A DNA stretch of 64,000 bases from NCBI RefSeq assembly GCF_014042015.1, contig NZ_CP059493.1, forward strand, positions 372,001-436,000, given 5' to 3'. Source of the stretch: Actinotalea sp. JY-7876. GTDB taxonomy: Bacteria > Actinomycetota > Actinomycetes > Actinomycetales > Cellulomonadaceae. Of the stretch, positions 1 through 64,000 are shown one piece after another. The first letter of the stretch is position 1; every line of letters begins with the position of its first letter. The notes below the pieces were generated by a model that searched no databases, was not told the DNA's origin, and saw only the letters and a list, made by a program, of their open reading frames with translations. The translations under genes and the position numbers were made by a program.

Positions 1-771
1 GTGCAGCCGCGGCGAGGCGAGCGTGCCGGGCGAGGCGTTGACCGCGACGTCGACGTCGAGCGGGAGCCCGCGCGTGCCCTCGAGCGCCGCCTCGATCGCC
101 AGGAGCTCCAGCTCGGTGCCCCGCCCCGCCTCGTGCGCGGCGGCGAACCACACGTCCGGCGGGCGCAGCGGCTCGACGTCGACGCGCGTCAGCGCCTCGA
201 CCGCGAGCAGGCGCCCGTCGGCGAACGCGTAGATGGGCTGGTAGACGAGGTGGAAGCGCCGACCGTCGACGACGTCGTCGACCTGGCGGGCGAGCCGCTC
301 GGCCTCCGCCGACCGCTCGCGCACGGGCGCGATGGCCTCCCGGATCTCGGTCCGCAGCTCCGTGCGCAGCTGCCGCTCGTACTCGCGCTGCCGCAGCTGC
401 AGCGCCAACGCGGCGACGCAGCCGACCGCGACGAACATGGCGCCCCGCACGAGCCAGCTCGCCGGGTCCTGGTGCTCGCCCGTGGCCACGTCGAGCGGCA
501 TGAGCGGCCCGCAGAGCAGGGTCGCCGCGAGCGCCGTCACGACCGACCCGCGAACCCCGAACGGGAGCGTCGCGAGCACGATCGGCACGTAGAACAGGTG
601 GGGTGTGGACAGCACCGTGCCGCCGGAGGCGTGGACGAGGAGCCAGCAGCCCGCGAGGCCGGCCGCGACGGTGAGGGCGCCGACCCAGCCGGGCGTCGTC
701 ATCGAGCGCCGGACGGCGCGGTCGAGCCACGACACGCCGGGCGTGCGCGGGTCGGTGGTCGTCGCGGTCAT
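1..771 (-). CDS. Membrane-anchored EAL-domain protein (3' part outside window)
   Basis: The minus strand is open from an ATG at 771 to the window edge (257 codons). GAGGAC lies about 7 nt before the start. Residues ~30-125 hold several hydrophobic segments (GALTVAAGLAGCWLLV, LFYVPIVLATLPFGV, MFVAVGCVAALAL), followed by an Arg/Glu-rich helical linker. From residue ~170 an EAL domain begins: FHLVYQPI, then LLAVEALTRV, which carries the signature VEAL. EAL domains hydrolyse cyclic di-GMP; this one would do so at the membrane. Most of the EAL domain, including the metal-binding residues, is beyond the edge, so activity cannot be judged. No gene symbol is assignable. Confidence 0.8.
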   Translation of the reverse strand, partial: MTATTTDPRTPGVSWLDRAVRRSMTTPGWVGALTVAAGLAGCWLLVHASGGTVLSTPHLFYVPIVLATLPFGVRGSVVTALAATLLCGPLMPLDVATGEHQDPASWLVRGAMFVAVGCVAALALQLRQREYERQLRTELRTEIREAIAPVRERSAEAERLARQVDDVVDGRRFHLVYQPIYAFADGRLLAVEALTRVDVEPLRPPDVWFAAAHEAGRGTELELLAIEAALEGTRGLPLDVDVAVNASPGTLASPRLH

Positions 772-884
772 CGCCGTCCTCAGCGTCGAGCGGGGCTGTC
801 ACGGTCATTGTGACCGGCGACGGTGGCTCCGCGGGAACGCTTGGGTGTTTGGTCCCAGGACGGACGCATCTGGGTGGTCGGGAA

Positions 885-900
885 TGACCCGGTCGGGTCA
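885..900. promoter_or_regulatory. 16-bp inverted repeat TGACCCG-GT-CGGGTCA
   Basis: Perfect 7-bp arms around a 2-bp centre, 10 bp beyond the stop of the flavin oxidoreductase gene. A second small dyad (GTCAC...GTGAC, about 797-814) lies nearby, just upstream of the EAL gene. There is no T-tract, so it could be an operator or a weak terminator hairpin. Both readings are inference. Confidence 0.35.
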
Positions 901-910
901 GTGCACGCTG

Positions 911-2818
911 TCAGAGCTGGGCGGCGAGGGCGTACGCGGCGTTGACGGCCTCGCCGACCTTGGCGGGCGCCACGCAGTCCCCGACCGCGTGCACCGGCAG
1001 GCCGGCCGCGGTCAGCTGCTCGAGCAGGTCCGTGCGCGGGCGGCTGCCGAGGGCGAGGACGACCGTGTCCGCGGGCAGGGTCGCGGGTCCGTCGGGGCCC
1101 TGCACCGCGACGCCGTCGTCCGTGATCTCCCGCACCCGCGTGCCGGTCAGCAGCCGGACGCCGGCCTCGTCGAGGCGGCGCAGCAGCGTGATCCGGTTGA
1201 CGACGAGCATGTCGCGGGCGATCTCGTCGAGCATCTCCACGACGGTGACCTCGTGCCCCTCGTGCGCGAGCTCGAGCGCCGCGTCGGACCCGGAGAGGCC
1301 CCCGCCCACCATGACCACGCGGTGGCCGACCGGCGCGCCCTCGTGGAACTGGAGGACGTCGACGACGTCGTCCCGGTCGGTGCCCGGGAGGCTCGCGGGG
1401 ACCAGCTGGACGGACCCGGTCGCGACGACGACGTGATCGGCGTCGCGCAGCTCGGGGGAGTCGGCGGTGATGCGGTGGCCGAGGTGGACGGTCACGGGCA
1501 GCTCGGCCAGCCGGCCCTCCCACCAGTCGACCATGCGCCGCAGCTCGCGCTTGAAGTCCGGCGTCGCGGCGGGCCACAGGACCCCGCCGGCGTGCTCACC
1601 CTCGTCGTAGACGTCGACGCGGTGGCCGCGGGACGCCGCGACCCGGGCGGCCTCCAGCCCGGCCGGCCCGGCGCCGACGACGACCACGTGCCCCGGCGTC
1701 GACGACGGCTGCGGCAGGTGCGCCTCGATGCCGACCTCCGGGTTGACGGCGCAGCCGAGCGGCTGGCCCTCGAGGATGTTGCCGACGCAGAGCTGGTTGC
1801 AGCGGATGCACGGGCGCACCGCCTCGGGCTGGCCGGCGGCCAGCCTGCGCGGCAGGTCCGGGTCGGCGATGAGCGCACGGCCCATCCCGATGAAGTCGAC
1901 CTCGCCGGCCGCCACCGCGCGGTCGCCGATCTCCGGGGTCATGTTGCCGGTCGCCATGACCGGCACGTCCACGACCGCGCGGACGGCGGCCGCCCCTGGG
2001 AGCAGCGGCGCGTCGCCCATGTAGTAGGGCGGGAAGATCCAGTCGACGGTCTCGAACGCGCCGTCGTCGACCATGAGCAGGTCGATGCCGGCGCCGGCGA
2101 GGATCGGGGCCATCTGCAGGGCCTCGTCCAGGCCGCGGCCGCCGGGCATGTGGTGGTCGACGGTGAGGCGGAACGTGATGGCCAGGTCCGGTGCGGCCTC
2201 CCGGGCGGCGGCGAGGATCTCCAGCGGGAACCGGAGGCGGTTCTCCAGCGAGCCGCCGTAGCGGTCCGTGCGCTGGTTCCACTGGCTGCTCATGAACTGG
2301 TCGATCAGGTACCCGGTGTGCGAGTGGACGTCGACGGCGTCGAAGCCCGCGGCGGCGAGCCGCGCCGCGGCCGGGCCGTAGTCCGCCACGAGCTGCTCCA
2401 CCTCACCGGTGCTGAGCTCGCGGCACGTGCGCGACGGGTCGGCGAGCCACGGCGTCGGTGAGGCCGAGACCGGGACGTCGCCGCCCGGCTCGGGCGGGCC
2501 GACCCGCCCCGAGCCCGGCGTGAGCTGCCCGGCCAGCAGCGCCCCCTCGGCGTGGACGGCGTCGGCGAGGCGCGCGAGGTCCGGGATGACGGCGTCGTCC
2601 TCGACCTTGGGCCAGCCCTCGTTGTCCTCGAAGCGGGACGTCGTCGTCATGGTCCCCGTGATGATCAGGCCGACGCCGCCGGCGGCCCGGGCGGCGAAGT
2701 ACGCCACCTCGCGCTCCTCGACGCGTCGGCCGAAGCCCACGTGCATCGGTGGCATGACGATCCGGTTGCGGGCCTCGAGCCGGCCGATTCGGCCAGGGCT
2801 GAGCAGGTTGTCGAACAC
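911..2818 (-). CDS. Old-yellow-enzyme-type FMN/[4Fe-4S]/FAD oxidoreductase (2,4-dienoyl-CoA reductase family)
   Basis: 635 aa. The N-terminal half is an OYE TIM barrel (NRIVMPPMHVGFG near the N-terminus; HSHTGYLIDQF and NQRTDRYGGSLENR at the flavin site). Cys337, Cys340, Cys344 and Cys356 (PCIRCNQLC plus GC) match the single 4Fe-4S cluster of this family. The C-terminal half has two dinucleotide folds, VVVVGAGPAGLEAA and VVMVGGGLSGSDAALE, for FAD and NAD(P)H. Family members reduce 2,4-dienoyl-CoA or demethylate amines; the substrate here is unknown. GTG at 2818 is chosen because AGGGGG lies 5 nt before it; an upstream GTG at 2872 would add 18 residues but has no better site. Confidence 0.85.
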   Translation of the reverse strand: MFDNLLSPGRIGRLEARNRIVMPPMHVGFGRRVEEREVAYFAARAAGGVGLIITGTMTTTSRFEDNEGWPKVEDDAVIPDLARLADAVHAEGALLAGQLTPGSGRVGPPEPGGDVPVSASPTPWLADPSRTCRELSTGEVEQLVADYGPAAARLAAAGFDAVDVHSHTGYLIDQFMSSQWNQRTDRYGGSLENRLRFPLEILAAAREAAPDLAITFRLTVDHHMPGGRGLDEALQMAPILAGAGIDLLMVDDGAFETVDWIFPPYYMGDAPLLPGAAAVRAVVDVPVMATGNMTPEIGDRAVAAGEVDFIGMGRALIADPDLPRRLAAGQPEAVRPCIRCNQLCVGNILEGQPLGCAVNPEVGIEAHLPQPSSTPGHVVVVGAGPAGLEAARVAASRGHRVDVYDEGEHAGGVLWPAATPDFKRELRRMVDWWEGRLAELPVTVHLGHRITADSPELRDADHVVVATGSVQLVPASLPGTDRDDVVDVLQFHEGAPVGHRVVMVGGGLSGSDAALELAHEGHEVTVVEMLDEIARDMLVVNRITLLRRLDEAGVRLLTGTRVREITDDGVAVQGPDGPATLPADTVVLALGSRPRTDLLEQLTAAGLPVHAVGDCVAPAKVGEAVNAAYALAAQL

Positions 2819-2886
2819 GGCGCCCCCTTGCGTCGACGGTGCTCTCGACGCTACGTCCGTCACGCCAGACACGCACCCCGCCGGGT

Positions 2887-2932
2887 GGTCACCGGGCGCG
2901 CGGGGTCACCGGGCGCGCGGGGTCACCGGGCG
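2887..2932. repeat. 17-bp tandem repeat, 2.7 copies
   Basis: Unit GGTCACCGGGCGCGCGG at 2887-2903 and 2904-2920, then 12 bp of a third copy. The third copy contains the TGA stop of the MarR gene, so repeat-number change could alter the transcript 3' end but not the reading frame. Confidence 0.7.
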
Positions 2933-3393
2933 TCGTCGGCGACCCAGCCGGGTGCGTCCGGCCGGACGGGCGAGGGGCCCACCAGGGTGGTCAGCGACGA
3001 CTCCAGGGCCGCCAGCCCCGGGGTGCCGAGGCGCCGCTCCCACGCGGCACGCAGGTCGTCGAAGATCGCCTCGCCCTCGCGCATCACCTCGAAGCCCAGG
3101 GGCGTGACCTGGATGCGTTTGCGGCGCGCGTCGGCGGGGTCCGGCTCGCGCACGACGTAGCCGCGCTCGAGGAGCGTGGTGATCGTCTTGGCGGCCGCCT
3201 GCTTGGAGACGGACATGCGCCGCCCGAGCTCGGAGGCGGTGTCCGCGCCGGCGTCGATGGCGCGCATGGCGAAGTCGTGGACGGGTCGCACGTCGTCGTG
3301 GCCGCGGGCGGCGAGCTCGCGGGTCGCGGCGTCGACGAGCGTGCGGTAGCCGCCGAGGAGGAGGAGCGCGAGGTCGGCGCCGGACCGGGACAT
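2923..3393 (-). CDS. MarR-family transcriptional regulator
   Basis: 156 aa from the ATG at 3393. The winged helix-turn-helix is visible: TASELGRRMSVSKQAAAKTI (HTH), TLLERGYVVREPDPADARRK (wing), with N- and C-terminal dimerisation helices. It is divergent from the alpha/beta hydrolase gene at 3482. A perfect GACAAC-CGT-GTTGTC dyad sits in the shared intergenic region. The usual MarR arrangement would have it repress itself and the hydrolase until a small ligand, often aromatic, binds. The ligand is unknown. Confidence 0.85.
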   Translation of the reverse strand: MSRSGADLALLLLGGYRTLVDAATRELAARGHDDVRPVHDFAMRAIDAGADTASELGRRMSVSKQAAAKTITTLLERGYVVREPDPADARRKRIQVTPLGFEVMREGEAIFDDLRAAWERRLGTPGLAALESSLTTLVGPSPVRPDAPGWVADDAR

Positions 3394-3445
3394 GGCGTCA
3401 GCGTACGGACGCGGGCATGGACATCGACAACCCGGATGTCTATCG

Positions 3446-3466
3446 TTGGACAACCGTGTTGTCTAA
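3446..3466. promoter_or_regulatory. Probable MarR operator
   Basis: Dyad GACAAC-CGT-GTTGTC (3449-3463) with flanking TT/AA, plus an extra GACAAC half-site at 3426-3431. It lies between the divergent MarR and hydrolase genes, the typical autoregulatory position. Confidence 0.6.
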
Positions 3467-3481
3467 TGGAGGGTGAGCGCC

Positions 3482-4372
3482 ATGTCCGTCGCAGCATCGA
3501 GCGGTCCGGGGGCCCGCGTCGCGCACCACACGGTCGCCGTGGGCGGGACGCGGCTCCATCACGCCTCCGCGGGTGAGGCGGGCTCTCCCGTCCTCCTGGT
3601 CCACGGGTTTCCCGAGTCCTGGTGGGCCTTCCACCGGCTCATCCCCCGGCTGGCGGCGCGGCACCGGGTCGTCGCCGTCGACCTGCGCGGCTTCGGCGAC
3701 TCGGCGTGCGACGACGGCCCGTACGGCAGCGCGACGTCGGCGGCGGACCTGCACGCGCTCGTCGCGCACCTGGGCCTCGGTCCGGTGCACCTGCTCGGGC
3801 AGGACGTCAGCGGCGCCACGGTGGTCCGGCTCGCCGCGGAGCACCCCGACGACGTGCTGAGCCTCACGGCCGTCGAGATGGGCCTGGCGGGCTTCGGTCT
3901 CGAGGCGCTCGCCGACCCGACGCGGGGCGGCTCGTGGCACGTCGGCGCCCTCGCGGCGCCGGGCGTCCCCGAGCTGCTGCTCGCCGGTCGCGAGCGCGAG
4001 CTGCTGGCGCAGTGGTGGTTCCCGGCCATGACGGCCGTGCCGGGGGCAGTGGGCCCGGCCGACGTCGACGAGCTCGCCCGGGGCTACGCGCGCCCGGGCG
4101 GGTGGCGCGGCGCCGCCGGCCTCTACCGGTCGGTGCTCACCGAGGGCGACGAGCTCCGCGCACTCCTCGGGGCGGCGCCGCTGCGGGTCCCGGTGCTGGC
4201 CGTCGGCGGGGGCGGCGGGGAGTTCACGGCCCGCACGATGGCTCAGGTCAGCGCGGGCGACGTCGTCGACGTGCGGCTCGACGGGGTGGGTCACCACGTC
4301 GCGCTCGAGGCGCCGGGGGCGCTCGCGGCCGCGATGCTCGACTTCCTGGCGGGGGTCGACGCGGGGTCGTGA
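3482..4372 (+). CDS. Alpha/beta hydrolase, epoxide-hydrolase-like
   Basis: 296 aa, ATG at 3482 preceded by GGAGGG. The oxyanion-hole motif HGFPES follows strand 3. The nucleophile elbow is GQDVSG with Asp108 in place of serine, as in epoxide hydrolases and haloalkane dehalogenases. A late GVGHHVALE supplies the catalytic His (about 271). The family opens epoxides or removes halide through an aspartyl-ester intermediate in the cytoplasm. Control by the divergent MarR regulator suggests a catabolic or detoxification role. The substrate cannot be read from sequence. Confidence 0.8.
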   Translation: MSVAASSGPGARVAHHTVAVGGTRLHHASAGEAGSPVLLVHGFPESWWAFHRLIPRLAARHRVVAVDLRGFGDSACDDGPYGSATSAADLHALVAHLGLGPVHLLGQDVSGATVVRLAAEHPDDVLSLTAVEMGLAGFGLEALADPTRGGSWHVGALAAPGVPELLLAGRERELLAQWWFPAMTAVPGAVGPADVDELARGYARPGGWRGAAGLYRSVLTEGDELRALLGAAPLRVPVLAVGGGGGEFTARTMAQVSAGDVVDVRLDGVGHHVALEAPGALAAAMLDFLAGVDAGS

Positions 4373-4402
4373 CGGTGGTGCCGACGCGGCGGACGGCGCC
4401 CG

Positions 4403-5635
4403 TCAGGCGCCCGGGCGGGCGACCCAGGCGCTGAAGACGGGCACGCCGTCCCACGCGGGTCCGGCGACGGTGCGCCGGTCCCACGGCCGCGCCGGGTCGG
4501 GCGCGGTGGCGCGGGCGAGGGCCACCACGGCGTAGGGGCGGTTGAAGCGCACCGTGACCCGGCGGTGCGTGACGAGCCGTGGCATGGGCATCCCGGTCGC
4601 GCGGATGCCCATCGCGGTCACGGCGGCCGCCGCGAAGCCCTCGCGCGTGTACTCGGCGCGCGCGACCTGCGTGGCGGCACCGTCACCGCTCCCGGCGGCG
4701 GGGGACAGCAGGCCGGTCAGCGTGGCCAAGGCGGCGCGGACGCCCGGCGCGCCGGCGAGGTCGTGCCTCGACTCCGCGGACCACGGGGCGAGGTAGGCCG
4801 TCCAGGTGGTGTGGCGGTCGCCGTGGGCGCCGAGGATCTCCTCGCGGGTCTCGGCGACGTCCCAGGCGGCGCCCGGGCCGGTGGGTAGGTCGAACACGTC
4901 GAGGCGCCGCGCCCCCGGCGCCTCGACGTCCAGGGCGGCGGCGACCTGCGCGGCCGCGTCGTGCACCGCGGCGGCGGGCACGTCCGGCCCGGCCATGACC
5001 GACAGCACGCGCAGCCCGGTGGCGGACTCCGCGGCGTGCGCGGCGACGGGACCCGCCGCGTCGGTGTCCAGGAGCGCGACGTCGTGTCCGGCCGGGGCGC
5101 GCAACGCGAGCGCGGTCCGCTGCCCGAACTCACCGCCGAGGTCGGACGCCGGGGCGTCGTCGAACGGCTCCAGCCACGAGACCTTCGCGGCGAGCGCCGA
5201 GGCGAGCACGACGGCGGCGTCGTCGTCGAGGTCGAGCGGGAACCGGGTCAGCAGCCCACCGGTGTGCTCGGCGGCCCACCGGTCCGCCTCGGCCTGGGTG
5301 GGCATCGCGCCGACGGCGACGGCGGCGGGAAGCGTCGCGGCGAGGGCCCGGTGGCGCGCGGCGTCGACGAACCGGGCGCGCGTCCAGAGGGCGACGGCGG
5401 TGGCGACGGCGGGATGGGCGTCGGCGAGCAGGGCGGCGGCTCGGTCGGCCGCGTCGCGTGCGTCGGTGCCGAGCGCCGCCTCGAGGTCGCTGCGGTGGGC
5501 GCCGGTCGCGGACGGCGCGGTGAGTGCCAGCAGGAGCCACAGGCCGAGAGGGCTGACCACGCCGTGCTCGGTCGCGTGCGCGCGGTTGACGTCGGCGGCG
5601 AACTGGCTGACCAGGGACGCGGTGGTGGCGGGCAT
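4403..5635 (-). CDS. Serpin-family serine protease inhibitor
   Basis: 410 aa, close to usual serpin length. The start ATG at 5635 has GGGAG 5 nt upstream; a longer frame would run into the tRNA repeat and is rejected. Early serpin motif HGVVSPLGLWLLLALT matches the N-terminal helix region. Near the C-terminus EGFAAAAVTAM resembles the small-residue hinge before a reactive-centre loop, followed by MPMPRLVTHRRVTVRFNRPY, the usual strand after the loop. No signal peptide is evident, so the protein looks cytoplasmic. Bacterial serpins are uncommon. In the unlysogenised chromosome the gene would start 17 nt after tRNA-Lys. Confidence 0.75.
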   Translation of the reverse strand: MPATTASLVSQFAADVNRAHATEHGVVSPLGLWLLLALTAPSATGAHRSDLEAALGTDARDAADRAAALLADAHPAVATAVALWTRARFVDAARHRALAATLPAAVAVGAMPTQAEADRWAAEHTGGLLTRFPLDLDDDAAVVLASALAAKVSWLEPFDDAPASDLGGEFGQRTALALRAPAGHDVALLDTDAAGPVAAHAAESATGLRVLSVMAGPDVPAAAVHDAAAQVAAALDVEAPGARRLDVFDLPTGPGAAWDVAETREEILGAHGDRHTTWTAYLAPWSAESRHDLAGAPGVRAALATLTGLLSPAAGSGDGAATQVARAEYTREGFAAAAVTAMGIRATGMPMPRLVTHRRVTVRFNRPYAVVALARATAPDPARPWDRRTVAGPAWDGVPVFSAWVARPGA

Positions 5636-5651
5636 GGCGACTCCCGTGACG

Positions 5652-5686
5652 GTGGGCCCCGTGGGGTTCGAACCCACAACCTACGG
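5652..5686. repeat. attL: attL core (left 35-bp direct repeat; 3' end of tRNA-Lys)
   Basis: Identical to 42657-42691 and contains the T-arm and acceptor 3' strand of tRNA-Lys. Beyond it, similarity continues imperfectly (three mismatches over 12 bp through the anticodon-loop region, ending in shared GTCCG). Here the tRNA is only a 3' fragment: left of the crossover is host, right is phage. Confidence 0.95.
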
Positions 5687-5778
5687 CTTACATGTCCGAG
5701 CAGGTCAGCGGCGTGGTGATCCCCGGGCCGTGGGGTCTGGCGCCGGCCGAGGGCGACCTCGAGGGCGGTGTGGCATGA
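5686..5778 (+). other. Detached 3' end of the phage (circular-form) repressor reading frame
   Basis: In attP this segment follows the shared repeat in the same frame as the repressor at 42370. It encodes 30 residues beginning AYMSEQVSG and ending DLEGGVA, then TGA at 5776-5778. That stop overlaps the ATG of the next gene (ATGA at 5775-5778). In the prophage it is cut off from its gene; a 28-codon remnant could still start at the ATG at 5692, but no ribosome site precedes it. The tail contains several small and acidic residues and ends in VA. Confidence 0.75.
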
Positions 5779-6275
5779 GCATGTGCTGGTACCCCGGCGA
5801 CGGCGAGCGGTTCGAGATCTCCGTGGACGACCCCGGCGACGGCCGGCTGCACATGCGCCGGCTCCGGGGCGACGACGACGCGGACTACGAGTGGATCGCC
5901 CTGGCCGGCGGGCACCTCGGAGTGCTCGCCCGCGAGGTCCTGACCGCCGTCATCGAGGACCGCGCGCCGGTCCTGCCCTACCCGCTGAGCCGCCTGCAGC
6001 TCACGCGCGACGACGCCCGTCTGATCGCGGCGAGCGTCCAGCAGGCCGTCCTGCTCGCCGCGGCCGGCACCGACCGCTACGACCGGATCCACGTCGACCC
6101 TGACGACTCGCCCGCCGAGGCGCTGTGCTCCTCGTGCAGCCTCGGCAGCCCGTACACCGGCGCCGTGACCATCAGCGAGCGCTGCCTCGAGCACGGACAC
6201 CAGCCGTTCGGCGAGCGCAGCGGGGTGAGCTGGGCCGACGCCGTGCGGCGTCGCGCACGCCCCGCGCGGGCGTAG
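5775..6275 (+). CDS. Phage protein of unknown function, between attL and integrase
   Basis: 166 aa from ATG 5775 (second ATG at 5781). GAGGGCGG lies upstream. It is acidic and soluble, with a C-terminal cluster CSSCSLGSPYTG...CLEHG that could bind zinc. Its start overlaps the stop of the circular-form repressor frame, so in the free phage genome it would be translationally coupled to the repressor. In the prophage that link is lost. The integrase follows on the same strand. No family recognised. Confidence 0.7.
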   Translation: MSMCWYPGDGERFEISVDDPGDGRLHMRRLRGDDDADYEWIALAGGHLGVLAREVLTAVIEDRAPVLPYPLSRLQLTRDDARLIAASVQQAVLLAAAGTDRYDRIHVDPDDSPAEALCSSCSLGSPYTGAVTISERCLEHGHQPFGERSGVSWADAVRRRARPARA

Positions 6276-6518
6276 CGCCCACCGAAGGGCCGGCTCACGA
6301 TGACGCCGCCCGCCCCCGGTTCGTCGGGGCCCTCACGGCGCACGCGGGCAGGAGTCCGGCCGGCGACACTTCGGCTGCTCCCCCCGCTGCCCGAGGACCA
6401 GGTCGCCCCCGGCGACCAGGAGTCCTTCGTGCCCACTCGTCACGCCCTGACAGGTTCTGGCGCGATTCGCGGGACCCGTCCACATCCTGGCGGCGTGACA
6501 GGCGCTGCCTCCTCCTCC

Positions 6519-7403
6519 ATGATCACTGCCCAGCAGGGCGTCGGGGGGGTTCATCTGTCGTTGTGGTACCAGGCGATCAGCGCGCACAGCCGGGCGCTGC
6601 GCGCGGCTGGGCGCCGCCCCGCCACGGTCGTGCTCTACGAGCACTACCTGCGCAACGTCGCCGTCAAGCTGCACAGGCGGAGCCCATGGGCCGTCACGAC
6701 GGCCGACCTCGAAGGGCTCCTGGGCGAGGTCGACTGGGGTCCGTCGGCCCGTAAGTCGCTGCGCACCGCCCTGGTGAGCTTCTACCGCTGGGCCCACCGG
6801 GCCGGGCACATCGCGGCCGACCCGACGGCTGGCCTGCCCACCGTGCGGGTGCCGCGGGGCCGCCCGCGCCCCGCGCCCGAGCGCGTCGTCGTCGACGCCC
6901 TGCGCACCGCCGGGGAGCGCGAGCGGCTCATGGTCAAGCTCGCCGTCTTCGCCGGGCTGCGTGCCGGCGAGATCGCCCGCGTGCACACCCGCGACCTGTG
7001 CGGTGACGTCCTGGTGGTGCAGGGCAAGGGCGGCAAGCAGCGCGACGTCCCGCTCGACGACACCGAGCTGCTCGACGCCATCGCCGGCGCGGGCGGCTGG
7101 CTGTTCCCGAACGGCCGCGGGCGCCACCTCACGCCCAACCACGTCTCCAAGCTCGTCGCCCGAGCGCTCCCCGAGGGCTGGACCGCGCACACGCTCCGCC
7201 ACCGGTTCGGTACCCGGGCCTACGCGGGCACGCGCGACCTGCTCGCCGTCTCCCAGCTGCTCGGCCATGCCAGCCCGGACACCACGCTGGTGTACGTCCA
7301 GATGCCCGACGACCACATGCGCGACGCCGTGCGAGCCGCGAGCGCCGTCGGTTCAGCCACGGCGCGCCGACTCACGAGGGTGCGGCCGCGCGAGATCGCC
7401 TGA
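6519..7403 (+). CDS. int: Tyrosine recombinase (phage integrase)
   Basis: 294 aa from ATG 6519. In-frame GTG 6495 and ATG 6300 are alternatives; the latter has GAAGGG at a long distance, but the added residues look unconserved. The SAM-like core-binding domain spans about residues 10-95 and the catalytic domain the rest. Catalytic residues are visible: Arg148 (GLRAGE), His224 and Arg227 (HTLRHRF), His250 (LLGHAS), Tyr259 (TTLVYVQ). It catalyses recombination between attP and the tRNA-Lys attB. It lies about 0.8 kb from attL, as usual for this class. The C-terminus ends REIA. No excisionase is recognised. Confidence 0.95.
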   Translation: MITAQQGVGGVHLSLWYQAISAHSRALRAAGRRPATVVLYEHYLRNVAVKLHRRSPWAVTTADLEGLLGEVDWGPSARKSLRTALVSFYRWAHRAGHIAADPTAGLPTVRVPRGRPRPAPERVVVDALRTAGERERLMVKLAVFAGLRAGEIARVHTRDLCGDVLVVQGKGGKQRDVPLDDTELLDAIAGAGGWLFPNGRGRHLTPNHVSKLVARALPEGWTAHTLRHRFGTRAYAGTRDLLAVSQLLGHASPDTTLVYVQMPDDHMRDAVRAASAVGSATARRLTRVRPREIA

Positions 7404-7449
7404 CCGGGGCCTAGCGGGCAGCTGCTGCGGCGCGCGATGATCCTGCGTC

Positions 7450-7809
7450 ATGGACAGGTCGAAGGTCGCGCCGGCGGCGGGCAACCTCACGCTCGGGCTC
7501 GTGCTGCTGGTCGTGGCGGGCGTCCTGGCGAACGTCTACTCCCAGCTGCAGATCACGTCCGCGCTGACGCCCTACGGCGGCGAGCCGGTCGGGACCTGGT
7601 TGCTCGCGGTCGCCGGCGTGGGAGGGCTCGTCGGGCTCGTCGTCATGGTGATGGGCGTGTACCAGCTCGCCACGAACATCGACTACCTCGCGGACCGGGC
7701 AGTAGAGGCGCACGACCGGGAGGTACGGGAGAGCGCGGCGAGCGCCGTCGTGCGCCACGAGCAGGCGAAGGCCGAGCGCGCGGCCGCACGACCCACGCCC
7801 GACCGCTGA
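7450..7809 (+). CDS. Small phage membrane protein (2 TM)
   Basis: 119 aa with two hydrophobic segments, LTLGLVLLVVAGVLANVY and WLLAVAGVGGLVGLVVMVMG, then a charged cytoplasmic helix rich in Ala, Glu and Arg. It lies directly downstream of the integrase in the lysogeny-side + strand group. Such genes are often expressed in lysogens and may affect superinfection, but nothing here proves that. Confidence 0.65.
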   Translation: MDRSKVAPAAGNLTLGLVLLVVAGVLANVYSQLQITSALTPYGGEPVGTWLLAVAGVGGLVGLVVMVMGVYQLATNIDYLADRAVEAHDREVRESAASAVVRHEQAKAERAAARPTPDR

Positions 7810-7846
7810 CACCGGCGTAGCCCGGGGCCTCCCGACTCGCTGCGAC

Positions 7847-8041
7847 CTATGCGGGCCCCGGCGTGTCGTCGGCGGGTCTGCGCAAACCGGAGGGCTCCCG
7901 GCGCCACTGCCGCCGGGCGACCTCTCTCAAGGGGACTACGGCCCGAATCTCCCCGCACAGCTCGCACCGCCACTCCTCCACGCACCCGGGCTCGCCGAAG
8001 CGCGTCCAGACGAGCCGCCACAGGTGCTCCATGGGGTCCAT
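7847..8041 (-). CDS. Possible small zinc-ribbon-like phage protein
   Basis: 64 aa from the ATG at 8041. The frame extends upstream to 8158, but that part overlaps the promoter of the divergent gene. It contains EEWRCELCGEIRAVVPL with a CxxC pair and several Trp residues. No ribosome-binding site is seen. If not real, 7810-8178 is a non-coding stretch holding only the promoter at 8109-8137. Confidence 0.4.
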   Translation of the reverse strand: MDPMEHLWRLVWTRFGEPGCVEEWRCELCGEIRAVVPLREVARRQWRREPSGLRRPADDTPGPA

Positions 8042-8108
8042 CGTCGCGGGCAGGGTGGTCGCCGGCGTGGTGTCCACAGGGTCCGATCGGGCGAGTTTTG
8101 TGTAGGGG

Positions 8109-8137
8109 TAGACAAGGGCTGTGTATCCCTCTACAGT
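8109..8137 (+). promoter_or_regulatory. Predicted promoter for 8179
   Basis: TAGACA (8109-8114), 17-bp spacer, TACAGT (8132-8137). The -10 is identical to that proposed for the repressor. The flanking TGTAGGGG and CCCTCTACA form an imperfect dyad that could be an operator. Confidence 0.5.
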
Positions 8138-8178
8138 AGGGACATCGGCAAGGGACACCAGCCCAGAGGAGACGGACG

Positions 8179-8535
8179 ATGAGCACCAACCACGGCATCC
8201 CGGCCGAGCACCACGCGCGTCTCCTCACCGCCAGCGACGAGCTCGTCAGCAAGACCCGCGAGCACAACCGCACCGAGGCCGCCCGCCTCTACGCCCAGGG
8301 CTACACCTACCGCGCCAAGACCCTGTACGCCTACGTCGACACCTGCGACGCGATCCTCGCGGCCCGCACCCCCGTCGCCGCGACGGCCACCACGACGACC
8401 ACGACCGCCGTCCGCCGCCCCGCCCGCCCGGTCTCCAACGCCCGCCGCGGCTCCCGCGCCCCCGCCTCCTGCTCCTCGTGCGGCGAGGCCGTCATCCACG
8501 GCGAGTGCGAGGGCTGCGGCTCCACCCGCCACTGA
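8179..8535 (+). CDS. Small phage protein with C-terminal zinc-ribbon-like motif
   Basis: 118 aa, preceded by AGAGGAGA at good spacing. The N-terminal half is helical; a Thr/Ala/Arg-rich linker follows. The last 25 residues carry CSSCGEAVIHGECEGCG, four cysteines in two CxxC pairs, likely a zinc ribbon. Function unknown. It starts the + strand pair 8179/8570. Confidence 0.7.
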   Translation: MSTNHGIPAEHHARLLTASDELVSKTREHNRTEAARLYAQGYTYRAKTLYAYVDTCDAILAARTPVAATATTTTTTAVRRPARPVSNARRGSRAPASCSSCGEAVIHGECEGCGSTRH

Positions 8536-8569
8536 CCACCGACCCCCCCTGCCCGAGAGGACCACGACC

Positions 8570-8929
8570 ATGAGCCCCTTCGACGCGATCGCCTGGCTCG
8601 GCCCGGCAGCCGACGACACCACCCCCGAGCAGCGTGAGGCCCTGACCCGCGCGGCCGAGGCCGTCAACGCACGCTTCCCCGGCGAGGACGACGGCGAGGT
8701 GCGCGAGGCCGCCCTCAACGCGGCCGCGCAGGTGATCCTCGGCGACGACGAGCCCGAGGCGATCGCCGACCGGTGGCGGGCGGCCCGTCGCGCCGAGCAG
8801 GAGGCGCGCGCTGCCCTGACGGGAGCGATCATCGCCGCCGCCCCCACGTCGTCCGAGTCGGCGCTGAGCGAGCGGCTCGGCGTCGCGCGGGACACGGTGC
8901 GCAAGGCGCTGGGGAAGGCCCGCGGCTGA
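8570..8929 (+). CDS. Phage protein with C-terminal helix-turn-helix
   Basis: 119 aa, preceded by GAGAGG. The middle is an acidic helical region. The C-terminus SESALSERLGVARDTVRKAL reads as an HTH with recognition helix VARDTVRKAL. It could be a small DNA-binding regulator or recombination directionality factor; no close family recognised. Confidence 0.65.
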   Translation: MSPFDAIAWLGPAADDTTPEQREALTRAAEAVNARFPGEDDGEVREAALNAAAQVILGDDEPEAIADRWRAARRAEQEARAALTGAIIAAAPTSSESALSERLGVARDTVRKALGKARG

Positions 8930-8999
8930 CGAGCCGCCACAGGTTCACGGGTCGAGCGTCGCGCCTCGGTGGGGTCGCGGGCTGTCCACAACGAGGAAT

Positions 9000-9038
9000 G
9001 CCCCCCTCCCGCCCGGTGAGGGGCGAGAGGGGGGGCGG
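9000..9038. terminator. GC-rich hairpin
   Basis: GCCCCCCTC pairs with GAGGGGGGGC over an 18-nt loop, after the 8570 gene. There is no T-run, so termination is only likely, not certain. Confidence 0.4.
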
Positions 9039-9092
9039 CGTAATTGCGGGAGGGCCTGTCGCGGGCCGGCGCGACGCCATACGCTTCCCCGC

Positions 9093-9701
9093 GTGCACAA
9101 TCCTCCGGCCCTGTGCCCAGAGCATGGGGTGGTCCCTGTACAGGGGATCGTGATCGCCGGGGGTGCGACGGTGAGCTTCCAGGGCGGCACCGCGCGGTGC
9201 CCGCACTGTGGGCGTCGCATTCCCATGCTGGACGGCACCATGACTGTCGCCGAAGAGCTGGCCCACTTCTTCCTTGCTCCGATGACGCCTGCTCAGGCCA
9301 CCCAGTTGCGGCGCGCAGCGCAAAGGGCGAAGAAGGTCGCGCAGGCCGGCGACACGCGGGGTGCCATCAAGGAGCTCCGGCGAGCGAACCCGAAGGTCGC
9401 CGAGATCGTTGAGCGCGAGGCCCAGGACCGCAGTTGGCAACGATCCGACGTGATCGCCCTGATTGGCATGCTGATTGCGGCCCTCACGTTCCTACAGCCC
9501 TACTTCTCGCAGGGCCAGGAGCTCACGGAAGAGGACGTGGTGCGCATCGTTGAGGAGGCGCGCCGCCAAGCGGGCCTGGATCCGGTCGCCGCGCCACCCG
9601 AAGAGCCGCAGCCAGGAAGCCCAGGGCCAACAGAGCTAGGACCGCTTGACGTGGACCCTCCAGGCCGGCAGCCAGGATCGAGTGCACCAGCGCAGCGGTG
9701 A
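9093..9701 (+). CDS. Zinc-ribbon / single-TM protein, possible moron gene
   Basis: 202 aa from GTG 9093. N-terminal LCPEHGVV and RCPHCGRR form a likely Cys/His zinc site. The middle is a basic helical region (RRAAQRAKKVAQAGD, similar to DUFs in actinobacterial accessory genes). A TM segment (VIALIGMLIAALTFLQPYF) follows, then a Pro-rich tail. Codon use is less GC-biased at the third position than in neighbours, suggesting separate acquisition. The last 180 bp overlap an antisense frame (9523-9735). Confidence 0.65.
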   Translation: MHNPPALCPEHGVVPVQGIVIAGGATVSFQGGTARCPHCGRRIPMLDGTMTVAEELAHFFLAPMTPAQATQLRRAAQRAKKVAQAGDTRGAIKELRRANPKVAEIVEREAQDRSWQRSDVIALIGMLIAALTFLQPYFSQGQELTEEDVVRIVEEARRQAGLDPVAAPPEEPQPGSPGPTELGPLDVDPPGRQPGSSAPAQR

Positions 9702-9735
9702 GGAGCCAGGCGAGCCAGCGCCCCGATCGGTCCAT
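9523..9735 (-). CDS. Small two-TM protein after the tail fibre (possible holin)
   Basis: 70 aa from ATG 9735, only 5 nt after the tail-fibre stop (a GTG at 9750 would overlap that stop). Hydrophobic segments LAWLLTAALVHSILAAG and AVLALLALGFLAAALRVA are joined by a short loop; the ends are basic. Size and topology suit a small holin, but its 3' half is antisense to the 9093 gene. Confidence 0.5.
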   Translation of the reverse strand: MDRSGRWLAWLLTAALVHSILAAGLEGPRQAVLALLALGFLAAALRVARRPDPGPLGGAPPQRCAPRPLP

Positions 9736-9740
9736 GCCGA

Positions 9741-11891
9741 TCACGTCCACACGGGGATGAAGCGCACGGTGCCGCCGACCTTGACCGCCAGCCAGCCGGT
9801 CTGCGCGGTGCCCGTGGGGCCCGATCCGCCAGCGTTGGCGAGGGTCGCGGCGCCCAGCCCGCCGGGGGGCACCATCGGGCGCTGGAAGTCGACGAAGTTG
9901 AGCGCGGCGTTGCCGATGCGGACGTCGCCGGTGCCCCCCCGGTTGATCTCGACCGCCCCGCTGCCCTTGGCCTCGATCCGCATCCGCTCGTCAGCCCGAG
10001 GCGACAGGACCATGAGCGACGCCCCATCGCCCTCCGCGCGTCCGACGACGGCGATGCCCGTGGCCTGCGCCTCGGGCGAGGTGTTGACCTGGAAGGCCGG
10101 GTTGGCCGCACCCGCCTGCCCGACGACCAGGGCGTTGGCGCCGGTCGTCTGCACGGAGAGGTTCTGCCGCACCCGGGTCGGGGACGAGAACTGGTTGTAG
10201 CCCTTGGCCTGGTTGTCCACGACGTGCAGCACGACGTGGGACCGCGGGTGCGGGGTGCCGGTGTAGAAGTCGCTGGCGCCCTGGAGGTAGCCGGTGACGC
10301 GGATCATGTTGACGTTGTCGTTGGAGAACACCACCGGGGTGTCGCCCGGCCCCCAGTTGTGGCTCTTCACGTCGTACTTCCCGCGCGTCACGGCGTGCGT
10401 CGCGTCCCCGAGCTGCAGGCCGATCTCACCAGGCGCACCCGTGCCCCCGGTCGTGCCGAAGATCGTGCCCTCCCACGTCGAGTCATTGCCGAGGGCCAGG
10501 ACGCCGACCTTGCAGCCGTCCGCCATCCCGTTGACGACGTGCACGGGCAGCTCGAAACGCCAGCCGAAGGCGAACTTGCCCCAGACGTGGACGTTGCTGA
10601 ACAGCTCGCCCGCGGCGTTCTCCCTGGTCTGGATGCCGATGAGGTCGCCAGCCGGGGTGCCGGCCACGCTCACGATGCCGTCCTGGAAGATCGAGTCGTG
10701 CGGGCCGGCCCAGTCGAGCGCGACACCGCTGAGCGGGTCCTCGATGCGGAAGTTGGACCAGGAGGCCTCCATGTGCAGGCCCCACATGCCCCACTCCGAG
10801 CGCACACCCCCCGAGCGGCCGTTGAGGATGACGAGCTGGTCGACGGTGTAGGCGTAGGCGTAGACCCGCATCGGCAGCGACTCACCGGTCTGCTGCGCGC
10901 CGTTGCCGTCGAGGGTCCCGTTGCGGATCGACCAGTCGTGCTCGCCCGCGTTGGAGCTGGTGCCGGTGAGCGCGGCGTAGTTCGGCACCGTGATCAGGTC
11001 GGCGTTGGTCCCGGGCGCGAGGCGCATGGTGAGCCCGCCGAGGTCCAGGTGTGCGCCCGACTTCATGAGCAGGGTGCGGACCAGGAAGGAACCGTGCCCC
11101 GGGCGGCGGAGGTAGATCTGCCCGCCCACGTCGAGCGCGGCCTGGATCAGCGCGGTGTTCCGCGCAGCGTCGGTGCCGAGGGTGACGACCCGCGCGAAGG
11201 TGGCGGTCAGCACCGGGTCCAGCGCCTGCCGTGCGGGTGAGGCGCCGTCGGCCAGGAACTCCGCCACGAGGTCACCAGCGCTCTCAGGCGTGACCAGGTC
11301 CGGCAGCTGGTCGCCCGGGACCTTGCCGGCCTTGTCGAGCGACGCGACACCGCCCGCGATGCCCTTCGCGTACACGGGAGCGGGGAGCGTGGGCGCGCCC
11401 GGCGGGACCTCGATCGTCCCGAGGTTCACGCCCGGGATCGGCAGGCTCCGGTGCGCCAGGAGCGGCTGGATCGCGTACTCGCGGCCGGCCGCAGAGCGCA
11501 GCCGCTCGGAGACCAGCACCCGGTTGTCCTCGTCCCACACGATGTCCGGGTCGTCGAGCGCCGGGAACTTCGTGAAGATCGCGGCCGGCAGGATCGCGGC
11601 GTTCCACCATGCGTCCCACGCCGCCCCGTCGAAGGCGGGTCCGTCGGCTGCGGCGTCGGCCGCCCGCCACGCCGCACGCACCGCGTCGCGCACCGCGGCG
11701 TCCTGCTGGTTCGCGTCGCCGATCTGGACCGTGACCTGCGCGCCGCCCGGGTAGATGATCCGGCCGTCCGTGCGCTGGATCCGGGAGGCGATGACCAGGT
11801 CGACGGCGCCGAGCTCGGGCGTGCCGTCGGGCGCGCGGTGGAAGACGCCGTAGACGGGGACGTCGTCCCAGCGGCGGGAGGGGTTCGGCAT
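9741..11891 (-). CDS. Tail fibre / receptor-binding protein with beta-helix domain
   Basis: 716 aa. The N-terminal ~190 residues form a virion-attachment part. GGVASLDKAGKVPGDQLPDL is the short repeat common in phage fibres. Residues ~240-560 contain pectate-lyase-like beta-helix turns (GLTMRLAPGTNADLI, DWSIRNGTLDGNG). The C-terminal ~130 residues are glycine-rich and fibre-like. It would bind, and possibly cleave, host surface glycan. It is the last large virion gene on the minus strand, following the lysis region. Confidence 0.8.
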   Translation of the reverse strand: MPNPSRRWDDVPVYGVFHRAPDGTPELGAVDLVIASRIQRTDGRIIYPGGAQVTVQIGDANQQDAAVRDAVRAAWRAADAAADGPAFDGAAWDAWWNAAILPAAIFTKFPALDDPDIVWDEDNRVLVSERLRSAAGREYAIQPLLAHRSLPIPGVNLGTIEVPPGAPTLPAPVYAKGIAGGVASLDKAGKVPGDQLPDLVTPESAGDLVAEFLADGASPARQALDPVLTATFARVVTLGTDAARNTALIQAALDVGGQIYLRRPGHGSFLVRTLLMKSGAHLDLGGLTMRLAPGTNADLITVPNYAALTGTSSNAGEHDWSIRNGTLDGNGAQQTGESLPMRVYAYAYTVDQLVILNGRSGGVRSEWGMWGLHMEASWSNFRIEDPLSGVALDWAGPHDSIFQDGIVSVAGTPAGDLIGIQTRENAAGELFSNVHVWGKFAFGWRFELPVHVVNGMADGCKVGVLALGNDSTWEGTIFGTTGGTGAPGEIGLQLGDATHAVTRGKYDVKSHNWGPGDTPVVFSNDNVNMIRVTGYLQGASDFYTGTPHPRSHVVLHVVDNQAKGYNQFSSPTRVRQNLSVQTTGANALVVGQAGAANPAFQVNTSPEAQATGIAVVGRAEGDGASLMVLSPRADERMRIEAKGSGAVEINRGGTGDVRIGNAALNFVDFQRPMVPPGGLGAATLANAGGSGPTGTAQTGWLAVKVGGTVRFIPVWT

Positions 11892-11925
11892 GAGGGCTCC
11901 GATCGCGTGCGCAGAGAGGAGGGGG

Positions 11926-12405
11926 TCAGAGCGTCGAGGTCGAGCGGGCGAGGACCTTGTCGAGCGCCTCGCGGCTGGGGTCCGTCAGATCCAGGAAGTC
12001 GTGCAGCTGCGCGAGCACGATGCGGTCGCGGTCGGTCAGGTCGGTGATGACCGCGACGTCGGTGCCGTCGTCGTCGACGTAGGACACCTCGGCGAGCGCG
12101 TAGCCCGGCGTCCGAGCAGATCCCAGCACGATGCGGACCAGCCAGTCCGGGAGGTGCGCCTCGAGGCGGCGCCAGGCCCAGTACCAGAGCGCGATCGCCG
12201 CAGCGGTGATGAGCGCGAGCGCGGCCTCCGACCCGAGCAGGTCCGCGAGCGCGGTCGAGACGGTGTCGGGCAGGTGCGGGCTGATCCAGGCGAGCGCGAG
12301 GGTGACCAGGGCGCCCCACCACGCGGGGACGAAGGTGCGCAGGTAGGACACGGCGCGGTCGGACAGCTCCGTGCGCGGGGTCGGGGTCTCGAGCTGGAGG
12401 GTCAT
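11926..12405 (-). CDS. Holin-like membrane protein
   Basis: 159 aa with two TM segments, AWWGALVTLALAWISPHLP and ALALITAAAIALWYWAWRRL, then a charged C-terminal domain. Position just after the lysin and two other membrane genes makes it a holin or co-holin candidate. It resembles actinophage two-TM holins only in layout. Confidence 0.6.
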   Translation of the reverse strand: MTLQLETPTPRTELSDRAVSYLRTFVPAWWGALVTLALAWISPHLPDTVSTALADLLGSEAALALITAAAIALWYWAWRRLEAHLPDWLVRIVLGSARTPGYALAEVSYVDDDGTDVAVITDLTDRDRIVLAQLHDFLDLTDPSREALDKVLARSTSTL

Positions 12406-12423
12406 GTGGGTGCTCCGTTCGGG

Positions 12424-12777
12424 TCAGATGCCGTCGGGTCGCGGCGGCGGGGGCGGTGGCAGTTGCTGCCAGATGTGGTGTTCGAGCGCGTCGATGTGGT
12501 CGCCCTGGGCGCGGATCACCAGCGCCTTCGCGAGGTTCCCGTCCTCGGCGGCCGCGAGGCGGCTCTCGACGCGCTCGAGGCGCGCGCTGAGGCGGTCGAT
12601 GAACGCGTCCCGCTCTCCGAGCGTGTCGCGTCGGTCCTCGACCTGGTCCCGTCGTGCCTGGCGTTCGTCGGCGGAGACGCCAGCGCGGCGGTCGTGCACG
12701 GCCTTGACGAGCGCCGCGATGCCGCTGAGGGAGCCGATGAGCGCCGCTGCCGCGAGGAGCAGGTCGAGGAGAGTCAC
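12424..12777 (-). CDS. Small membrane protein with coiled coil (DUF2746-like)
   Basis: 117 aa from GTG 12777, GTGA overlap with the previous gene. One N-terminal TM (TLLDLLLAAAALIGSLSG), then a heptad-like charged region (RLSARLERVESRLAAAEDG) and a Pro-rich C-terminus with six consecutive prolines. Matches the form of DUF2746 proteins next to actinophage lysins. It may act in lysis as a spanin-like or holin accessory; inference. Confidence 0.6.
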   Translation of the reverse strand: MTLLDLLLAAAALIGSLSGIAALVKAVHDRRAGVSADERQARRDQVEDRRDTLGERDAFIDRLSARLERVESRLAAAEDGNLAKALVIRAQGDHIDALEHHIWQQLPPPPPPRPDGI

Positions 12778-13208
12778 CGGTCCAGTCCTGCCGCCCGTCT
12801 CCACGACCGCACGCGCGCCTTGCGGGCGTGGCTGGCGGTCAGGGAGAAGACGGTCAGGTCGATGCCGCGGGACCATGCGCCGAAGCCCGCCACGGCGAGC
12901 GCAGCTGACATGGCCGGGTCGCCCGCCACGAGTTCGAGGAGCGAGTAGCCGTTGAACGCGGCGCCGACGAAGCAGACAGCGACCCACTCCACCTGCCAGC
13001 GGTGTGCTGCGGCGCCGACGAACGCCACGGTCCCAGCGACGATCCCAGCGGCACCGAAGGCCACGGCCCAGCCGGGGTGGACGTCCCCGCCGGTAGGGGG
13101 TGGTGTGTGCAGGACGGCGCTGCCTGCGAGCGTCGCGAAGGCGTACATCGCGCATCGGATGAGCTGGGCCGCGAGGCGCAGGCGCGGCGGCCAGTTGCGG
13201 TCGGGCAC
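12774..13208 (-). CDS. Four-TM phage membrane protein, lysis region
   Basis: 144 aa from GTG 13208, 2 nt after the lysin stop. Four hydrophobic segments are visible (LAAQLIRCAMYAFATLAG, GAAGIVAGTVAFVGAAA, WVAVCFVGAAFNGYSLLEL, AALAVAGFGAWSRGIDLTV). Four-TM proteins beside lysA are common in actinophages and are candidate holins. Confidence 0.6.
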   Translation of the reverse strand: MPDRNWPPRLRLAAQLIRCAMYAFATLAGSAVLHTPPPTGGDVHPGWAVAFGAAGIVAGTVAFVGAAAHRWQVEWVAVCFVGAAFNGYSLLELVAGDPAMSAALAVAGFGAWSRGIDLTVFSLTASHARKARVRSWRRAAGLDR

Positions 13209-13210
13209 GC

Positions 13211-14116
13211 TCAGCCGCCGACGACCGGTCGCGCCCACAGCGGGTGCGTACCGGGCAGGTCCACCAGGCCCGGCCTGCCCATCGCCGCGTACTCGGCTGC
13301 GGAGACGTGCCGGATGCCGCCACTGGCCAGGACGTAGCAGGCGCCCGTGCGGTCGCCCTGACGGCGGTACAGCTCGCCGGGGGTGTAGATGACGGTGCGC
13401 GCCCAGAACGGGTCGTCGGGGGGCAGCGGGATCACGCGCGGGGACCCCATCGCCGCGTGGGCGGCGCCGTCGAGCCAGATGCGCGCGGACGTCCCGACGC
13501 CGGCGAAGAACGCGCGCCCGCCGTCGAGCTTGTACGCGTACCCGCGGGCCTTGAGGTGGTCCACGCCAGCGCGGACCTGCTCGAGCAGCTTGCGGTCGGT
13601 GTCGCTGAACATGTCGTCGTCCTCCGTGATCGGTACGGGTAGGACACCGGTCGGTGTCGTGGGGATGGGCGCTGGGCTCGGCCGCGAGTCCGCAACGGGC
13701 GCGCCGTCGAGGTAGACGCCTCGCGCGGCGAGGAACGGGGCCGGGTCCACCGGGCGACCGTCGACGAGGACCTCGAAGTGCAGGTGTGCGGCGCTCGTGC
13801 CGGACGCGCCCGACCGGCCCACCTGCTGGCCAGCGGTCACGCGCTTCCCGACGGCCACGGCGATCTCGTCGCGGTACATGTGGATGTAGCGGGTCCGGAC
13901 CTGCCGGCCACCCTCGTCGGGGTGCCGGATGTCGAGGACCCACGCGCCCTTGCTCGTCTGCCAGATCGAGCGCACGACGCCGTCGCGCGCCGCGTGGACC
14001 GGGCCGCGCTTGGAGCCGAGATCCAGACCGTCGTGGTGGTTGGACACCGAGCCAGCGAGCTTGCGCGGCCCGTAGGGGGACGTGATGCGACCTGCTGCCG
14101 GGCGGACCCACGTCAT
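13211..14116 (-). CDS. Endolysin, M23 (LytM-type) metallopeptidase
   Basis: 301 aa. Zinc ligands of M23 are seen: His28 and Asp32 (HHDGLD) and His113 (HLHFE); His79 and His111 complete the active site. It cuts peptide crosslinks of peptidoglycan. The C-terminus carries two similar segments, AAMGSPRVIPLPPDDPFWAR and AAMGRPGLVDLPGTHPLWAR, probably wall-binding repeats. There is no signal peptide, so export depends on the neighbouring holin candidates. Confidence 0.85.
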   Translation of the reverse strand: MTWVRPAAGRITSPYGPRKLAGSVSNHHDGLDLGSKRGPVHAARDGVVRSIWQTSKGAWVLDIRHPDEGGRQVRTRYIHMYRDEIAVAVGKRVTAGQQVGRSGASGTSAAHLHFEVLVDGRPVDPAPFLAARGVYLDGAPVADSRPSPAPIPTTPTGVLPVPITEDDDMFSDTDRKLLEQVRAGVDHLKARGYAYKLDGGRAFFAGVGTSARIWLDGAAHAAMGSPRVIPLPPDDPFWARTVIYTPGELYRRQGDRTGACYVLASGGIRHVSAAEYAAMGRPGLVDLPGTHPLWARPVVGG

Positions 14117-14120
14117 CGGG

Positions 14121-14780
14121 TCACCACCTCTTGACGGTCAGGATGCAGGGCGCCGTGTTCGAGTCCGGCACGAGCGTCTGCTGGGCCGCCGGATAGACGC
14201 GGCCGACGATCTGGTCGCCGGCTTCGTAGAACCGGGGGTTCGCGAACGCCTGGTTGCTGAACGAGGCACCGCTCGACGACGGCGACTGCCCGAGCACCTT
14301 GGAGTCCGCCAGCCGGTACAGCTGGACGGTGAAGTTCGACGCCGACATGGAGAGCGTCAGCCAGAACTCGTACTCCCCGTCCTCGAGGATCGTGATCACG
14401 CCGTTTTCGTGTTCCCACGGCTGGGGCCCAAGCGCCGAGACGATGGCCGGAGCTACGCCCGTGACGTTGACCGGTGCCTGCGACCACTGGTTGGCGGGCC
14501 GCACCGCCGGCGCGGCCTGGCGAACCGTCAGCGACGGCTTCTCCCCGACGGTGTGGAACGTCTCCGCGTCACGCGTGTACTCGAGCTCGCGGCCTGACGG
14601 CGCGTCCAGCCGGAAGAACACGAGCGGGCGCGAGACGCCAAGATCGGCGACCTTCTGTGCGCGCTCGGTGGTGTTCGCGACGATGATCACGTCGTTGATC
14701 GAGAGCGACAGGTCCGCGATCGCTTGCCGACGCGGCGTCTCACCGGACGCCGGCACGAGGTGGTTCCGGGCGTCAGCCAT
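14121..14780 (-). CDS. Phage tail-region structural protein, unknown
   Basis: 219 aa from ATG 14780. Mostly beta-rich, with SINDVIIVANTTERAQKV and a C-terminal domain ending PCILTVKRW. No enzyme motif. Its position between minor tail proteins and lysin suggests a baseplate or tail-tip component. Confidence 0.65.
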   Translation of the reverse strand: MADARNHLVPASGETPRRQAIADLSLSINDVIIVANTTERAQKVADLGVSRPLVFFRLDAPSGRELEYTRDAETFHTVGEKPSLTVRQAAPAVRPANQWSQAPVNVTGVAPAIVSALGPQPWEHENGVITILEDGEYEFWLTLSMSASNFTVQLYRLADSKVLGQSPSSSGASFSNQAFANPRFYEAGDQIVGRVYPAAQQTLVPDSNTAPCILTVKRW

Positions 14781-14916
14781 GCTTGCGCTCCTCGTCAGGG
14801 GGTGAGACGTCGGCCGGTGTAGCCGGCTCGGCGGGGATGTCGTGCTGGTTGTGCCACTGCTCGTGGCGGTCCTGGTCGGCAACGACGGAGCCGCAGGCAT
14901 CACAGACGGTCCACAC
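14773..14916 (-). CDS. 47-aa zinc-finger-like phage protein
   Basis: GTG 14916 preceded by GAGGAGG at 7 nt. The peptide begins VWTVCDACGSVVADQDRHEQ and continues WHNQHD, giving C-x2-C and H-x4-H. It ends EERKHG and overlaps the next start by 8 bp. Short Cys2-His2 peptides of this form occur among actinophage tail genes. Confidence 0.65.
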   Translation of the reverse strand: MWTVCDACGSVVADQDRHEQWHNQHDIPAEPATPADVSPPDEERKHG

Positions 14917-14928
14917 GCGGTGGCCTCC

Positions 14929-15912
14929 TCAAGCGGGACGGGTGTGGGTGACCTCGAGGGCCATGCCGGCGCCGTTGCCCGCGCCTGCGACGGCCCAGTA
15001 CTGGGAGCCGACGAGTGCGAGGGCCTTCACGGCACCCGTGCGCATGTCCTCGCGGACGTCACCGGGCAGGTCCGTGGCGCCGTCCCCAGTCGCGGTGGAC
15101 CCGGACGAGGCGGGCGCACCACTCGGCGGCGCGCCATGAGGGGAGCCCTGCACCGTCGCAGGCCCCGACGCACCCGACAGGCCGACGCCGAGGAGCATCA
15201 CGCGGACCCGGTCGAGCGACGTCGCGCCGAGATTGACGACCTGATCCCCGTAGACCGCCAGGCCCTTCATGGGACCGGACCCGTAGCCAGAGCCCTGGTA
15301 GAGCGTCGAGCGCCCCCCGTAGCGGCCGACGTTCCACCGATCCCATCCTGAGCCGGACCGGTAGGACCCGGACCACTGCGCCATGATCGTCACCGTCGCC
15401 TGGACCGTCCTGCCGCTGCTAGACGGTGGCGGCACGGCCCCAGCCGGAGCTGCGACCAGGTCCGATGGCGCGCCTACCCGGTACGGGCGGCCCCACCCGT
15501 CGAGATCGACCCACACGGAGGTGCCGACCGTGTAGGTCGAAGGCAGGTAGGGCAGCACATAGGAGCCGCCCAACACCGTCACCGTGGCCCGTCGGGCCTC
15601 CGTGTCGATCGCCGTCAGGGTCCCCGGGACGCTCGGCTCGAGCGGATCCACGGCGCCGAGGACTTGCTCCGAACGTCCGCCAGCGAACGGGTTGTGCGCG
15701 ACGCGGCATGACCCGCCCGGCCGGTAACGGGCGGCGACGGCGGGGACCTCCACCGCTGCACCGAGGTCATTGCGGACGGCAACCTGAACCAGGCCGGCGT
15801 CGGCGTTGACCGCGAGCACCGTGCCGGTCGTGATGAGCGAGGTGTCGGCGGCGGCCGGCGGGCCCACTGGGCGTAGACCGGCGAGCAGCATCGCGTCGAG
15901 GTCCGAGGTCAT
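14929..15912 (-). CDS. Minor tail protein
   Basis: 327 aa, ATG overlapping the upstream stop (ATGA). N-terminal OB-like beta domains (TGTVLAVNADAGLVQVAV, YVLPYLPSTYTVG) are followed by a Ser/Gly-rich linker and a C-terminal beta domain. Tail-tip proteins of siphoviruses have this layout; the exact role is unknown. Confidence 0.65.
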   Translation of the reverse strand: MTSDLDAMLLAGLRPVGPPAAADTSLITTGTVLAVNADAGLVQVAVRNDLGAAVEVPAVAARYRPGGSCRVAHNPFAGGRSEQVLGAVDPLEPSVPGTLTAIDTEARRATVTVLGGSYVLPYLPSTYTVGTSVWVDLDGWGRPYRVGAPSDLVAAPAGAVPPPSSSGRTVQATVTIMAQWSGSYRSGSGWDRWNVGRYGGRSTLYQGSGYGSGPMKGLAVYGDQVVNLGATSLDRVRVMLLGVGLSGASGPATVQGSPHGAPPSGAPASSGSTATGDGATDLPGDVREDMRTGAVKALALVGSQYWAVAGAGNGAGMALEVTHTRPA

Positions 15913-16979
15913 GCCGGCACCCCGACGTCCAGTCGCATCGCCCCGTCAGCCACGGTCAGCGGGAGGTCGTAGCCCACGACGAACCCCCAGTCCCGCACAC
16001 CATCACGGATCACCTCGACTGCGTCGTCGAGGTCCAGGCGCGGATCCGGCACACAGGTCACCGGCACCGTGCGGGTCGGCAGCAGCCGCGAGCGCAGCCG
16101 CGTGTTCGCCGCAGCCTGGGCGGCCGAGCGGTTCCTCAGGAGCGGTGAGGAGAAGAACTCCGTCACGGTGCCGTACGGACCCGAGGTGGCCATCGGGCCC
16201 GTCGTCTGTTCCGCGATCGCCTGGACCTCGACGCCGGACGCGCTCGATCGGGCCACGACGCGGTTCGGCGCACCGCGGCCGTCAGTGCGTGCGACACCGA
16301 CGACGGTGCCGCGCTCACCGTCCTTCAGGGTGGCGACGGGTGTTGCGACGTCCGGCAGGGCCGGACGAAACTGTGCCTGACCCCATGCGTCGGTGCGCAG
16401 CCGCGCCGGCCATGCGTCGGCGATCTCATAGAGGGCTCCGAGGCGGTCCTCGGCCCACTCCATCGACGTCGGGCAGTTGCGGTCCTCGAGGCGTTGGTCG
16501 AAGCCGGCCGCCATGCCCGGGGGCATCAGGCGGCGCGCCTCGGAGATGAGGGTCGCACCCGCACGTGGAGCCGACGGGGCTGGCAGGCGATCATCTGCGA
16601 CGCGACGCAGTAGGCCCTCAGCGGCGACGACGAGTTCGCCGCCGTCGTCGTAGTCCCACTCGGTGATCAGGTAGCGGCCGATGCGCGTCTGGTACTCCGC
16701 GCCGGTGACCGCGGACCACAGCATCACGGACACCGCGAGCTCCTGCCCGTACCGGGCGAGGGGGTGCTCGTGGTCCTTGCCAGGCAGCCAGTCACGGCCG
16801 TCCCAGCGCGGTACGCGCAGGGTGAGGCGCTCGGGCACCTCCTGGGTGACGGACGCCGTCGCTCGCCCGCTGGTGACCGGGACCTGCTCGGCGAGCAGGT
16901 GGCCGCCACGCCACGACTGGATGACCGGCCAGTACCCTGCCCACCCGGTCAGCAGCTCTTCGGGCGTCCCTGTCCTCAC
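15909..16979 (-). CDS. Minor tail protein (tail-tip hub candidate)
   Basis: 356 aa. GTG 16979 overlaps the upstream stop (GTGA); the longer open frame upstream is antisense noise. It contains RVPRWDGRDWLPGKDHEHPL and YLITEWDYDDGGELVVAAEG, as in distal-tail/hub proteins of actinophages. Cytoplasmic until assembled. Confidence 0.65.
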   Translation of the reverse strand: MRTGTPEELLTGWAGYWPVIQSWRGGHLLAEQVPVTSGRATASVTQEVPERLTLRVPRWDGRDWLPGKDHEHPLARYGQELAVSVMLWSAVTGAEYQTRIGRYLITEWDYDDGGELVVAAEGLLRRVADDRLPAPSAPRAGATLISEARRLMPPGMAAGFDQRLEDRNCPTSMEWAEDRLGALYEIADAWPARLRTDAWGQAQFRPALPDVATPVATLKDGERGTVVGVARTDGRGAPNRVVARSSASGVEVQAIAEQTTGPMATSGPYGTVTEFFSSPLLRNRSAAQAAANTRLRSRLLPTRTVPVTCVPDPRLDLDDAVEVIRDGVRDWGFVVGYDLPLTVADGAMRLDVGVPA

Positions 16980-17782
16980 GCGAGCTGCCCCCAGTCGTAG
17001 GTGTCGAAGTCGTCCCACGTGGAGCCAGCGAAGAGCGCGTCGAAGTCCGCCCACGTCCGGCCCGTCATTGCCGTGTCGAAGTCCGCCCAGGTGAAGGCCG
17101 CGAGCGCAGTGCCGGGCTCCGGGTCGTCGACGAGGAGGTACTCGATCGACCAGGTGCGCCAGGACCACACGCCGTCGCCCTCGACGTCGCCTTCGAACAG
17201 GGCGTTGGAGACGCGCTGCGGGAGGATGATCTCGACGGGGTCGAGGTCGCGAACCTGCCCGTCGGTGCGGAGTACCAGGGGCCTGCCGGTGAGGAGCATC
17301 TCTGTCAGTGCCCGGGTCTGGGCGGGGGCGGTCTTGATGGTCATCGACCCGCCGCCGTCGCCGCCGGGCACGAAGCGGCCCGGGGGCCGACGGCGACCGG
17401 GCACCGGGAACGCGACGCTGGCCATGCTGAGCTCGCGTGGCATGCCGTCGTCGTCCCACTTGAAGGCCACGACGGCGCGCCCGTCGAGAGACTGCAGTAC
17501 GTGACCGTCGACGTGGTGGATCGGCTCGGGCAACTGGACCATGTAGGTCAGCCCCGACACGAGCGCCGAGTAGGTCACCGGGGTGTTGAGCGCTGCGCGG
17601 TTATCGACGAGGACGACCTGGTCGCCGGTCGAGGTCCCTTCGCCCCCAGGGACGGGCCATGTGCGGCCGTCCGAGGTGGCGCCGACCACCTTGTACCCGG
17701 CTCCCGATGGGACGCCTGAGAGGACGATCTGCACGGGCCTCGGGTCACCCGCTGAGACGAGCTCGACCGCGATGCTGGGCAC
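16976..17782 (-). CDS. Minor tail protein with C-terminal TWxDFD repeats
   Basis: 268 aa, GTG start. Beta-rich N-terminus; DGQVRDLDPVEIILPQRV and WSWRTWSIEYLLVDDP match tail-protein C-terminal regions. The last 40 residues carry three spaced repeats, TWADFD, TWADFD and TWDDFD. It follows the tape measure gene, the usual place of the distal tail protein. Confidence 0.65.
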   Translation of the reverse strand: MPSIAVELVSAGDPRPVQIVLSGVPSGAGYKVVGATSDGRTWPVPGGEGTSTGDQVVLVDNRAALNTPVTYSALVSGLTYMVQLPEPIHHVDGHVLQSLDGRAVVAFKWDDDGMPRELSMASVAFPVPGRRRPPGRFVPGGDGGGSMTIKTAPAQTRALTEMLLTGRPLVLRTDGQVRDLDPVEIILPQRVSNALFEGDVEGDGVWSWRTWSIEYLLVDDPEPGTALAAFTWADFDTAMTGRTWADFDALFAGSTWDDFDTYDWGQLA

Positions 17783-17785
17783 GCC

Positions 17786-20632
17786 CTACCTCCTCGGTCG
17801 TCCGGACGAGACCTTGCCGACACGCACTGCCTCGACTCGGGCGATCTCGCGTACGCCGGTCCCCTGGATCGACAGCTCGAGGTGCATGCCCGCGAGCGCG
17901 GACGCGACGCCAGCGGCGACGGCGCTCGAGTCGACCTCCGCAGCGACCATGTGCGACGACTGCGCTCCGACCTGGTCCGCGCGCGTGACGACCAGGCCGA
18001 AGCGGTTCGCGACGTCCCCGAGGACCTCCGTCGAGCGCGGGCGCTTGTGGGGCGAGAGGGGGATGTACGCCTCGCCCTGGGTCTCCGGCTCAGCCCAGAC
18101 GCGCATCGTGCCAGCCGGCAGGATCTGCGCGCGGTGGTCCTCATAGCGGGTGCCGCCGTTGCCGAAGAAGTCGATGCCGCCGTTCGCGCGGTTCGCGTAG
18201 AACGGGTTGTTGGCGCGCAGGTCGGCGGTGATGACCACGTTGTTGTTCGCCAGGGTCGACTTGAACCACGCCAGCTGCCGCTCTGCCGCGGTGGTGTCAA
18301 GGATCGCGCGGGTGGTCGACGTGTCGGGGATCGCGAGCACCGAGTCGACGTACTGCCACGCCGCTTCATCGGTGAGCCCGAACTGCTTCGCGTTCTCGAA
18401 TAGCGCTTGACGCGAGCCCTCGAGGGAGGCGTTGAACTGCTCGACGGATCCCGTCTCGTCGAGCAGCGCCGTGGCCCGCGCCATGCCCGCTCGCGCCAGG
18501 CCGTCCAGCACCGCCTGGTTCGCCGCGCCCTTCTCCGTCGTCGCGTCGAGGGTGGTGCCATTCTCCTCGAGCGCCGCGGTCACCTCGCGGATTTGCGCGT
18601 GCCACTCCCTCTCGGCGGCGCGCGCGTCGAGGGTGGGACCGTTGAGGTCGTCGAGTGCGGCCGCGAGGTCGTCGATCGCCGTAGCCGCGTTCGCAGCGGC
18701 CTGCTCTCCGACGCCCAGCTCGGCGTTGAGCATCTCCGTCGACGACGTGGCCGTGTCGGTCACGTCCGCCGCTTCGCCGAGCGCCTCAGCCTCGCGCTGC
18801 CACTCCTCGCGTGACGCCTCGAGTTCGGCCCGCTGCCCGGGCATCTGGCGCGACAGGAGGTCGGCGGCGTTCTGGCGGCGCACCAGCTCGTCGGTGAACA
18901 GCGCCGAGTCGGTGGCGGCGGCCTGCTCGGCGGCGCGCTGCTCCTCGACCGCCTCCGCGACGTAGCGCATCGCCCCTGCGTTGCCCAGGGCCGCGTCGGT
19001 GACCCGGTCCAGCTCGAGCCCGAGCTGCTGCGCTGCCTCGAGCACACCGCGTTCCTGCAGGCGCAGGACGGTCTGAGCGCGGGTGTTGTCGGTGATCGCA
19101 CCGGTCTGCTTGTCCAGGGACCGCGAGAGCGCGTCGACGTTCTGCTTGATCTCGCCCTGCTGCTGCAACCAGAAGGCGCCGGCCGTGACGGCGCCCGCGA
19201 TCGCCAGGCCCCACGGACCGGTCAGGATGCTCGTGAGCCCACCGATCGCCTTGCCGGCCGACGACGAGCCGCCGTGGAGCGCGTCGACCGTGGTGCGCAA
19301 CTCGTGCAGCTTCGGGATCGCGATCGCCGCGCCGCCCACGATGCCCGTCAGGCCAGCCGCGGCCGCCCCCAGGTTCGCGACCCACTCCTGCGCCGTCGGA
19401 GGCAGCGCGCCGAACCCGACCGCGAGCTGACCCACGCCCTCTGTCGCGTTCGCGACCGCGGGCAGGAAGATCCCGCCGATGTCGATCGCCGCGTCGTTGA
19501 TCTGGTTGCGGGCGATCTCGAGGCGGGCCCCGGTCGTCTCGTACCGCTTCCGGGCCTCCTCGGTCAGTGCGCTGTTCTCGCGCCACGCTCCCGACGAGGT
19601 CTCGAGGGACTCCGTCACCAGGTCGCCGGCGAGCGCAGCGCGGCGCAGGGTGTCAGCGACGCGGACGTCGGCGAAGCCGAGCTCGTCGAGAGCGGCTGTG
19701 GTGTTGCCGCCCTCGTCCTGCATCCGGCCCAGACCGGAGATGAACTGGTTGAGGGCGCCGGCGGCGTCCTTGCCCCAGCTGGCGGCGAACTCCTCGGCCG
19801 AGACGCCGGCGATCTGCGCGTACCGCGCGACGGTGTCTGAGCCGGAGTCGATGTCGTTCTTGATCTGCAGCATGACGCGGGAGATCGCGGTACCACCAGC
19901 CTCCGCCTCGATGCCGACGGACGAGAGAGCGGAGGAGTACGCGAGGACCTGGTCGGTGCTCATGCCGACGGTGCGGCCGGCGCCCGCGATGCGCAGCGCC
20001 ATCGAGACGATGTCGCGCTCGGTCGAGGCGCCGTCGTTGCCGAGTGCGACGATCGCCGAGCCCATCTCGTCGGCCTTGTCCGCGCCCTCGCCCATGATGT
20101 TCGCGAGCTGGGCGATCGAGGTCGCGGCCTCCTCCGACGAGAGGTTCGTCGTCTCACCCATGTCGATCATCGTCCGGGTGAAGGCGGCGACGTCCTCGCG
20201 CTTCACGCCGAGCTGACCAGCGGCTTCCGCGACGCCAGCGATCTCCTCGTGCGTCGCTGGCAGGACCAGGGCGAGGCCGCGCAGCTCGCGCTCGAGGGCG
20301 GCCATCTGCTCAGGGCTGCCGTCGATCGTCTTGGAGACCCCGGCCCACGCCGACTCCCAGTCGATCGCGGACTTCGTCGCCAGGCCGAGGCCGATCGCGA
20401 TCGCCGCGGCGACGCCGACCATCGAGCGACCGGTCGCGGCCATCGCGTCGGCCTGGCGACGGTTCGCCTCGATGACCGCGGCAGCGCGCTGGGCCTCCCG
20501 GGCCACGTCCTCCTGCGCGGCCGACATCTGCAGGTTCGCCAGACGGCGGGTAGCCCGCTCCGCGGCCTTGGTTCCCTCGTCGTAGAACTCGGAGAGGATC
20601 CGGACGCGCACGTCCCGGGAGCGGTCGGTCAC
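17786..20632 (-). CDS. Tail tape measure protein
   Basis: 948 aa from GTG 20632 with GGAGGTGAGCC before it. N-terminal TP901-type core: helix-rich, alternating Ala-rich heptads, then SIAQLANIMGEGADKADEMG and GMSTDQVLAYSSALSSVGIE. Hydrophobic segments at about residues 70-85 and 415-480 (GLTGIVGGAAIAIPKLHEL; GPWGLAIAGAVTAGAFWL). The C-terminal third is coiled coil. It sets tail length, roughly 1.5 angstrom per residue in this class (140 nm here, an estimate). Confidence 0.9.
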   Translation of the reverse strand: MTDRSRDVRVRILSEFYDEGTKAAERATRRLANLQMSAAQEDVAREAQRAAAVIEANRRQADAMAATGRSMVGVAAAIAIGLGLATKSAIDWESAWAGVSKTIDGSPEQMAALERELRGLALVLPATHEEIAGVAEAAGQLGVKREDVAAFTRTMIDMGETTNLSSEEAATSIAQLANIMGEGADKADEMGSAIVALGNDGASTERDIVSMALRIAGAGRTVGMSTDQVLAYSSALSSVGIEAEAGGTAISRVMLQIKNDIDSGSDTVARYAQIAGVSAEEFAASWGKDAAGALNQFISGLGRMQDEGGNTTAALDELGFADVRVADTLRRAALAGDLVTESLETSSGAWRENSALTEEARKRYETTGARLEIARNQINDAAIDIGGIFLPAVANATEGVGQLAVGFGALPPTAQEWVANLGAAAAGLTGIVGGAAIAIPKLHELRTTVDALHGGSSSAGKAIGGLTSILTGPWGLAIAGAVTAGAFWLQQQGEIKQNVDALSRSLDKQTGAITDNTRAQTVLRLQERGVLEAAQQLGLELDRVTDAALGNAGAMRYVAEAVEEQRAAEQAAATDSALFTDELVRRQNAADLLSRQMPGQRAELEASREEWQREAEALGEAADVTDTATSSTEMLNAELGVGEQAAANAATAIDDLAAALDDLNGPTLDARAAEREWHAQIREVTAALEENGTTLDATTEKGAANQAVLDGLARAGMARATALLDETGSVEQFNASLEGSRQALFENAKQFGLTDEAAWQYVDSVLAIPDTSTTRAILDTTAAERQLAWFKSTLANNNVVITADLRANNPFYANRANGGIDFFGNGGTRYEDHRAQILPAGTMRVWAEPETQGEAYIPLSPHKRPRSTEVLGDVANRFGLVVTRADQVGAQSSHMVAAEVDSSAVAAGVASALAGMHLELSIQGTGVREIARVEAVRVGKVSSGRPRR

Positions 20633-20693
20633 GGCTCACCTCCGCTCACGACGTGGGGACCAAGAGGGGAGGTGGGACGTCGCCGGGCAGGCG

Positions 20694-21502
20694 CTAGCCG
20701 CTGTTGGCCTTGCGCTCGGCTGTGCACCGCGGGCATGACGCCGACGTGCCGCCAGCGAGGTGGATGTGCGCGCCACGGACCTTCGCGGCCTCGTCACCCG
20801 CCGCCCGGTCACGCTCGACACAGCCCGAGCACACGTTGATGTGCACGTGGCGGGGCCCTTCGTCGGGATGGGTGCCGCACGAGGAACAGCGCCGCGCCTC
20901 GTACCCGGACCAGGCCAGGGCGGCGTCCTGGTCGTCCTGCTCCCAGCGCAGGAACGCCGACAACGGGATGCCGCGGGGCCCGCAGTACGCCATCCGTGCG
21001 GCGAACAGCTGGTCGCGGCTCAGTCTTTTGGGAGGGCCGCCGCCGGGACCGTGTAGTGCAGGCCGGTGAGCAGCTCGAAGTACAGCTGGTCACGCTCGCC
21101 GCTGCTCCACGACGTCGTCTTCGGGTCCAGCTGCTCACGCCACCACGCCTCGTCACGCAGGGCCTCGTCCTCCGCACACTCGGCCGCGAGCGCGGCGCGC
21201 AGGGCGTCCCGGTCGGGCTCCTCACCCTTGCTGTGCTCGGCGATGAGCGCCTCGAGGTCGTCCGGGCGCAGGGCCCGGAAGGCGACGTCCTCGAAGTGCT
21301 GTGCGACGGCGGCGCGCGCCGCCGCCGCGGCCTCCTGGAGGGCCGGCAGGTCACCCGCGCGCGCGGGTCGCGCCTGGGCGGCGAGGAACTCCGCGTCGGC
21401 CACGGCGGCGCGTCGTCGGTCCTCGGTCGGGTCGGAGACCAGGACCGGGATCACGACACGCCGCCGAGCCTTCGCCGCGAGGCGATCGCGGATCGAGCTC
21501 AT
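20694..21502 (-). CDS. Tail assembly chaperone G-T fusion (programmed -1 frameshift product)
   Basis: The zero frame of 21020-21502 joins the -1 frame at CCCAAAA (21032-21026), giving about 269 aa. After ALPK the -1 frame reads RLSRDQLFAARMAYCGPRG, without a stop to 20694. The shifted part has zinc-type motifs CSSCGTHP, CSGC and CPRC. Fusion chaperones of this form bind tape measure and major tail protein during tail assembly. The -1 part has no good start of its own and would be wasted without shifting. Confidence 0.8.
21020..21502 (-). CDS. Tail assembly chaperone G (unshifted product)
   Basis: 160 aa. Helical and acidic, with RALRPDDLEALIAEHSKG and DEAWWREQLDPKT. ATG overlaps the stop of the major tail protein (ATGA). 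It ends ALPKD just after the slippery site. Confidence 0.85.
   Translation of the reverse strand: MSSIRDRLAAKARRRVVIPVLVSDPTEDRRRAAVADAEFLAAQARPARAGDLPALQEAAAAARAAVAQHFEDVAFRALRPDDLEALIAEHSKGEEPDRDALRAALAAECAEDEALRDEAWWREQLDPKTTSWSSGERDQLYFELLTGLHYTVPAAALPKD
21026..21032 (-). promoter_or_regulatory. -1 ribosomal frameshift slippery heptamer CCCAAAA
   Basis: In-frame codons are CCA AAA followed by GAC TGA; slippage gives CCC AAA then AGA CTG. It fits the X XXY YYZ rule and sits 4 nt before the zero-frame stop, in the conserved chaperone position between major tail protein and tape measure. Confidence 0.8.
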
Positions 21503-21999
21503 GCCGCGGCGGGGACGGGGATGTCGACCTTCGGCGCCCGCGTGATCGTGAAGCCCACCGTGAGCTGGTGCGCGGCGTCCCCGACGCTGCGCACCTTGCC
21601 CACCGTGTTCACCCGGGCGGGGAAGACGTCCGACGGCGACGCCGGCACGTCACCACCGTCCATGAAGACCACGTTCCCGTTCATGCCCGACGTGAGGACC
21701 TTGCGGACGTCGTTGCCCTTCAGGTCCGCGTAGAACGTGATCGAGGAGTCCGCAGCGGTCTGCCGGCCCGGGATGCTGCCCGTGAACCGACGCTTGATGT
21801 CCGGGGTCGCGATGCTCGCGCCGGTGACGGTCCACCCGGACAGGTCCGCGAGCTCGTCGGTCAGCTCGGTCCCCGCGTCGAGCTCGGCCCGGGTGTAGAC
21901 GAGCGTCGCCGCGGCGGCGATGAGGGGGACCCAGAAGACGCGCGTGATCTCCGGGGCGAAGAACCGCTCGGCGAGCGGCAGGGGGGTGGCGGGTGCCAT
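21499..21999 (-). CDS. Major tail protein
   Basis: 166 aa from ATG 21999 with GAAGGAG 7 nt before. Beta-rich: LSGWTVTGASIATPDIKRRF, ADSSITFYADLKGNDVR and a C-terminal VGFTITRAPKVDIPV, as in lambda gpV-like tube proteins. It forms the tail tube. A start in a longer frame to 22203 is rejected for lack of a ribosome site. Confidence 0.8.
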   Translation of the reverse strand: MAPATPLPLAERFFAPEITRVFWVPLIAAAATLVYTRAELDAGTELTDELADLSGWTVTGASIATPDIKRRFTGSIPGRQTAADSSITFYADLKGNDVRKVLTSGMNGNVVFMDGGDVPASPSDVFPARVNTVGKVRSVGDAAHQLTVGFTITRAPKVDIPVPAAA

Positions 22000-22003
22000 A
22001 GCT

Positions 22004-22420
22004 CTACTCCTTCTCGGTGGTGGTGGACGAGTCCGTGCCCGGGTCGTCCCCGTCCCCGCCAGGCTCGGCCGGGGTGCTGGTGGGCCCGACGCGGATCCCC
22101 ATCGCGGCGAGCGCCTCGGTGATCTCGTCGTGGTGGCGGTGCTCGGGGAAGCTGGCCAGCTCCGCCACGTCGACCAGCAGCGGGTCGCAGCCCCGCAGGG
22201 CACCCGTGTCGCCGACGTAGAGGGCCGGGCCCTGGTGGGCGGCGTCCTTGAGGTACTGCGTCGCCTCGGCCTTCGTGCGCGCCAAGACCAGCAGCGTGCG
22301 CGGCGCCGGCCGCTCGACGTCGCCGGCGACCTCCCAGCCAGCCGCGCCGGTCCAGTGCTCGAGCACAGCCTCCGGGCAGTCGAAGGCCGCCTTGGTCTCG
22401 GGGTGGCGGATCAGGGTCAT
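22004..22420 (-). CDS. Head-tail connector-region protein
   Basis: 138 aa. Starts MTLIRHPETKAAFDCPEAVL; C-terminal 30 residues are acidic and Thr/Gly-rich, apparently disordered. Lies between the tail-completion-like protein and the major tail protein. No catalytic motif. Confidence 0.6.
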   Translation of the reverse strand: MTLIRHPETKAAFDCPEAVLEHWTGAAGWEVAGDVERPAPRTLLVLARTKAEATQYLKDAAHQGPALYVGDTGALRGCDPLLVDVAELASFPEHRHHDEITEALAAMGIRVGPTSTPAEPGGDGDDPGTDSSTTTEKE

Positions 22421-22442
22421 GACGTGCCTTCCTGCGCGGGGA

Positions 22443-22877
22443 TCACTTCGTGAAGCCAGATGCGGTGAGCGCCTCGTCGATCGCGGTGTTCGTCGCCTCG
22501 ACGAACCGCTGACCGGTCGCCTTCGCTGCCGGGCGCACGTACGGGCGGGCCGCCTGGGAGACCCACTCCGCCCCGCGGCCAGCGCGCGCGAACACCGGGT
22601 GGCGGAAGGAGTCGTGCACCATGCCCTCGTAGACGCGGGCGTGAGGAGCGATCGCGGTCGACGCGACGACGGTCGCGCCAGCCGCGCGGGCCCCGAACGA
22701 CGTCCGTAACGACAGGGCGGCCGGGATCCGCGAGGACCACCGGGCATTGGCCTGCGCGACACGCAGCGTCTCGCCGCCGGCCTCGCGGACCTTCGGGCGC
22801 ACCGCCCGGCGCAGGTTCGCCGGCAGACGGTTCAGGTCGGACGCGAGCTTGGTGAGGTCAGCGTCGCGGGACGTCAC
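22443..22877 (-). CDS. Tail-component protein, HK97 gp10-like
   Basis: 144 aa from GTG 22877, GTGA overlap. Basic helical: LASDLNRLPANLRRAVRPKV and ARVYEGMVHDSFRHPVFARA, resembling the HK97-gp10/head-tail joining family. Would sit at the connector. Confidence 0.65.
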   Translation of the reverse strand: MTSRDADLTKLASDLNRLPANLRRAVRPKVREAGGETLRVAQANARWSSRIPAALSLRTSFGARAAGATVVASTAIAPHARVYEGMVHDSFRHPVFARAGRGAEWVSQAARPYVRPAAKATGQRFVEATNTAIDEALTASGFTK

Positions 22878-23344
22878 AGCAGGCTCGCGCCGACGATGGA
22901 GAAGAAGACGTTGCAGAGGGTGCCCTCGGAGTCCACGACCGGTGTCCACCGCATGTCCGGGCCGAGCGCCGCCCGATCCCACGCCCCGCCGGTGACGTGA
23001 GCGTCGCGCAGTGCGCCGTCGATCACCACCAGGTGCTCGGCGCAGCGGGTCCGCGCGCGCCTCACGCTGCCGTCGTCGGTGTCACCCGACGCGACCGTGA
23101 GGAAGCAGCGGACCTCGAACTGCTCCTCGAACCGCGGCCGGCCCATGCCCTGCGAGCGCTCGAGCGTGGCCTGGTACCCGGGGGAGTCCGTGGCCTCGGA
23201 GAAGCCGACGCACAGCGCCTCCTGCAGGATCACACCGATCGTCGGGCCGTCAGCGACCTGCACCTCGTCGGGAAGGGCGTCGCGGAGCAGCTCCAGCAGC
23301 GCGTCGACGACGCCGGGGATCCTGGTGATCGTCGGGCCGCTCAC
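22874..23344 (-). CDS. Tail terminator / head-tail connector protein
   Basis: 156 aa from GTG 23344, GTGA overlap with the adaptor gene. It contains VDALLELLRDALPDEVQVAD and EEQFEVRCFLTVASGD, like phage minor capsid/tail terminator proteins. Start chosen by coupling. Confidence 0.6.
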   Translation of the reverse strand: MSGPTITRIPGVVDALLELLRDALPDEVQVADGPTIGVILQEALCVGFSEATDSPGYQATLERSQGMGRPRFEEQFEVRCFLTVASGDTDDGSVRRARTRCAEHLVVIDGALRDAHVTGGAWDRAALGPDMRWTPVVDSEGTLCNVFFSIVGASLL

Positions 23345-23883
23345 GCGAAGCCCCCGACGCGCTCGTAGGGGCGCATGAGCTCGGCCGCGCGAGCAGGGAC
23401 CGCGAAGCCCTGCGGCGGGGCATCGGACCCGGGCATCTGGCCGATGCGCGCGCCGCCGTCCGCGCTGCCCTGCTGCAGCTTCCACAGGTGCGCTGCGACG
23501 ATGAGCACGGCCTGCTCGAGTGAGGCTGCGGCGGTGGGCGGAGGCGCGGCCGGCGTGGCGGTGACACTCCACTCGCCCGAGAGCGCGCGCGGCACATGCA
23601 CGATGCCCGCATCGAGGTCGACGTCGAGGTCGCTCACGGGGATCTCGGTGCCGTCCGGTGCGGTGACGGCCACCACGGCCTCCCAATCGACTCCGGGGAG
23701 CAGGAGGGCCGTCGAGCGCGCACGGACGCGGTACACGCGCTCCTGCGGACTGAGGGCACCCACCCGCGCCTCGACGATGCCGATCGCGGACTTGAGGACC
23801 CGGTCGAGGTCGGGGGAGCCAGCCGCGGGGTCGTTGTCGGTCATCCGCAGCCAGCGCTGCAGGTCCGTCACCGTCAGAGCCAC
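23341..23883 (-). CDS. Head-to-tail adaptor
   Basis: 180 aa. N-terminal VTDLQRWLRMTDNDPAAGSP and a following LDRVLKSAIGIVEARVG helix are typical of gp6-like adaptors; beta segments GIVHVPRALSGEWSVTAT and the C-terminal LEQAVLIVAAHLWKLQQG follow. It bridges portal and tail. Confidence 0.7.
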   Translation of the reverse strand: MALTVTDLQRWLRMTDNDPAAGSPDLDRVLKSAIGIVEARVGALSPQERVYRVRARSTALLLPGVDWEAVVAVTAPDGTEIPVSDLDVDLDAGIVHVPRALSGEWSVTATPAAPPPTAAASLEQAVLIVAAHLWKLQQGSADGGARIGQMPGSDAPPQGFAVPARAAELMRPYERVGGFA

Positions 23884-23959
23884 TTGGGCCTCCTCTCACC
23901 GCACCCGTGCGAGGGCGGCGCGCCGCCCGACCCGAGGGCCGGGCGGCGCGCCGTCGCGA

Positions 23960-24343
23960 TCAGGACTTCTGGCCCTGGCCAGCGCCCGACGTCGCGTGCT
24001 CGTCGCCGGCGGACTTGTCGGCGCCCGCCGTGTGGCCCTGGTCCGACTTGCGGTCGTCGGCAGGCTCACCGCTCGCCGCCTTGGCCGCGGCCCGGGCGGA
24101 TCCGCGGGGCTGGCGCGGCGCCGACTCGCGCTTGTCGTCGCCGTCGTCCTTCGGCGTGGTCTTCGCGTCCTGGGCGTCGAGCTTGGCGAGTGCCTTGATC
24201 TGGTCGTCGACGGCCTTCGCGCGCTCGTCGAGGCCGCGGGTGACGTACCCGCGCTTCTCCTCCTCGAGCGCGGTGCGCAGCTCGCTGCGCTCCTGAGCGG
24301 CGGCCTCGCGTGCCCGCGCGGCCTGCTGGTGGTTCCGTGCCAT
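23960..24343 (-). CDS. Charged head-region protein
   Basis: 127 aa from ATG 24343, GGAGGG at 7 nt. Residues 1-65 form a charged helix (LRTALEEEKRGYVTRGLDER); the rest is disordered, rich in Ala, Asp, Gly and Ser. Common just after the actinophage capsid gene; role unknown. Confidence 0.65.
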   Translation of the reverse strand: MARNHQQAARAREAAAQERSELRTALEEEKRGYVTRGLDERAKAVDDQIKALAKLDAQDAKTTPKDDGDDKRESAPRQPRGSARAAAKAASGEPADDRKSDQGHTAGADKSAGDEHATSGAGQGQKS

Positions 24344-24431
24344 GACTGATCCCTCCTCGGGACGTTCGTGATCGGGGGTACGGCCGGAGCCCGCCACGAC
24401 GTACGGCGGCGACGGGCCCCGGCGAGCGACC

Positions 24432-25847
24432 TCAGAAGGTCGGGGCGACCAGGCCGGTGCCGGTGATCTTCTGGTGCACGGCCTTCGGCGAGCCCTGCGA
24501 GTCGACGACCCGGTCGAAGCACGCCGCGAAGTACCCGTACACGACCAGGTCGATGCCGAGCTTCTTCGTGTTCGGGCCCGTCTCCGCGCGGATGAACAGC
24601 GGCGCGGCCGGGTCCTCCCACAGGTGTGCCTCCTGGCGGGCGACCACCACGACCGCGTCCTCGTTGGTGCCCACCCCCAGGCCCTTGGGGAGGTTGTTGT
24701 CCGTGACGACCGGCCCGCCGTTCGGCAGGTAGCCGCGGACCCCGTTCGGGACGGCGTACCCGTTGCCCTCGGAGTTGCCGAAGCCCTGCGGCACGCCCGG
24801 CTGGGCGATGAAGGGCTTCTTGTCCGTGACCTCCCCGCTGAGCCACGCCCAGCGCCGACCACGCATGAGGGTGAAGACGTCGTCCTCGTCGGCGTCCTCG
24901 AGCACGTCCTCGACGTTGGCCGCGGCGCCGAGGATCTTGCGGTACAGCTCGGCGGCCGTCGGGTCCGCGTCGGTGTACGTGATGGGGTTCGCGACCGCGA
25001 GGAGGCCCCACACCGGGGACGTGATGAGCATCTTGTCGAGGTTGACGTCGTAGCTCTTGAGCAGGTCCTCGAAGACGATGTCCTCGGTGCCGAGCGAGCG
25101 CTCGACGGACTGCCGCGAGATCGTCTGCGAGCCGGCCGCCGTGCGGACCTTCACCGAGATCAGCTCGTCGTCGTAGTCGTTCTCGGCCACCGTGTCGAGC
25201 TCGTTGACCTGCTCTGCGACCTCCGCCATGGCGGTCTGCCGCGGGATGTACACCGTCATGCCGGTGTCGGGCAGGTTGTGCTGGCGGCACTGGTCCGCGA
25301 ACCGGCGACCCGGGCGCCCCTTCGGGGCGTACATGTCGATCAGGTACTGCGGGACCACCAGGCCCGGCGCGCCGCCGGTCGTGACAGCGCGCGCCAGCTG
25401 CTCGCCGCGCTCGACCCGCTCCTCGGCCATGTGCTGCTCGAGGCGCTGGCCGGCCTGCCGGTTCCCGAGGAAGTCGGCCGCGACGTCGGACAGGAACCGC
25501 AGGCCCTGCGGGTCGGTCTCCGGGGCGTACGTGCGCTTCTCGGTGACGACGGCGCGGTCCTTCTCGCCGCCGCGCGACTCGGGCGCACCCGAGGGCGTGT
25601 GCTCACGCTGCAGGCGGGCCGCGGCGTCGTCCGCGCGCTGCTCGTCCTCCAGCTCGGTGAGCTTGGACCGCAGCGCGGTGATCTCCGCGTCGAGGCCCGC
25701 CTTCTTGCCGCGGAGCTCCTCGACCTTCACCTCGTCGACGCTGTCGGCGCCGCGGAGCTCCTCGAGCTCCGTCGCGTACTGGTTGCGCAGGCTGATCCGG
25801 GTGTTGACCTGCTCCCGCTGCCGCGCGATGAGCTGCTCGAGCGTCAT
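24432..25847 (-). CDS. Major capsid protein, HK97 fold, with N-terminal delta domain
   Basis: 471 aa. Residues 1-80 are a coiled coil (QVNTRISLRNQYATELEELR, LTELEDEQRADDAAARLQRE), the built-in scaffold removed by the prohead protease. The HK97 core follows: TVYIPRQTAMAEVAEQV, SISRQSVERSL-type region, and MLITSPVWGLLAVANP. No separate scaffold gene is seen between protease and capsid. Confidence 0.9.
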   Translation of the reverse strand: MTLEQLIARQREQVNTRISLRNQYATELEELRGADSVDEVKVEELRGKKAGLDAEITALRSKLTELEDEQRADDAAARLQREHTPSGAPESRGGEKDRAVVTEKRTYAPETDPQGLRFLSDVAADFLGNRQAGQRLEQHMAEERVERGEQLARAVTTGGAPGLVVPQYLIDMYAPKGRPGRRFADQCRQHNLPDTGMTVYIPRQTAMAEVAEQVNELDTVAENDYDDELISVKVRTAAGSQTISRQSVERSLGTEDIVFEDLLKSYDVNLDKMLITSPVWGLLAVANPITYTDADPTAAELYRKILGAAANVEDVLEDADEDDVFTLMRGRRWAWLSGEVTDKKPFIAQPGVPQGFGNSEGNGYAVPNGVRGYLPNGGPVVTDNNLPKGLGVGTNEDAVVVVARQEAHLWEDPAAPLFIRAETGPNTKKLGIDLVVYGYFAACFDRVVDSQGSPKAVHQKITGTGLVAPTF

Positions 25848-25975
25848 CGTGGTACTCCACTTCTGCCCCGTGGGGCGATCGTTGATGAGGGGTTCCCATC
25901 AGCGACAGGCGGTGCCCGGCCAGGCGTGTTGCGCGGCAGGCCCTTACGCGACGCGTTCGGGTGGGGGTGGTCGGC

Positions 25976-26758
25976 TCAGACGAGCTCGACCAGGCGCGTG
26001 TCCTCGAGGGAGACGAGGTCACGGCCACGCTGGGGGAGAGCGCCGGCGGGCTCGAGCCGCGAGCGCAGGACGGTGAAGGCCTCGCGGGCGGTCTGCTCGT
26101 CGAGCGAGCGGACGACCTCGAGTGCGTCGCTCGAGCGGAGGCCGGCGCCGACGGTGAAGGGGTTCGCGCCGTAGGCGACGATCGCGACGTCGCCGCGGTG
26201 GATGTCGTACTCCTCGATCCGGTACTCGGTGTAGTCCGGGGACCAGATGCCGCGCACGATCCGGAACATGAAGCTCATCTCGTCGATGAGGCCGGCGCGC
26301 AGCTTGGGCGCGATGTAGGCGACATCGGCGTCCGTCGGGTCGAGCGCCGGCGCGTCCGTGCGCAGGCCGGTCTCGTCCTCGCTGAGGAGCAGCGTCCCGT
26401 TCGACGTGCGCGCGATCCTGCGCAGCGCCGAGTGCTGCAGCACGAGGGGGACGTCCAGGTCGGCGCGGGCGAGCGACGACGCACCCGCACCGGCGGAGAC
26501 GACCTCGGTGTACGGCCCGTACCAGTCCCACATCTCGTAGCCGCGCTCGTACACCGCGGCGTACCCCTCGAAGCGCAGCGACCCGCCCTCGGCGTCGGCG
26601 GCGCGCAGCTCGAGCCGCTCAGCCGGCGCGGAGACCCACGCACGAGCGCTCTGTTCGGGCGCGCACCGGCGCTGGCCAGGCCGGTCCGCGCGCTGGGCGA
26701 CCGCCTGCGAGCGCTCACGGCCCGCGGCCGCGATCTGCTCGACGAGCTCGGTGTCCAT
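25976..26758 (-). CDS. Prohead protease (HK97 gp4-like, U35)
   Basis: 260 aa. ATG 26758 overlaps the portal stop (TGATG). Catalytic His109 (LVLQHSALRRIART) and Ser162 (LIDEMSFMFRI) fit the herpes-protease-like fold. GSLRFEGYAAVYERGYEMWD is the family N-terminus. Cleaves the capsid delta domain during maturation. Directly upstream of the capsid gene. Confidence 0.85.
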   Translation of the reverse strand: MDTELVEQIAAAGRERSQAVAQRADRPGQRRCAPEQSARAWVSAPAERLELRAADAEGGSLRFEGYAAVYERGYEMWDWYGPYTEVVSAGAGASSLARADLDVPLVLQHSALRRIARTSNGTLLLSEDETGLRTDAPALDPTDADVAYIAPKLRAGLIDEMSFMFRIVRGIWSPDYTEYRIEEYDIHRGDVAIVAYGANPFTVGAGLRSSDALEVVRSLDEQTAREAFTVLRSRLEPAGALPQRGRDLVSLEDTRLVELV

Positions 26759-27930
26759 CAGTTGCCTCCTGAGGTCTGCGGCTGGTTGGGCGTGCGGGCG
26801 GGCCACAGCCGCTCGAACTGCGCGTAGTCGGCGTCGGAGAGGGGCAGGAGGTCGTCGATCGCACGGACCTGGTCCGGCGTGCGGGTGCGCGAGTCGATCT
26901 GCGCCTTGAACAGCTCGGCGCGCGACTTCGCGTCCATCGCGAGGATCACATCGCGGTTCAGCTTCACGAACTGCGACGACGGGGTGAGGCGCTCGAGCGC
27001 GTCCTCGCGCCGCTTGACCGGCGCGCCCAGGTTCATGATGAGCAGCTGCAGGTTGCGCTGGGTGATGTTCGCGTAGTTGATCGTCGAGGAGTTGACCGCG
27101 ACGTCGACGAGGTCGCCGGGCACACCGTAGAAGCGCGCGAGCGCGACGTCGGAGTACTGCATCTGCTCGATGAACGCAGCCTCGGCGGCCTTGGCGGAGA
27201 TCGCGTTGTAGGACCAGTCCTTGCCCGTGACGAACGGCTCACCGGCCCGCGTCGAGGCGAGGAACCGGCGCTTGGTCCGCTCGGCGTTGAGCGGGTCGAG
27301 GACCTTCTCCTCGTTCTTGAGGATCGCGCTCGGCACGGCTCCGTTCACGAACCAGTCGACCGCGAACTCGGCCGCGGCCTGCGCGCCGGCGAGGTGCAGC
27401 GCGGCGTAGGCGACGGGGGACAGGCCGATCGGGACGCCGGCGACCGTGTGCTGGCGCTCGTGCCAGATGTGCCGGGTCTCGTGCTTCTCGCCGTTGATCC
27501 GGTACTCGGTGATCCGGCCGCCCTTGACGCGCATCGTCACGTCGTCGAGGGAGACGAGGTCGATCTGCGCGGGCAGCCCGAACGCGTCGACCTTGCGGAT
27601 GACGCCGATGTTGTTGCCGCCCCGGTCCAGGCTCATCTGCCCGGAGTACATCCACTCGGCGATCGCCATCGGGTGGCCGTCGGCGACCTCGGTCGGGTTC
27701 ACGAGGACGGGGGGCGTGGACACCGGCACGTTGATGCCGGCGGCCTTCGACCGGCGGTACACGTCGATCGGCATCATCGAGATCAGGTCCGCGCGCAGCC
27801 GGCACGACGCCCACACCACCGACTGGCGCAGCGCCGACGTCGACGTCACCGCGGGGCCGCCAGAGCGGCGCAGAGGCCGGTCCCCGGGCGAGACGTCCCC
27901 CAGGGACACCGAGCGGCGCAGAAGGCTCAC
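26758..27930 (-). CDS. Portal protein, HK97-type
   Basis: 390 aa. SALRQSVVWASCRLRADLIS and LSPVAYAALHLAGAQAAAEF are portal helices; ALARFYGVPGDLVDVAVNSS is the family signature region. Forms the dodecameric DNA channel. C-terminal region Asp/Arg-rich. Confidence 0.9.
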   Translation of the reverse strand: MSLLRRSVSLGDVSPGDRPLRRSGGPAVTSTSALRQSVVWASCRLRADLISMMPIDVYRRSKAAGINVPVSTPPVLVNPTEVADGHPMAIAEWMYSGQMSLDRGGNNIGVIRKVDAFGLPAQIDLVSLDDVTMRVKGGRITEYRINGEKHETRHIWHERQHTVAGVPIGLSPVAYAALHLAGAQAAAEFAVDWFVNGAVPSAILKNEEKVLDPLNAERTKRRFLASTRAGEPFVTGKDWSYNAISAKAAEAAFIEQMQYSDVALARFYGVPGDLVDVAVNSSTINYANITQRNLQLLIMNLGAPVKRREDALERLTPSSQFVKLNRDVILAMDAKSRAELFKAQIDSRTRTPDQVRAIDDLLPLSDADYAQFERLWPARTPNQPQTSGGN

Positions 27931-28109
27931 CGGGCGCTCCTGCGGGTCCGGCGACGGGGCGCCCGGTCGATCACGTACGACACCAGCAGCAGCCCGCCGC
28001 CGGCGACCGCGAGCGCGGCGGCGAGCCCGAGCATGACGCCGGCGAACACCGCGGCCGCGGCCACCAGGGCGAGCAGCCCGACCAGGTCCAGCAGGTCCGT
28101 GAGGCTCAT
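27927..28109 (-). CDS. Small two-TM protein between terminase and portal
   Basis: 60 aa, nearly all hydrophobic (DLVGLLALVAAAAVFAGVML, AALAVAGGGLLLVSYVI) with a basic tail RRRTRRSAR. ATGA-type overlap with portal start region. Function unknown. Confidence 0.6.
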   Translation of the reverse strand: MSLTDLLDLVGLLALVAAAAVFAGVMLGLAAALAVAGGGLLLVSYVIDRAPRRRTRRSAR

Positions 28110-28122
28110 GCCAGCGGCCTCC

Positions 28123-29637
28123 TCACTCGTCTGTCTCCGCGCCGCCGTAGGTCGACTCGTCGGGGTCGTAGTCGTCGCCCCAGAGCTGCACGAGGACGTG
28201 CCGGGCGAGCGTCACCGCGTACAGCGGGGTGATGTCCTTGAGCGACTTGCCGCGCCAGAACGTCCACGCGTCCCCGGTGTAGCGCTTCACGGCCGAGAAC
28301 AGTGCGCCGTCGAGGACCGAGTCGCCCATGTGCTTGATCAGGCCGGACAGCGCGTCGTCGTAGAGACCGCCGCACGCGTCGACCTTGTCCCGCAGCGACA
28401 GTCGCTGGACGATGAAGCCCTCGCGCTCGAGGTCCTTCTCGAGCGCCCCGGCGCCGCCCTGCCCGTCGATCGCGACGACGTTGCCGCCGAGCAGGCCGCG
28501 CAGCTGGACCAGGCGACGGACCGCCCAGTGCGGTGGGCCCTGCTCGTGGTCGATGACCTCGAGGTGCGCCCGCGCACCCGGTGTCTTCGCGGCGAAGCCG
28601 ATCGACGTCCAGTCGCGCTCCGGGGCGACGTCGACGCACCACACCGGCTCCCCGGTCCAGTCCGCCTTGTCCTCATCGACCTTGAGGTCGTTCCACGCGA
28701 GCCGCGGGATAACGGGGTCGGGCACCTTCGCGCTCGGCCACCAGCCGAGGTAGGCGCGGTCGAACTCTTCCGGCTCGTGCTCGAAGGACTCCATCGCGGC
28801 GCGGATCTTCGCCTCGGTGATCGTGTACCCCAGTGCCGGGTGGCAGGCCCACCACGTCGCGGGGTCCGCGCGGTCGGCACCGGCTGGCGCCGCGTACTCG
28901 ATCAGCGCCGTGCGCGAGACGCGCTGGTGCAAGGGCTTGGCGTTCTCGAGCTGCACGCGAGCGCGGGCCGCCTCGAGCTTCTGTCGCAGGTAGACCGACG
29001 ACGCGTCGCCGGCGGCCGACGCGATGTACAGCTGTGCGTCGGGGATCGTCGCCATGGCGGGTGTCATCGCCTGCTCGATGCGCGCGTCCGGGTGAGCGAA
29101 TGCCTCGTCGATCGCACCCTTGTGCAGGGACGGACCGTGACCGGAGGTCGACTTCACCGAGTCGATGCCCCAGGTCGCGCCGTTCGCGAAAGAGATCGCC
29201 TCCTGGCCGTTCTTGCCCGAGAGCCCCGGCTTGCCCGTCCTGCGCCCCACGCGCGGGTTCAGGAAGCTGCGTAGCGGTGAGGCGTTGATCGGCTCCCAGA
29301 AGTCGGCCTCGAGGCGCCCAAGGGCCATGAGCCGGTTCTGCGCGGTGTAGCGCACACGAGCCTTCGGCTTGAACAGGCACGTGTCGGTGAGCTCGGCGCG
29401 CAGGAGCGTCGTCTTCCCGCACTGGCGCAGCACCACGAGCAGGATCTCCTGGTACCACGGAAGCCCGGTCTCGGGGTCGATCTCGTGCGCGATGTCTGCC
29501 GCGAGGCGCTGCCACGGCATGAACGGGGTGCCGAGCCGGCGGCCGACCGAGGCGACGCGGCCGCCACTGGTCTCGCGCTGTGGGTTGCGCTCGGTGGCGT
29601 AGAGCGGGACAGCCTCAGGCCTGCCAGCCCGAACCAC
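28123..29637 (-). CDS. Terminase large subunit
   Basis: 504 aa from GTG 29637. ATPase: LRQCGKTT as deviant Walker A (about residue 70) and GAIDEAF as Walker B with catalytic Glu. Nuclease: acidic residues in WCVDVAPERDW, VVAIDGQG and LYDDALSGL. Packages DNA through the portal. Overlaps the small subunit by 23 bp. Confidence 0.9.
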   Translation of the reverse strand: MVRAGRPEAVPLYATERNPQRETSGGRVASVGRRLGTPFMPWQRLAADIAHEIDPETGLPWYQEILLVVLRQCGKTTLLRAELTDTCLFKPKARVRYTAQNRLMALGRLEADFWEPINASPLRSFLNPRVGRRTGKPGLSGKNGQEAISFANGATWGIDSVKSTSGHGPSLHKGAIDEAFAHPDARIEQAMTPAMATIPDAQLYIASAAGDASSVYLRQKLEAARARVQLENAKPLHQRVSRTALIEYAAPAGADRADPATWWACHPALGYTITEAKIRAAMESFEHEPEEFDRAYLGWWPSAKVPDPVIPRLAWNDLKVDEDKADWTGEPVWCVDVAPERDWTSIGFAAKTPGARAHLEVIDHEQGPPHWAVRRLVQLRGLLGGNVVAIDGQGGAGALEKDLEREGFIVQRLSLRDKVDACGGLYDDALSGLIKHMGDSVLDGALFSAVKRYTGDAWTFWRGKSLKDITPLYAVTLARHVLVQLWGDDYDPDESTYGGAETDE

Positions 29638-30145
29638 CCGCGCCGCCCTCCTGCGCGATGTCCGCGAGCATCGCGGCCGCGTCCGCCGCGAGGTCGCCCT
29701 CGCCCTCGTCGTCGTCGTCTCGTAGGCCGGCGAATCCGAGGAGCGCGAGGCGCTGCAGAACCTCGAGCTGCCGCAGCTGCACCGGAGAGACGAGGTCGAG
29801 GCGGTCGAGCGTCCCGATCTGGTCGAGCACCCGCGCGTTCAGCCGTCCGATGCCCACGAGGTGCCGGCGGAACGCGACACGGTCGTCCGGCTCGCGCAGG
29901 TCCTCGAGGAAGGCCTGCTCGAGCGGACCGGCCGGCGCCGTCATGTCCAGCGAGCCCGCCGCCGCCACGGGGGCCGGTGTGGGCGTCGTCGACGCGCTCT
30001 CCCCGGGCGCGTCCGTGCGCTCGACGGCAGCCTTCTGCCGCGCGCGCCAGCCGCGCATGTACTCGCGCTTCGCCGCCCGGCACACCTCGCACTTGCACCC
30101 CTGGCGGTACCCGGACCGGCCGTGGTTGGTCACCTCACGAGCCAT
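29615..30145 (-). CDS. Terminase small subunit
   Basis: 176 aa from ATG 30145 with GGAGG 8 nt before (a GTG at 30154 falls inside that site). Opens with a Cys/basic region GYRQGCKCEVCRAAKREYMR, then a disordered Ala/Pro part and a helical core LEDLREPDDRVAFRRHLVGI. Would recognise the packaging site with the HNH protein upstream. Confidence 0.7.
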   Translation of the reverse strand: MAREVTNHGRSGYRQGCKCEVCRAAKREYMRGWRARQKAAVERTDAPGESASTTPTPAPVAAAGSLDMTAPAGPLEQAFLEDLREPDDRVAFRRHLVGIGRLNARVLDQIGTLDRLDLVSPVQLRQLEVLQRLALLGFAGLRDDDDEGEGDLAADAAAMLADIAQEGGAGGSGWQA

Positions 30146-30276
30146 CCGCGGCACCTCCGATCACACGCCGTAGGGCATCACCTGGGGAGAGCCGTGGGGG
30201 GAGAGAGAACGGGCAGTGCGCGGGTCGCCCGGCCGATCTGCCCTCAAGAAAAAGTGCCGCCGACCTGCGGGAACGC

Positions 30277-30609
30277 TCAGGACAGGTCGGGCGGTGGAAC
30301 CGCTCGGGACCGAGGTCGAGGCGGCGTCGGCACGCCTCTGCGCCAGCCCGCGTTGCACCCGAAGTGCGCGGGCCGCAGGTTCCACGGTGCGGTGGGGTGG
30401 CCGCCGTCCTCGAGCCGGACGATGTGGTCCAGGCTCGGTCCGTGCGGATGGTTGTGCCGCAGCCCGAACAGGATCACGCGCTCGAGCTCGGGGTAGAGGC
30501 AGACGGGCCGCTCGCACAGCGAACCGGGCGGGCACAGCTCCTTGACCAGCCGACGCCACACGCGGCCCTGCCGACCCCGGCGCGGATCCCACTCGTGGAG
30601 CGACGGCAT
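30277..30609 (-). CDS. HNH endonuclease next to terminase
   Basis: 110 aa. HNHPHGPSLDHIVRLEDGGH and WNLRPAHFGCNAGW give the DH...N...H beta-beta-alpha metal fold; CPPGSLCERPVC may bind zinc. HNH proteins beside terminase are needed for cos cleavage in HK97-like phages, suggesting cohesive-end packaging here (inference). GGGGGGC is 3 nt before the ATG. Confidence 0.8.
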   Translation of the reverse strand: MPSLHEWDPRRGRQGRVWRRLVKELCPPGSLCERPVCLYPELERVILFGLRHNHPHGPSLDHIVRLEDGGHPTAPWNLRPAHFGCNAGWRRGVPTPPRPRSRAVPPPDLS

Positions 30610-30830
30610 GCTGCCCCCCAGCCCTGCACGGTCCTCGGCTTCGGCCGCTCGAGGCGGCACGTCGTTGGTCCGATCCGGTGCGCGAGCTGGGGTGCTTGTG
30701 GGCGGGGCCGGCTACGTCGGGCCGCACGACGCTCCGATGACCCGCACCCCCGTGCGGCCCGCCGACCCCTTGCACCCGCGCGGTGGCGGGGCGACCTGCG
30801 TCCCCGAGCGTCGCCACCCGGGAAGCACGA

Positions 30831-30856
30831 AGGGCCCGGCCGCTTGGCCGAGCCCT
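30831..30856 (-). terminator. 11-bp hairpin with tetraloop
   Basis: AGGGCCCGGCC / GGCCGAGCCCT with GCTT loop and one mismatch. Followed on the minus strand by TCGTGCTTCC, a weak T-tract. Only ~25 nt from the predicted start site, so it could end a short RNA or early readthrough. Confidence 0.55.
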
Positions 30857-30887
30857 GTCCGTGGGCATGACGTACCCACTGCGCGCG

Positions 30888-30917
30888 AGGCTACGTCGGT
30901 CGGGGGTCGCCCGTCAA
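30888..30917 (-). promoter_or_regulatory. Predicted late promoter
   Basis: On the minus strand: TTGACG (30917-30912), 18 bp, TAGCCT (30893-30888). Start near 30881. No other good promoter is seen between the early genes and the HNH/terminase operon. Confidence 0.5.
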
Positions 30918-31038
30918 CACCGGCTCGCCCTGGGTCCTGTCCTCGCACTCGGCCGCGAGGGATGGCACAGCGTGGGCGCCGCGCTCCGGGTGGCACCGAC
31001 AGTGCCAGTCCGACCGACCGTGGCCTACCCGGACAGCG

Positions 31039-31809
31039 TCACTCACCGGCGGCGCTCTCGTAGACGAGCCCGGTCAGGATCCTCGGCAGCCCCTCGTCAC
31101 GAGCTCGCGACGGCGTGCGGCGTGCGACACGCGGCTCGTCTAGCATGGCCGCGGTCGCGAGGCGGACGTGCTCACCGAGCACACCGATCGTCGCCGCATC
31201 CCACGCGGACCCGCAGCGCCGGCAGATCGCGGCGAGCGGCTCGATGACCACCTGCAGCCCGCCCACCTGAGCGCAGACCATGCACGGCACGTTCGGCTTC
31301 ATCGGTGCGGTGGCCCAGGTCGTCGTGATCCGAGCGTGCGACCACCAGCCGAGGACGTCGCGGTCGAGGTAGCGCAGGTCGTCGTCGTCGAGCTCGTGCG
31401 CGCGCGAGGCGATGAGGCGAAGGTCCGCGGGCAGCCTGGTCGAGTCGGCGCTGAACGCTCGAGTCACCCACCACCGGGACTGCCGTCGCATCGTGCGCAG
31501 CGTGTCAGCCGCGTCGAGGCTGCCCGGAGGGCGCGACTCGTGGCCGGTGCTGCTGCTCGTGCCGGCCGTCGAGCCGCCGGCGTCGCGGGCGAGCTGCTCG
31601 ACCAGGGGCGGGTGCACGACCGTGTGCGCCGTCGGGGCCAGGCGCACCTTCGGCCCGTAGCCGAGATCGGCGAGGTAGCCGAGCGCGTCGAGCGCCACCC
31701 ACTGCGTCCCGACGGTGGTCATCGGCTCAAGGAGGTCCTCGATCCGGTCGGTGATGCGGGCGGTGCGTGAGGTGCGGGCGTCGGTCGGGGGTCGGGTGTG
31801 CGTCGTCAT
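31039..31809 (-). CDS. Phage protein of unknown function with zinc-ribbon motif
   Basis: 256 aa. The C-terminal half contains CMVCAQVGGLQVVIEPLAAI followed by CRRCGSAW, a likely four-Cys zinc site. N-terminal half helical with ALGYLADLGYGPKV. Last gene of the early group, before the terminator region. No family recognised. Confidence 0.65.
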   Translation of the reverse strand: MTTHTRPPTDARTSRTARITDRIEDLLEPMTTVGTQWVALDALGYLADLGYGPKVRLAPTAHTVVHPPLVEQLARDAGGSTAGTSSSTGHESRPPGSLDAADTLRTMRRQSRWWVTRAFSADSTRLPADLRLIASRAHELDDDDLRYLDRDVLGWWSHARITTTWATAPMKPNVPCMVCAQVGGLQVVIEPLAAICRRCGSAWDAATIGVLGEHVRLATAAMLDEPRVARRTPSRARDEGLPRILTGLVYESAAGE

Positions 31810-32843
31810 CGGGTCTCTCCTCGGGGTCTGGTCGTGCGGCCGCCGCGGCGGCCCCTGCGGCGGCGGCCGCCTGGCGGCGGCGCCGCCTCCCTGCCCTCCC
31901 CGTCCAGGCCCTCCCCGACCCGACCCGTCCCGTCCCGTCCCGGTGTTCCCGTCGGCTGCACCCAGGCGTCCTGTCGCGTCCTGCCCGGGCCTGGCAGGTC
32001 CCTGTCAGGAGCGGTCGGCGCATCGGCGGGTCGCACGCGCTGGGGTGCGGGGTCCGCGGGCCGCGCGCTGCCGGGTCGCACACCATCGGGTGCGGTGTCC
32101 GGGCGCTGCAGCGGGGTGCCGGGCTTGAGGTCGGCGATGGACTCGTCCTGCAGCGGCGGCGGCGTGAGGCCGTGCTCGGCGAGCAGCGACGCGTAGCCGT
32201 TGAGCCACTTGCGGGTCGAGCGGGAGTAGTACGGGTGACGCGGCGCCGGCAGGAGCGGCAGCTCAGCGTCGGCCACCTCGAGCGGTCGATCGCCGCGAGC
32301 GCTGTTACAGCTCGAGCAGGCGACGACCGAGGTGTCGGGTGAGGCGGGTTGGCCGGGTGGGCGGTGGTCGTAGGTGCCGGCGAGCTTGCCGGTGCGGGCG
32401 TTGAAGTTGACGACCTTGCCGCAGTAGCGGCAGGCGTCGCCGTCGCGCATGCGGATCAGGACGGTCACGGCGGGGTTGCCGTTGTCGGCGCGGCGCTGCT
32501 TCTCCCACGCGATGACCTCGGCCGTCTTGATGTGGACGAAGTCGGGGTCGTTGAGCAGCTGAACGACGCGGCGCCCGTCGACCTCGACCGGCGTCATCAG
32601 CCCGGATGGCTCCGCGAGTGCGATCAGCCGTTCGGTGCGGGCTCGGGTGCCGCCGATGAGGCGCGCCGTCGCCATGGTGACGATGTAGTCGGTGGCGTGG
32701 GGGTGCTGCGCGGACTGCGCAGCGACCCGCATGAAGAAGCCGAAGACCTCGTCGACCGAGCCCTCGTCGGCCTCCGGGTGCTCAGCAACCTCGAGCAGCG
32801 CCGGGTACGTCGCTGCCGTGTCGCCAAGGCGGAGCCATGCCAC
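31806..32843 (-). CDS. HNH-domain protein of the replication region
   Basis: 345 aa. Starts MAWLRLGDTAATYPALLEVA, like actinophage replication-region proteins. An HNH/zinc region follows: DACRYCGKVVNFNAR, TYDHRPPG and VVACSSCNSARGDR. The C-terminal 100 residues are disordered, rich in Pro, Arg and Gly. Probably a DNA-binding nuclease or replisome helper; it takes the place where replication initiator genes often lie. Confidence 0.65.
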   Translation of the reverse strand: MAWLRLGDTAATYPALLEVAEHPEADEGSVDEVFGFFMRVAAQSAQHPHATDYIVTMATARLIGGTRARTERLIALAEPSGLMTPVEVDGRRVVQLLNDPDFVHIKTAEVIAWEKQRRADNGNPAVTVLIRMRDGDACRYCGKVVNFNARTGKLAGTYDHRPPGQPASPDTSVVACSSCNSARGDRPLEVADAELPLLPAPRHPYYSRSTRKWLNGYASLLAEHGLTPPPLQDESIADLKPGTPLQRPDTAPDGVRPGSARPADPAPQRVRPADAPTAPDRDLPGPGRTRQDAWVQPTGTPGRDGTGRVGEGLDGEGREAAPPPGGRRRRGRRGGRTTRPRGETR

Positions 32844-32903
32844 AGGGTGTTCCTCTCGATCGGTGCTGGTGTGACATCGGGCGGAGAGCCCTCACGGCGG
32901 ATG

Positions 32904-33491
32904 TCACGGGTCGCGAGCGCAGGCCGGGTGCATGGTGTAGGTCGCATCGCGGGCGGCCAGGACACCGTCGAGCGGGTGCCCGCACTCGGTGCACTTCGGT
33001 GCCTCGGCGCGCGCCCGGCCCGAGGTCTTCGGGCAGGAGCGGGCGTGCTGGCGGTACAGCGGCTCGTCGTCCGGCACGGTGTCGTGGCCAGCGACGACGA
33101 CGGCCACGGGCTTGCCCCGGACTTCCGAGCGGTACACCGACCCGTCCTCGCGCGGCAGCGGGTCCAGCGCAACGCGCTTCCCGGTCGCCGTCGTGACCAC
33201 GCGGATCGGCCAGCCGCAGTCCGGGCACGCGGTCGTGCCCGGCACACGCCACAGCGTCTGCTCAAGCGCGCCGAGCGCCTGCGACCACGTCTCGACCGAC
33301 GCGTCCCGGTCGAGGCCGGCCGCCTTGCGTACGAGCTTTCGGCGGCCCGCGTCGGCGACGGTCCCGCCGACGAGCGTCAGCTCGAACGGCTGCAGACCCA
33401 GGTGCGCCGCCGCGGCCGCGAGCGCGTCGGCCTTCCGACGCCGGTTCGTCTCGGCGTACTTGCTGTGGCTGTAGTCCTTCGCCGCCGTCAT
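32904..33491 (-). CDS. Zinc-ribbon phage protein
   Basis: 195 aa from ATG 33491. N-terminal basic region; ACPDCGWPIRVVTTATGKRV and a second CTECGHPL give two CxxC-type fingers. A Pro/Asp-rich middle part. The divergent membrane gene starts 9 bp away, so the region upstream of the ATG is not shared with another early gene. Confidence 0.65.
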   Translation of the reverse strand: MTAAKDYSHSKYAETNRRRKADALAAAAAHLGLQPFELTLVGGTVADAGRRKLVRKAAGLDRDASVETWSQALGALEQTLWRVPGTTACPDCGWPIRVVTTATGKRVALDPLPREDGSVYRSEVRGKPVAVVVAGHDTVPDDEPLYRQHARSCPKTSGRARAEAPKCTECGHPLDGVLAARDATYTMHPACARDP

Positions 33492-33500
33492 GCGGCGTCC

Positions 33501-34013
33501 ATGCCTGCGGGCCGCAACACGGGACTCAAGGGACGCCTCGGGTCCGCCGATGACAGGGAGGTGGGCCCCGCATTCATCGCCGCCGCCGGGGCGGTCCTGG
33601 TTACGTTCCTCGTGCATGGTTCTGCCTGGGGCCGTGACGGTCGCCGTGTTGCACGTGCGAAGCGCGATCTTGAGCTCGTCGCCGTCATGGAACCGGGAGC
33701 AGCGCGGGACCGGCTGCGCGTCCATGCTGAGCGCGAAGTGACACAGCTAGTCGCCTGGCGCGAGGCGCGGACAGGGACCGCGCCGTGGCGAGCGAAGCGG
33801 GACATAGCAATCGCGCGGAACATCGCCCTGGTGGGGATCGCGGGCTCCGCGTGGCTCGTCACCTTCGCGGTGGTGAATCCGGACATGTCCGAGGACGCAA
33901 GGATCGTCTCCGCCATCATGGCCGCGGTGCTGTTGGCCATCGCGGTGACGGCGATCGCGCTCACGTGGCGGGCGATCCGGGTACTCGAAGCTGCGGAATT
34001 GGACGAGGAGTAG
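33501..34013 (+). CDS. Opposite-strand membrane protein (moron) within the early operon
   Basis: 170 aa from ATG 33501. Three hydrophobic segments: AFIAAAGAVLVTFLVHGSAW, IALVGIAGSAWLVTFAVV and VSAIMAAVLLAIAVTAIALT. Between them a charged region VAWREARTGTAPWRAKRD. Codon third positions are less GC-rich than neighbours. It is transcribed against the early genes, as lysogeny-expressed extra genes are. No ribosome-binding site is seen; a GTG at ~33555 is possible. Confidence 0.65.
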   Translation: MPAGRNTGLKGRLGSADDREVGPAFIAAAGAVLVTFLVHGSAWGRDGRRVARAKRDLELVAVMEPGAARDRLRVHAEREVTQLVAWREARTGTAPWRAKRDIAIARNIALVGIAGSAWLVTFAVVNPDMSEDARIVSAIMAAVLLAIAVTAIALTWRAIRVLEAAELDEE

Positions 34014-34017
34014 CGGC

Positions 34018-34707
34018 TCACCGGTCACCCCGTAGGACCGTGATGGCGCGCTGCACCTCGTCGAAGAGGTACGCCGAGCCGCCGGTGTCGGGGTGCGTGT
34101 TGCGTTGCGCCAGGCGCGTGACCTGCGGGCGGTACGCGGGGTCCTCGAGGAGGCGGCTCGTGGCGGTCGCGAGGGAGTCGCCACGCAGGTCCGGCCACGC
34201 GGCCTTCGCCAGCACCTCGGCCGCCGCCGCGCGGCTCATCGGCGCGTTGGTGACGATCGCCGGGCCACCGCCGATCTGCCGGTAGCCGCGGTACTGCTCA
34301 CCCGAGCGGGCGGCGCCGTACCGGTCGACCGCCCGGAGCGCCTCGAGCGTGAGCGCGACGGCATACACGTTGTGCTGCCACGGCGCCTGCAGGCCCTTGG
34401 TGCGGTACGACGGCGCACCCGCGTACTGGTCCGAGCGGTAGAGCAGCGGGCCGTGCTTGGAGTCGAACGCGACGATGACGGCCGGGCTCTCGACGCGGGC
34501 CTGCGCGCGCAGGGTCCCGTCGAGGCGCAGGTCCTGCTCGCGGACGTCGACCTCGATCACCAGGCCGGTCGCGTCGAGGTGGTTCAGCTCGCGCTCGAGC
34601 AGGTCGCTGGCCTGTGACCAGGTCACCTTGAACTGCGACGTCGCGCGCTCTGCGGGCGCGCGCAGCCACGCGCGGTCCGACAGGGGCCGGGTCGTGTACT
34701 TCACCAC
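34018..34707 (-). CDS. Phage protein with C-terminal J-domain-like region
   Basis: 229 aa. GTG 34707 has GGAGG 7 nt before. The last 40 residues read YRPQVTRLAQRNTHPDTGG then AYLFDEVQRAITVL: the HPD motif between two helices, as in DnaJ. The N-terminal 180 residues are alpha/beta without recognised domain. A J-domain would recruit the host DnaK; the target (replication proteins?) is inference. Confidence 0.65.
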   Translation of the reverse strand: MVKYTTRPLSDRAWLRAPAERATSQFKVTWSQASDLLERELNHLDATGLVIEVDVREQDLRLDGTLRAQARVESPAVIVAFDSKHGPLLYRSDQYAGAPSYRTKGLQAPWQHNVYAVALTLEALRAVDRYGAARSGEQYRGYRQIGGGPAIVTNAPMSRAAAAEVLAKAAWPDLRGDSLATATSRLLEDPAYRPQVTRLAQRNTHPDTGGSAYLFDEVQRAITVLRGDR

Positions 34708-34976
34708 GGGGTCACCTCCGGGCGCGCGAGCTGGCCGTACAGGCGCACCTGGAGGCGGCTCGAGCGCGCCGCCGCGGAGTCCACGTAGACGCCGCCGAGC
34801 TCGGCGAGCAGGTGCCGGCCCGCCGTCCCGTCGCCCTGCGCGAGGGCGGTGCGGTCGATGTCCCGCAGGACCCCGCTGCCGGTCTGGACCAGGGCCATGC
34901 GTGCGGCGTGCATCTCCGCGCGCGACGTCGCGGCCGCGCAGGCGAGGAGCGCGTCGGTCGAGCTGAGGGCGGTCAC
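34701..34976 (-). CDS. Small helical phage protein
   Basis: 91 aa from GTG 34976, GTGA overlap. Helical: ALLACAAATSRAEMHAARMA. No family recognised. Confidence 0.55.
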   Translation of the reverse strand: MTALSSTDALLACAAATSRAEMHAARMALVQTGSGVLRDIDRTALAQGDGTAGRHLLAELGGVYVDSAAARSSRLQVRLYGQLARPEVTPW

Positions 34977-35497
34977 GAGGTGGCCCCGGACGCTTCGGCC
35001 TTCCGCCGCAGGGCGACGAGAGCGGAGGCCAGGTGCTCGGCGTCCGACGGCTCGCGTCCCGTCGCGCGCAGGATCTGCGCCGCTGCGACCGTGTCTTCGA
35101 GCGGTGTCCGCGGGATCGGTGCGTCGAGGTCGAGGAGCGCCTCGACCGCAGCGTCGATGTTCGCCGTGTTCGCGAGCTGCAGGAGCACGTCCGCGTGGCA
35201 CGACGCACCAGCCACGCACCAGCACGCGAGGTCCTTGCCCGCGAGCGCCGGCAGGCGCGTCAGGAGCTCGCGGTGGCGCTCGACCTCGTACGCGATCGAG
35301 CGAGCCGGCAGTGAGAGCCACAGGCGGAACAGGTAGACCGCGTGCTCGGCGTCCCGGACGGTGCCCCAGCCGAGGCCGTTCTCCTCGCCAACCGCGAACG
35401 GGTTGCCGAACGGGGTGCTGCGGTCGACCTTGACGGTGCCGGGCGGCATACGCCAGCCCTTCTTGCGGGACAGGCGCACGCGCCTGGGCCCGTTCAC
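34973..35497 (-). CDS. DUF4326-family protein
   Basis: 174 aa from GTG 35497. Typical DUF4326 features: STPFGNPFAVG near the N-terminus and GKDLACWCVAGASCHADVLL with the conserved CWC...CH. Found in many actinophages; activity unknown. C-terminal 60 residues are an extra helical tail. Confidence 0.75.
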   Translation of the reverse strand: MNGPRRVRLSRKKGWRMPPGTVKVDRSTPFGNPFAVGEENGLGWGTVRDAEHAVYLFRLWLSLPARSIAYEVERHRELLTRLPALAGKDLACWCVAGASCHADVLLQLANTANIDAAVEALLDLDAPIPRTPLEDTVAAAQILRATGREPSDAEHLASALVALRRKAEASGATS

Positions 35498-35742
35498 GAT
35501 GCGCGCCGCTCGGCGCGGGCGGCGCGGGCGGCACGCGCGCCGCCGGTCTCGCCGATCTGCAGCGGCTCGTGCTGCAGGAGCAGGTGCACGAGGTCCCTGC
35601 GGCCCGCTCGGAGCAAGCGCCGCTCGAGGCCGTGAGGGGTTGTGCCGAGCCGACGCGCGGCGTCGCTCATGCCGACGCCCCACGAGACGAGGAACGCGGC
35701 GTCCTCGATCACGACCTCGATCGGCACGGTCGCGACGCTCAC
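35494..35742 (-). CDS. Small HTH protein
   Basis: 82 aa from GTG 35742. GVGMSDAARRLGTTPHGLER reads as an HTH. C-terminus is Arg/Ala-rich. Coupled by GTGA on both sides. Confidence 0.6.
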   Translation of the reverse strand: MSVATVPIEVVIEDAAFLVSWGVGMSDAARRLGTTPHGLERRLLRAGRRDLVHLLLQHEPLQIGETGGARAARAARAERRAS

Positions 35743-36098
35743 CGGGCACCGCCCATGAGGCGGGCGACGGCCCGTGCGAGCTCGATGGCGCTGATCGCGG
35801 ACACCGGGACATCGCGGCCCACGTCGAAGCCCGCGCGAGCGAGCGCGTCGGTGATGAACTCGACACCCTCGTCGACCGTCATCGGCTCGTCCGAGTCGGT
35901 CAGCGCCGGCTCCGCGACGAGGTAGGGGACGGGCTCGTTGAACTCGCGCATCGTCACCGCGGCCGCGAGCGCAAGGGTGGCGTGCACCTGCGCGGTCGCG
36001 ACACCGTTCGCGACGTCGGCGTGGCTCGCGCGGCGGGTGTTGCGGGCGTGGTCGACGGCGCGGAGGGCAGCGTCGACGTGGTCCCGGTAGTCGGTCAT
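35739..36098 (-). CDS. Small phage protein, unknown
   Basis: 119 aa from ATG 36098, ATGA overlap with the clamp-like gene. Helical with acidic middle (LTDSDEPMTVDEGVEFITDA). No family recognised. Confidence 0.6.
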   Translation of the reverse strand: MTDYRDHVDAALRAVDHARNTRRASHADVANGVATAQVHATLALAAAVTMREFNEPVPYLVAEPALTDSDEPMTVDEGVEFITDALARAGFDVGRDVPVSAISAIELARAVARLMGGAR

Positions 36099-36952
36099 CG
36101 GGGTGCTCCGTCTCTGACGACGTGGAGGGTGACGCGGGCCGTGCCGCCTTCCTCCGTGCGGAAGATCGCTTCGGCCTGCGCCCGGAGGTCGTCGACGACG
36201 TCGCCGGGGACCTCGATCGGCAGCGGGCGCATCTGGGGCTTGAGGATGTCGACCCACCACGCGTGCTGCTCGTGGCTCGACTCGTCGACGGCGGCCGTGT
36301 CGTGGCTCGCGTCCGGGTAGGCGGGCACGGATCCGAGGAACGCGTGGCCGAGGCGCACGAGCGCGCGGTGCAACCCGTGGCCCGGGACGAGGTTCGCGAG
36401 CGCGGTGACGCCGCCGGCGTAGGCCTTCGCGGCGGGCACGAACCGTGCGAGTGCCTCGAGGTTCAGGCGCGCGGTCGTCGTGGGTGCGTCGAGGATCGCG
36501 CCGGAGAGGGTGAGCAGCTCGCGCGGCACGTCGGGGTAGCGGTCCTCACCGGCGGGCACGATGCGGCCGACGGTCAGGGACTGCCCGTCGAGGATCGCGC
36601 CGACCTCGGTGAAGGTGACGCGGCTCGTGCCGACGTGGATCTTCATCGGCTCGTCGGCCCACATCTGTCGGGCGTCTGCGTCGGACGGGCCCTTGAACAC
36701 CTGCAGGACCTTCTTGACCGCGTCGGCCGGCATGTCCCACGACGGGAGCTCCGCCTCCGTGTACTCGGGTCCCTCGACCCGGGCGAACGCGGACGTGCGG
36801 TGATCGGTGGCCCACACGAGCAGGGCGCCGGCGTCGGCGACCAGGCGGACACGGCCGAGGTTCGGCGTCTCCTCGGTCTCGCGACCCGCGTGGGGCAGGA
36901 CGGCCGTCAGGGCGGAGCGCAGGTGGCCGCGGGGAACCTCGATCGTCGTCAC
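36095..36952 (-). CDS. DNA sliding-clamp-like (DnaN-like) protein
   Basis: 285 aa. Starts TIEVPRGHLRSALTAVLPHA and continues VRLVADAGALLVWATDHRTS, the fold start of bacterial beta clamp domains; RLNLEALARFVPAAKAYAGG fits a later clamp domain. Shorter than host DnaN (about 370 aa). It may act as a phage clamp or decoy. The assignment rests on pattern similarity only. Confidence 0.6.
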   Translation of the reverse strand: MTTIEVPRGHLRSALTAVLPHAGRETEETPNLGRVRLVADAGALLVWATDHRTSAFARVEGPEYTEAELPSWDMPADAVKKVLQVFKGPSDADARQMWADEPMKIHVGTSRVTFTEVGAILDGQSLTVGRIVPAGEDRYPDVPRELLTLSGAILDAPTTTARLNLEALARFVPAAKAYAGGVTALANLVPGHGLHRALVRLGHAFLGSVPAYPDASHDTAAVDESSHEQHAWWVDILKPQMRPLPIEVPGDVVDDLRAQAEAIFRTEEGGTARVTLHVVRDGAPR

Positions 36953-37155
36953 GACGAGACCTCGTGCACGATGTCGAGGAGGTCGACGGCGGCGTGCAGG
37001 CTCGCCAGCTCCTCGGCGCGGACGGCGCGGGCCTCGCGCGTGTCGACGAGAATCTTCTCGGTCCGGGCGATCGCCTCGTCGAGGTCCTCGATCTCCTTGC
37101 CGACTCGCTCGATCTGGTGCTGCAGGGTGGCGGTGGCGGGGGCGAGGTCAGCCAT
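36949..37155 (-). CDS. Small coiled-coil protein
   Basis: 68 aa from ATG 37155, AGGAGA upstream. Heptad-like LQHQIERVGKEIEDLDEAIA. Function unknown. Confidence 0.6.
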   Translation of the reverse strand: MADLAPATATLQHQIERVGKEIEDLDEAIARTEKILVDTREARAVRAEELASLHAAVDLLDIVHEVSS

Positions 37156-38515
37156 GGTGGATCTCCTGTTCGGGGGTGGGTTCGAGGACGGCGAGCAGCT
37201 CGTCTGCGAGCGCGCGCAGGCGGGTGACGCGCAGGGTGGCGAGCTGGCGTTGAGCGGCCAGGAGCGCCTCGGTCGCGTCGACGACGTCGTGCAGCGCTGC
37301 CGCGACGTCGTGGACGGTGACATCGAGGACGTGCGTCGCCTCGAGGGGGTCGAGGGCGACGGCGTCTGCGAACGTCGGCGGCGGCAGGACGGGGACCGCG
37401 AGCGCGTCGGGCTCCACCCGCTCGGCAACCGCGTCGGCGTCGACGTGCCCGGCGCCGATCGCCGGGTTCGCGTCGGCGAGGTAGCGGACCGTGCGCGCGG
37501 TGCTCCTCGTCGCCTGGTCGCGGGGCTCGGGCCGGTGCCCGATCGCGTCCGGCCGGGCCTCGATGCCGTTGCGCGACATGACGCCCTGCACCTTCTTCGG
37601 GCTCACCCCGAGCTCGGCCGCGACCTCGGCCTGCGTGCGCTGCTCGTCGACGTACAGACGCCGGACCTTCGCGACGAGCTCGTCGTCGTCCTGTGTCCGG
37701 TTCTGGCCACCGGAGCGCAGCGAGCGGTCGTCGCGCAGCTGGACCCCGGCCCGGCGCAGCGCGTCACGGATCGTCTTGGGCATGCGCCCGTGCGCGCGGG
37801 CGATCTGCGGCGCCGACTGTCCCTCGCCGTACTCGCGCACGATCTCCGCGAGCTCGCTGGCGTCGAGCGTCCTGGGGCGGTCTGGCGGGACGGCTGGCGG
37901 TGCGGCCGACGTCGGCTCGGCGGGCGGGCTCGACAGCTCCGCGGGTGACGATGGGACGGTCGGCGGCTGCGACGGCGTGGGGTCCGCGCGGTGGCCCTTC
38001 GGGCGCAGCGTCACGCCCGCGGCCCGCAGGTAGTTCGCCACCGTCGTCGGCGAGATCTCGTACCGCCGCGCGAGGTCCGTCGTGCTGTCCCCAGCGAGGT
38101 ACGCCGTGACCATCGCCGCGGTCCGCCGGGTCCGCTCGTCCACTGTGGGCCGCGATCGCGGTGCCGGCTTCGGCGTCGGTGAGGCAGGGCCGGGCGCAGG
38201 TGAGGTCACAGCAGGGGGGATGGTGGCCCCCGCTCGCTCACCTTCGTTGCCGGACGCCGTCGTGGTCCGGTCGCCGGCGGACGTTGACGCCCGGCCCTCG
38301 GTCATCGGGTAGTCCGCCGCGACCTCGCGAGCGCGACGCTCACGCTCCGCCTGGCCGCGGCCCTGCCTGCGCTCCTCGATGCGCTTACGCCACGCCTCGA
38401 CGTCCGTCGTGCGCTCCTCGGTGGGCAGGTCCGGCGGTGCCGCGTTCGCGAGGTTGGAGCCGTTGCCGTGGCCAGCCGAGCTGCGCTCGAGGGTGCCCAT
38501 GCGTGCGCCGCTCAC
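37148..38515 (-). CDS. Triple helix-turn-helix DNA-binding protein
   Basis: 455 aa from GTG 38515 (GTGA overlap; ATG 38500 is an alternative). After a disordered N-terminus, three similar HTH units occur: TTDLARRYEISPTTVANYLR, SAPQIARAHGRMPKTIRDAL and TQAEVAAELGVSPKKVQGVM, spaced 70-100 residues by Pro-rich linkers. It likely binds a multi-site DNA target, e.g. replication origin or partition site, next to the ParB-like protein. Confidence 0.65.
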   Translation of the reverse strand: MSGARMGTLERSSAGHGNGSNLANAAPPDLPTEERTTDVEAWRKRIEERRQGRGQAERERRAREVAADYPMTEGRASTSAGDRTTTASGNEGERAGATIPPAVTSPAPGPASPTPKPAPRSRPTVDERTRRTAAMVTAYLAGDSTTDLARRYEISPTTVANYLRAAGVTLRPKGHRADPTPSQPPTVPSSPAELSSPPAEPTSAAPPAVPPDRPRTLDASELAEIVREYGEGQSAPQIARAHGRMPKTIRDALRRAGVQLRDDRSLRSGGQNRTQDDDELVAKVRRLYVDEQRTQAEVAAELGVSPKKVQGVMSRNGIEARPDAIGHRPEPRDQATRSTARTVRYLADANPAIGAGHVDADAVAERVEPDALAVPVLPPPTFADAVALDPLEATHVLDVTVHDVAAALHDVVDATEALLAAQRQLATLRVTRLRALADELLAVLEPTPEQEIHHG

Positions 38516-39969
38516 CGGGTGCCCGCCTTCGTCGCGGCGTCGTCGACGGCCTTCACGAAGTCGGCCTCGACGTCGGCGAGCGTGTAGCCCCAGCGCTCGA
38601 GGGCCCGCAGGTGCAGGGCGACGTCCTGACGGGTCGTGACGCGCCAGTAGTCCTTCGGCATCTGCGTCTCGGCGCGTGTGGCGGCGAGCGCGACGAGCCG
38701 GCGCATCGCGTTGTGCGGGGTCGTCGCCTCGACCTCGCCGAGCAGCTCTTCGAAGACGGTGTTCTCGCGGAAGTCGCCGGCGTTCCCCGGGCGCACCAGC
38801 TGTGCGACGTAGACGGCGACGTCGGCGGGGAACTTGGTGCGCTGCAGGAACTCGCGCAGGAACGCTCGGCGCACGGACTCCGCCGCGACCGCGGCCTTGT
38901 TGTTCGTGAGGACCCGCCGCCGCTCCGCCGCGGCGTCTCCGGCCATCGGGCCCGACGTCGCACCCGACGCCGACGTCGCCCAGCGGCTGACGTGACCGAT
39001 CTTCTTCCACTCGGTGCAGAACCACCGGACGTCCGCCTGGTAGGCGTGGTCGCCCGGTGCCGAGTAGTCGCGGTGGGCCAGCACGCTCGCGGCGTGACCC
39101 GGGCAGTCCGCGTGGTTCGTCACGGTGAGGCTCTTGCCGCCCGGCCGGTCCAGAAGCCGCTCAAGCTGCGCGTCCCACGGCAGCGAAGCGTCCTCGTCGA
39201 GCACCGTGGTGCCCTCGGGCAGAGACGCGATCGCCTCCTCGCGGACGGCTGTGAGGGCTCGGGCGGCGCGCGCGGCCGAGACGCGGTGCTGGAACGTGCC
39301 CGCGTCGTCGGTGTGCTTGAGCAGCTCCTTGGTGACCTCGGCGTTGTCCTCGAACTCCGCGAGCGCGGCGAGCTGGTCGAGCGTGAGGGTGGTGTTCTTC
39401 TTGAGCGCCTTCGCCGCGGTCTTGGACGCGGCGACAGCGAGCGCCGTGTCGACCACGGTGACGTCGACGCGCGCGCGCTTGGCGATCGACTCGGCCGAGC
39501 GGCCCATCAGCGAGAGCTGCTGGTACGCGGCCGCGGTCTCGCCGGCGGTGAGCGGCTGGCGCGCGTCGTTGGTCACGAGCTGGTCCCACAGCCGCGCCTC
39601 GTCGTCGCCGACCGGGGGCAGCATCGTGACCGGGACGGCGGGCAGGCCCTCCTCGAGCGCGGCGACGAGGCGGCGCTGCCCGTCGACGACGAGGAGCTGT
39701 CCGAGCGGGTCGCGCCGGCAGAGCAGCGGCACGAGCACGCCGTGCTCACGGATCAGCGCCTTGAAACGCGCGTCGAGCTGCAGGTCGGTACGCGCGTTCG
39801 CGTCCAGCACGAGCGTGCGGGGGTCGACCTCGACCCGCTCGAGCGACACCGTGCCGGTCGGCGCGGCAGCGGTCAGGGCGTCCAACGCGGTCGACGACGT
39901 CGTCGACGCCTCCGGGGCCGGGACCTCCGCCCGCTTGCGAGCGCGGGTCGGCTTCGCCGCGGCGGTCAC
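38512..39969 (-). CDS. ParB-like protein
   Basis: 485 aa from GTG 39969. ParB/Srx fold: VDPRTLVLDANARTDLQLDA, FKALIREHGVLVPLLCRRDP and LLVVDGQRRLVAALEEG. A KorB/HTH-like part follows (LMGRSAESIAKRARVDVTVV). The C-terminal 150 residues are unique. Could be a DNA-binding regulator, CTPase partition factor or nuclease. Confidence 0.75.
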   Translation of the reverse strand: MTAAAKPTRARKRAEVPAPEASTTSSTALDALTAAAPTGTVSLERVEVDPRTLVLDANARTDLQLDARFKALIREHGVLVPLLCRRDPLGQLLVVDGQRRLVAALEEGLPAVPVTMLPPVGDDEARLWDQLVTNDARQPLTAGETAAAYQQLSLMGRSAESIAKRARVDVTVVDTALAVAASKTAAKALKKNTTLTLDQLAALAEFEDNAEVTKELLKHTDDAGTFQHRVSAARAARALTAVREEAIASLPEGTTVLDEDASLPWDAQLERLLDRPGGKSLTVTNHADCPGHAASVLAHRDYSAPGDHAYQADVRWFCTEWKKIGHVSRWATSASGATSGPMAGDAAAERRRVLTNNKAAVAAESVRRAFLREFLQRTKFPADVAVYVAQLVRPGNAGDFRENTVFEELLGEVEATTPHNAMRRLVALAATRAETQMPKDYWRVTTRQDVALHLRALERWGYTLADVEADFVKAVDDAATKAGTR

Positions 39970-40148
39970 AGCGGCACCTCGCCCAGGACGAGCAGCATGA
40001 CCGCGGCGACGATCAGGGCGACCGTGATCAGCGCGAGGATGAGGACCGCGAGCGCCTCGAGCCAGCCGAGGTCGCGTGCCATCACCATGAGCCAGCCAAG
40101 CAGGAGGCCGGCCAGGATGGACGCGCCGAGCCACTGCCCGGCGCTCAC
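39966..40148 (-). CDS. Small two-TM protein
   Basis: 60 aa, GTG start, GTGA overlaps at both ends. SILAGLLLGWLMVMARDLGW and ALAVLILALITVALIVAAVM. Unknown role. Confidence 0.6.
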   Translation of the reverse strand: MSAGQWLGASILAGLLLGWLMVMARDLGWLEALAVLILALITVALIVAAVMLLVLGEVPL

Positions 40149-40885
40149 CGCTGGCCCCAGAGGGTCGTGATGGGGAACGTGCCCGGGATGGCCCCCGGGC
40201 CGTCAGCCAAGATCAGGCGCTCGTCGTCCGCCGGGTTGAGCGCCGCCCAGCGGTGCGCGATGTTGTCGGCCGTCCACGGCTCGACGTCGAGGGCGCTGCC
40301 GTTGCAGATCTCGTCGAAGTGGTTGACCGCCTCGGCGAACTGCTTCCGGTCCTGGTGGCCGTACCCGGTGATGTTCGCGTCCTCGTCCTCGATGAACGGG
40401 AACAGGTGGAGGTCGTCCCAGCGGGTGACGAAGTCGGCCGGGATGGCGGCGCGCGGCGCGCTTTCGGCGCGAGCGGCGACGGTGAGGATCTTGCTGCTGA
40501 GCCCAGCGAGCGCCAGGCCCTTGTGGCCGGTGATGTGCTCGTAGGCGCACAGGGCGGTGACGGCGACGTCGAGCAGCTCCTGGGCGACGTCGTCGAGGGT
40601 GTGGGTGACGCCCTTGCGCGGGTTCTGGCCCGTCGCGCCGATGTATGCCGCGATGACCTCCCCGTGCTCCTCGCTGATCTTCGCGAGGCGGCCCCACGTG
40701 ATCGCCTCGGGGTCGCGACCGGCGTTGCCTGCGTCGATCCAGAGGGACAGGGACACGAGTGCCTGGTGTGCGGCCAGGCTCACCTGGTGCGCCGTCTCGG
40801 TGACGGTCCTCTCGGGGTGCTGCTCGGCGATCGTGGGGGTGACGAACTGCCCCGTCTCGGCGTCGCGGTGTCGTTCGGTCGTCAT
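40145..40885 (-). CDS. MazG-like nucleotide pyrophosphohydrolase
   Basis: 246 aa. ITWGRLAKISEEHGEVIAAY and LDDVAQELLDVAVTALCAYE give the EExxE...ExxD metal motif of MazG-like enzymes. It would hydrolyse NTPs or (p)ppGpp. C-terminal 120 residues are unrelated. Phage MazG often adjusts host nucleotide state during infection. Confidence 0.75.
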   Translation of the reverse strand: MTTERHRDAETGQFVTPTIAEQHPERTVTETAHQVSLAAHQALVSLSLWIDAGNAGRDPEAITWGRLAKISEEHGEVIAAYIGATGQNPRKGVTHTLDDVAQELLDVAVTALCAYEHITGHKGLALAGLSSKILTVAARAESAPRAAIPADFVTRWDDLHLFPFIEDEDANITGYGHQDRKQFAEAVNHFDEICNGSALDVEPWTADNIAHRWAALNPADDERLILADGPGAIPGTFPITTLWGQR

Positions 40886-41238
40886 CGCTTGTTCCGTCTC
40901 CGCTGGGTCATCGTGGCCAGCTGCTCGGCGGTGACCTGCTGGGGGCAGGTCTCGAAGTGGATGTGGTGGGGTGCCTCGATCGCGTCGTCGAGCGGGCGGT
41001 CGGGGGTGATGAGCCGCGCGGAGCCCTTGCCCTGCAGCACCGCGTAGTTCGCCGTCGCGTACCCCGACGAGCCCGGCACGGCCGGCGCCCGGTCGAACGG
41101 CAGGACGGAGCGGGGTCCGGTCCGCACCGGCCGGTCCGGGTCAGCCGCGGCCTCACGGGGCACATACGGGACCCAGATCAGCGGCGCACCGCAGATGCAG
41201 GAACGCGTCCGGGACCGGGCGCGGCGACGGGCGCTCAC
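40882..41238 (-). CDS. Small phage protein with CxC motif
   Basis: 118 aa, GTG start. SCICGAPLIWVPYVP near the N-terminus and HHIHFETCPQQVTAEQLATM near the C-terminus; the Cys and His residues may bind zinc. Confidence 0.6.
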   Translation of the reverse strand: MSARRRARSRTRSCICGAPLIWVPYVPREAAADPDRPVRTGPRSVLPFDRAPAVPGSSGYATANYAVLQGKGSARLITPDRPLDDAIEAPHHIHFETCPQQVTAEQLATMTQRRRNKR

Positions 41239-41489
41239 GGCCCCTCCCCGCGACGAGCACGGCGCCGACGGGTCTCGTTCGTGATGACGCCTGACACAGC
41301 GGCGAGCACCAGGAGGGCGACGAAGGTCAGCACACCGACGTCGAGGCCCGTGCGCACAGCAGCCGCGACGAGCACCGCCTTCGTGCCGGCCAGTGCCGCC
41401 ACGAACAGGATCAGCAGCACCCAGCCGAGCAGCATCCAGCCCAGCAGCCGCGCCCGCTGGTAGCCGTCACGGCGCTCGTCGCGCCACAT
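41235..41489 (-). CDS. Small two-TM protein
   Basis: 84 aa from ATG 41489 (TGATG overlap). LGWMLLGWVLLILFVAALAG and GVLTFVALLVLAAVSGVIT. Unknown role. Confidence 0.6.
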   Translation of the reverse strand: MWRDERRDGYQRARLLGWMLLGWVLLILFVAALAGTKAVLVAAAVRTGLDVGVLTFVALLVLAAVSGVITNETRRRRARRGEGP

Positions 41490-41659
41490 CACGGCGCCAC
41501 GACCGCTCGAGCACGACGGGCGCCACCGAAGAACTGCGCCGCCCGGTGCGCCGTGTGGAACGCGACCGACTCCGTCGCCAGCCGGCGACGCAGCGCGGCC
41601 TCGCGCTGCTCCCCGAGCGCGATCGCGAGGCGGAGCCACGCGACGTCGGCCGCGGTCAC
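41489..41659 (-). CDS. Small helical protein
   Basis: 56 aa from GTG 41659, GTGA overlap. VTAADVAWLRLAIALGEQRE... Supported by coupling on both sides only. Confidence 0.5.
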   Translation of the reverse strand: MTAADVAWLRLAIALGEQREAALRRRLATESVAFHTAHRAAQFFGGARRARAVVAP

Positions 41660-41877
41660 CGTCGGCCCCCGCTGGTCGCCTCGATGAGGTCCATGAGGTC
41701 GTCGCGGGCCGCGGTCTTGTCGACGAGCTTTCCCCACCGGGCGGTCGCCGCGGCGACCTGCGGGGAGGAGGCGCCGTGGATCCGGGCGAGGGACGCCAGG
41801 CGCTGGTGCGCGGAGGCGACGAGCTCGTCGCGCGGCATCGTCGCCGCCGAGCGGATCGCGGTGGAGAGCTGGGCCAT
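41656..41877 (-). CDS. Small helical early protein
   Basis: 73 aa. First coupled gene after Cro; LASLARIHGASSPQVAAATA. Unknown. Confidence 0.55.
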   Translation of the reverse strand: MAQLSTAIRSAATMPRDELVASAHQRLASLARIHGASSPQVAAATARWGKLVDKTAARDDLMDLIEATSGGRR

Positions 41878-41924
41878 GAGGGGGTCCTTCCCGGGTCATC
41901 GGTGCCGGAGGGTGGAGGAGGGGC

Positions 41925-41949
41925 CGGGCCGCCGGGGAGAGACGGCCCG
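41925..41949 (-). terminator. Hairpin after Cro gene
   Basis: CGGGCCG and CGGCCCG around 11 nt, between the Cro-like stop and the next early gene. Possible attenuator. Confidence 0.35.
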
Positions 41950-41953
41950 ACGA

Positions 41954-42256
41954 TCAGGGGGTGGGGTGGCTCTCGACGGGAGACGCGACGCCGAGCGGCG
42001 TGGGCCCCGTCGCGCTGGCGCTCATGCCGCGCTCGTCGTTCGTGGTCGGCGCCTCGAGGAGGGCGGCGGTGGGCACACCCAGCAGGGCGGCGATGCGCTG
42101 CAGCTCGTCCACGGTGAGCGCGCTGCGACCGGAGAGCTTGTAGGAGACGGCCTGCTGGGTCTTCCCGATTGCCTTTGCGATGAGCCGCTGCGTCACGCCA
42201 TGCCGCGCCATCTCGGCCCGGACGTTGCCGGTCACAAACTCACTTGGTTGCGCCAT
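41954..42256 (-). CDS. Cro-like XRE HTH protein
   Basis: 100 aa. HTH: QRLIAKAIGKTQQAVSYKLS. Clearly paralogous to the divergent repressor (NVRAE.AR, GKTQQ.VS.K shared, so the recognition helix is almost the same). The start follows the predicted -10 by 7 nt, so the mRNA is probably leaderless. First gene of the leftward early operon; expected to compete with the repressor for operators. Confidence 0.8.
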   Translation of the reverse strand: MAQPSEFVTGNVRAEMARHGVTQRLIAKAIGKTQQAVSYKLSGRSALTVDELQRIAALLGVPTAALLEAPTTNDERGMSASATGPTPLGVASPVESHPTP

Positions 42257-42263
42257 GCCGAGA

Positions 42264-42293
42264 TGTGTACCACCTGGATTGGTACAGGGTCAA
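42264..42293 (-). promoter_or_regulatory. Cro/early promoter with operator
   Basis: Minus strand TTGACC (42293-42288), 18 bp, TACACA (42269-42264). The dyad TGTACC-9-GGTACA (42266-42286) fills the spacer and -10, so a bound dimer would block the promoter. Confidence 0.65.
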
Positions 42294-42333
42294 TCTGTGA
42301 AGGGACCGCTGGTGGGAGATTCTCCGCTGACAC

Positions 42334-42362
42334 TTGTGGGCCACAAACGGTGTATGTACAGT
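42334..42362 (+). promoter_or_regulatory. Repressor promoter with operator-like dyads
   Basis: TTGTGG (42334-42339), 17 bp, TACAGT (42357-42362); ATG 7 nt later, so leaderless. TTGTGG-G-CCACAA (42334-42346) and TGTA-TG-TACA (42351-42360) are dyads overlapping it. Confidence 0.6.
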
Positions 42363-42369
42363 CGTCCTC

Positions 42370-42696
42370 ATGGCAGGAGACGTGATCAACCTCAGTGACG
42401 CCCGCGAGGCCCGGCCGTTCCACATGGCCGTCGCGGCAAATGTGCGCGCGGAGTGCGCGCGGCTCGCCGTCAGCCAGAAGGACATCGCTGGCGCGCTCGG
42501 CAAGACGCAGCAGGTCGTCTCGTCGAAGATGCGGGGGCAGACGCCCTTCCAGCTCAACGAGTTGGCGATCGTCGCGCCGATGCTGCAGATGACCGTGCTC
42601 GAGCTCATCGCCGGCGTGCGCGACCCGCGCCTGGGCGACCCGAGCGGTGCGGTGGAGTGGGCCCCGTGGGGTTCGAACCCACAACCTACGGATTAA
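42370..42696 (+). CDS. Putative immunity repressor (XRE HTH), prophage-truncated form
   Basis: 108 aa from ATG 42370. HTH SQKDIAGALGKTQQVVSSKM, then a helical region NELAIVAPMLQMTVLELIAG. The last residues (EWAPWGSNPQPTD) are encoded by the tRNA-Lys/att repeat and TAA at 42694 lies in the anticodon region of the tRNA. Phage-encoded only to 42691. In circular phage DNA the frame continues through 5686-5775 for 30 more residues (137 aa). Divergent paralogue of the Cro-like gene. Repressor identity is inferred from position and domain. Confidence 0.8.
   Translation: MAGDVINLSDAREARPFHMAVAANVRAECARLAVSQKDIAGALGKTQQVVSSKMRGQTPFQLNELAIVAPMLQMTVLELIAGVRDPRLGDPSGAVEWAPWGSNPQPTD
42657..42691. repeat. 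attR: attR core (right 35-bp direct repeat)
   Basis: Identical to 5652-5686. It supplies the 3' part of the restored tRNA-Lys from phage DNA. Confidence 0.95.
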
Positions 42697-42730
42697 AAGT
42701 CCGCAGCTCTGCCAGTTGAGCTAGAGGCCC
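42658..42730 (-). tRNA. tRNA-Lys, anticodon TTT
   Basis: 73 nt. Acceptor GGGCCTC/GGGGCCC with discriminator A; D arm GCTC/GAGC; anticodon loop CTTTTAA; T arm GTGGG-TTCGAAC-CCCAC. CCA is not encoded. Integration site of the prophage; the 3' end is phage-derived and functional. Confidence 0.97.
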
Positions 42731-43037
42731 GGGTGATGAGGGGTTCCCTTCGTGGGACCCACGGGAGAGCACCCGTGTCGTCCGCGTGCGGCGGTGAGGG
42801 CCGCTGCGCTTGACGGAGTCGACGGTACAGGCTGGTCAGAGTCGGCGGCGGCGGCGTCGCGTGGTGGTGGAGCGTGGTCGGCATCGAGTCCCGACGCGGC
42901 TGCTCACGCCGTCGTCATCGGCCCTCGCGGACGGCGGTCGGACGAGGAGTGCGGCAGTTGACAGAGCTGTCCGGAGTGAGAACCGTCTGTGCCTCCGGCG
43001 TCACGTCCGCCGCTGAGCGTCCTCCCGGGAGGGTCCG
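42731..43037. other. Intergenic region upstream of tRNA-Lys
   Basis: 307 bp without a convincing gene. Contains a CACGGG-AGAGCA-CCCGTG hairpin (about 42758-42776) and should carry the tRNA promoter (minus strand), but no clear -35/-10 was seen. Confidence 0.4.
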
Positions 43038-43745
43038 TTGACCGAGTCGTTGGTCGAGATGTCGCAGCGGGTCGGGGCATTCCAGCGCGGGTCCGTGCCC
43101 GACGAGGACGTCTTCGAGATCGCCCCCGCCGTGACTGCAAAGGTCGCCGCGGTCACCGGCGAGCTGCTCCCGTTCTACGGCAGCACCGTCGTCCACTACC
43201 TCAACGCGGGCACCTGCGACCTCCTCACCGCCGTCGCGGACGACCTGTACGCAGCCTGCGGCGACGGCCTGGCCGCTCCGCTGCCGCCCGACTCGCTCCA
43301 CGTCACCCTTCACGACCTGCGCGCCTCGCCCCATCTCGAGGACATCGCCGACGCCGTCTTCCTGGACGACCCCCGGACCGGCGCGCTGGTGGCCGAGGCG
43401 CGGGCGCTGGGACCGGTCGACATGCGGTTCACCACCGTCTTCAACATGGTCAACACGAGCGTCGTCGTCGGCCTGCTGCCCGCGAGCGAGGCGGACTGCG
43501 CGCGGCTGCTGGCGGCGCGCGCACTCCTCGACGAGATCGTCCCCTCCGGCCCCTTCACGCCCCACGTCACGCTTGCGTACTACCGCCCCGCCGCCGCCGC
43601 GCCCGTGGACCCGCGGCACCTGGCGGAGACGCTGGACCGCCTCACGGAGCGTGTCGCCGAGCGGCCCGTGACCCTTGCGCCGGAACGGCTACGGTCCACG
43701 CACTTCTCGACGATGGCGACCTTCTGGGACGCAGGTCCCGCATGA
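43038..43745 (+). CDS. 2H phosphoesterase-like protein
   Basis: 235 aa. TTG start at 43038, GGGAGGG 5-6 nt before. Two H-x-T motifs, His88 (SLHVTLHD) and His176 (PHVTLAYY), as in LigT/cyclic phosphodiesterase proteins. It would hydrolyse 2',3'-cyclic phosphates of RNA or nucleotides. Beside a tRNA gene, but no functional link is shown. Confidence 0.75.
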   Translation: MTESLVEMSQRVGAFQRGSVPDEDVFEIAPAVTAKVAAVTGELLPFYGSTVVHYLNAGTCDLLTAVADDLYAACGDGLAAPLPPDSLHVTLHDLRASPHLEDIADAVFLDDPRTGALVAEARALGPVDMRFTTVFNMVNTSVVVGLLPASEADCARLLAARALLDEIVPSGPFTPHVTLAYYRPAAAAPVDPRHLAETLDRLTERVAERPVTLAPERLRSTHFSTMATFWDAGPA

Positions 43746-43810
43746 CGCAGCCTCGGTAATCACTCCGCTGGACGCTCTGTACCGGCTCTAGCCCGGGCCC
43801 TGGCTCTGCG

Positions 43811-44045
43811 GTGCTACGCCGACACCGGCCGCGGCTGGTGCGACTGCGGTCAGGGCACGAGCTGCGTCGCGAGGAGGTCGCGGCCTGGTACGAGGACGAG
43901 GACGCGCGGGACGGCTCCGGGCGCATCCCGCACGAGGTGGTGGTGGACGTGACGCGCCGGCTGTGGCACTACGCCGACGTGTGCCGGTTCTTCATGTCGC
44001 CGTGGAGGACGCCGCCCGCGAGGTGGCGACAGCGGTTCCCGACGG
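43811..44045 (+). pseudogene. Coding remnant upstream of the GIY-YIG gene
   Basis: The frame around 43855-44020 has almost uniform G/C third positions (HELRREEVAAWYEDEDARD, TRRLWHYADVCRFFMSPW) but has no clear start or stop of its own and runs out of frame with the next gene. Likely the relic of a displaced gene. The rest of 43746-44135 shows nothing else. Confidence 0.35.
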
Positions 44046-44135
44046 ATGACGTTCCCGAACGGCCTTGCCGCCTCTCCCGAGGTCACCCGACTCTCCCGAT
44101 ACTCGATGTCGCCAGTCGGGGTACCGTTCGCGATC

Positions 44136-45575
44136 GTGACGACGCCGCCAGCCAACTGGTATGCCGACCCCCAGGTGCCCGGTCAGATGCGCTACTGGGA
44201 CGGGGCGCGGTGGACCGAGCACGTCGCTCCAACTCAGCCCGCCGTTGCCCCGGCACAGCAGCCCGCGCAGCTCGCGCAGGCTCAGCAGTCTCAGCCGGCC
44301 AGCAACCGCAAGATCGGGCTGTTCGGTGCTCGCGGTGTCGCACGTGACCTGGCCTCCGAGAACGACCAGTTGCGTGCCGCCCTCGAGGAGGCCGGGGCCC
44401 TGACCCTGGCGGAGATCCACCTCCGGACCACGGCCGCTCAGGCCGAGCTGGGCGCGCTGCAGGAAGAGGTCGCCCAGGCCCGTCATCGTCACGCCGCCGA
44501 GGTCGCCGCTGCCCAGGCCGAGTTGGAGGCGCTCAAGGCGCAGGCCCTGGACGTCCGTCACGCGATCAACGTCCAGGAGTTCGGCCTGTACGACTTCGAG
44601 CATCCCGCCGAGGCGTCCGCGACCCTGTCCGCCGAGCTCGCGCGCGTCCGGGCGCAGATCAAGGCGACCGTGTCGAGCAAGCGGGCCGTCACTGCGACGT
44701 CGAACTTCACGTTCAACAACTCCGCCGCCCAGGGCCGCAAGTTCGTCGACTCGATGTCGAAGACCATGCTGGCCGCCTACAACGCCGAAGCCGAGAACGC
44801 AATCAAGACGGTCAAGGCCGGCGGGCTCACCAGCGCCCAGGCGCGCCTGACGAAGGTCGTCGAGCGGGTCGCGAACAACGGGCAGATGATCAGCCTCGCG
44901 ATCACCCCGGAGTACCACGGGCTGCGGATGCGGGAGCTTGAGCTCGCCGCCCGGCATCAGGCCGCCGTCCAGGCCGCGAAGGAAGCCGAACGGGAGGAGC
45001 GCGCCCGGCTGCGGGAGGAGAAGCGCGTCGAGGACGAGCTGCGCCGCGAGCGGGAGAAGCTGGACAAGGAGCGCGACCACTACGCCAACGCCCTGGCAGC
45101 CCTGCAAGCCCGCGGGGACACCGCCGGCGCGGCGGAGCTGCAGGCCAAGCTCGAGCAGATCGAACGCTCCATTGCCGACGTCGACTACCGGGCCGCGAAC
45201 GTGCGAGCGGGGTACGTATACGTCATCTCCAACGTCGGAGCATTCGGAGACACCGTCGTGAAGATCGGGATGACGCGCCGGCTCGAGCCCATGGATCGAG
45301 TCCGTGAGCTTGGTGACGCGTCGGTGCCGTTCGCGTTCGACGTGCACGCCCTGTTCTTCTCCGAGGATGCGTTCGGCGTCGAGGCGATGCTGCACCGGCA
45401 CTTCGCCGATCAGCGCGTCAACCGCATCAACACCCGCCGGGAGTTCTTCTACGCCACCCCCGAGCAGGTGCTCGAGGTGCTCCGCGAGCACAAGGTCGCC
45501 CTGGTGGAGTACACAACCGAGCCGGCGGCGGAGGAGTTCCGCGCCAGCCGGGAGCTCGCCGCCGCCCGGGCCTGA
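44136..45575 (+). CDS. DUF2510-DUF4041-GIY-YIG (T5orf172) nuclease-like protein
   Basis: 479 aa from GTG 44136 (ATG 44106 possible). N-terminal DUF2510: NWYADPQVPGQMRYWDG. A Gln-rich linker, then a long DUF4041 coiled coil (LEEAGALTLAEIHLRTTAAQ; KEAEREERARLREEKRVEDE). The C-terminus is T5orf172/Mug113: GYVYVISNVGAFGDTVVKIG with the GIY-YIG strands, then ALFFSEDAF and HRHF.... This combination is widespread on prophages and islands; role unproven. It lies outside the attR boundary, flanked by remnants. Confidence 0.8.
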   Translation: MTTPPANWYADPQVPGQMRYWDGARWTEHVAPTQPAVAPAQQPAQLAQAQQSQPASNRKIGLFGARGVARDLASENDQLRAALEEAGALTLAEIHLRTTAAQAELGALQEEVAQARHRHAAEVAAAQAELEALKAQALDVRHAINVQEFGLYDFEHPAEASATLSAELARVRAQIKATVSSKRAVTATSNFTFNNSAAQGRKFVDSMSKTMLAAYNAEAENAIKTVKAGGLTSAQARLTKVVERVANNGQMISLAITPEYHGLRMRELELAARHQAAVQAAKEAEREERARLREEKRVEDELRREREKLDKERDHYANALAALQARGDTAGAAELQAKLEQIERSIADVDYRAANVRAGYVYVISNVGAFGDTVVKIGMTRRLEPMDRVRELGDASVPFAFDVHALFFSEDAFGVEAMLHRHFADQRVNRINTRREFFYATPEQVLEVLREHKVALVEYTTEPAAEEFRASRELAAARA

Positions 45576-45612
45576 GCGCTCCAGACAGCGCCCGCCGCGA
45601 GCGGGAATGTAC

Positions 45613-45923
45613 GGCCTGGCTCGCGCCTACCAGCGGCGGCCCCTCGGGCAGCCCCGGTGGTTCCACCTTCGCCGTCCAGTCACTCGGGACCATCACGACG
45701 CCCGAGGGGATCGGGGTCGGCGCGACTCGCGCCGAGATCCTGATGGCTTACCCCGATGCGTTCCCGGCGGAGGAACCGACGACGCTCGTCGCCGACCAGC
45801 CCGGGCCGGCGTCGTACGTCTTCTCCACCGACGGCGACTGGGGCGCAGCAGCCCACGGACACGGTCACCGGGGTCTCGGTCGTGATGGACGAGGCCGCCG
45901 CCGCGTACGAGTGGTGCGCATGA
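45613..45923 (+). pseudogene. Frameshifted C-terminal remnant of a secreted-type protein
   Basis: A Ser/Gly-rich linker then FAVQSLGTITTPEGIGVGAT and RAEILMAYPDAF, a motif of actinobacterial exported proteins. After DGDW (about 45840) the frame is lost, and a +1 frame supplies a good C-terminus (VTGVSVVMDEAAAAYEWCA, stop at 45921-45923). No N-terminus or start is present. 45576-46058 has nothing else. Confidence 0.6.
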
Positions 45924-46058
45924 GGTGCGAGCGGGCCGCTCGCGCCTGTCCGCTCTGCCGGGCTTCGTCCGGTTGCGTCGCCCGCCCGCCCGGCATCCAC
46001 TGGGCCTTGGGGGGCGCCGTTATCCGAACGGCCTCACGGACTGCGATGGAGCACCGTC

Positions 46059-46595
46059 ATGGCACTCGACAGCTACACGATCATCATCAACTCGTACGAC
46101 AACGTGGACGACGCCCTGGCCGACTACGACGCGGCGAAGGAGCTCTACAAGAGCTGGAACCTGGGCGACACCTACGACGCCGCCGTGGTGACGCACCGCG
46201 AGGACGGCAAGGTGAAGATCGTCAAGCGTCACGAGCAGCCCGTGGTCCAGGGCGGCGCGGCCGGGCTCGGCATCGGCCTGGCCGTGGGCGCGCTGAGCGC
46301 GCTGTTCCCGGCCGTGGTCATCGGTGCCGGGCTGGCGTGGGGCGCGGGCGGCGGCCTGGTCGTGGGGGCAGTCGCCGGGCACGTCGCGGCCGGCCTGAGC
46401 CGCAAGGACCTCAAGGACCTGGGGGAGCACCTCGACGAGGGTCACAGCGCGGTCCTGATCGTCGCCGCGGAGGACGTCGAGGCCAGGGTCGACGAGGCCC
46501 TGAGCCGTGGCCGCAAGCTGCTCAAGAAGCAGCTCAAGGCCGACCGCAAGGAGCTCGAGGCGGCGATCGCCGAGGCGAACTCGACCAGCGTCTGA
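46059..46595 (+). CDS. DUF1269-type membrane protein
   Basis: 178 aa. Starts YTIIINSYDNVDDALADYDA; the middle is a Gly/Ala-rich hydrophobic stretch (GLGIGLAVGALSALFPAVVI); the C-terminus is charged helix LKKQLKADRKELEAAI. Such proteins appear as small membrane or stress-associated proteins. A related one lies at 52118. Confidence 0.7.
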   Translation: MALDSYTIIINSYDNVDDALADYDAAKELYKSWNLGDTYDAAVVTHREDGKVKIVKRHEQPVVQGGAAGLGIGLAVGALSALFPAVVIGAGLAWGAGGGLVVGAVAGHVAAGLSRKDLKDLGEHLDEGHSAVLIVAAEDVEARVDEALSRGRKLLKKQLKADRKELEAAIAEANSTSV

Positions 46596-46601
46596 GCCGT
46601 C

Positions 46602-46638
46602 GCCGACCGGTCCGGCTCCTTCGCCGGGGCCGGTCGGC
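46602..46638. terminator. Long nested hairpin after DUF1269 gene
   Basis: GCCGACCGG/CCGGTCGGC (9 bp) with inner CCGGC-TCCTTC-GCCGG. No T-run. Confidence 0.55.
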
Positions 46639-46665
46639 GCGTCGGGCCCGCGGCCCGGCCGGGCC

Positions 46666-46805
46666 TCACGCGTCGTTCGGCGCCACCGGGTCGTGGAAGC
46701 CGACGGTGCGTCGGTGGTGGACAGGTCGCGGAAGCCGAGCGCGCGGTACACGCCGGCGCCGGCGGCGCTGGCCTGCAGCGTGATCCGCTCTATCCGGCTC
46801 ACGGT
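46666..46805 (-). pseudogene. Remnant of a GNAT acetyltransferase
   Basis: Minus strand encodes ITLQASAAGAGVYRALGFRD, the usual GNAT C-terminal motif. A frame change then gives HRRTVGFHDPVAPNDA and a stop at 46666. The N-terminal three quarters are missing, replaced by the ArsR promoter region. Confidence 0.5.
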
Positions 46806-46840
46806 CACCCTTGACAAATAATGTTGTCGAGGGTGACCGT
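46801..46840. promoter_or_regulatory. 40-bp dyad operator/promoter of ArsR-like gene
   Basis: Two 17-bp arms with one mismatch (ACGGTCACCCTTGACAA and its near complement) around a 6-bp centre ATAATG. TTGACA inside could be the -35. It lies just before the regulator and would be its autorepression site. Confidence 0.6.
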
Positions 46841-46846
46841 GGGGTC

Positions 46847-47428
46847 ATGCAGGATGTCGAGGTCATCGAGGACGCGGACACCGCCGCCGTCGCGCTGGAT
46901 CCGGTGCGGGCCCGGCTGCTGCGCGAGCTCACGGTCCCGGCCTCCGCCGCCGGGCTCGCCGCGCGGGTCGGCCTCGCACGCCAGAAGGTCAACTACCACC
47001 TCAGGGCGCTCGAGGCGCACGGCCTCGTCGGGCTGTCCGAGGAGCGCCGGCACGGGGGCATCACGGAGCGGGTGCTGCAGGCCTCGGCCGCCTCCTACGT
47101 CGTCTCGCCGGCGGCCGTCAGCGCGACGGCGGCCGACCCGGACGCCAACGCCGACCACCTCTCCGCGGGCTACCTCGTCGCGCTCGCCGGCCGCCTGGTG
47201 CGTGAGGTGGGCACCCTCGCGCGCCGCGCCGACGCCTCCGGCAGGCGGTTGCCGACCCTGACCATCGACACGCAGATCGGCTTCCGGTCGGCCGCCGACC
47301 GGGCGGCCTTCGCGGAGGACCTCACCGCTGCGGTGCTCGACCTCGCGGCCCGCTACCACCACGACGACGGGCGCGCGCACCGGCTCGTCGTCGCGGCCCA
47401 CCCGGTTCCTGAGGAGGAACGCTCATGA
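46847..47428 (+). CDS. ArsR-like helix-turn-helix regulator
   Basis: 193 aa from ATG 46847. HTH: SAAGLAARVGLARQKVNYHL, wing RALEAHGLVGLSEERR. C-terminal 90 residues form a separate domain. ATGA overlap with the SRPBCC gene, so the two are co-expressed. Typical pair in which the regulator controls an AHSA1 partner. Confidence 0.8.
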   Translation: MQDVEVIEDADTAAVALDPVRARLLRELTVPASAAGLAARVGLARQKVNYHLRALEAHGLVGLSEERRHGGITERVLQASAASYVVSPAAVSATAADPDANADHLSAGYLVALAGRLVREVGTLARRADASGRRLPTLTIDTQIGFRSAADRAAFAEDLTAAVLDLAARYHHDDGRAHRLVVAAHPVPEEERS

Positions 47429-48216
47429 GCACGCACCCGGCCGTCCCGTACCGCCTGGAGTTCAGCGTCGAGGTGCCCGGCACCCCGCAGGAGGTCTGGC
47501 AGGCCCTCGCCACCGCCCAGGGCATGAGCGCGTGGTTCGTGCCCACCGAGATGGAGGAGCGCGAGGGCGGCTCCCTGCACTTCACGATGGGGCCCGACAT
47601 GGGCTCGGACGGGCGGGTCACCGGCTGGGAGCCGCCCCGGCGCCTCGTCTACGAGGAGGACTGGGCCGCGCTGATGGGCACGGACCCGGACGCGCTCAGC
47701 GCGCTGACCTCGGAGTTCGTGGTCGAGGCGCGTTCCGGAGGCACGTGCGTGGTCCGCGTGACGAGCAGCGGGTTCGGGACCGGCGCGGCCTGGGAGGAGG
47801 CGTTCTGGGACTCGATGGGCGCCAACTGGCTGCCGTACTTCGACAACCTGCGCCTCTACCTGGCGCACTTCACGGGCCAGGAGGCCACGCCGATGGAGGC
47901 CAGCGCCTCGTTCCCCGGCGCCCCGGAGGCGCTCTGGGGCGCCGTGCTCGACGGGCTCCGGCTCGGCGGCGAGGGGGAGGTGGTCGAGCTGCGCGGCACC
48001 ACCGGCACGGTCGAGCGGCTGGGGGACCAGCAGGCCCTGCTCCGCCTGACGGCGCCGGTGCCCGGGATGCTCACCCTCGCCACGTACGGCGGGCGCGACG
48101 GCACCGCTGTCGCAGGCGTGCGGGGCTACCTGTTCTCCGCCGACGCCGCCGACTACGTGCGCCGCGAGGAGCCGGCCTGGCAGGCGTGGCTGCGGGGTCT
48201 GTCCGGCCAGGCCTGA
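47425..48216 (+). CDS. SRPBCC (AHSA1-like) protein
   Basis: 263 aa with two START-like halves: FSVEVPGTPQEVWQALATAQ ... GGSLHFTMGPDM, then ATPMEASASFPGAPEALWGA. Hydrophobic cavity fold; ligand unknown. Confidence 0.75.
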   Translation: MSTHPAVPYRLEFSVEVPGTPQEVWQALATAQGMSAWFVPTEMEEREGGSLHFTMGPDMGSDGRVTGWEPPRRLVYEEDWAALMGTDPDALSALTSEFVVEARSGGTCVVRVTSSGFGTGAAWEEAFWDSMGANWLPYFDNLRLYLAHFTGQEATPMEASASFPGAPEALWGAVLDGLRLGGEGEVVELRGTTGTVERLGDQQALLRLTAPVPGMLTLATYGGRDGTAVAGVRGYLFSADAADYVRREEPAWQAWLRGLSGQA

Positions 48217-48277
48217 TCGGTGGGGTGGTCCGCGGCGGCCGTCGGTTCTCGGTCCGGCCGCCGCAGACCGGTCGTGG

Positions 48278-48309
48278 GCGCGCCCCGGTGGGGGACGACC
48301 GGGGCGCGC
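48278..48309. terminator. Strong hairpin between convergent genes
   Basis: GCGCGCCCCGGT/ACCGGGGCGCGC (12 bp perfect, 8-nt loop) in 48217-48315; another GCGGCGGCC/GGCCGCCGC lies just before it. Probably bidirectional. Confidence 0.65.
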
Positions 48310-48315
48310 GGTCCG

Positions 48316-48852
48316 TCAGTTCTCGGCGCGGGCGTCGCCCTCGTCGGCGGTGCCGTCCTGCTCCGGGCTCTGCTCGGCGTCGTCCTGGGCCGGCCCGTCG
48401 CCCCGGTGCCGGCGGTCGTCGCGGTCGTCGTCCGAGCCGCCGCGGCCCTCGTCGCCGGAGCGGTGCTCCATGGACCCGGAGCCGTCGCCGCCCCGGTCGC
48501 CGCCCCGGTCGCCGTCGCGGTCGCCGCCAGGGCCGCCCTGCGGGCCGTGGCCCGGGCGCCCGCCCTGGTCGTCGCCGGGCAGCTGCGGGCCGTCCTGCGA
48601 CCGGCCGCCGGCCTCGCCCCACAGCTCCTGGTGGTGCTCCGGCCCGTCGTCGGCCACGGCGTGGCCGATCGCGAAGCCGGCGCCGCCGACGACGACGGCG
48701 GCGACCGCCGCGGAGAGTCCAGCGGCCAGGAACGGCCGGGCGCTCACGCGCTCGCGCACCGTGCGGCGGGGCGCGGCGGGGGCGGGCTCGACGTCCGGTG
48801 CGGAGGTCTGCGGCTGCGGCTGGGCGTTCTCACGGTCGGGAGTGGTGCTCAT
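48316..48852 (-). CDS. Single-TM protein with acidic low-complexity tail
   Basis: 178 aa from ATG 48852, AAGGAG upstream. Basic stretch, TM (AGLSAAVAAVVVGGAGFAIG), then ~100 residues of Gly/Asp/Arg repeats (DRDGDRGGDRGGDG). Probably anchored at the membrane with a disordered outer tail. No family recognised. Confidence 0.65.
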   Translation of the reverse strand: MSTTPDRENAQPQPQTSAPDVEPAPAAPRRTVRERVSARPFLAAGLSAAVAAVVVGGAGFAIGHAVADDGPEHHQELWGEAGGRSQDGPQLPGDDQGGRPGHGPQGGPGGDRDGDRGGDRGGDGSGSMEHRSGDEGRGGSDDDRDDRRHRGDGPAQDDAEQSPEQDGTADEGDARAEN

Positions 48853-49048
48853 GTGGGCTCCTTGATGATGATCGGACGGGCAGGAGCCCGGGAGGACGGC
48901 TCCTGCCCTGGTGACCAGGGAACACGGCGAACCTTGGGCGACGGTGGGGTGCGGCTGGGAGCGTGCTGGGAATCTGCGCGACGTGTCGCATGGCGCCGGT
49001 CGCGGCGCCGTCCTACGTTCGCCGAACCACCACCGCCGAGGAGCGTCG

Positions 49049-49603
49049 ATGCCCGTCGTCCACCGCCTGCGCGCGCTGCGGTCCGGCACGAGCCCCGCGA
49101 GGGCGCTGGAGCTCTTCGACGAGCTGCCCCCGGTCACCGCGGACGACCTGCTCGGCACGTGGGCCGGCCGCGGGATCCCGACCGGGCACCCCCTGGACGG
49201 GCTGCTCGAGCGCTACGGCTGGTACGGCAAGCGGTTCGGCTCCTCCGAGGACGTGGACCCGCTGCTGTTCCGGGCCCCGCGGGGCCGGCTCGTCGGCCTG
49301 ACGCCGGCCCTCCTGCCGGTACGACCCGTGCTCCGCATGGCGCCCGCCGCGCGCGGCCCCGTCGGGGTCGCGGCCTTCTCGCTGCTCCGCCCGCTCCTGA
49401 CGACCGGCACTCCGCAGGCGAGGCTGCGGACCGTCCGGTACCGCGGCACGGTGTCGGCCGCGCTGGTCTACGACAGGTTCCCGGCCATCGACGCGTTCCG
49501 CGGCGTGGACCGGGACACCGTCCTGGGCGTCATGGACCTGCGCTGGTCCCCGGCGCCCTACGTGTTCGTGCTGCGCCGCGCGGGAGGCGTCACTCCCCGG
49601 TGA
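49049..49603 (+). CDS. DUF4334 (GXWXG) protein
   Basis: 184 aa from ATG 49049, GAGGAG 6 nt before. GTWAGRGIPTGHPLDGLLER (GXWXG motif) and YDRFPAIDAFRGVDRDTVLG match DUF4334. Function unknown. Confidence 0.75.
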   Translation: MPVVHRLRALRSGTSPARALELFDELPPVTADDLLGTWAGRGIPTGHPLDGLLERYGWYGKRFGSSEDVDPLLFRAPRGRLVGLTPALLPVRPVLRMAPAARGPVGVAAFSLLRPLLTTGTPQARLRTVRYRGTVSAALVYDRFPAIDAFRGVDRDTVLGVMDLRWSPAPYVFVLRRAGGVTPR

Positions 49604-50369
49604 CCCTCACGTCGCCGCCCGGGAGGAGGCGGCCGGCGAGGGCCTCGGCCTTGGCGGCCTGGGCCTCGGGGACCGTGAAGCGCGCGATGTCCTCGGTCAC
49701 GAGCATCGACGTCACGGTGACCTCGCCGACGACCGTCGCGGCGAGGTCGTGCGTCGCCGTCTGGGTCCCGGGCGCCTCGGTCGAGATGCTGCCGGCGCCG
49801 GCCGCGTCCCGGACGCGCAGCTCCGCGTCGTCCCGCAGGCCGTCGACCCTCGGCACGGGGTCGAGGACCGCGTTGAGCGCCCGGAACGCCTCGGGGGCCT
49901 GCGCCAGCTCCGCGACGACCGCCTCGATGGCGAGGTCGGGGCCGGTCGGACCGCCCACGTGCAGCTCGGTGACGTCCGCCGCCGTGGCGAGCGTCTCGGC
50001 CAGGTCCAGCACCTCGCTCGGGTCGCCCTCGTGCGGCAGGCCGGCACTGACCACCGCCGAGCCGATCTGACGGACCAGGCTCACGGACGCCGCGTGGCGG
50101 CCGGGGTCGAAGTCCATCGCGCGCTGGACGACGTCGTCCACCTGCTCGGGCGTGGCGTCCGCCGCCATGACCAGGCTCGCGTCGATCGCGCCGATGAAGG
50201 GGAGGCTGTTCTGCGAGACCAGGGTGATGCTCTCGAGGCCTGGGCGCTCGCCCATCCACTCCTCGAAGTCGGCCGCGACCGAGGCGCCGGCGTCCACGGC
50301 GCAGCCGGAGAGCAGGGCCGCGCAGGACAGGGCGGCGACGGCAGCGCCGAGCCGGGTACGCATGATCAT
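49590..50369 (-). CDS. Lipoprotein, unknown
   Basis: 259 aa (ATG 50369 or 50363). Lipobox ALLSGC after a signal region. The mature part alternates helix and strand with no known motif. Overlaps the end of the DUF4334 gene by 14 bp, tail to tail. Confidence 0.7.
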   Translation of the reverse strand: MIMRTRLGAAVAALSCAALLSGCAVDAGASVAADFEEWMGERPGLESITLVSQNSLPFIGAIDASLVMAADATPEQVDDVVQRAMDFDPGRHAASVSLVRQIGSAVVSAGLPHEGDPSEVLDLAETLATAADVTELHVGGPTGPDLAIEAVVAELAQAPEAFRALNAVLDPVPRVDGLRDDAELRVRDAAGAGSISTEAPGTQTATHDLAATVVGEVTVTSMLVTEDIARFTVPEAQAAKAEALAGRLLPGGDVRVTGE

Positions 50370-50411
50370 CCGGCTGATGATGTCATGTCGTCACCGGTGG
50401 CGAGAGCGGGC

Positions 50412-52016
50412 TCAGGACCCGTGCGCCTCCAGCACCGCGCGCACGCGCTCGGTGTCCGCGTCCGTCCAGCCCTGCGGCGCGGCGACCGCGACCCACGCGT
50501 CGAGCACGACGTCGTCGTAGTTGTGGCCGTGGCCGTCGGGCACCGTCTTGGAGTTCGTCATGTCGACGGTGACCTGCCAGAACGTGACGACCGGGTACCA
50601 GGTCATGGTGGGCAGGACGTCCTGGCCCCGCGGCTCCTCGAGCCAGTCGGGCCGGGTGAGGACCAGGTCCGGGGACCACCAGACCACCGGGTCGGACGGG
50701 TGCTGCAGGTAGACGACGCGGGGCTCGATCCACGGCGTCGGCGGCTGCGTGAGGCCGTCGGCGTCGGCGGAGAACCGGGCGACGAGCCCGCTCGCGTACA
50801 CCGGCGCCACCTCGGGCGTGCCGGGGTCGCGCCGCTCGACCAGCGAGCGCCACAGGTCGTTGGAGTGCGGCGGGCCGGCCCAGACCACCCCGTCCGTGTG
50901 CGCGCGGATGTCCGCGAGCGTGGTGAACGCGTGCTCCGAGCCGCGGGCGCCCAGGCTCTCGCCGTACACGAGCAGCCGCGGCCGGTCCTCCTCGGGCAGG
51001 GACTCGACGTGCGCGGAGATCGTGTCGAGCAGCACGCGCCCTTCCTCCTCGACGCGGGGCAGGTCCAGCAGGAACGACAGCCCGCTCGGCAGGTAGGAGT
51101 ACTGCGTCGCCACGACGGCGGTGTCCCCGCCGTGCAGCAGCTCGAGGCTGTCGACCGCCGCGGCGTTGACCCAGCCGCTCCCGGTCGTGGTGACGACCGC
51201 CAGGACGGACCGCTCGAAGGCCCCGGTGCGCTCGAGCTCGGCGAGCGCGAGCTCGGCCCGCTCCTCGGCGGTGCCGGCGCTCTCCACGCCGACGTAGACC
51301 CGCACGGGCGCGACGGCCGCCGCACCGGCGACCACGGCGAGCTCGTCCGCCGTCGGCCCGGTCGAGACGAACCGGCGGCCCTCCCGCCCGAGCGACTCCC
51401 AGGCGACCAGGGACTGCGGCGACCCGGAGCGACCGGCGGCGTCCGGCTGTTCCACGCCGGGGAAGTCCAGGTCGTTGCGGCTGCTGAACGCCGAGTCGAC
51501 CACCGCGACCGCCCGGCGCAGCACGACGTCGTTGACCAGAACCAGCACGAGCAGGACGGCGGCCACCGCGCCCACGACGGACGCCGCGCGCTGCGGGAGC
51601 CTGCCCCACCGCTGCGCCGCGCGCCCGAGGAGCCGGGCGAGGCCGCGCAGGCCGCGCGCCGCGGCGATCAGGACGGCGGCGACGGCGACGAGCACCGGGC
51701 CCGCCCGCAGCCACCCGCCCGTCGTCGGGCGGTCCATCCCCATGAGCGTGGCGAGGTCGCGCTGCCACGGCACCGCGACGACGAGCATGACGACCAGGGC
51801 GGCCGGCACCAGCACCAGGGCGAGCCACCGTCCCTCCGGCAGCCAGGCCGGCGCCGCGCCGCGCACGCGTGCCGAGATCGCCGGCCAGCGCCGGGAGCGG
51901 CGCAGGAGCCAGTGCGCCGCGACGCCGAGCGCGTAGCCCGCGCCCGCCGACAGCCCCGAGACGACGCCCTGGAACAGCCAGTCGCGCGGGATCAGCGACG
52001 GCGTCATCGCGAGCAT
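50412..52016 (-). CDS. Membrane alpha/beta-hydrolase (Abhydrolase_9-type)
   Basis: At least 534 aa from ATG 52016; the frame is open to about 52120 and family members start a little earlier (LGLTLGTAFAMLAMTPSLIP before the ATG is family-like). About four N-terminal TMs (VLVPAALVVMLVVAVPW, VVGAVAAVLLVLVLVNDVVL). Catalytic domain: nucleophile GESLGARGSEHAF. Ligand unknown; probably lipid-related. Confidence 0.7.
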   Translation of the reverse strand: MLAMTPSLIPRDWLFQGVVSGLSAGAGYALGVAAHWLLRRSRRWPAISARVRGAAPAWLPEGRWLALVLVPAALVVMLVVAVPWQRDLATLMGMDRPTTGGWLRAGPVLVAVAAVLIAAARGLRGLARLLGRAAQRWGRLPQRAASVVGAVAAVLLVLVLVNDVVLRRAVAVVDSAFSSRNDLDFPGVEQPDAAGRSGSPQSLVAWESLGREGRRFVSTGPTADELAVVAGAAAVAPVRVYVGVESAGTAEERAELALAELERTGAFERSVLAVVTTTGSGWVNAAAVDSLELLHGGDTAVVATQYSYLPSGLSFLLDLPRVEEEGRVLLDTISAHVESLPEEDRPRLLVYGESLGARGSEHAFTTLADIRAHTDGVVWAGPPHSNDLWRSLVERRDPGTPEVAPVYASGLVARFSADADGLTQPPTPWIEPRVVYLQHPSDPVVWWSPDLVLTRPDWLEEPRGQDVLPTMTWYPVVTFWQVTVDMTNSKTVPDGHGHNYDDVVLDAWVAVAAPQGWTDADTERVRAVLEAHGS

Positions 52017-52117
52017 CGCGAAGGCGGTGCCGAGCGTGAGCCCCAGGGGGTCCAGGTGCGGGCCGGGACGGCGCGCGCGGGGCGCCGGGCGTGGGCCCGG
52101 CGCCCCCCACGCGTCGG

Positions 52118-52615
52118 TCAGGCGCTCTCCTGGAAGACGGCGCGGAGGTTGGCCTCCTCCTCGCCCGAGAGGTTGGTCTCGATGAGCTCGCCGACCACGC
52201 CCTGCTCGCGCAGCTGCTCGTGGACCCGGTCGAGCACCGCGCTCCCGGTCAGCACGAACAGGGCCGACGTGCCCGGCGTGACCTTCTGCCGCACGGACTC
52301 GATGAAGTCGTCGTTGATGCCGACGTCGGTCAGCGCGCCGGCGATCGCGCCGGCGGCGGCCCCGATGACGGCACCGATGAGCGGTACCAGGAAGATGACT
52401 CCGAAGAGCAGTCCCCAGAAGGTGCCCCCGAGCGTGCCGACCGCCGTGGTGTTGGTCGCCTGTCGGGTCTTGGGCTTCTTCTTGCCCTCTTCCCACGAGA
52501 CCGTGGCAGCGTCCTCGATCTCGATGAGGTGCTGCTTCTGGAGGTCGAAGAGCGCCGCCTCCGCGCGCTCCGCGCCCTCGGGAGTGTCGAACTTCCAAAC
52601 CGTGAGTGTTGCCAC
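52118..52615 (-). CDS. DUF1269-type membrane protein
   Basis: 165 aa. GTG 52615 with GGGGGAGG before it. TLTVWKFDTPEGAERAEAAL, a Gly-rich hydrophobic centre (LVPLIGAVIGAAAGAIAGAL), then LFVLTGSAVLDRVHEQLREQ. Same family as 46059. Confidence 0.75.
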   Translation of the reverse strand: MATLTVWKFDTPEGAERAEAALFDLQKQHLIEIEDAATVSWEEGKKKPKTRQATNTTAVGTLGGTFWGLLFGVIFLVPLIGAVIGAAAGAIAGALTDVGINDDFIESVRQKVTPGTSALFVLTGSAVLDRVHEQLREQGVVGELIETNLSGEEEANLRAVFQESA

Positions 52616-52773
52616 GCCGTGCCTCCCCCTGCTCAGTGCACCGACGTCCGGTGCACGCCGTCGTACCCGGTCCTCATGACCATAACCGCGGTGGCGCCCG
52701 GGGCAAGGGGTGGCGGTTCCGGGGGTCGGGCGGGCGGGGCAGGTGCCGGCGCGCGGGACTAACATCGCGAGGC

Positions 52774-53508
52774 GTGGCCGCCCGCGTTCTCCTCGTCGAC
52801 GACGTCCCGGAGCTGCGCCGGCTCGTCGCCCTGGAGCTGCGCCTGCGCGGCGGCTTCGAGGTGGTCGGCGAGGCCGGGGACGGCGCGCAGGCCGTGGACC
52901 TGGCGCGCGCGGAGCAGCCCGACCTGATCGTGCTCGACCTGGGCCTGCCGCACCTCGAGGGCGCCGAGGTCCTCACGCTCCTGCGCGAGGTGGCTCCGCG
53001 GGCCAAGGTGGCCGTCTTCACGGGCCTCACGGCGTCCGAGGGGGAGGCGCTGCGCGGGCGGGTCGAGGGCTACGTGCCGAAGGACGCCGACGTCGCGGCG
53101 CTCGTCGACCTCCTGGCCGACCTCGGCCGCACCGAGCAGCGCGCGGCCGTCCTCGCGCTGGCGCCCGGCGCCGGCACGCTGGCCCGGGCGCGCGACTTCG
53201 TGCGGTTCCACGCCGGACGCTGGGGCTGGCAGGGCGACCTGTACGAGGCCGAGCTCGTCGTGCGGGAGCTCGTCGACAACGCGCTGCGCCACTCGACGAC
53301 GCCGCCCACCCTGCGCCTCAGTCTCACGGCGGACGGCCTGCGGGTCGAGGTCGACGACGACGCCGACGGGGCGCCCGAGCCCCGCTGGGCCGGCGACTGG
53401 AGCGGCCTGTCCTACGTCTCGCTCATCGCGCAGGGGTGGGGCGTGCGTCCGGGGGAGGGCGGCCGCAAGGTCGTGTGGGCCCGACTGACGCCCGGCGTCG
53501 CGGCGTGA
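52774..53508 (+). CDS. REC-HATPase regulator (anti-sigma-kinase-like output)
   Basis: 244 aa from GTG 52774. REC domain with Asp55 (LIVLDLGLPHLEGAEVLTLL) and Lys in GYVPKDADV. A C-terminal RsbW-like HATPase_c: VVRELVDNALRHSTTPPT. It lacks a HisKA domain, so it fits the anti-sigma or Ser kinase type rather than a histidine kinase. GTGA overlap with the next gene. It would sense phosphorylation and bind or phosphorylate a partner (e.g. anti-anti-sigma factor). Confidence 0.75.
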   Translation: MAARVLLVDDVPELRRLVALELRLRGGFEVVGEAGDGAQAVDLARAEQPDLIVLDLGLPHLEGAEVLTLLREVAPRAKVAVFTGLTASEGEALRGRVEGYVPKDADVAALVDLLADLGRTEQRAAVLALAPGAGTLARARDFVRFHAGRWGWQGDLYEAELVVRELVDNALRHSTTPPTLRLSLTADGLRVEVDDDADGAPEPRWAGDWSGLSYVSLIAQGWGVRPGEGGRKVVWARLTPGVAA

Positions 53509-55445
53509 GCCCGCGCACCATCGGCGTCGTCGACGACGCCCCGGAGCTGCGGTCCCTGCTGCGCCTGCGCCTGCGCCTCACCGGCGCCTTCACGGTGGTC
53601 GCCGAGGGCGGCACCGGGCACGACGCGGTCGCGATCGCGCGGGACCTGCGCCCGGACCTGCTCCTGCTCGACGTCTCGATGCCGGGCATGGGCGGGCTCG
53701 ACGCGATCCGGCCGGTGCTCGAGGCGTCACCGGGCACGCGCGTGGTCCTGTACTCCGGGTTCTCGGAGGAGGGCCTGGAGTCCCGTGCGCTCGCGCTGGG
53801 GGCGACCGCCTTCCTGCAGAAGTCGGCCGACGTCGACGAGCTCCTCGACGCCCTCGTCGCCCTGGCCGGCGAGCCGGCCCGCCCGGCCGACGGGCCCGCG
53901 GCCGGGCCAGACCCGGAGCACGCATCGGCGGGCGACGCGGAGCGCATCCTCGGCGAGCACGTGGAGAGCTTCCGGGCCGTGTTCGACCAGGCCGCCATCG
54001 GGATCGGCACCCTGACCCTGACCGGCCAGATCGTGCGCGCGAACCCGGCGCTCGCCGAGCTGCTGGCGACGCCGCCGCTCTCCGCCGTCGGCCTCGCCCT
54101 GCAGGACGTCGTGCCGCCGGGGGACCGCGACGGCGTCGCCCTCGCCCTGGCGACGGCGCTGCGCGAGGGCGCCGCCCAGGTCGAGCACCGCCTCGCGGGG
54201 ACGGACCGCCTCGTGACGTCGACCCTCGCGGCCGTGCGGGACTCGCAGCAGCGCCCCCTCTACCTCCTGCTGCAGAGCCAGGACATCGACGCGCAGCGCA
54301 CGGCCGAGCGAGCACTCGTGGCGAGCGAGGAGCGCTTCCGGCTGCTCGTGGACAGCGTGGTGGACTACGCCATCTTCATGCTCGACCCGCAGGGCCGGAT
54401 CGCGACCTGGAACCGCGGCGCGGAGCGGCTCAAGGGCTACCGGGCCGACGAGATCGTCGGGCGGCACTTCCGCACGTTCTACACGCTCGACGCGCAGACC
54501 TCGCGCCACCCCGAGGCGGAGCTCGCGGCCGCGACGCACGAGGGCCGCTACCAGGAGGAGGGGTGGCGCATCCGCAAGGACGGCACCCGCTTCTGGGCCA
54601 ACGTCACGATCACCGCGCTGCGGGGCCCGGGCGGCGAGCTCCTCGGCTTCGCCAAGGTGACGCGGGACGTCACCGCCCAACGCCGGGCCTCGCTCGACCT
54701 CGAGCGCTCGGCCAGCGAGCTCGCGGACGCGAACACCGAGCTCACGGAGGCGAACCTGCGGCTGGGCGCCGCCGCGGAGGAGCGCGCCCACATCCTCGCC
54801 GTGACGGCCCACGAGCTGCGGAGCCCGATCGCGGTCGTGGCGGGAGCTGCGAGCACGCTCCATCGCCGCTGGGGCCGGCTCGAGGAGGACGAGCGCACCC
54901 AGCTCCTGGCGAGCGTCGAGTCGAGCGCCGAGCAGATGCGGCGCATGCTCAACGAGCTGCTGCTGGCGACGCGGCTGGACGCGGGCGCGGTGCAGCCGAC
55001 GCTGGTCCCCGTCCGCCTGCGCCCCCACCTGGAGCGCGCCGTCGCGCGCCTGGGCGACGTCGTCCCCGGTGCCGGGGGAGCGGTGGGCCCGGTGGCGGTG
55101 GACTGCCCCGACGACCTCGAGGTGCGCACCGACCCGGAGCGGCTGGAGCAGATCGTGGAGAACTACCTCACCAACGCCGCGCGGTACGGGGCGCCCCCCG
55201 TGCGCGTGGTCGCGCGCGCCGACGGCGACGCGGTCGCGCTGGCGGTCGAGGACCACGGGCCCGGCGTGCCCGACGCTCTCCTGCCGCACCTGTTCGACGA
55301 GATGTTCCTGCGGGGCGCCAGCCGTCGCGGCACGGGCCTGGGCCTGTACATCGTGCGCCGGCTCGCCCGGGCGCTGGGCGGGGACGCCTGGCACGAGCGT
55401 GACGGCGCCGTCACGCGGTTCGGCGCCCACGTGCCCCGGGCCTAG
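53505..55445 (+). CDS. REC-PAS-PAS hybrid histidine kinase
   Basis: 646 aa from GTG 53505. REC with Asp56 (LLLLDVSMPGMGGLDAIRPV), PAS-like segment, then a PAS/PAC (ERFRLLVDSVVDYAIFMLDP; WRIRKDGTRFWANVTITAL), HisKA with His436 (VTAHELRSPIAVVAGAAS) and HATPase (NYLTNAARYG, DHGPGVPD, GTGLGLYIVRRLA). No membrane segment; cytoplasmic. Directly upstream of the phytochrome gene. Confidence 0.85.
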   Translation: MSPRTIGVVDDAPELRSLLRLRLRLTGAFTVVAEGGTGHDAVAIARDLRPDLLLLDVSMPGMGGLDAIRPVLEASPGTRVVLYSGFSEEGLESRALALGATAFLQKSADVDELLDALVALAGEPARPADGPAAGPDPEHASAGDAERILGEHVESFRAVFDQAAIGIGTLTLTGQIVRANPALAELLATPPLSAVGLALQDVVPPGDRDGVALALATALREGAAQVEHRLAGTDRLVTSTLAAVRDSQQRPLYLLLQSQDIDAQRTAERALVASEERFRLLVDSVVDYAIFMLDPQGRIATWNRGAERLKGYRADEIVGRHFRTFYTLDAQTSRHPEAELAAATHEGRYQEEGWRIRKDGTRFWANVTITALRGPGGELLGFAKVTRDVTAQRRASLDLERSASELADANTELTEANLRLGAAAEERAHILAVTAHELRSPIAVVAGAASTLHRRWGRLEEDERTQLLASVESSAEQMRRMLNELLLATRLDAGAVQPTLVPVRLRPHLERAVARLGDVVPGAGGAVGPVAVDCPDDLEVRTDPERLEQIVENYLTNAARYGAPPVRVVARADGDAVALAVEDHGPGVPDALLPHLFDEMFLRGASRRGTGLGLYIVRRLARALGGDAWHERDGAVTRFGAHVPRA

Positions 55446-55524
55446 CGCACCGCCCGGTGCCGCGTTGGCCCGCCGGGGCGCGGACCGCGTAGCGTGCGTC
55501 ATCCGGCCGACGACGGGGGGACGC

Positions 55525-58353
55525 GTGACGACGGTGGACCCCGGCGTGCCCGCGCCGGTGCGACGGGCCGACGCCTCCCCGGGCGAGGAGGAGCGGCAGC
55601 GCGAGTGCGCCGCCGAGCCGATCCACCGCCCGGGAGCGATCCAGCCCCACGGGGCGCTGGTCGCGGTGGACCCCGCCACGGGCCTCGTGGTGCAGGTCAG
55701 CGCGGGCACCACCGTCCTGGGGCGCGACCCGCAGGAGCTGCTCGGGGGTCCGCTCGCGGCGCTCGTCGGCGAGCCCCACGCCGCGGCGCTGCTCGCGGGG
55801 GTCGCGCCGCGGCCCGCGTCGGACGGTCCCGGCGAGCGTCCCGGTGACGCGGACACGGACCCGCTGCCCGTCGAGGTGGCGGGGCGGACCTTCGACGCCA
55901 TCGCCCACCGGTCGGTCGACGGGCTCGGGATCATCGAGCTCGAGCCGTCCGACGGCGCCCCGGACCGGTGGCTCTCGACCCTGCACTCGTCGATCCAGCG
56001 GCTCTCGCGCAGCGCGAGCGTCGGCGAGCTGCGGCAGGAGGCGGCGCGGACCGTGCGCCGGCTCACGGGCTTCGACCGCGTCATGGTCTACCACTTCCAC
56101 CCCGACGAGCACGGTGAGGTGGTCGCCGAGGACAAGGCCGACCACCTGGAGCCCTACCTCGGCCTGCACTACCCGGCGTCCGACATCCCCGCGCAGGCCA
56201 GGGCGGTGTACACGAGCCGGCTCTCCCGCACCATCCCGGACCGGGACTACACGCCCGCGCCGCTGGTGCCGGCCCTCAACCCGCTCACCGGCGCCCCGAC
56301 GGACCTCACCCGGTCCGAGCTGCGCAGCGTCTCCCCGCACCACCTGGAGTTCCTGCGGAACATGGGGGTGGCGGCGACCCTGTCGATCTCGCTGGTCCAC
56401 GAGGGTCGCCTCGTCGGCATGATCTCGTGCAACAACGACACCCCGCGGCACGTGACCTACGCGCTCCGCCGCGGCTGCGAGATCCTCGGTCAGCAGGTGA
56501 CGCTGCAGTCCAGCGCCCTGGCGGAGACCCGTCGTCTCGAGCGCCGCCTCGAGCTCCAGGCGGTGCGGGCGCGGCTCGCCGACCAGTTCGGCGCCGCCGA
56601 CGACGTCGCCGCGGCGCTCGTCGCGCGTCAGGTCACGCTGGCCGACGTGGTGCGGGCCGAGGGCGTCGTCGTGCGGCTGGACGGCCGGACCGCCACCCTC
56701 GGCGACACCCCCGACGAGGCGACCGTGGATGCGCTGCTGGCCGCGCTCGGACCGGTCAGTGACGCCTTCGTGACGTCCACCCTCGCGGCCGACAGGCCGG
56801 ACCTCGCCACGCTGTTGCCCGGCGTCGCCGGGCTGGTCGTCGTGCCCGTCGGGGACGACGGCGACGTGCTCGCCTGGTTCCGGCCCGCCTTCGGGCAGGT
56901 CGTCGAGTGGCTGGGGGACCAGGGCGCCGGCAACCGTGCGACGCCCCTGTCGCCGCGCAGCAGCTTCAACCGCTGGCGCGAGACCGTGACCGACCGGGCG
57001 ATGGGCTGGGACGAGCTCGACCTGGCGGAGGCCGTGGCGCTGCGCGACGTGCTCGTACGGCACCTCGCCCAGCTGCGGGCGCGCCGCGCCGCCTCGCGGG
57101 CCGTCCTGACCGCGCACGTCACGAGCCGGCTCGCCGAGACGCTCGACGCGCAGGAGGCGGTCGCGCGACTCGCGCGCCTGGTCGTGCCCGAGCTGGCGGA
57201 CTGGTGCATCGTGAGCCTCGTCGAGGACGACCACCCGGGCGGGCGGCGCGTGCTGCGCGACGTCGGCTCGTGGCACCACGACCCCGCGGTGCGCCCGCGG
57301 GTCGAGCGGTACGCCGAGGTGCGCCGCGACGCGCTGCGCTCGGACTCGTTCGTGCGCCGCGCGCTCGACTCGGGCGAGGTCATCGTGGTCGAGCGCGACG
57401 CCGTGGACCAGATCCGGGCCGTGCTGCGGCCCGGTGAGGCGCTCGACCTGCTGCTCGAGCTGGCCCCGGAGGCGGTCGTGGTGCTGCCGCTGCGGGCGCG
57501 CAACCGGACGGTCGGGCTGATCAGCCTGTACACCGGCCGGGGCGGGCGCACGACACCCGAGCAGGTCGCGACCGCCCAGGAGGTCGCCGGACGCGCGGGG
57601 CTCGCGCTGGACAACGCGCGGCTCTACCACGAGCAGCTGCTCCTGGCCGAGGGCCTGCAGCGCTCGCTCCTCACCGAGCCGCCGCACGTCCAGGGCCTGT
57701 CCGTCGCGGTGCGCTACACCCCGGCGGCGGAGGCCGCGAAGGTCGGCGGCGACTGGTACGACGCCTTCCTCCAGCCGGGTGGCGCCCTGAACGTCGTGAT
57801 CGGCGACGTGACGGGTCACGACGTCATCGCGGCGGCCGCCATGGGTCAGCTCCGCTCGCTCGTGCGCGGGATCGCCGCCACGACCGACGCGGGCCCCGCC
57901 GAGGTGCTGCGTCGCGTCGACCGGGCGATCGACACGCTCCGCGTCGAGACGCTGGCGACCGCCGTCGTCGTGCGCATCGAGCGGCTGCCCGGCGGCGGCG
58001 CGCGGGCCTGCTGGTCCAACGCGGGCCATCCCGGGTTGGTCGTCGTGCTGCCGGACGGGACGGTCCACGCGCCGGTCGTGCGGCCCGACCTCGTCCTGGG
58101 CGTGCTCGCCGGCACCGACCGCCACGAGCACTCGCTCGAGCTGCCCGAGGGTGCCGTGCTCGTCCTCTACACGGACGGCCTGGTCGAGCGCCGGGGCGAG
58201 CGCCTGCAGGACGGCCTGGCGCGGCTGCAGGCGGTGCTCGCCCGGCTCCCGCACGACGACGTCGAGACGCTGTGCGACGACCTGCTGGATGCGATGCTGC
58301 CCGAGCGCGGGGACGACGACGTCGCCATCGTCGCCGTGCGCATCGGGGGCTGA
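55525..58353 (+). CDS. Bacteriophytochrome fused to SpoIIE-type PP2C phosphatase
   Basis: 942 aa from GTG 55525. PAS2 domain with the bilin-binding Cys28 in CAAEPIHRPGAIQPHG. Phytochrome GAF: DRVMVYHFHPDEHGEVVAED and PASDIPAQAR. PHY tongue: PLSPRSSFNRWRETV. Then a second GAF (about 540-700) and a C-terminal PP2C/SpoIIE domain (GGDWYDAFLQPGGAL, IGDVTGHDVIAAAAMGQ, YTDGLVERRGE). Red/far-red light would control Ser/Thr dephosphorylation, probably of an anti-anti-sigma partner. No haem oxygenase gene is seen in the window to make the bilin. Confidence 0.9.
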   Translation: MTTVDPGVPAPVRRADASPGEEERQRECAAEPIHRPGAIQPHGALVAVDPATGLVVQVSAGTTVLGRDPQELLGGPLAALVGEPHAAALLAGVAPRPASDGPGERPGDADTDPLPVEVAGRTFDAIAHRSVDGLGIIELEPSDGAPDRWLSTLHSSIQRLSRSASVGELRQEAARTVRRLTGFDRVMVYHFHPDEHGEVVAEDKADHLEPYLGLHYPASDIPAQARAVYTSRLSRTIPDRDYTPAPLVPALNPLTGAPTDLTRSELRSVSPHHLEFLRNMGVAATLSISLVHEGRLVGMISCNNDTPRHVTYALRRGCEILGQQVTLQSSALAETRRLERRLELQAVRARLADQFGAADDVAAALVARQVTLADVVRAEGVVVRLDGRTATLGDTPDEATVDALLAALGPVSDAFVTSTLAADRPDLATLLPGVAGLVVVPVGDDGDVLAWFRPAFGQVVEWLGDQGAGNRATPLSPRSSFNRWRETVTDRAMGWDELDLAEAVALRDVLVRHLAQLRARRAASRAVLTAHVTSRLAETLDAQEAVARLARLVVPELADWCIVSLVEDDHPGGRRVLRDVGSWHHDPAVRPRVERYAEVRRDALRSDSFVRRALDSGEVIVVERDAVDQIRAVLRPGEALDLLLELAPEAVVVLPLRARNRTVGLISLYTGRGGRTTPEQVATAQEVAGRAGLALDNARLYHEQLLLAEGLQRSLLTEPPHVQGLSVAVRYTPAAEAAKVGGDWYDAFLQPGGALNVVIGDVTGHDVIAAAAMGQLRSLVRGIAATTDAGPAEVLRRVDRAIDTLRVETLATAVVVRIERLPGGGARACWSNAGHPGLVVVLPDGTVHAPVVRPDLVLGVLAGTDRHEHSLELPEGAVLVLYTDGLVERRGERLQDGLARLQAVLARLPHDDVETLCDDLLDAMLPERGDDDVAIVAVRIGG

Positions 58354-58370
58354 GCCCGCCGCCAGCGGGC
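58354..58370. terminator. Hairpin between convergent genes
   Basis: GCCCGC-CGCCA-GCGGGC immediately after the phytochrome stop. Confidence 0.55.
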
Positions 58371-58381
58371 AGCCTCGCGGT

Positions 58382-58573
58382 TCAGGCGGAGACGAGCAGC
58401 TCCTCGCGCCGCGCGGGCGCGAGCGCCGTGACCGTCGCGTCCGCCGGGGCCATGGCCACGAGGACCTCGATCCCGGCCTCGTCGACCACCAGGACGGCGC
58501 CCTGGCCGCAGTCGCACACGTGGTCCAGGCCGCCCTCGTCGAAGTAGACGCAGATGTGGGTGCTGGTGCTCAT
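58382..58573 (-). CDS. Small Cys-containing protein
   Basis: 63 aa from ATG 58573. MSTSTHICVYFDEGGLDHVC then DCGQGAVLVVDE. May bind metal. Convergent with the phytochrome gene. Unknown. Confidence 0.55.
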   Translation of the reverse strand: MSTSTHICVYFDEGGLDHVCDCGQGAVLVVDEAGIEVLVAMAPADATVTALAPARREELLVSA

Positions 58574-58719
58574 GCCGCGACGGTAACCAGACGCACCGAC
58601 ACGACCCGGCGCCGACACGCCCACCACCCTCCTCGCGACCCGTCGCGGCCCGCCGGATCGCCCGCTGGCGCGCTCGTGGCGCGACATCGACGCGGTGCGC
58701 CGCCGGGTCGGCGGCGGGG

Positions 58720-59484
58720 TCAGCGGCGGGCCACGTCCACGGCCAGGGCGCGGTGGTCCGAGAGGCCGGTGTCCATCGCCCAGCCCGGCGCGACCGCCTC
58801 GAGCGGGCCGTCGACCAGGATGTGGTCGAGCTGGCGCTGCGGCTCCGCGACGGGGAAGGTCGGGGCGCTCGCGAGCGACCGCCAGCCCGAGACCCGCGCG
58901 GGCCGGTCGGCCTCGAGGTTGAGGTCGCCCATGACGACGACAGGGCGTGGCTCCTGGCGCAGCAGGCGCACGAGGCGCCGCAGCTGGTGGCCGTTCCAGC
59001 CCGGGATGAACGTCAGGTGCGTCGCGACCACCGTCACCGGCCCGCCGGGTGCGTCCACGACCGCGCCCACGGCCGCGCGCGGCTCGTCCCGCACCAGCGT
59101 CGGGCGGCGGCGGTCGGGGAAGACGACGGGGACCCGGCCGCGCAGCGCCGGCAGGGCCATCGCGCGCCACGACAGCACGGGGTAGCGACTGAGCAGCGCG
59201 ATCCCGTAACCCGCCGTGTTGGGCTGCAGCTCGCCCGTCGCCGCCGACCACAGCTCCGGCGTGCCCGCGAGCGTCGCCACGAAGCGGTGCTCGGGCGCGC
59301 CCATCGCCTCGGCCGCGACGGCGGTCAGGTCCGCGCCGTGCGACCGCGGCTGGTCGCGGTCGACCTCCTGCAGGGCCAGCACGTCCGCGTCGAGCTCCGC
59401 GACGGCTCGCGCGAACCGGCCCACGTCGACCGTGTCGTCGACGAGCGAGTGGCCGTGCAGGATGTTGAAGGTGGCGAGGCGCAT
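58720..59484 (-). CDS. Endonuclease/exonuclease/phosphatase-family protein
   Basis: 254 aa from ATG 59484. RLATFNILHG, ALQEVDRD, VATHLTFIPGWNGHQLRRL, VVMGDLNLE and the final DTGLSDHRALAV match the metal and catalytic motifs (Asn, Glu, Asp-x-Asn, SDH). No signal peptide. Could act on DNA or a phosphoester. Confidence 0.85.
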   Translation of the reverse strand: MRLATFNILHGHSLVDDTVDVGRFARAVAELDADVLALQEVDRDQPRSHGADLTAVAAEAMGAPEHRFVATLAGTPELWSAATGELQPNTAGYGIALLSRYPVLSWRAMALPALRGRVPVVFPDRRRPTLVRDEPRAAVGAVVDAPGGPVTVVATHLTFIPGWNGHQLRRLVRLLRQEPRPVVVMGDLNLEADRPARVSGWRSLASAPTFPVAEPQRQLDHILVDGPLEAVAPGWAMDTGLSDHRALAVDVARR

Positions 59485-59541
59485 CGCCACGATCCTGCCG
59501 CTCGTGGTGCGGGCCCGCACGCCGTCGTGTACACCCGACGC

Positions 59542-60102
59542 ATGCTCGACAACTCCGCCCGCGAGGCCCTCCAGGACGGCCTGCGCAAGACGGCCGTCGC
59601 CCTCGGCCAGGCCGACATCCCCTACGCGCTGTGCGGCACGTACGCCGCCTGGGCCCGGGGCGCACCCGAGCCGCTGCACGACGCCGACTTCGTCATCCGG
59701 GAGGAGGACGTCGAGCGGGCGCGCACCGCGGTGGAGGAGGCCGGCCTCGAGCTGCGCGACCCGGCCGAGGACTGGCTGTTCAAGGCCTACAACGACGGGC
59801 AGCTCGTGGACATCCTCTTCCGGATGGTCGGGGAGCCGGTCTCCCAGGAGGTCTTCGACCGCTGCGACGTGCTCGAGGTCCTGGCCGTGCGGATGCCCGT
59901 GCTGAGCGCCACGGACCTCATGTCCACCAAGCTGCGCGTGCTGCACGAGCACTACTGCGACTACGCGCGGCTGCTGCCGGTCGCGCGGGCGCTGCGCGAG
60001 CAGGTGGACTGGGACCTGGTGCGTCGCGAGTGCGCCGACAACCCGTTCGCGCGCAACTTCCTCAACCTGCTCGTCGACCTGGCCATCGTCGAGGCGCCCT
60101 GA
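59542..60102 (+). CDS. Nucleotidyltransferase-fold protein
   Basis: 186 aa from ATG 59542. DIPYALCGTYAAWARGAPEP then LHDADFVIREEDVERA and LVDILFRM give the G-x...D-x-D...D pattern of minimal NTase fold proteins. Its role is unknown; no antitoxin-like partner is seen. Confidence 0.7.
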   Translation: MLDNSAREALQDGLRKTAVALGQADIPYALCGTYAAWARGAPEPLHDADFVIREEDVERARTAVEEAGLELRDPAEDWLFKAYNDGQLVDILFRMVGEPVSQEVFDRCDVLEVLAVRMPVLSATDLMSTKLRVLHEHYCDYARLLPVARALREQVDWDLVRRECADNPFARNFLNLLVDLAIVEAP

Positions 60103-60286
60103 CCCGCTGCGTGGGTGTGCCCCAGGTCACACGCCGCGTTCATCTCCTCGTCACACGGTGCGCTTACGGTCGAACTACCCGATCCGGACAAACGACCCCT
60201 ACGCCTTGGAGCACCGTCGTCGTCAGCGTCGCCGTCGATCTCCCCACCCGCCCCCTCGGGGCGAGTGCCGTCGACGAGGAGATGCC

Positions 60287-62017
60287 ATGTCCACGACCGA
60301 CCTCGACCGGCTCCTGCGGGAGCCCCGCCGCACGGAGGGCGCCCACGGCCGCCCGCTGCGCTCGGAGAACGCCGCCGCGCAGTCCCCGTCCCTCATGCTG
60401 CTCGTCCTGCTGGCCAGCGCCGGCATCGTCGTCTACGCCGTCTTCCTGCTGAACCCCGCGCACCGCGGTGACCTGGTGCCGTACGTGATGGTCATGGTCG
60501 CCGAGACGATCCTGGTGACCCACGCGCTCCTGTCCATGTGGACGGTCCTGTCGGCCGGCTACAACCCGCGCGGCTTCTCCTTCCACCACGCGCAGGAGCG
60601 GCTGTTCGACATCCCGGCCATCCTGCGGGCCGGGGCGGACGACGACCCCACGCGGTGGGACCTGTACCTCGGGGACCGCGTGGTCGAGGTCGACGTCTTC
60701 ATCACGACCTACGGCGAGGACCTCGCGACCATCCGCCGCACCGTCACGGCCGCGCGCGACATCGAGGGCCGCCACGCGACGTGGGTCCTCGACGACGGCC
60801 GCTCCGACGAGGTCCGCGACCTCGCCGCCGAGCTCGGCGTGCGCTACGTCCGGCGCCTGTCCGGCGGCGGGGCCAAGGCCGGCAACATCAACCACGCGCT
60901 CACGCTCGCGCGCGGCGAGTTCTTCGTCGTGCTGGACGCCGACTTCGTGCCGCTGCCGGCGTTCCTGCGCGAGACGCTCCCGTTCTTCGCGTCCGAGGAC
61001 GTCGCGTTCGTCCAGACCCCCCAGACCTACGGCAACCTGCACAACCTGATCTCGCGCGGGGCCGGCTACATGCAGGCGGTCTTCTACCGCTACGTCCAGC
61101 CCGGCCGGAACCGCTTCAACTCGGCCTTCTGCGTGGGCACCAACGTGGTCTTCCGCCGGGCCGCGATCGACCACATCGGCGGCATGTACTCCGACTCGAA
61201 GTCCGAGGACGTCTGGACGTCCCTGCTGCTGCACGAGCGCGGCTGGCGCACCGTCTACATCCCCGTGACGCTCGCCGTCGGCGACACCCCCGAGACCATC
61301 GAGGCCTACACCAAGCAGCAGCTGCGGTGGGCGACGGGCGGCTTCGAGATCATGCTCACCCACAACCCGCTGTCACGTCGTCGGAGCCTCACGCTCGACC
61401 AGCGCCTGCAGTACACGGTGACGGCCACGCACTACCTCACGGGCATCTGCCCGCTCCTGCTGCTGCTCGTGCCGCCGATGCACATCTTCTTCGACCTCAG
61501 CCCGATGGACATGGACATCTCCGCCGGCGCCTGGGTCCTGTACTACGGCGGCTTCTACCTCATGCAGATCGTGCTCGCGTTCTACACGCTCGGCTCGTTC
61601 CGCTGGGAGGTCCTCATGCTCGCGTCCGCGTCGTTCCCGATCTACACGCGCGCCCTGGTCAACGCGGCGCTCCGCCGGGAGCAGCGGTGGCACGTCACGG
61701 GCAGCAAGCGCCGGGCGACGACGCCGTTCGCCTTCATCGTGCCGCAGGTGCTGTTCTTCGTGTTCCTGCTGCTGACCTCCGTGGTCGGCGCCTGGAAGGA
61801 CGTGACCGGGGGGACGTTCAGCCTGGCCCTGGCGTGGAACACGACCAACGCGCTCATCCTCGGCTCCTTCGTCGTCACCGCCTGGCGCGAGCACGTGGCG
61901 CTCGGCCGCACGAGCCGCCACGCCGAGCTCCGGCCGGCGGCACCGCCGCCCGCGGCGGCGCCACCCCGCACCGTGGTCGCCGTCCCGGCGGTCCTGGACG
62001 CAGCGGGTGCCGCGTGA
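60287..62017 (+). CDS. GT2 family membrane glucan synthase (cellulose-synthase-like)
   Basis: 576 aa. GAGGAG 6 nt before ATG. TM segments about 35-90, then the catalytic loop with D,D,D,QxxRW: DDGRSDE (D169/170), LDADFVP (D217, D219), SEDVWT (D308), QQLRWATGG. After it several TMs (GICPLLLLLVPPMHIFF and others). Synthesises and extrudes a beta-glucan from UDP-glucose. Coupled (GTGA) to an adaptor and a GH81 gene. No PilZ domain. Linkage cannot be read. Confidence 0.85.
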   Translation: MSTTDLDRLLREPRRTEGAHGRPLRSENAAAQSPSLMLLVLLASAGIVVYAVFLLNPAHRGDLVPYVMVMVAETILVTHALLSMWTVLSAGYNPRGFSFHHAQERLFDIPAILRAGADDDPTRWDLYLGDRVVEVDVFITTYGEDLATIRRTVTAARDIEGRHATWVLDDGRSDEVRDLAAELGVRYVRRLSGGGAKAGNINHALTLARGEFFVVLDADFVPLPAFLRETLPFFASEDVAFVQTPQTYGNLHNLISRGAGYMQAVFYRYVQPGRNRFNSAFCVGTNVVFRRAAIDHIGGMYSDSKSEDVWTSLLLHERGWRTVYIPVTLAVGDTPETIEAYTKQQLRWATGGFEIMLTHNPLSRRRSLTLDQRLQYTVTATHYLTGICPLLLLLVPPMHIFFDLSPMDMDISAGAWVLYYGGFYLMQIVLAFYTLGSFRWEVLMLASASFPIYTRALVNAALRREQRWHVTGSKRRATTPFAFIVPQVLFFVFLLLTSVVGAWKDVTGGTFSLALAWNTTNALILGSFVVTAWREHVALGRTSRHAELRPAAPPPAAAPPRTVVAVPAVLDAAGAA

Positions 62018-62757
62018 CCTGGGGGGCGCGGCTGCGCCTGCTCGTGGGCCTGGTGCTCGTGCTCGCGCTCGCGGCCTGGCTGACCATCCACCTCAACGAC
62101 CGCCGCGGCGAGGCCACCAGCACGTCGGCCTCGATCCACACCCGGACGTACGACGTCGGCTCGTCCTACGCGGGGCTCGTCGTCACGCAGGAGGTCGAGG
62201 TGGGCGACGCGGTGACCCAGGGCCAGCCGCTGTTCGTCGTGGACAGCGCCGCGCTGCGGCACGACCTGCTCATCGGCCTGGTCTCCCCGGACGTCCCGGG
62301 CTCCGGCATCGCCGCGGACGGCACGCTGACGGTGACGGCGGCGGCCGACGGCGTCGTCTCCGAGCTGGCGGCCTCGCGCGGCACCTTCGTGCAGGCCGGC
62401 ACCCGGATGGCGACCGTCGACACGGACGGCACGCTGACCGTGCAGGCGGAGTTCACCCTGACCCCGGAGCAGTTCGCGCGGGTCGAGGACCGTGCGCCCG
62501 TGAGCATCCGGCTGCCCGACGGCACGACCCTCGACGGCAGCGTGGACGAGGTCGACGCCACCACCGCGGCCGGGCAGGCCCAGGCGGTGGTGACCGTCGC
62601 CAGCGCCGGCCTGGTCCGTGGCGACGCCGACGGCCTCGTGGCGCCGGGCACGCCGGTGACCGCCGTGCTGACCCTCGACAACGACGGTCTCGTCTCGACC
62701 GTCGCCGAGAGCGTCGAGCGCGAGGTCGGCGAGCTCGTCACCCGGTGGTGGCCGTGA
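62014..62757 (+). CDS. HlyD-like / biotinyl-lipoyl adaptor protein
   Basis: 247 aa from GTG 62014. One N-terminal TM (LLVGLVLVLALAAWLTIHLN), two lipoyl-like strands (VTQEVEVGDAVTQGQPLF; DGVVSELAASRGTFVQAG), C-terminal beta barrel. Like BgsB/Alg44-type partners of GT2 synthases, it may guide polymer across the envelope. Confidence 0.75.
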   Translation: MTWGARLRLLVGLVLVLALAAWLTIHLNDRRGEATSTSASIHTRTYDVGSSYAGLVVTQEVEVGDAVTQGQPLFVVDSAALRHDLLIGLVSPDVPGSGIAADGTLTVTAAADGVVSELAASRGTFVQAGTRMATVDTDGTLTVQAEFTLTPEQFARVEDRAPVSIRLPDGTTLDGSVDEVDATTAAGQAQAVVTVASAGLVRGDADGLVAPGTPVTAVLTLDNDGLVSTVAESVEREVGELVTRWWP

Positions 62758-64000
62758 GGCGCCGCACGGTCGCCGCGGCCGTGGTGGGCGTGACGCTCGG
62801 GGTCGGCGCCGTGACGGGTGTCGCGCTCGGTCTCGCGCGGGACCCGGACGCCGGCCCCGGCGAGGGCGGCGCATCGACCCCGAGCGCCCCCGTCCCCGAC
62901 AGCACCCTGGCCGCACCGCCCGACGACCTGGACGCCCTCGTGGCGGCCGTGGGGCAGTCCTCGCCCGGGGACCTCGGGCCGATGCGCCTCGCGCCCGACC
63001 TCCTGCCGCCGACCAACCGCTGGTTCAGCGGCCTGGTCTTCGGCGACCAGCCCCAGCCCGTCTTCGCGCTGCCCGTCTCCTTCGGCCTGACCGACGAGGG
63101 GTTCGCGCTCGGGGCACCCGTGCCCGTCGCGAGCCCGCACGCGGTCGTCGGGCCGCACGTGCCGGCGGTCGAGGTCTCGGCCGGCACGTCCGGCGCGCGC
63201 GTGAGCGCCTACGACGCGGCACGGGTCGAGATCGCCCTCCTCGGTGACGACGGCGAGCCGCGCGCCACCGTGACGCTCGCCCAGGGCTCGCCCTTCGTCA
63301 CGGTCACCGCGCTCGCGGACGTCCGGCTCACCACGCCGGTGCCCTTCGAGGGCGACGAGGGTGCGCTGGTGGCCACGACCGAGGCCGGTGGCACGCGCGA
63401 GTGGGGGCTCGTCACCGACGGCGCCTGGGACGACGGCGTGGACCTCGCGACCGGCGAGACGGCGACGTTCTACCCGCTGCCCGACGACGCCGACCGCTCC
63501 GCGCTCGAGACGCTCGCCGAGGCGGCCGCCGACCCGCTCCTGCGGGTCGACCTGACGCAGGGCGTCGCGGCGGGCTCGGCGCGCACCACCCTGACCTACC
63601 GCACCGCGGACGGCGTCGCGGGCGCCGTCGTCGCGATGCCGCACCACCGGACGTGGGCCGCGCAGGGGGAGGGCGACTGCGGCCTCGGGACGTACCCGAG
63701 CGTGTACGGGACGCTCGAGCTCTGCGCGGGCGGCGAGCTGACGACGGTCGTCCCGGCGCTCACCGAGGCCGCGACGCTGGACCTGTCGGACGTCGACGAG
63801 GCCACGCGTGAGGCGCTGCGCGAGCAGCTCGCGGCGGACGTCGCGGCGACCCCGCCGTACCCCTCGGACTCCTACTTCGGCGGCAAGGCCCTGCACCGCT
63901 CGGCCGTGCTCGTCCAGCTCGGGCGCCAGCTCGGGGCCGACGACGTCGTGGCACCGCTCGTCGAGCGCGTGACCGAGGGGCTGCGCGAGTGGGCCGACCC
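62754..64000 (+). CDS. GH81-type endo-beta-1,3-glucanase (3' part outside window)
   Basis: GTG 62754 (GTGA overlap); 415 residues before the edge. N-terminal membrane anchor/signal (VAAAVVGVTLGVGAVTGVAL). GH81 features: PTNRWFSGLVFGDQPQPVFA, PSVYGTLEL and SYFGGKALHRSAVLVQLG. The catalytic half is beyond the edge. It probably trims or releases the polymer made by the GT2 protein. Confidence 0.8.
   Translation, partial: MRRRTVAAAVVGVTLGVGAVTGVALGLARDPDAGPGEGGASTPSAPVPDSTLAAPPDDLDALVAAVGQSSPGDLGPMRLAPDLLPPTNRWFSGLVFGDQPQPVFALPVSFGLTDEGFALGAPVPVASPHAVVGPHVPAVEVSAGTSGARVSAYDAARVEIALLGDDGEPRATVTLAQGSPFVTVTALADVRLTTPVPFEGDEGALVATTEAGGTREWGLVTDGAWDDGVDLATGETATFYPLPDDADRSALETLAEAAADPLLRVDLTQGVAAGSARTTLTYRTADGVAGAVVAMPHHRTWAAQGEGDCGLGTYPSVYGTLELCAGGELTTVVPALTEAATLDLSDVDEATREALREQLAADVAATPPYPSDSYFGGKALHRSAVLVQLGRQLGADDVVAPLVERVTEGLREWAD

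Follow-up and report, generated by a model that had tools for sequence, protein, structure and literature searches.

Why does a gene for a helix-turn-helix (HTH) protein run off the edge of a prophage and end inside a host tRNA gene? The question is raised by rep, the gene at 42370 of the window, meaning the whole stretch of 64,000 nucleotides analysed here, which comes from Actinotalea sp. JY-7876 and belongs to a genome consisting of a single 3.55-Mb contig. A first-pass annotation had proposed that the attachment site attP lies within a phage repressor gene and that integration exchanges a long form of the protein for a short one. Our comparisons point the same way: rep very probably encodes the repressor that confers immunity in a temperate phage whose switch depends on integration, and we infer that the short form represses and that the long form is lost.

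The ~37 kb enclosed between two att repeats have the appearance of a complete prophage at a tRNA-Lys(TTT) gene (Table 1). The repeats, exact over 35 bp and offset by 37,005 bp, are the longest string common to both flanks, and the rep-side copy corresponds to the 3' part of the tRNA read by ARAGORN on the minus strand. Scanning 20 ORFs inside the prophage against PHROGs revealed major and minor tail, tape measure, major head, portal and large terminase proteins, together with endolysin, RusA-like, HNH and ParB-like proteins. A 37,227-bp IMG/VR record contains an integrase stretch 100% identical to the integrase of the window. No empty att site was found in 19 genomes of the same genus, in which the matches listed cover the core without the adjoining left flank. 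A minus-strand ORF (37148-39025), overlapping the ParB-like ORF (38512-40134), shows several HTH matches in its second half.

Table 1. Features of the prophage and its attachment site, with positions in the window.
Feature	Position	Strand	Basis or remark
att core copy, int side of the prophage	5652..5686	+	exact repeat of 42657-42691; 35 bp
rep tail codons on the int side, in-frame continuation of rep across the reconstructed attP	5687..5778	+	tail resembles relatives' tails
166-aa ORF, start overlapping the stop of the rep long form (ATGA)	5775..6275	+	no Pfam match at E 0.01
tyrosine integrase (int), ending -REIA; true start probably near 6516	6300..7403	+	Pfam PF00589 E 3e-19
prophage body: tail, tape measure, head, portal, terminase, endolysin, RusA-like, HNH and ParB-like genes, others	7411..41877	-	PHROGs, 18 ORFs here
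Cro-like HTH protein, divergent from rep	41954..42256	-	Pfam HTH_3 E 2e-9; PHROG transcriptional repressor
rep-cro control region, two candidate operators	42257..42369	.	inverted repeats; putative operator function
repressor gene rep, integrated 108-aa form	42370..42696	+	stop TAA 42694-42696 is host tRNA sequence; PHROG transcriptional repressor E 2e-9
att core copy, rep side, within tRNA-Lys	42657..42691	+	exact repeat; ARAGORN tRNA call
host tRNA-Lys(TTT), intact	42657..42730	-	ARAGORN

In the integrated state, rep enters the repeat and ends within the tRNA after 108 residues (...GSNPQPTD), as first annotated and as reproduced here from the repeats, the ORF and the tRNA call. Counted from the core edge, its TAA starts at base 3, on the strand antisense to the anticodon loop of the tRNA. 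The longer frame was likewise recovered: joining 42691 to 5687, as in the reconstructed circular attP, gives a single 137-aa ORF ending ...LEGGVA; its TGA (5776-5778) and the ATG of the following ORF overlap. Residues 1-107 are common to both forms; these are followed in the short form by D and a stop, and in the long form by 30 residues of different sequence, a net gain of 29. At the predicted circular junction the core is followed by CTTACATG. Directly past the core, the host sequence is ATTAAAAGTCCG and that on the phage side CTTACATGTCCG. They are identical at 9 of 12 positions, and one of the mismatches changes the host TAA into the phage TAC. Because the host version belongs to the intact tRNA, strand exchange presumably takes place at these mismatches or to their left.

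Given how GC-rich this DNA is, an open joined tail of 30 codons is weak evidence by itself, and another frame through the same junction stays open for 293 codons. The first-pass annotation had also argued that the frame is kept because the spacing of 37,005 bp is a multiple of three. The open joined frame stands, but we rejected the spacing as evidence, since every junction can be read through in one frame or another and relatives with offsets of 1 or 2 modulo 3 also give open joined frames. Judging from sequence comparison, a chance open frame is unlikely, on the strength of the relatives rather than of the window alone.

The 108-aa protein was searched in 200 genomes of the family, 41 of which matched, its own included. 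Nine other matching genomes were examined, then Cellulomonas uda (G144) and G090, the remaining matches being mostly weak HTH matches; regions of 5 more genomes were reached through the integrase. The search in these relatives was for an antisense tRNA at the end of rep and a second att copy (exact 18-mers). Nine lysogens paired cleanly, namely the window, G177, G069, G182, G050, Cellulomonas sp. APG4 (G008, counted among the genomes of the window's genus), Actinotalea ferrariae (G143, of the same genus and with an identical rep locus, paired across two contigs of one assembly), Nocardioides soli (G204) and Boudabousia (G209). Each of the nine has a host-side rep frame that stops at the core or directly beyond it, and a phage-side frame, beside the integrase, that is open for 12-48 further residues. 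Integration sites were tRNA-Lys(TTT) in four, tRNA-Lys(CTT) in three and tRNA-Asn(GTT) in two. In place of the host stop the phage carries TAC in the window, G069 and N. soli, TAT in Boudabousia, TGG in G182 and G050, TCG in G177, GAC in APG4 and TGC in A. ferrariae, a single base changing the stop codon in 6/9. The stop of the long form overlaps a possible start as ATGA in the window, A. ferrariae, G177 and G182, as GTGA in G050 and APG4, and as TGATG in G069 and N. soli; the Boudabousia long form ends in TAG.

Other relatives did not pair cleanly. In Nocardioides alcanivorans (G203) the HTH ORF runs on past the core without a stop there; exact 18-mers did not find the second att copy in G173 and G195 (20 kb covered in the latter), the HTH frame was not found at the tRNA in G079, and the repeat was not found in G214 and G215. 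The rep-side att of C. uda is damaged, so this genome was left out of the paired set, to which G090 does not belong either. For G050, pairing used the att copy next to int; a second repeat of 43 bp, farther from int, contains the stop and gives no tail. In the C. uda prophage, the tRNA-Lys at the rep-side att (L008, 1740-1800) is without its 3' part, and a tRNA-like sequence with a TTTTAA anticodon loop, read by eye just past the integrase (L141, ~2995), is possibly a replacement for the damaged host tRNA. At the int-side att copy of G177 (L045-L047; 40502 of the reversed region) ARAGORN reads a tRNA-Arg(CCG), and a tRNA-Leu lies ~1 kb away.

The sole Pfam match of the rep product lies below its cut-off. 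AlphaFold2 applied to 11 aligned short forms returned a confident five-helix domain at residues 17-81 (mean pLDDT 80) and low-confidence ends, one of which includes the att-coded part. The protein is thus predicted to consist of a compact HTH domain and a low-confidence end, whose att-coded part is probably flexible. The divergent Cro-like gene resembles rep (43% over query residues 20-82). Between the two genes, the candidate operators TGTACCA-N7-TGGTACA (42266-42286) and TTGTGG-N-CCACAA (42334-42346) each have one match in the window, with 0.36 matches expected there when two mismatches are allowed and 0.03 when one is. A promoter scan of 42200-42400 found nothing.

Rep and int lie on the same strand with attP between them, and the Cro-like gene is divergent. 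The order cro, rep, attP, int proposed earlier is amended by the 166-aa ORF, which lies between attP and int, so that int does not adjoin rep. This position between the rep tail and int is also occupied by ORFs in GMA5 and phiGD21-1. The tyrosine integrase, ~295 aa from its likely start, uses the tRNA-Lys gene as attB and ends in -EIA, without an -AA tag. A tblastn search of 50,697 phage records gave 164 matches at E 1e-15, the best 30 of which are led by Gordonia GRU3, GMA5, McGonagall, Jeanie, EricDab and Emperor, followed by prophiGD43A-5 and then by M. smegmatis phages such as Taheera, Typha and Liefie. Identity to Gordonia CW or related phages and to cluster G phages is 40-47% among the matches listed. 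The Liefie repressor is 98.5% identical to that of Darionha, a cluster G phage according to the title of its report (PMC7225528). The integrase is therefore nearest to Gordonia CW and cluster G, groups with reported integration-dependent immunity, which supports the same reading here.

Besides BPs, Giles is a further example of a mycobacteriophage with attP within its repressor gene. Integration-dependent immunity is attributed to mycobacteriophage clusters G, I, N and P; in BPs, of cluster G, DNA binding is similar for the long and short repressors, and the long form, which has 33 more residues, is degraded (PMC4557955). Its core measures 35 bp, and a Cys codon becomes a stop through the adjoining host base (PMC9262239), as TAC becomes TAA in the window. 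BPs and cluster G, compared through Liefie and Taheera, share with the window a divergent control gene, rep, attP inside rep and int, the 35-bp core in a tRNA, a related integrase and a VLPGPW or VIPGPW tail, and the long form exceeds the short by 29 residues in the window against 33 in BPs. Unlike cluster G, the window has a repressor head that is not alike (0.09 to Liefie on our head-similarity scale), a tail ending in -VA rather than -KAS, one ORF between rep and int, and tRNA-Lys rather than tRNA-Arg as its site.

For the Gordonia CW phages, integration-dependent immunity, attP at tRNA-Lys and, in GMA5, an ORF between int and rep are described (PMC5559632). GRU3, GMA5 and McGonagall resemble the window in having attP inside rep at tRNA-Lys, GMA5 also in this ORF, and their integrases match that of the window best among the matches listed (43-47%); unlike the window, they have short tails ending in -AA and 17-kb genomes. 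In the M. abscessus elements phiGD21-1 (prophiGD21-1 being designated MabB) and prophiGD16-1, the divergent HTH gene resembles the window repressor (42-46%). The prophiGD16-1 record annotates attP within the repressor, and phiGD21-1 has rep, two small ORFs, the first of which overlaps the end of rep, and int, with a viral form of 140 aa; unlike the window, its tail ends in -AA and its integrase lies outside the best 30 of the 164 matches. By their description, the Bifidobacterium prophages Bb423phi2 and 689b-1 also have the repressor at one att end and int at the other, and a reconstructed viral form with 18 additional residues and an ssrA-like tail (PMC6109161). Arthrobacter phage Galaxy has a similar organisation, attP not being in the repressor (PMC5513430).

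What the removable tails have in common was assessed on 33 of them, 11 from prophages and 22 from phages, leaving out tails without a head (L090, L102, L118 and L123) and including those of C. rhizosphaerae and C. uda, although their two sides are unpaired. V[VI]VGPW or VIPGPW occurs in 4/11 prophage tails (the window, A. ferrariae, APG4 and C. rhizosphaerae); Liefie and Taheera have VLPGPW and VIPGPW, and EricDab VVVGPPW. The motif codons differ synonymously between tails (GGG/GGC/GGA, CCG/CCC/CCA, GTG/GTC), and att sites of BPs-type systems are said to need no arm-type integrase sites (PMC9262239), which together make selection on the tail protein the simpler reading. A hydrophobic segment [VIL][VIL]x[LFGV] is present in 10 prophage and 15 phage tails, with 2.2 and 3.8 expected by shuffling, figures that overstate the contrast because the pattern was defined after the tails were seen and some tails are related (Liefie/Taheera, PhrostedPhlake/Twister6). 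A stricter form of it was found in 8/11 prophage and 13/22 phage tails against 8/65 control C-termini, the controls being the last 28 residues of neighbouring phage proteins, unmatched in length. As pattern and sequence sets were picked by eye, these tail statistics serve as guides. Several repressor heads, in the window (42370-42400) and in relatives, start with a VINL-, LVPL- or VIPF-like segment resembling the tail pattern, and the two ends of the protein possibly pair.

The first annotation had remarked that the tail lacks a canonical LAA, and its end is indeed -GVA. An -AA end is found in 18/22 phage tails, whereas -VA recurs in Typha, A. ferrariae and G050, and Liefie and Taheera end in -KAS (-DKAS in Liefie). 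A final A or S is present in 9/11 prophage tails against 14/65 controls (Fisher P 0.0002) and in 4/24 ORFs of this prophage, picked by eye. According to PMC8092301, four integration-dependent M. abscessus groups have repressors without -AA, and five published integration-dependent groups an integrase without it. The missing LAA is therefore a weak objection, given the -KAS ends of Liefie and Taheera and these four groups. The substitution A135E, which stabilises the 136-residue BPs repressor, hits its penultimate residue (PMC4557955); this residue is A in Liefie and Taheera. A description of the tail motif was not found in the passages on integration-dependent immunity that were accessible in the literature.

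Whether heads, tails and integrases travel together was addressed by rank correlation over 25 hand-chosen systems, giving 0.11 for head and integrase, 0.13 for tail and integrase and 0.10 for tail and head (permutation P ~0.08 each); by these sequence measures, head and integrase similarity appear weakly linked. Clear swaps are seen between Gudmit and PhrostedPhlake (heads 0.88, integrases 0.15) and between PhrostedPhlake and Twister6 (heads 0.14, tails 0.60, integrases 0.92), and the window head is nearer that of G177 (0.35, integrase 0.31) than that of APG4 (0.21, integrase 0.62). The correlations did not bear out the tail following the integrase as a general rule, and EricDab and Emperor (integrases 0.90, tails 0.20) go against it. 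We tentatively suggest, as a possibility we would not yet favour, that the removable tails belong to one class of elements that conditionally trigger degradation or inhibition. Each would combine a hydrophobic [VIL][VIL]x[LFGV] segment (VIPGPW in the window and in cluster G phages, VIPL elsewhere) with a small residue at the C-terminus, usually A or S, -AA not being required. Such tails would be under protein-level selection, and attP, by dividing the gene, would make the DNA-binding head and the att-integrase side exchangeable, so that immunity type and integration site would be inherited separately.

For the window, gene order, integrase family, homologues, the host-supplied stop and the cluster G-like tail all agree with the integration-dependent repressor first proposed; against it stand the tail end -VA and the Int end -IA, neither of them -AA, and the Pfam match below cut-off. 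In circular DNA, attP in the 3' end of rep would yield the 137-aa form, whose C-terminal 30 residues would make the repressor short-lived or inactive, letting the lytic genes run. The integrase, encoded downstream on the same strand, would recombine attP with the 3' end of tRNA-Lys, after which the tail codons would remain at the other prophage end, host DNA would give TAA just past the core, and a stable 108-aa form would bind the rep-cro control region and maintain lysogeny. The long form would most likely be lost by proteolysis, and Int may be under protease control.

Part of this scheme could be replaced by a tail that inactivates the repressor without proteolysis, for instance because it prevents oligomerisation, or because its VIPGPW-like segment binds a partner. 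The frequency of the hydrophobic segment, a pattern chosen afterwards, and the lack of -AA in the window tail would fit, but the two BPs forms bind DNA similarly and the long one is degraded (PMC4557955), and we regard this variant as rather unlikely. The prophage might also be a defective remnant, its architecture old and its switch lost, and the C. uda relative with its truncated rep-side tRNA shows decay of this sort; an identical core, an intact tRNA and the tail, head, packaging, lysis and int genes still recognisable in it make such a remnant improbable here.

The two remaining explanations deny the switch or the role of rep, and both appear very unlikely. A repressor gene might merely end at the prophage edge, the tRNA giving its stop and the viral extension having no regulatory effect, which the open frames common in this GC-rich DNA would allow; such a coincidence sits poorly with the other codon found on the phage side of all nine paired lysogens where the host has a stop, with a motif common to several tails, and with their excess of A or S ends over other phage proteins. 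The resemblance of the divergent gene to rep, and the weak Pfam support, would equally suit a Cro-like protein or excision factor encoded at 42370, with the true repressor elsewhere, but in Guacamole, phiGD21-1, Liefie and Brujita the annotated repressor is the gene that occupies this place upstream of int.

Under the preferred reading of rep as an integration-dependent repressor, the phenomenon itself is already known, and the host group and the tail series appear to be new: no report of integration-dependent immunity in Cellulomonas was found in a literature search lacking most subscription journals. These results add a set of Cellulomonas-type prophages to the integration-dependent immunity systems reported in Mycobacterium, Gordonia and Bifidobacterium. 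They also provide a naturally occurring range of tails lacking -AA, from which the actual cause of the viral repressor's failure could be worked out, in prophages for which sequence alone predicts which host base makes the stop and which phage codon replaces it.
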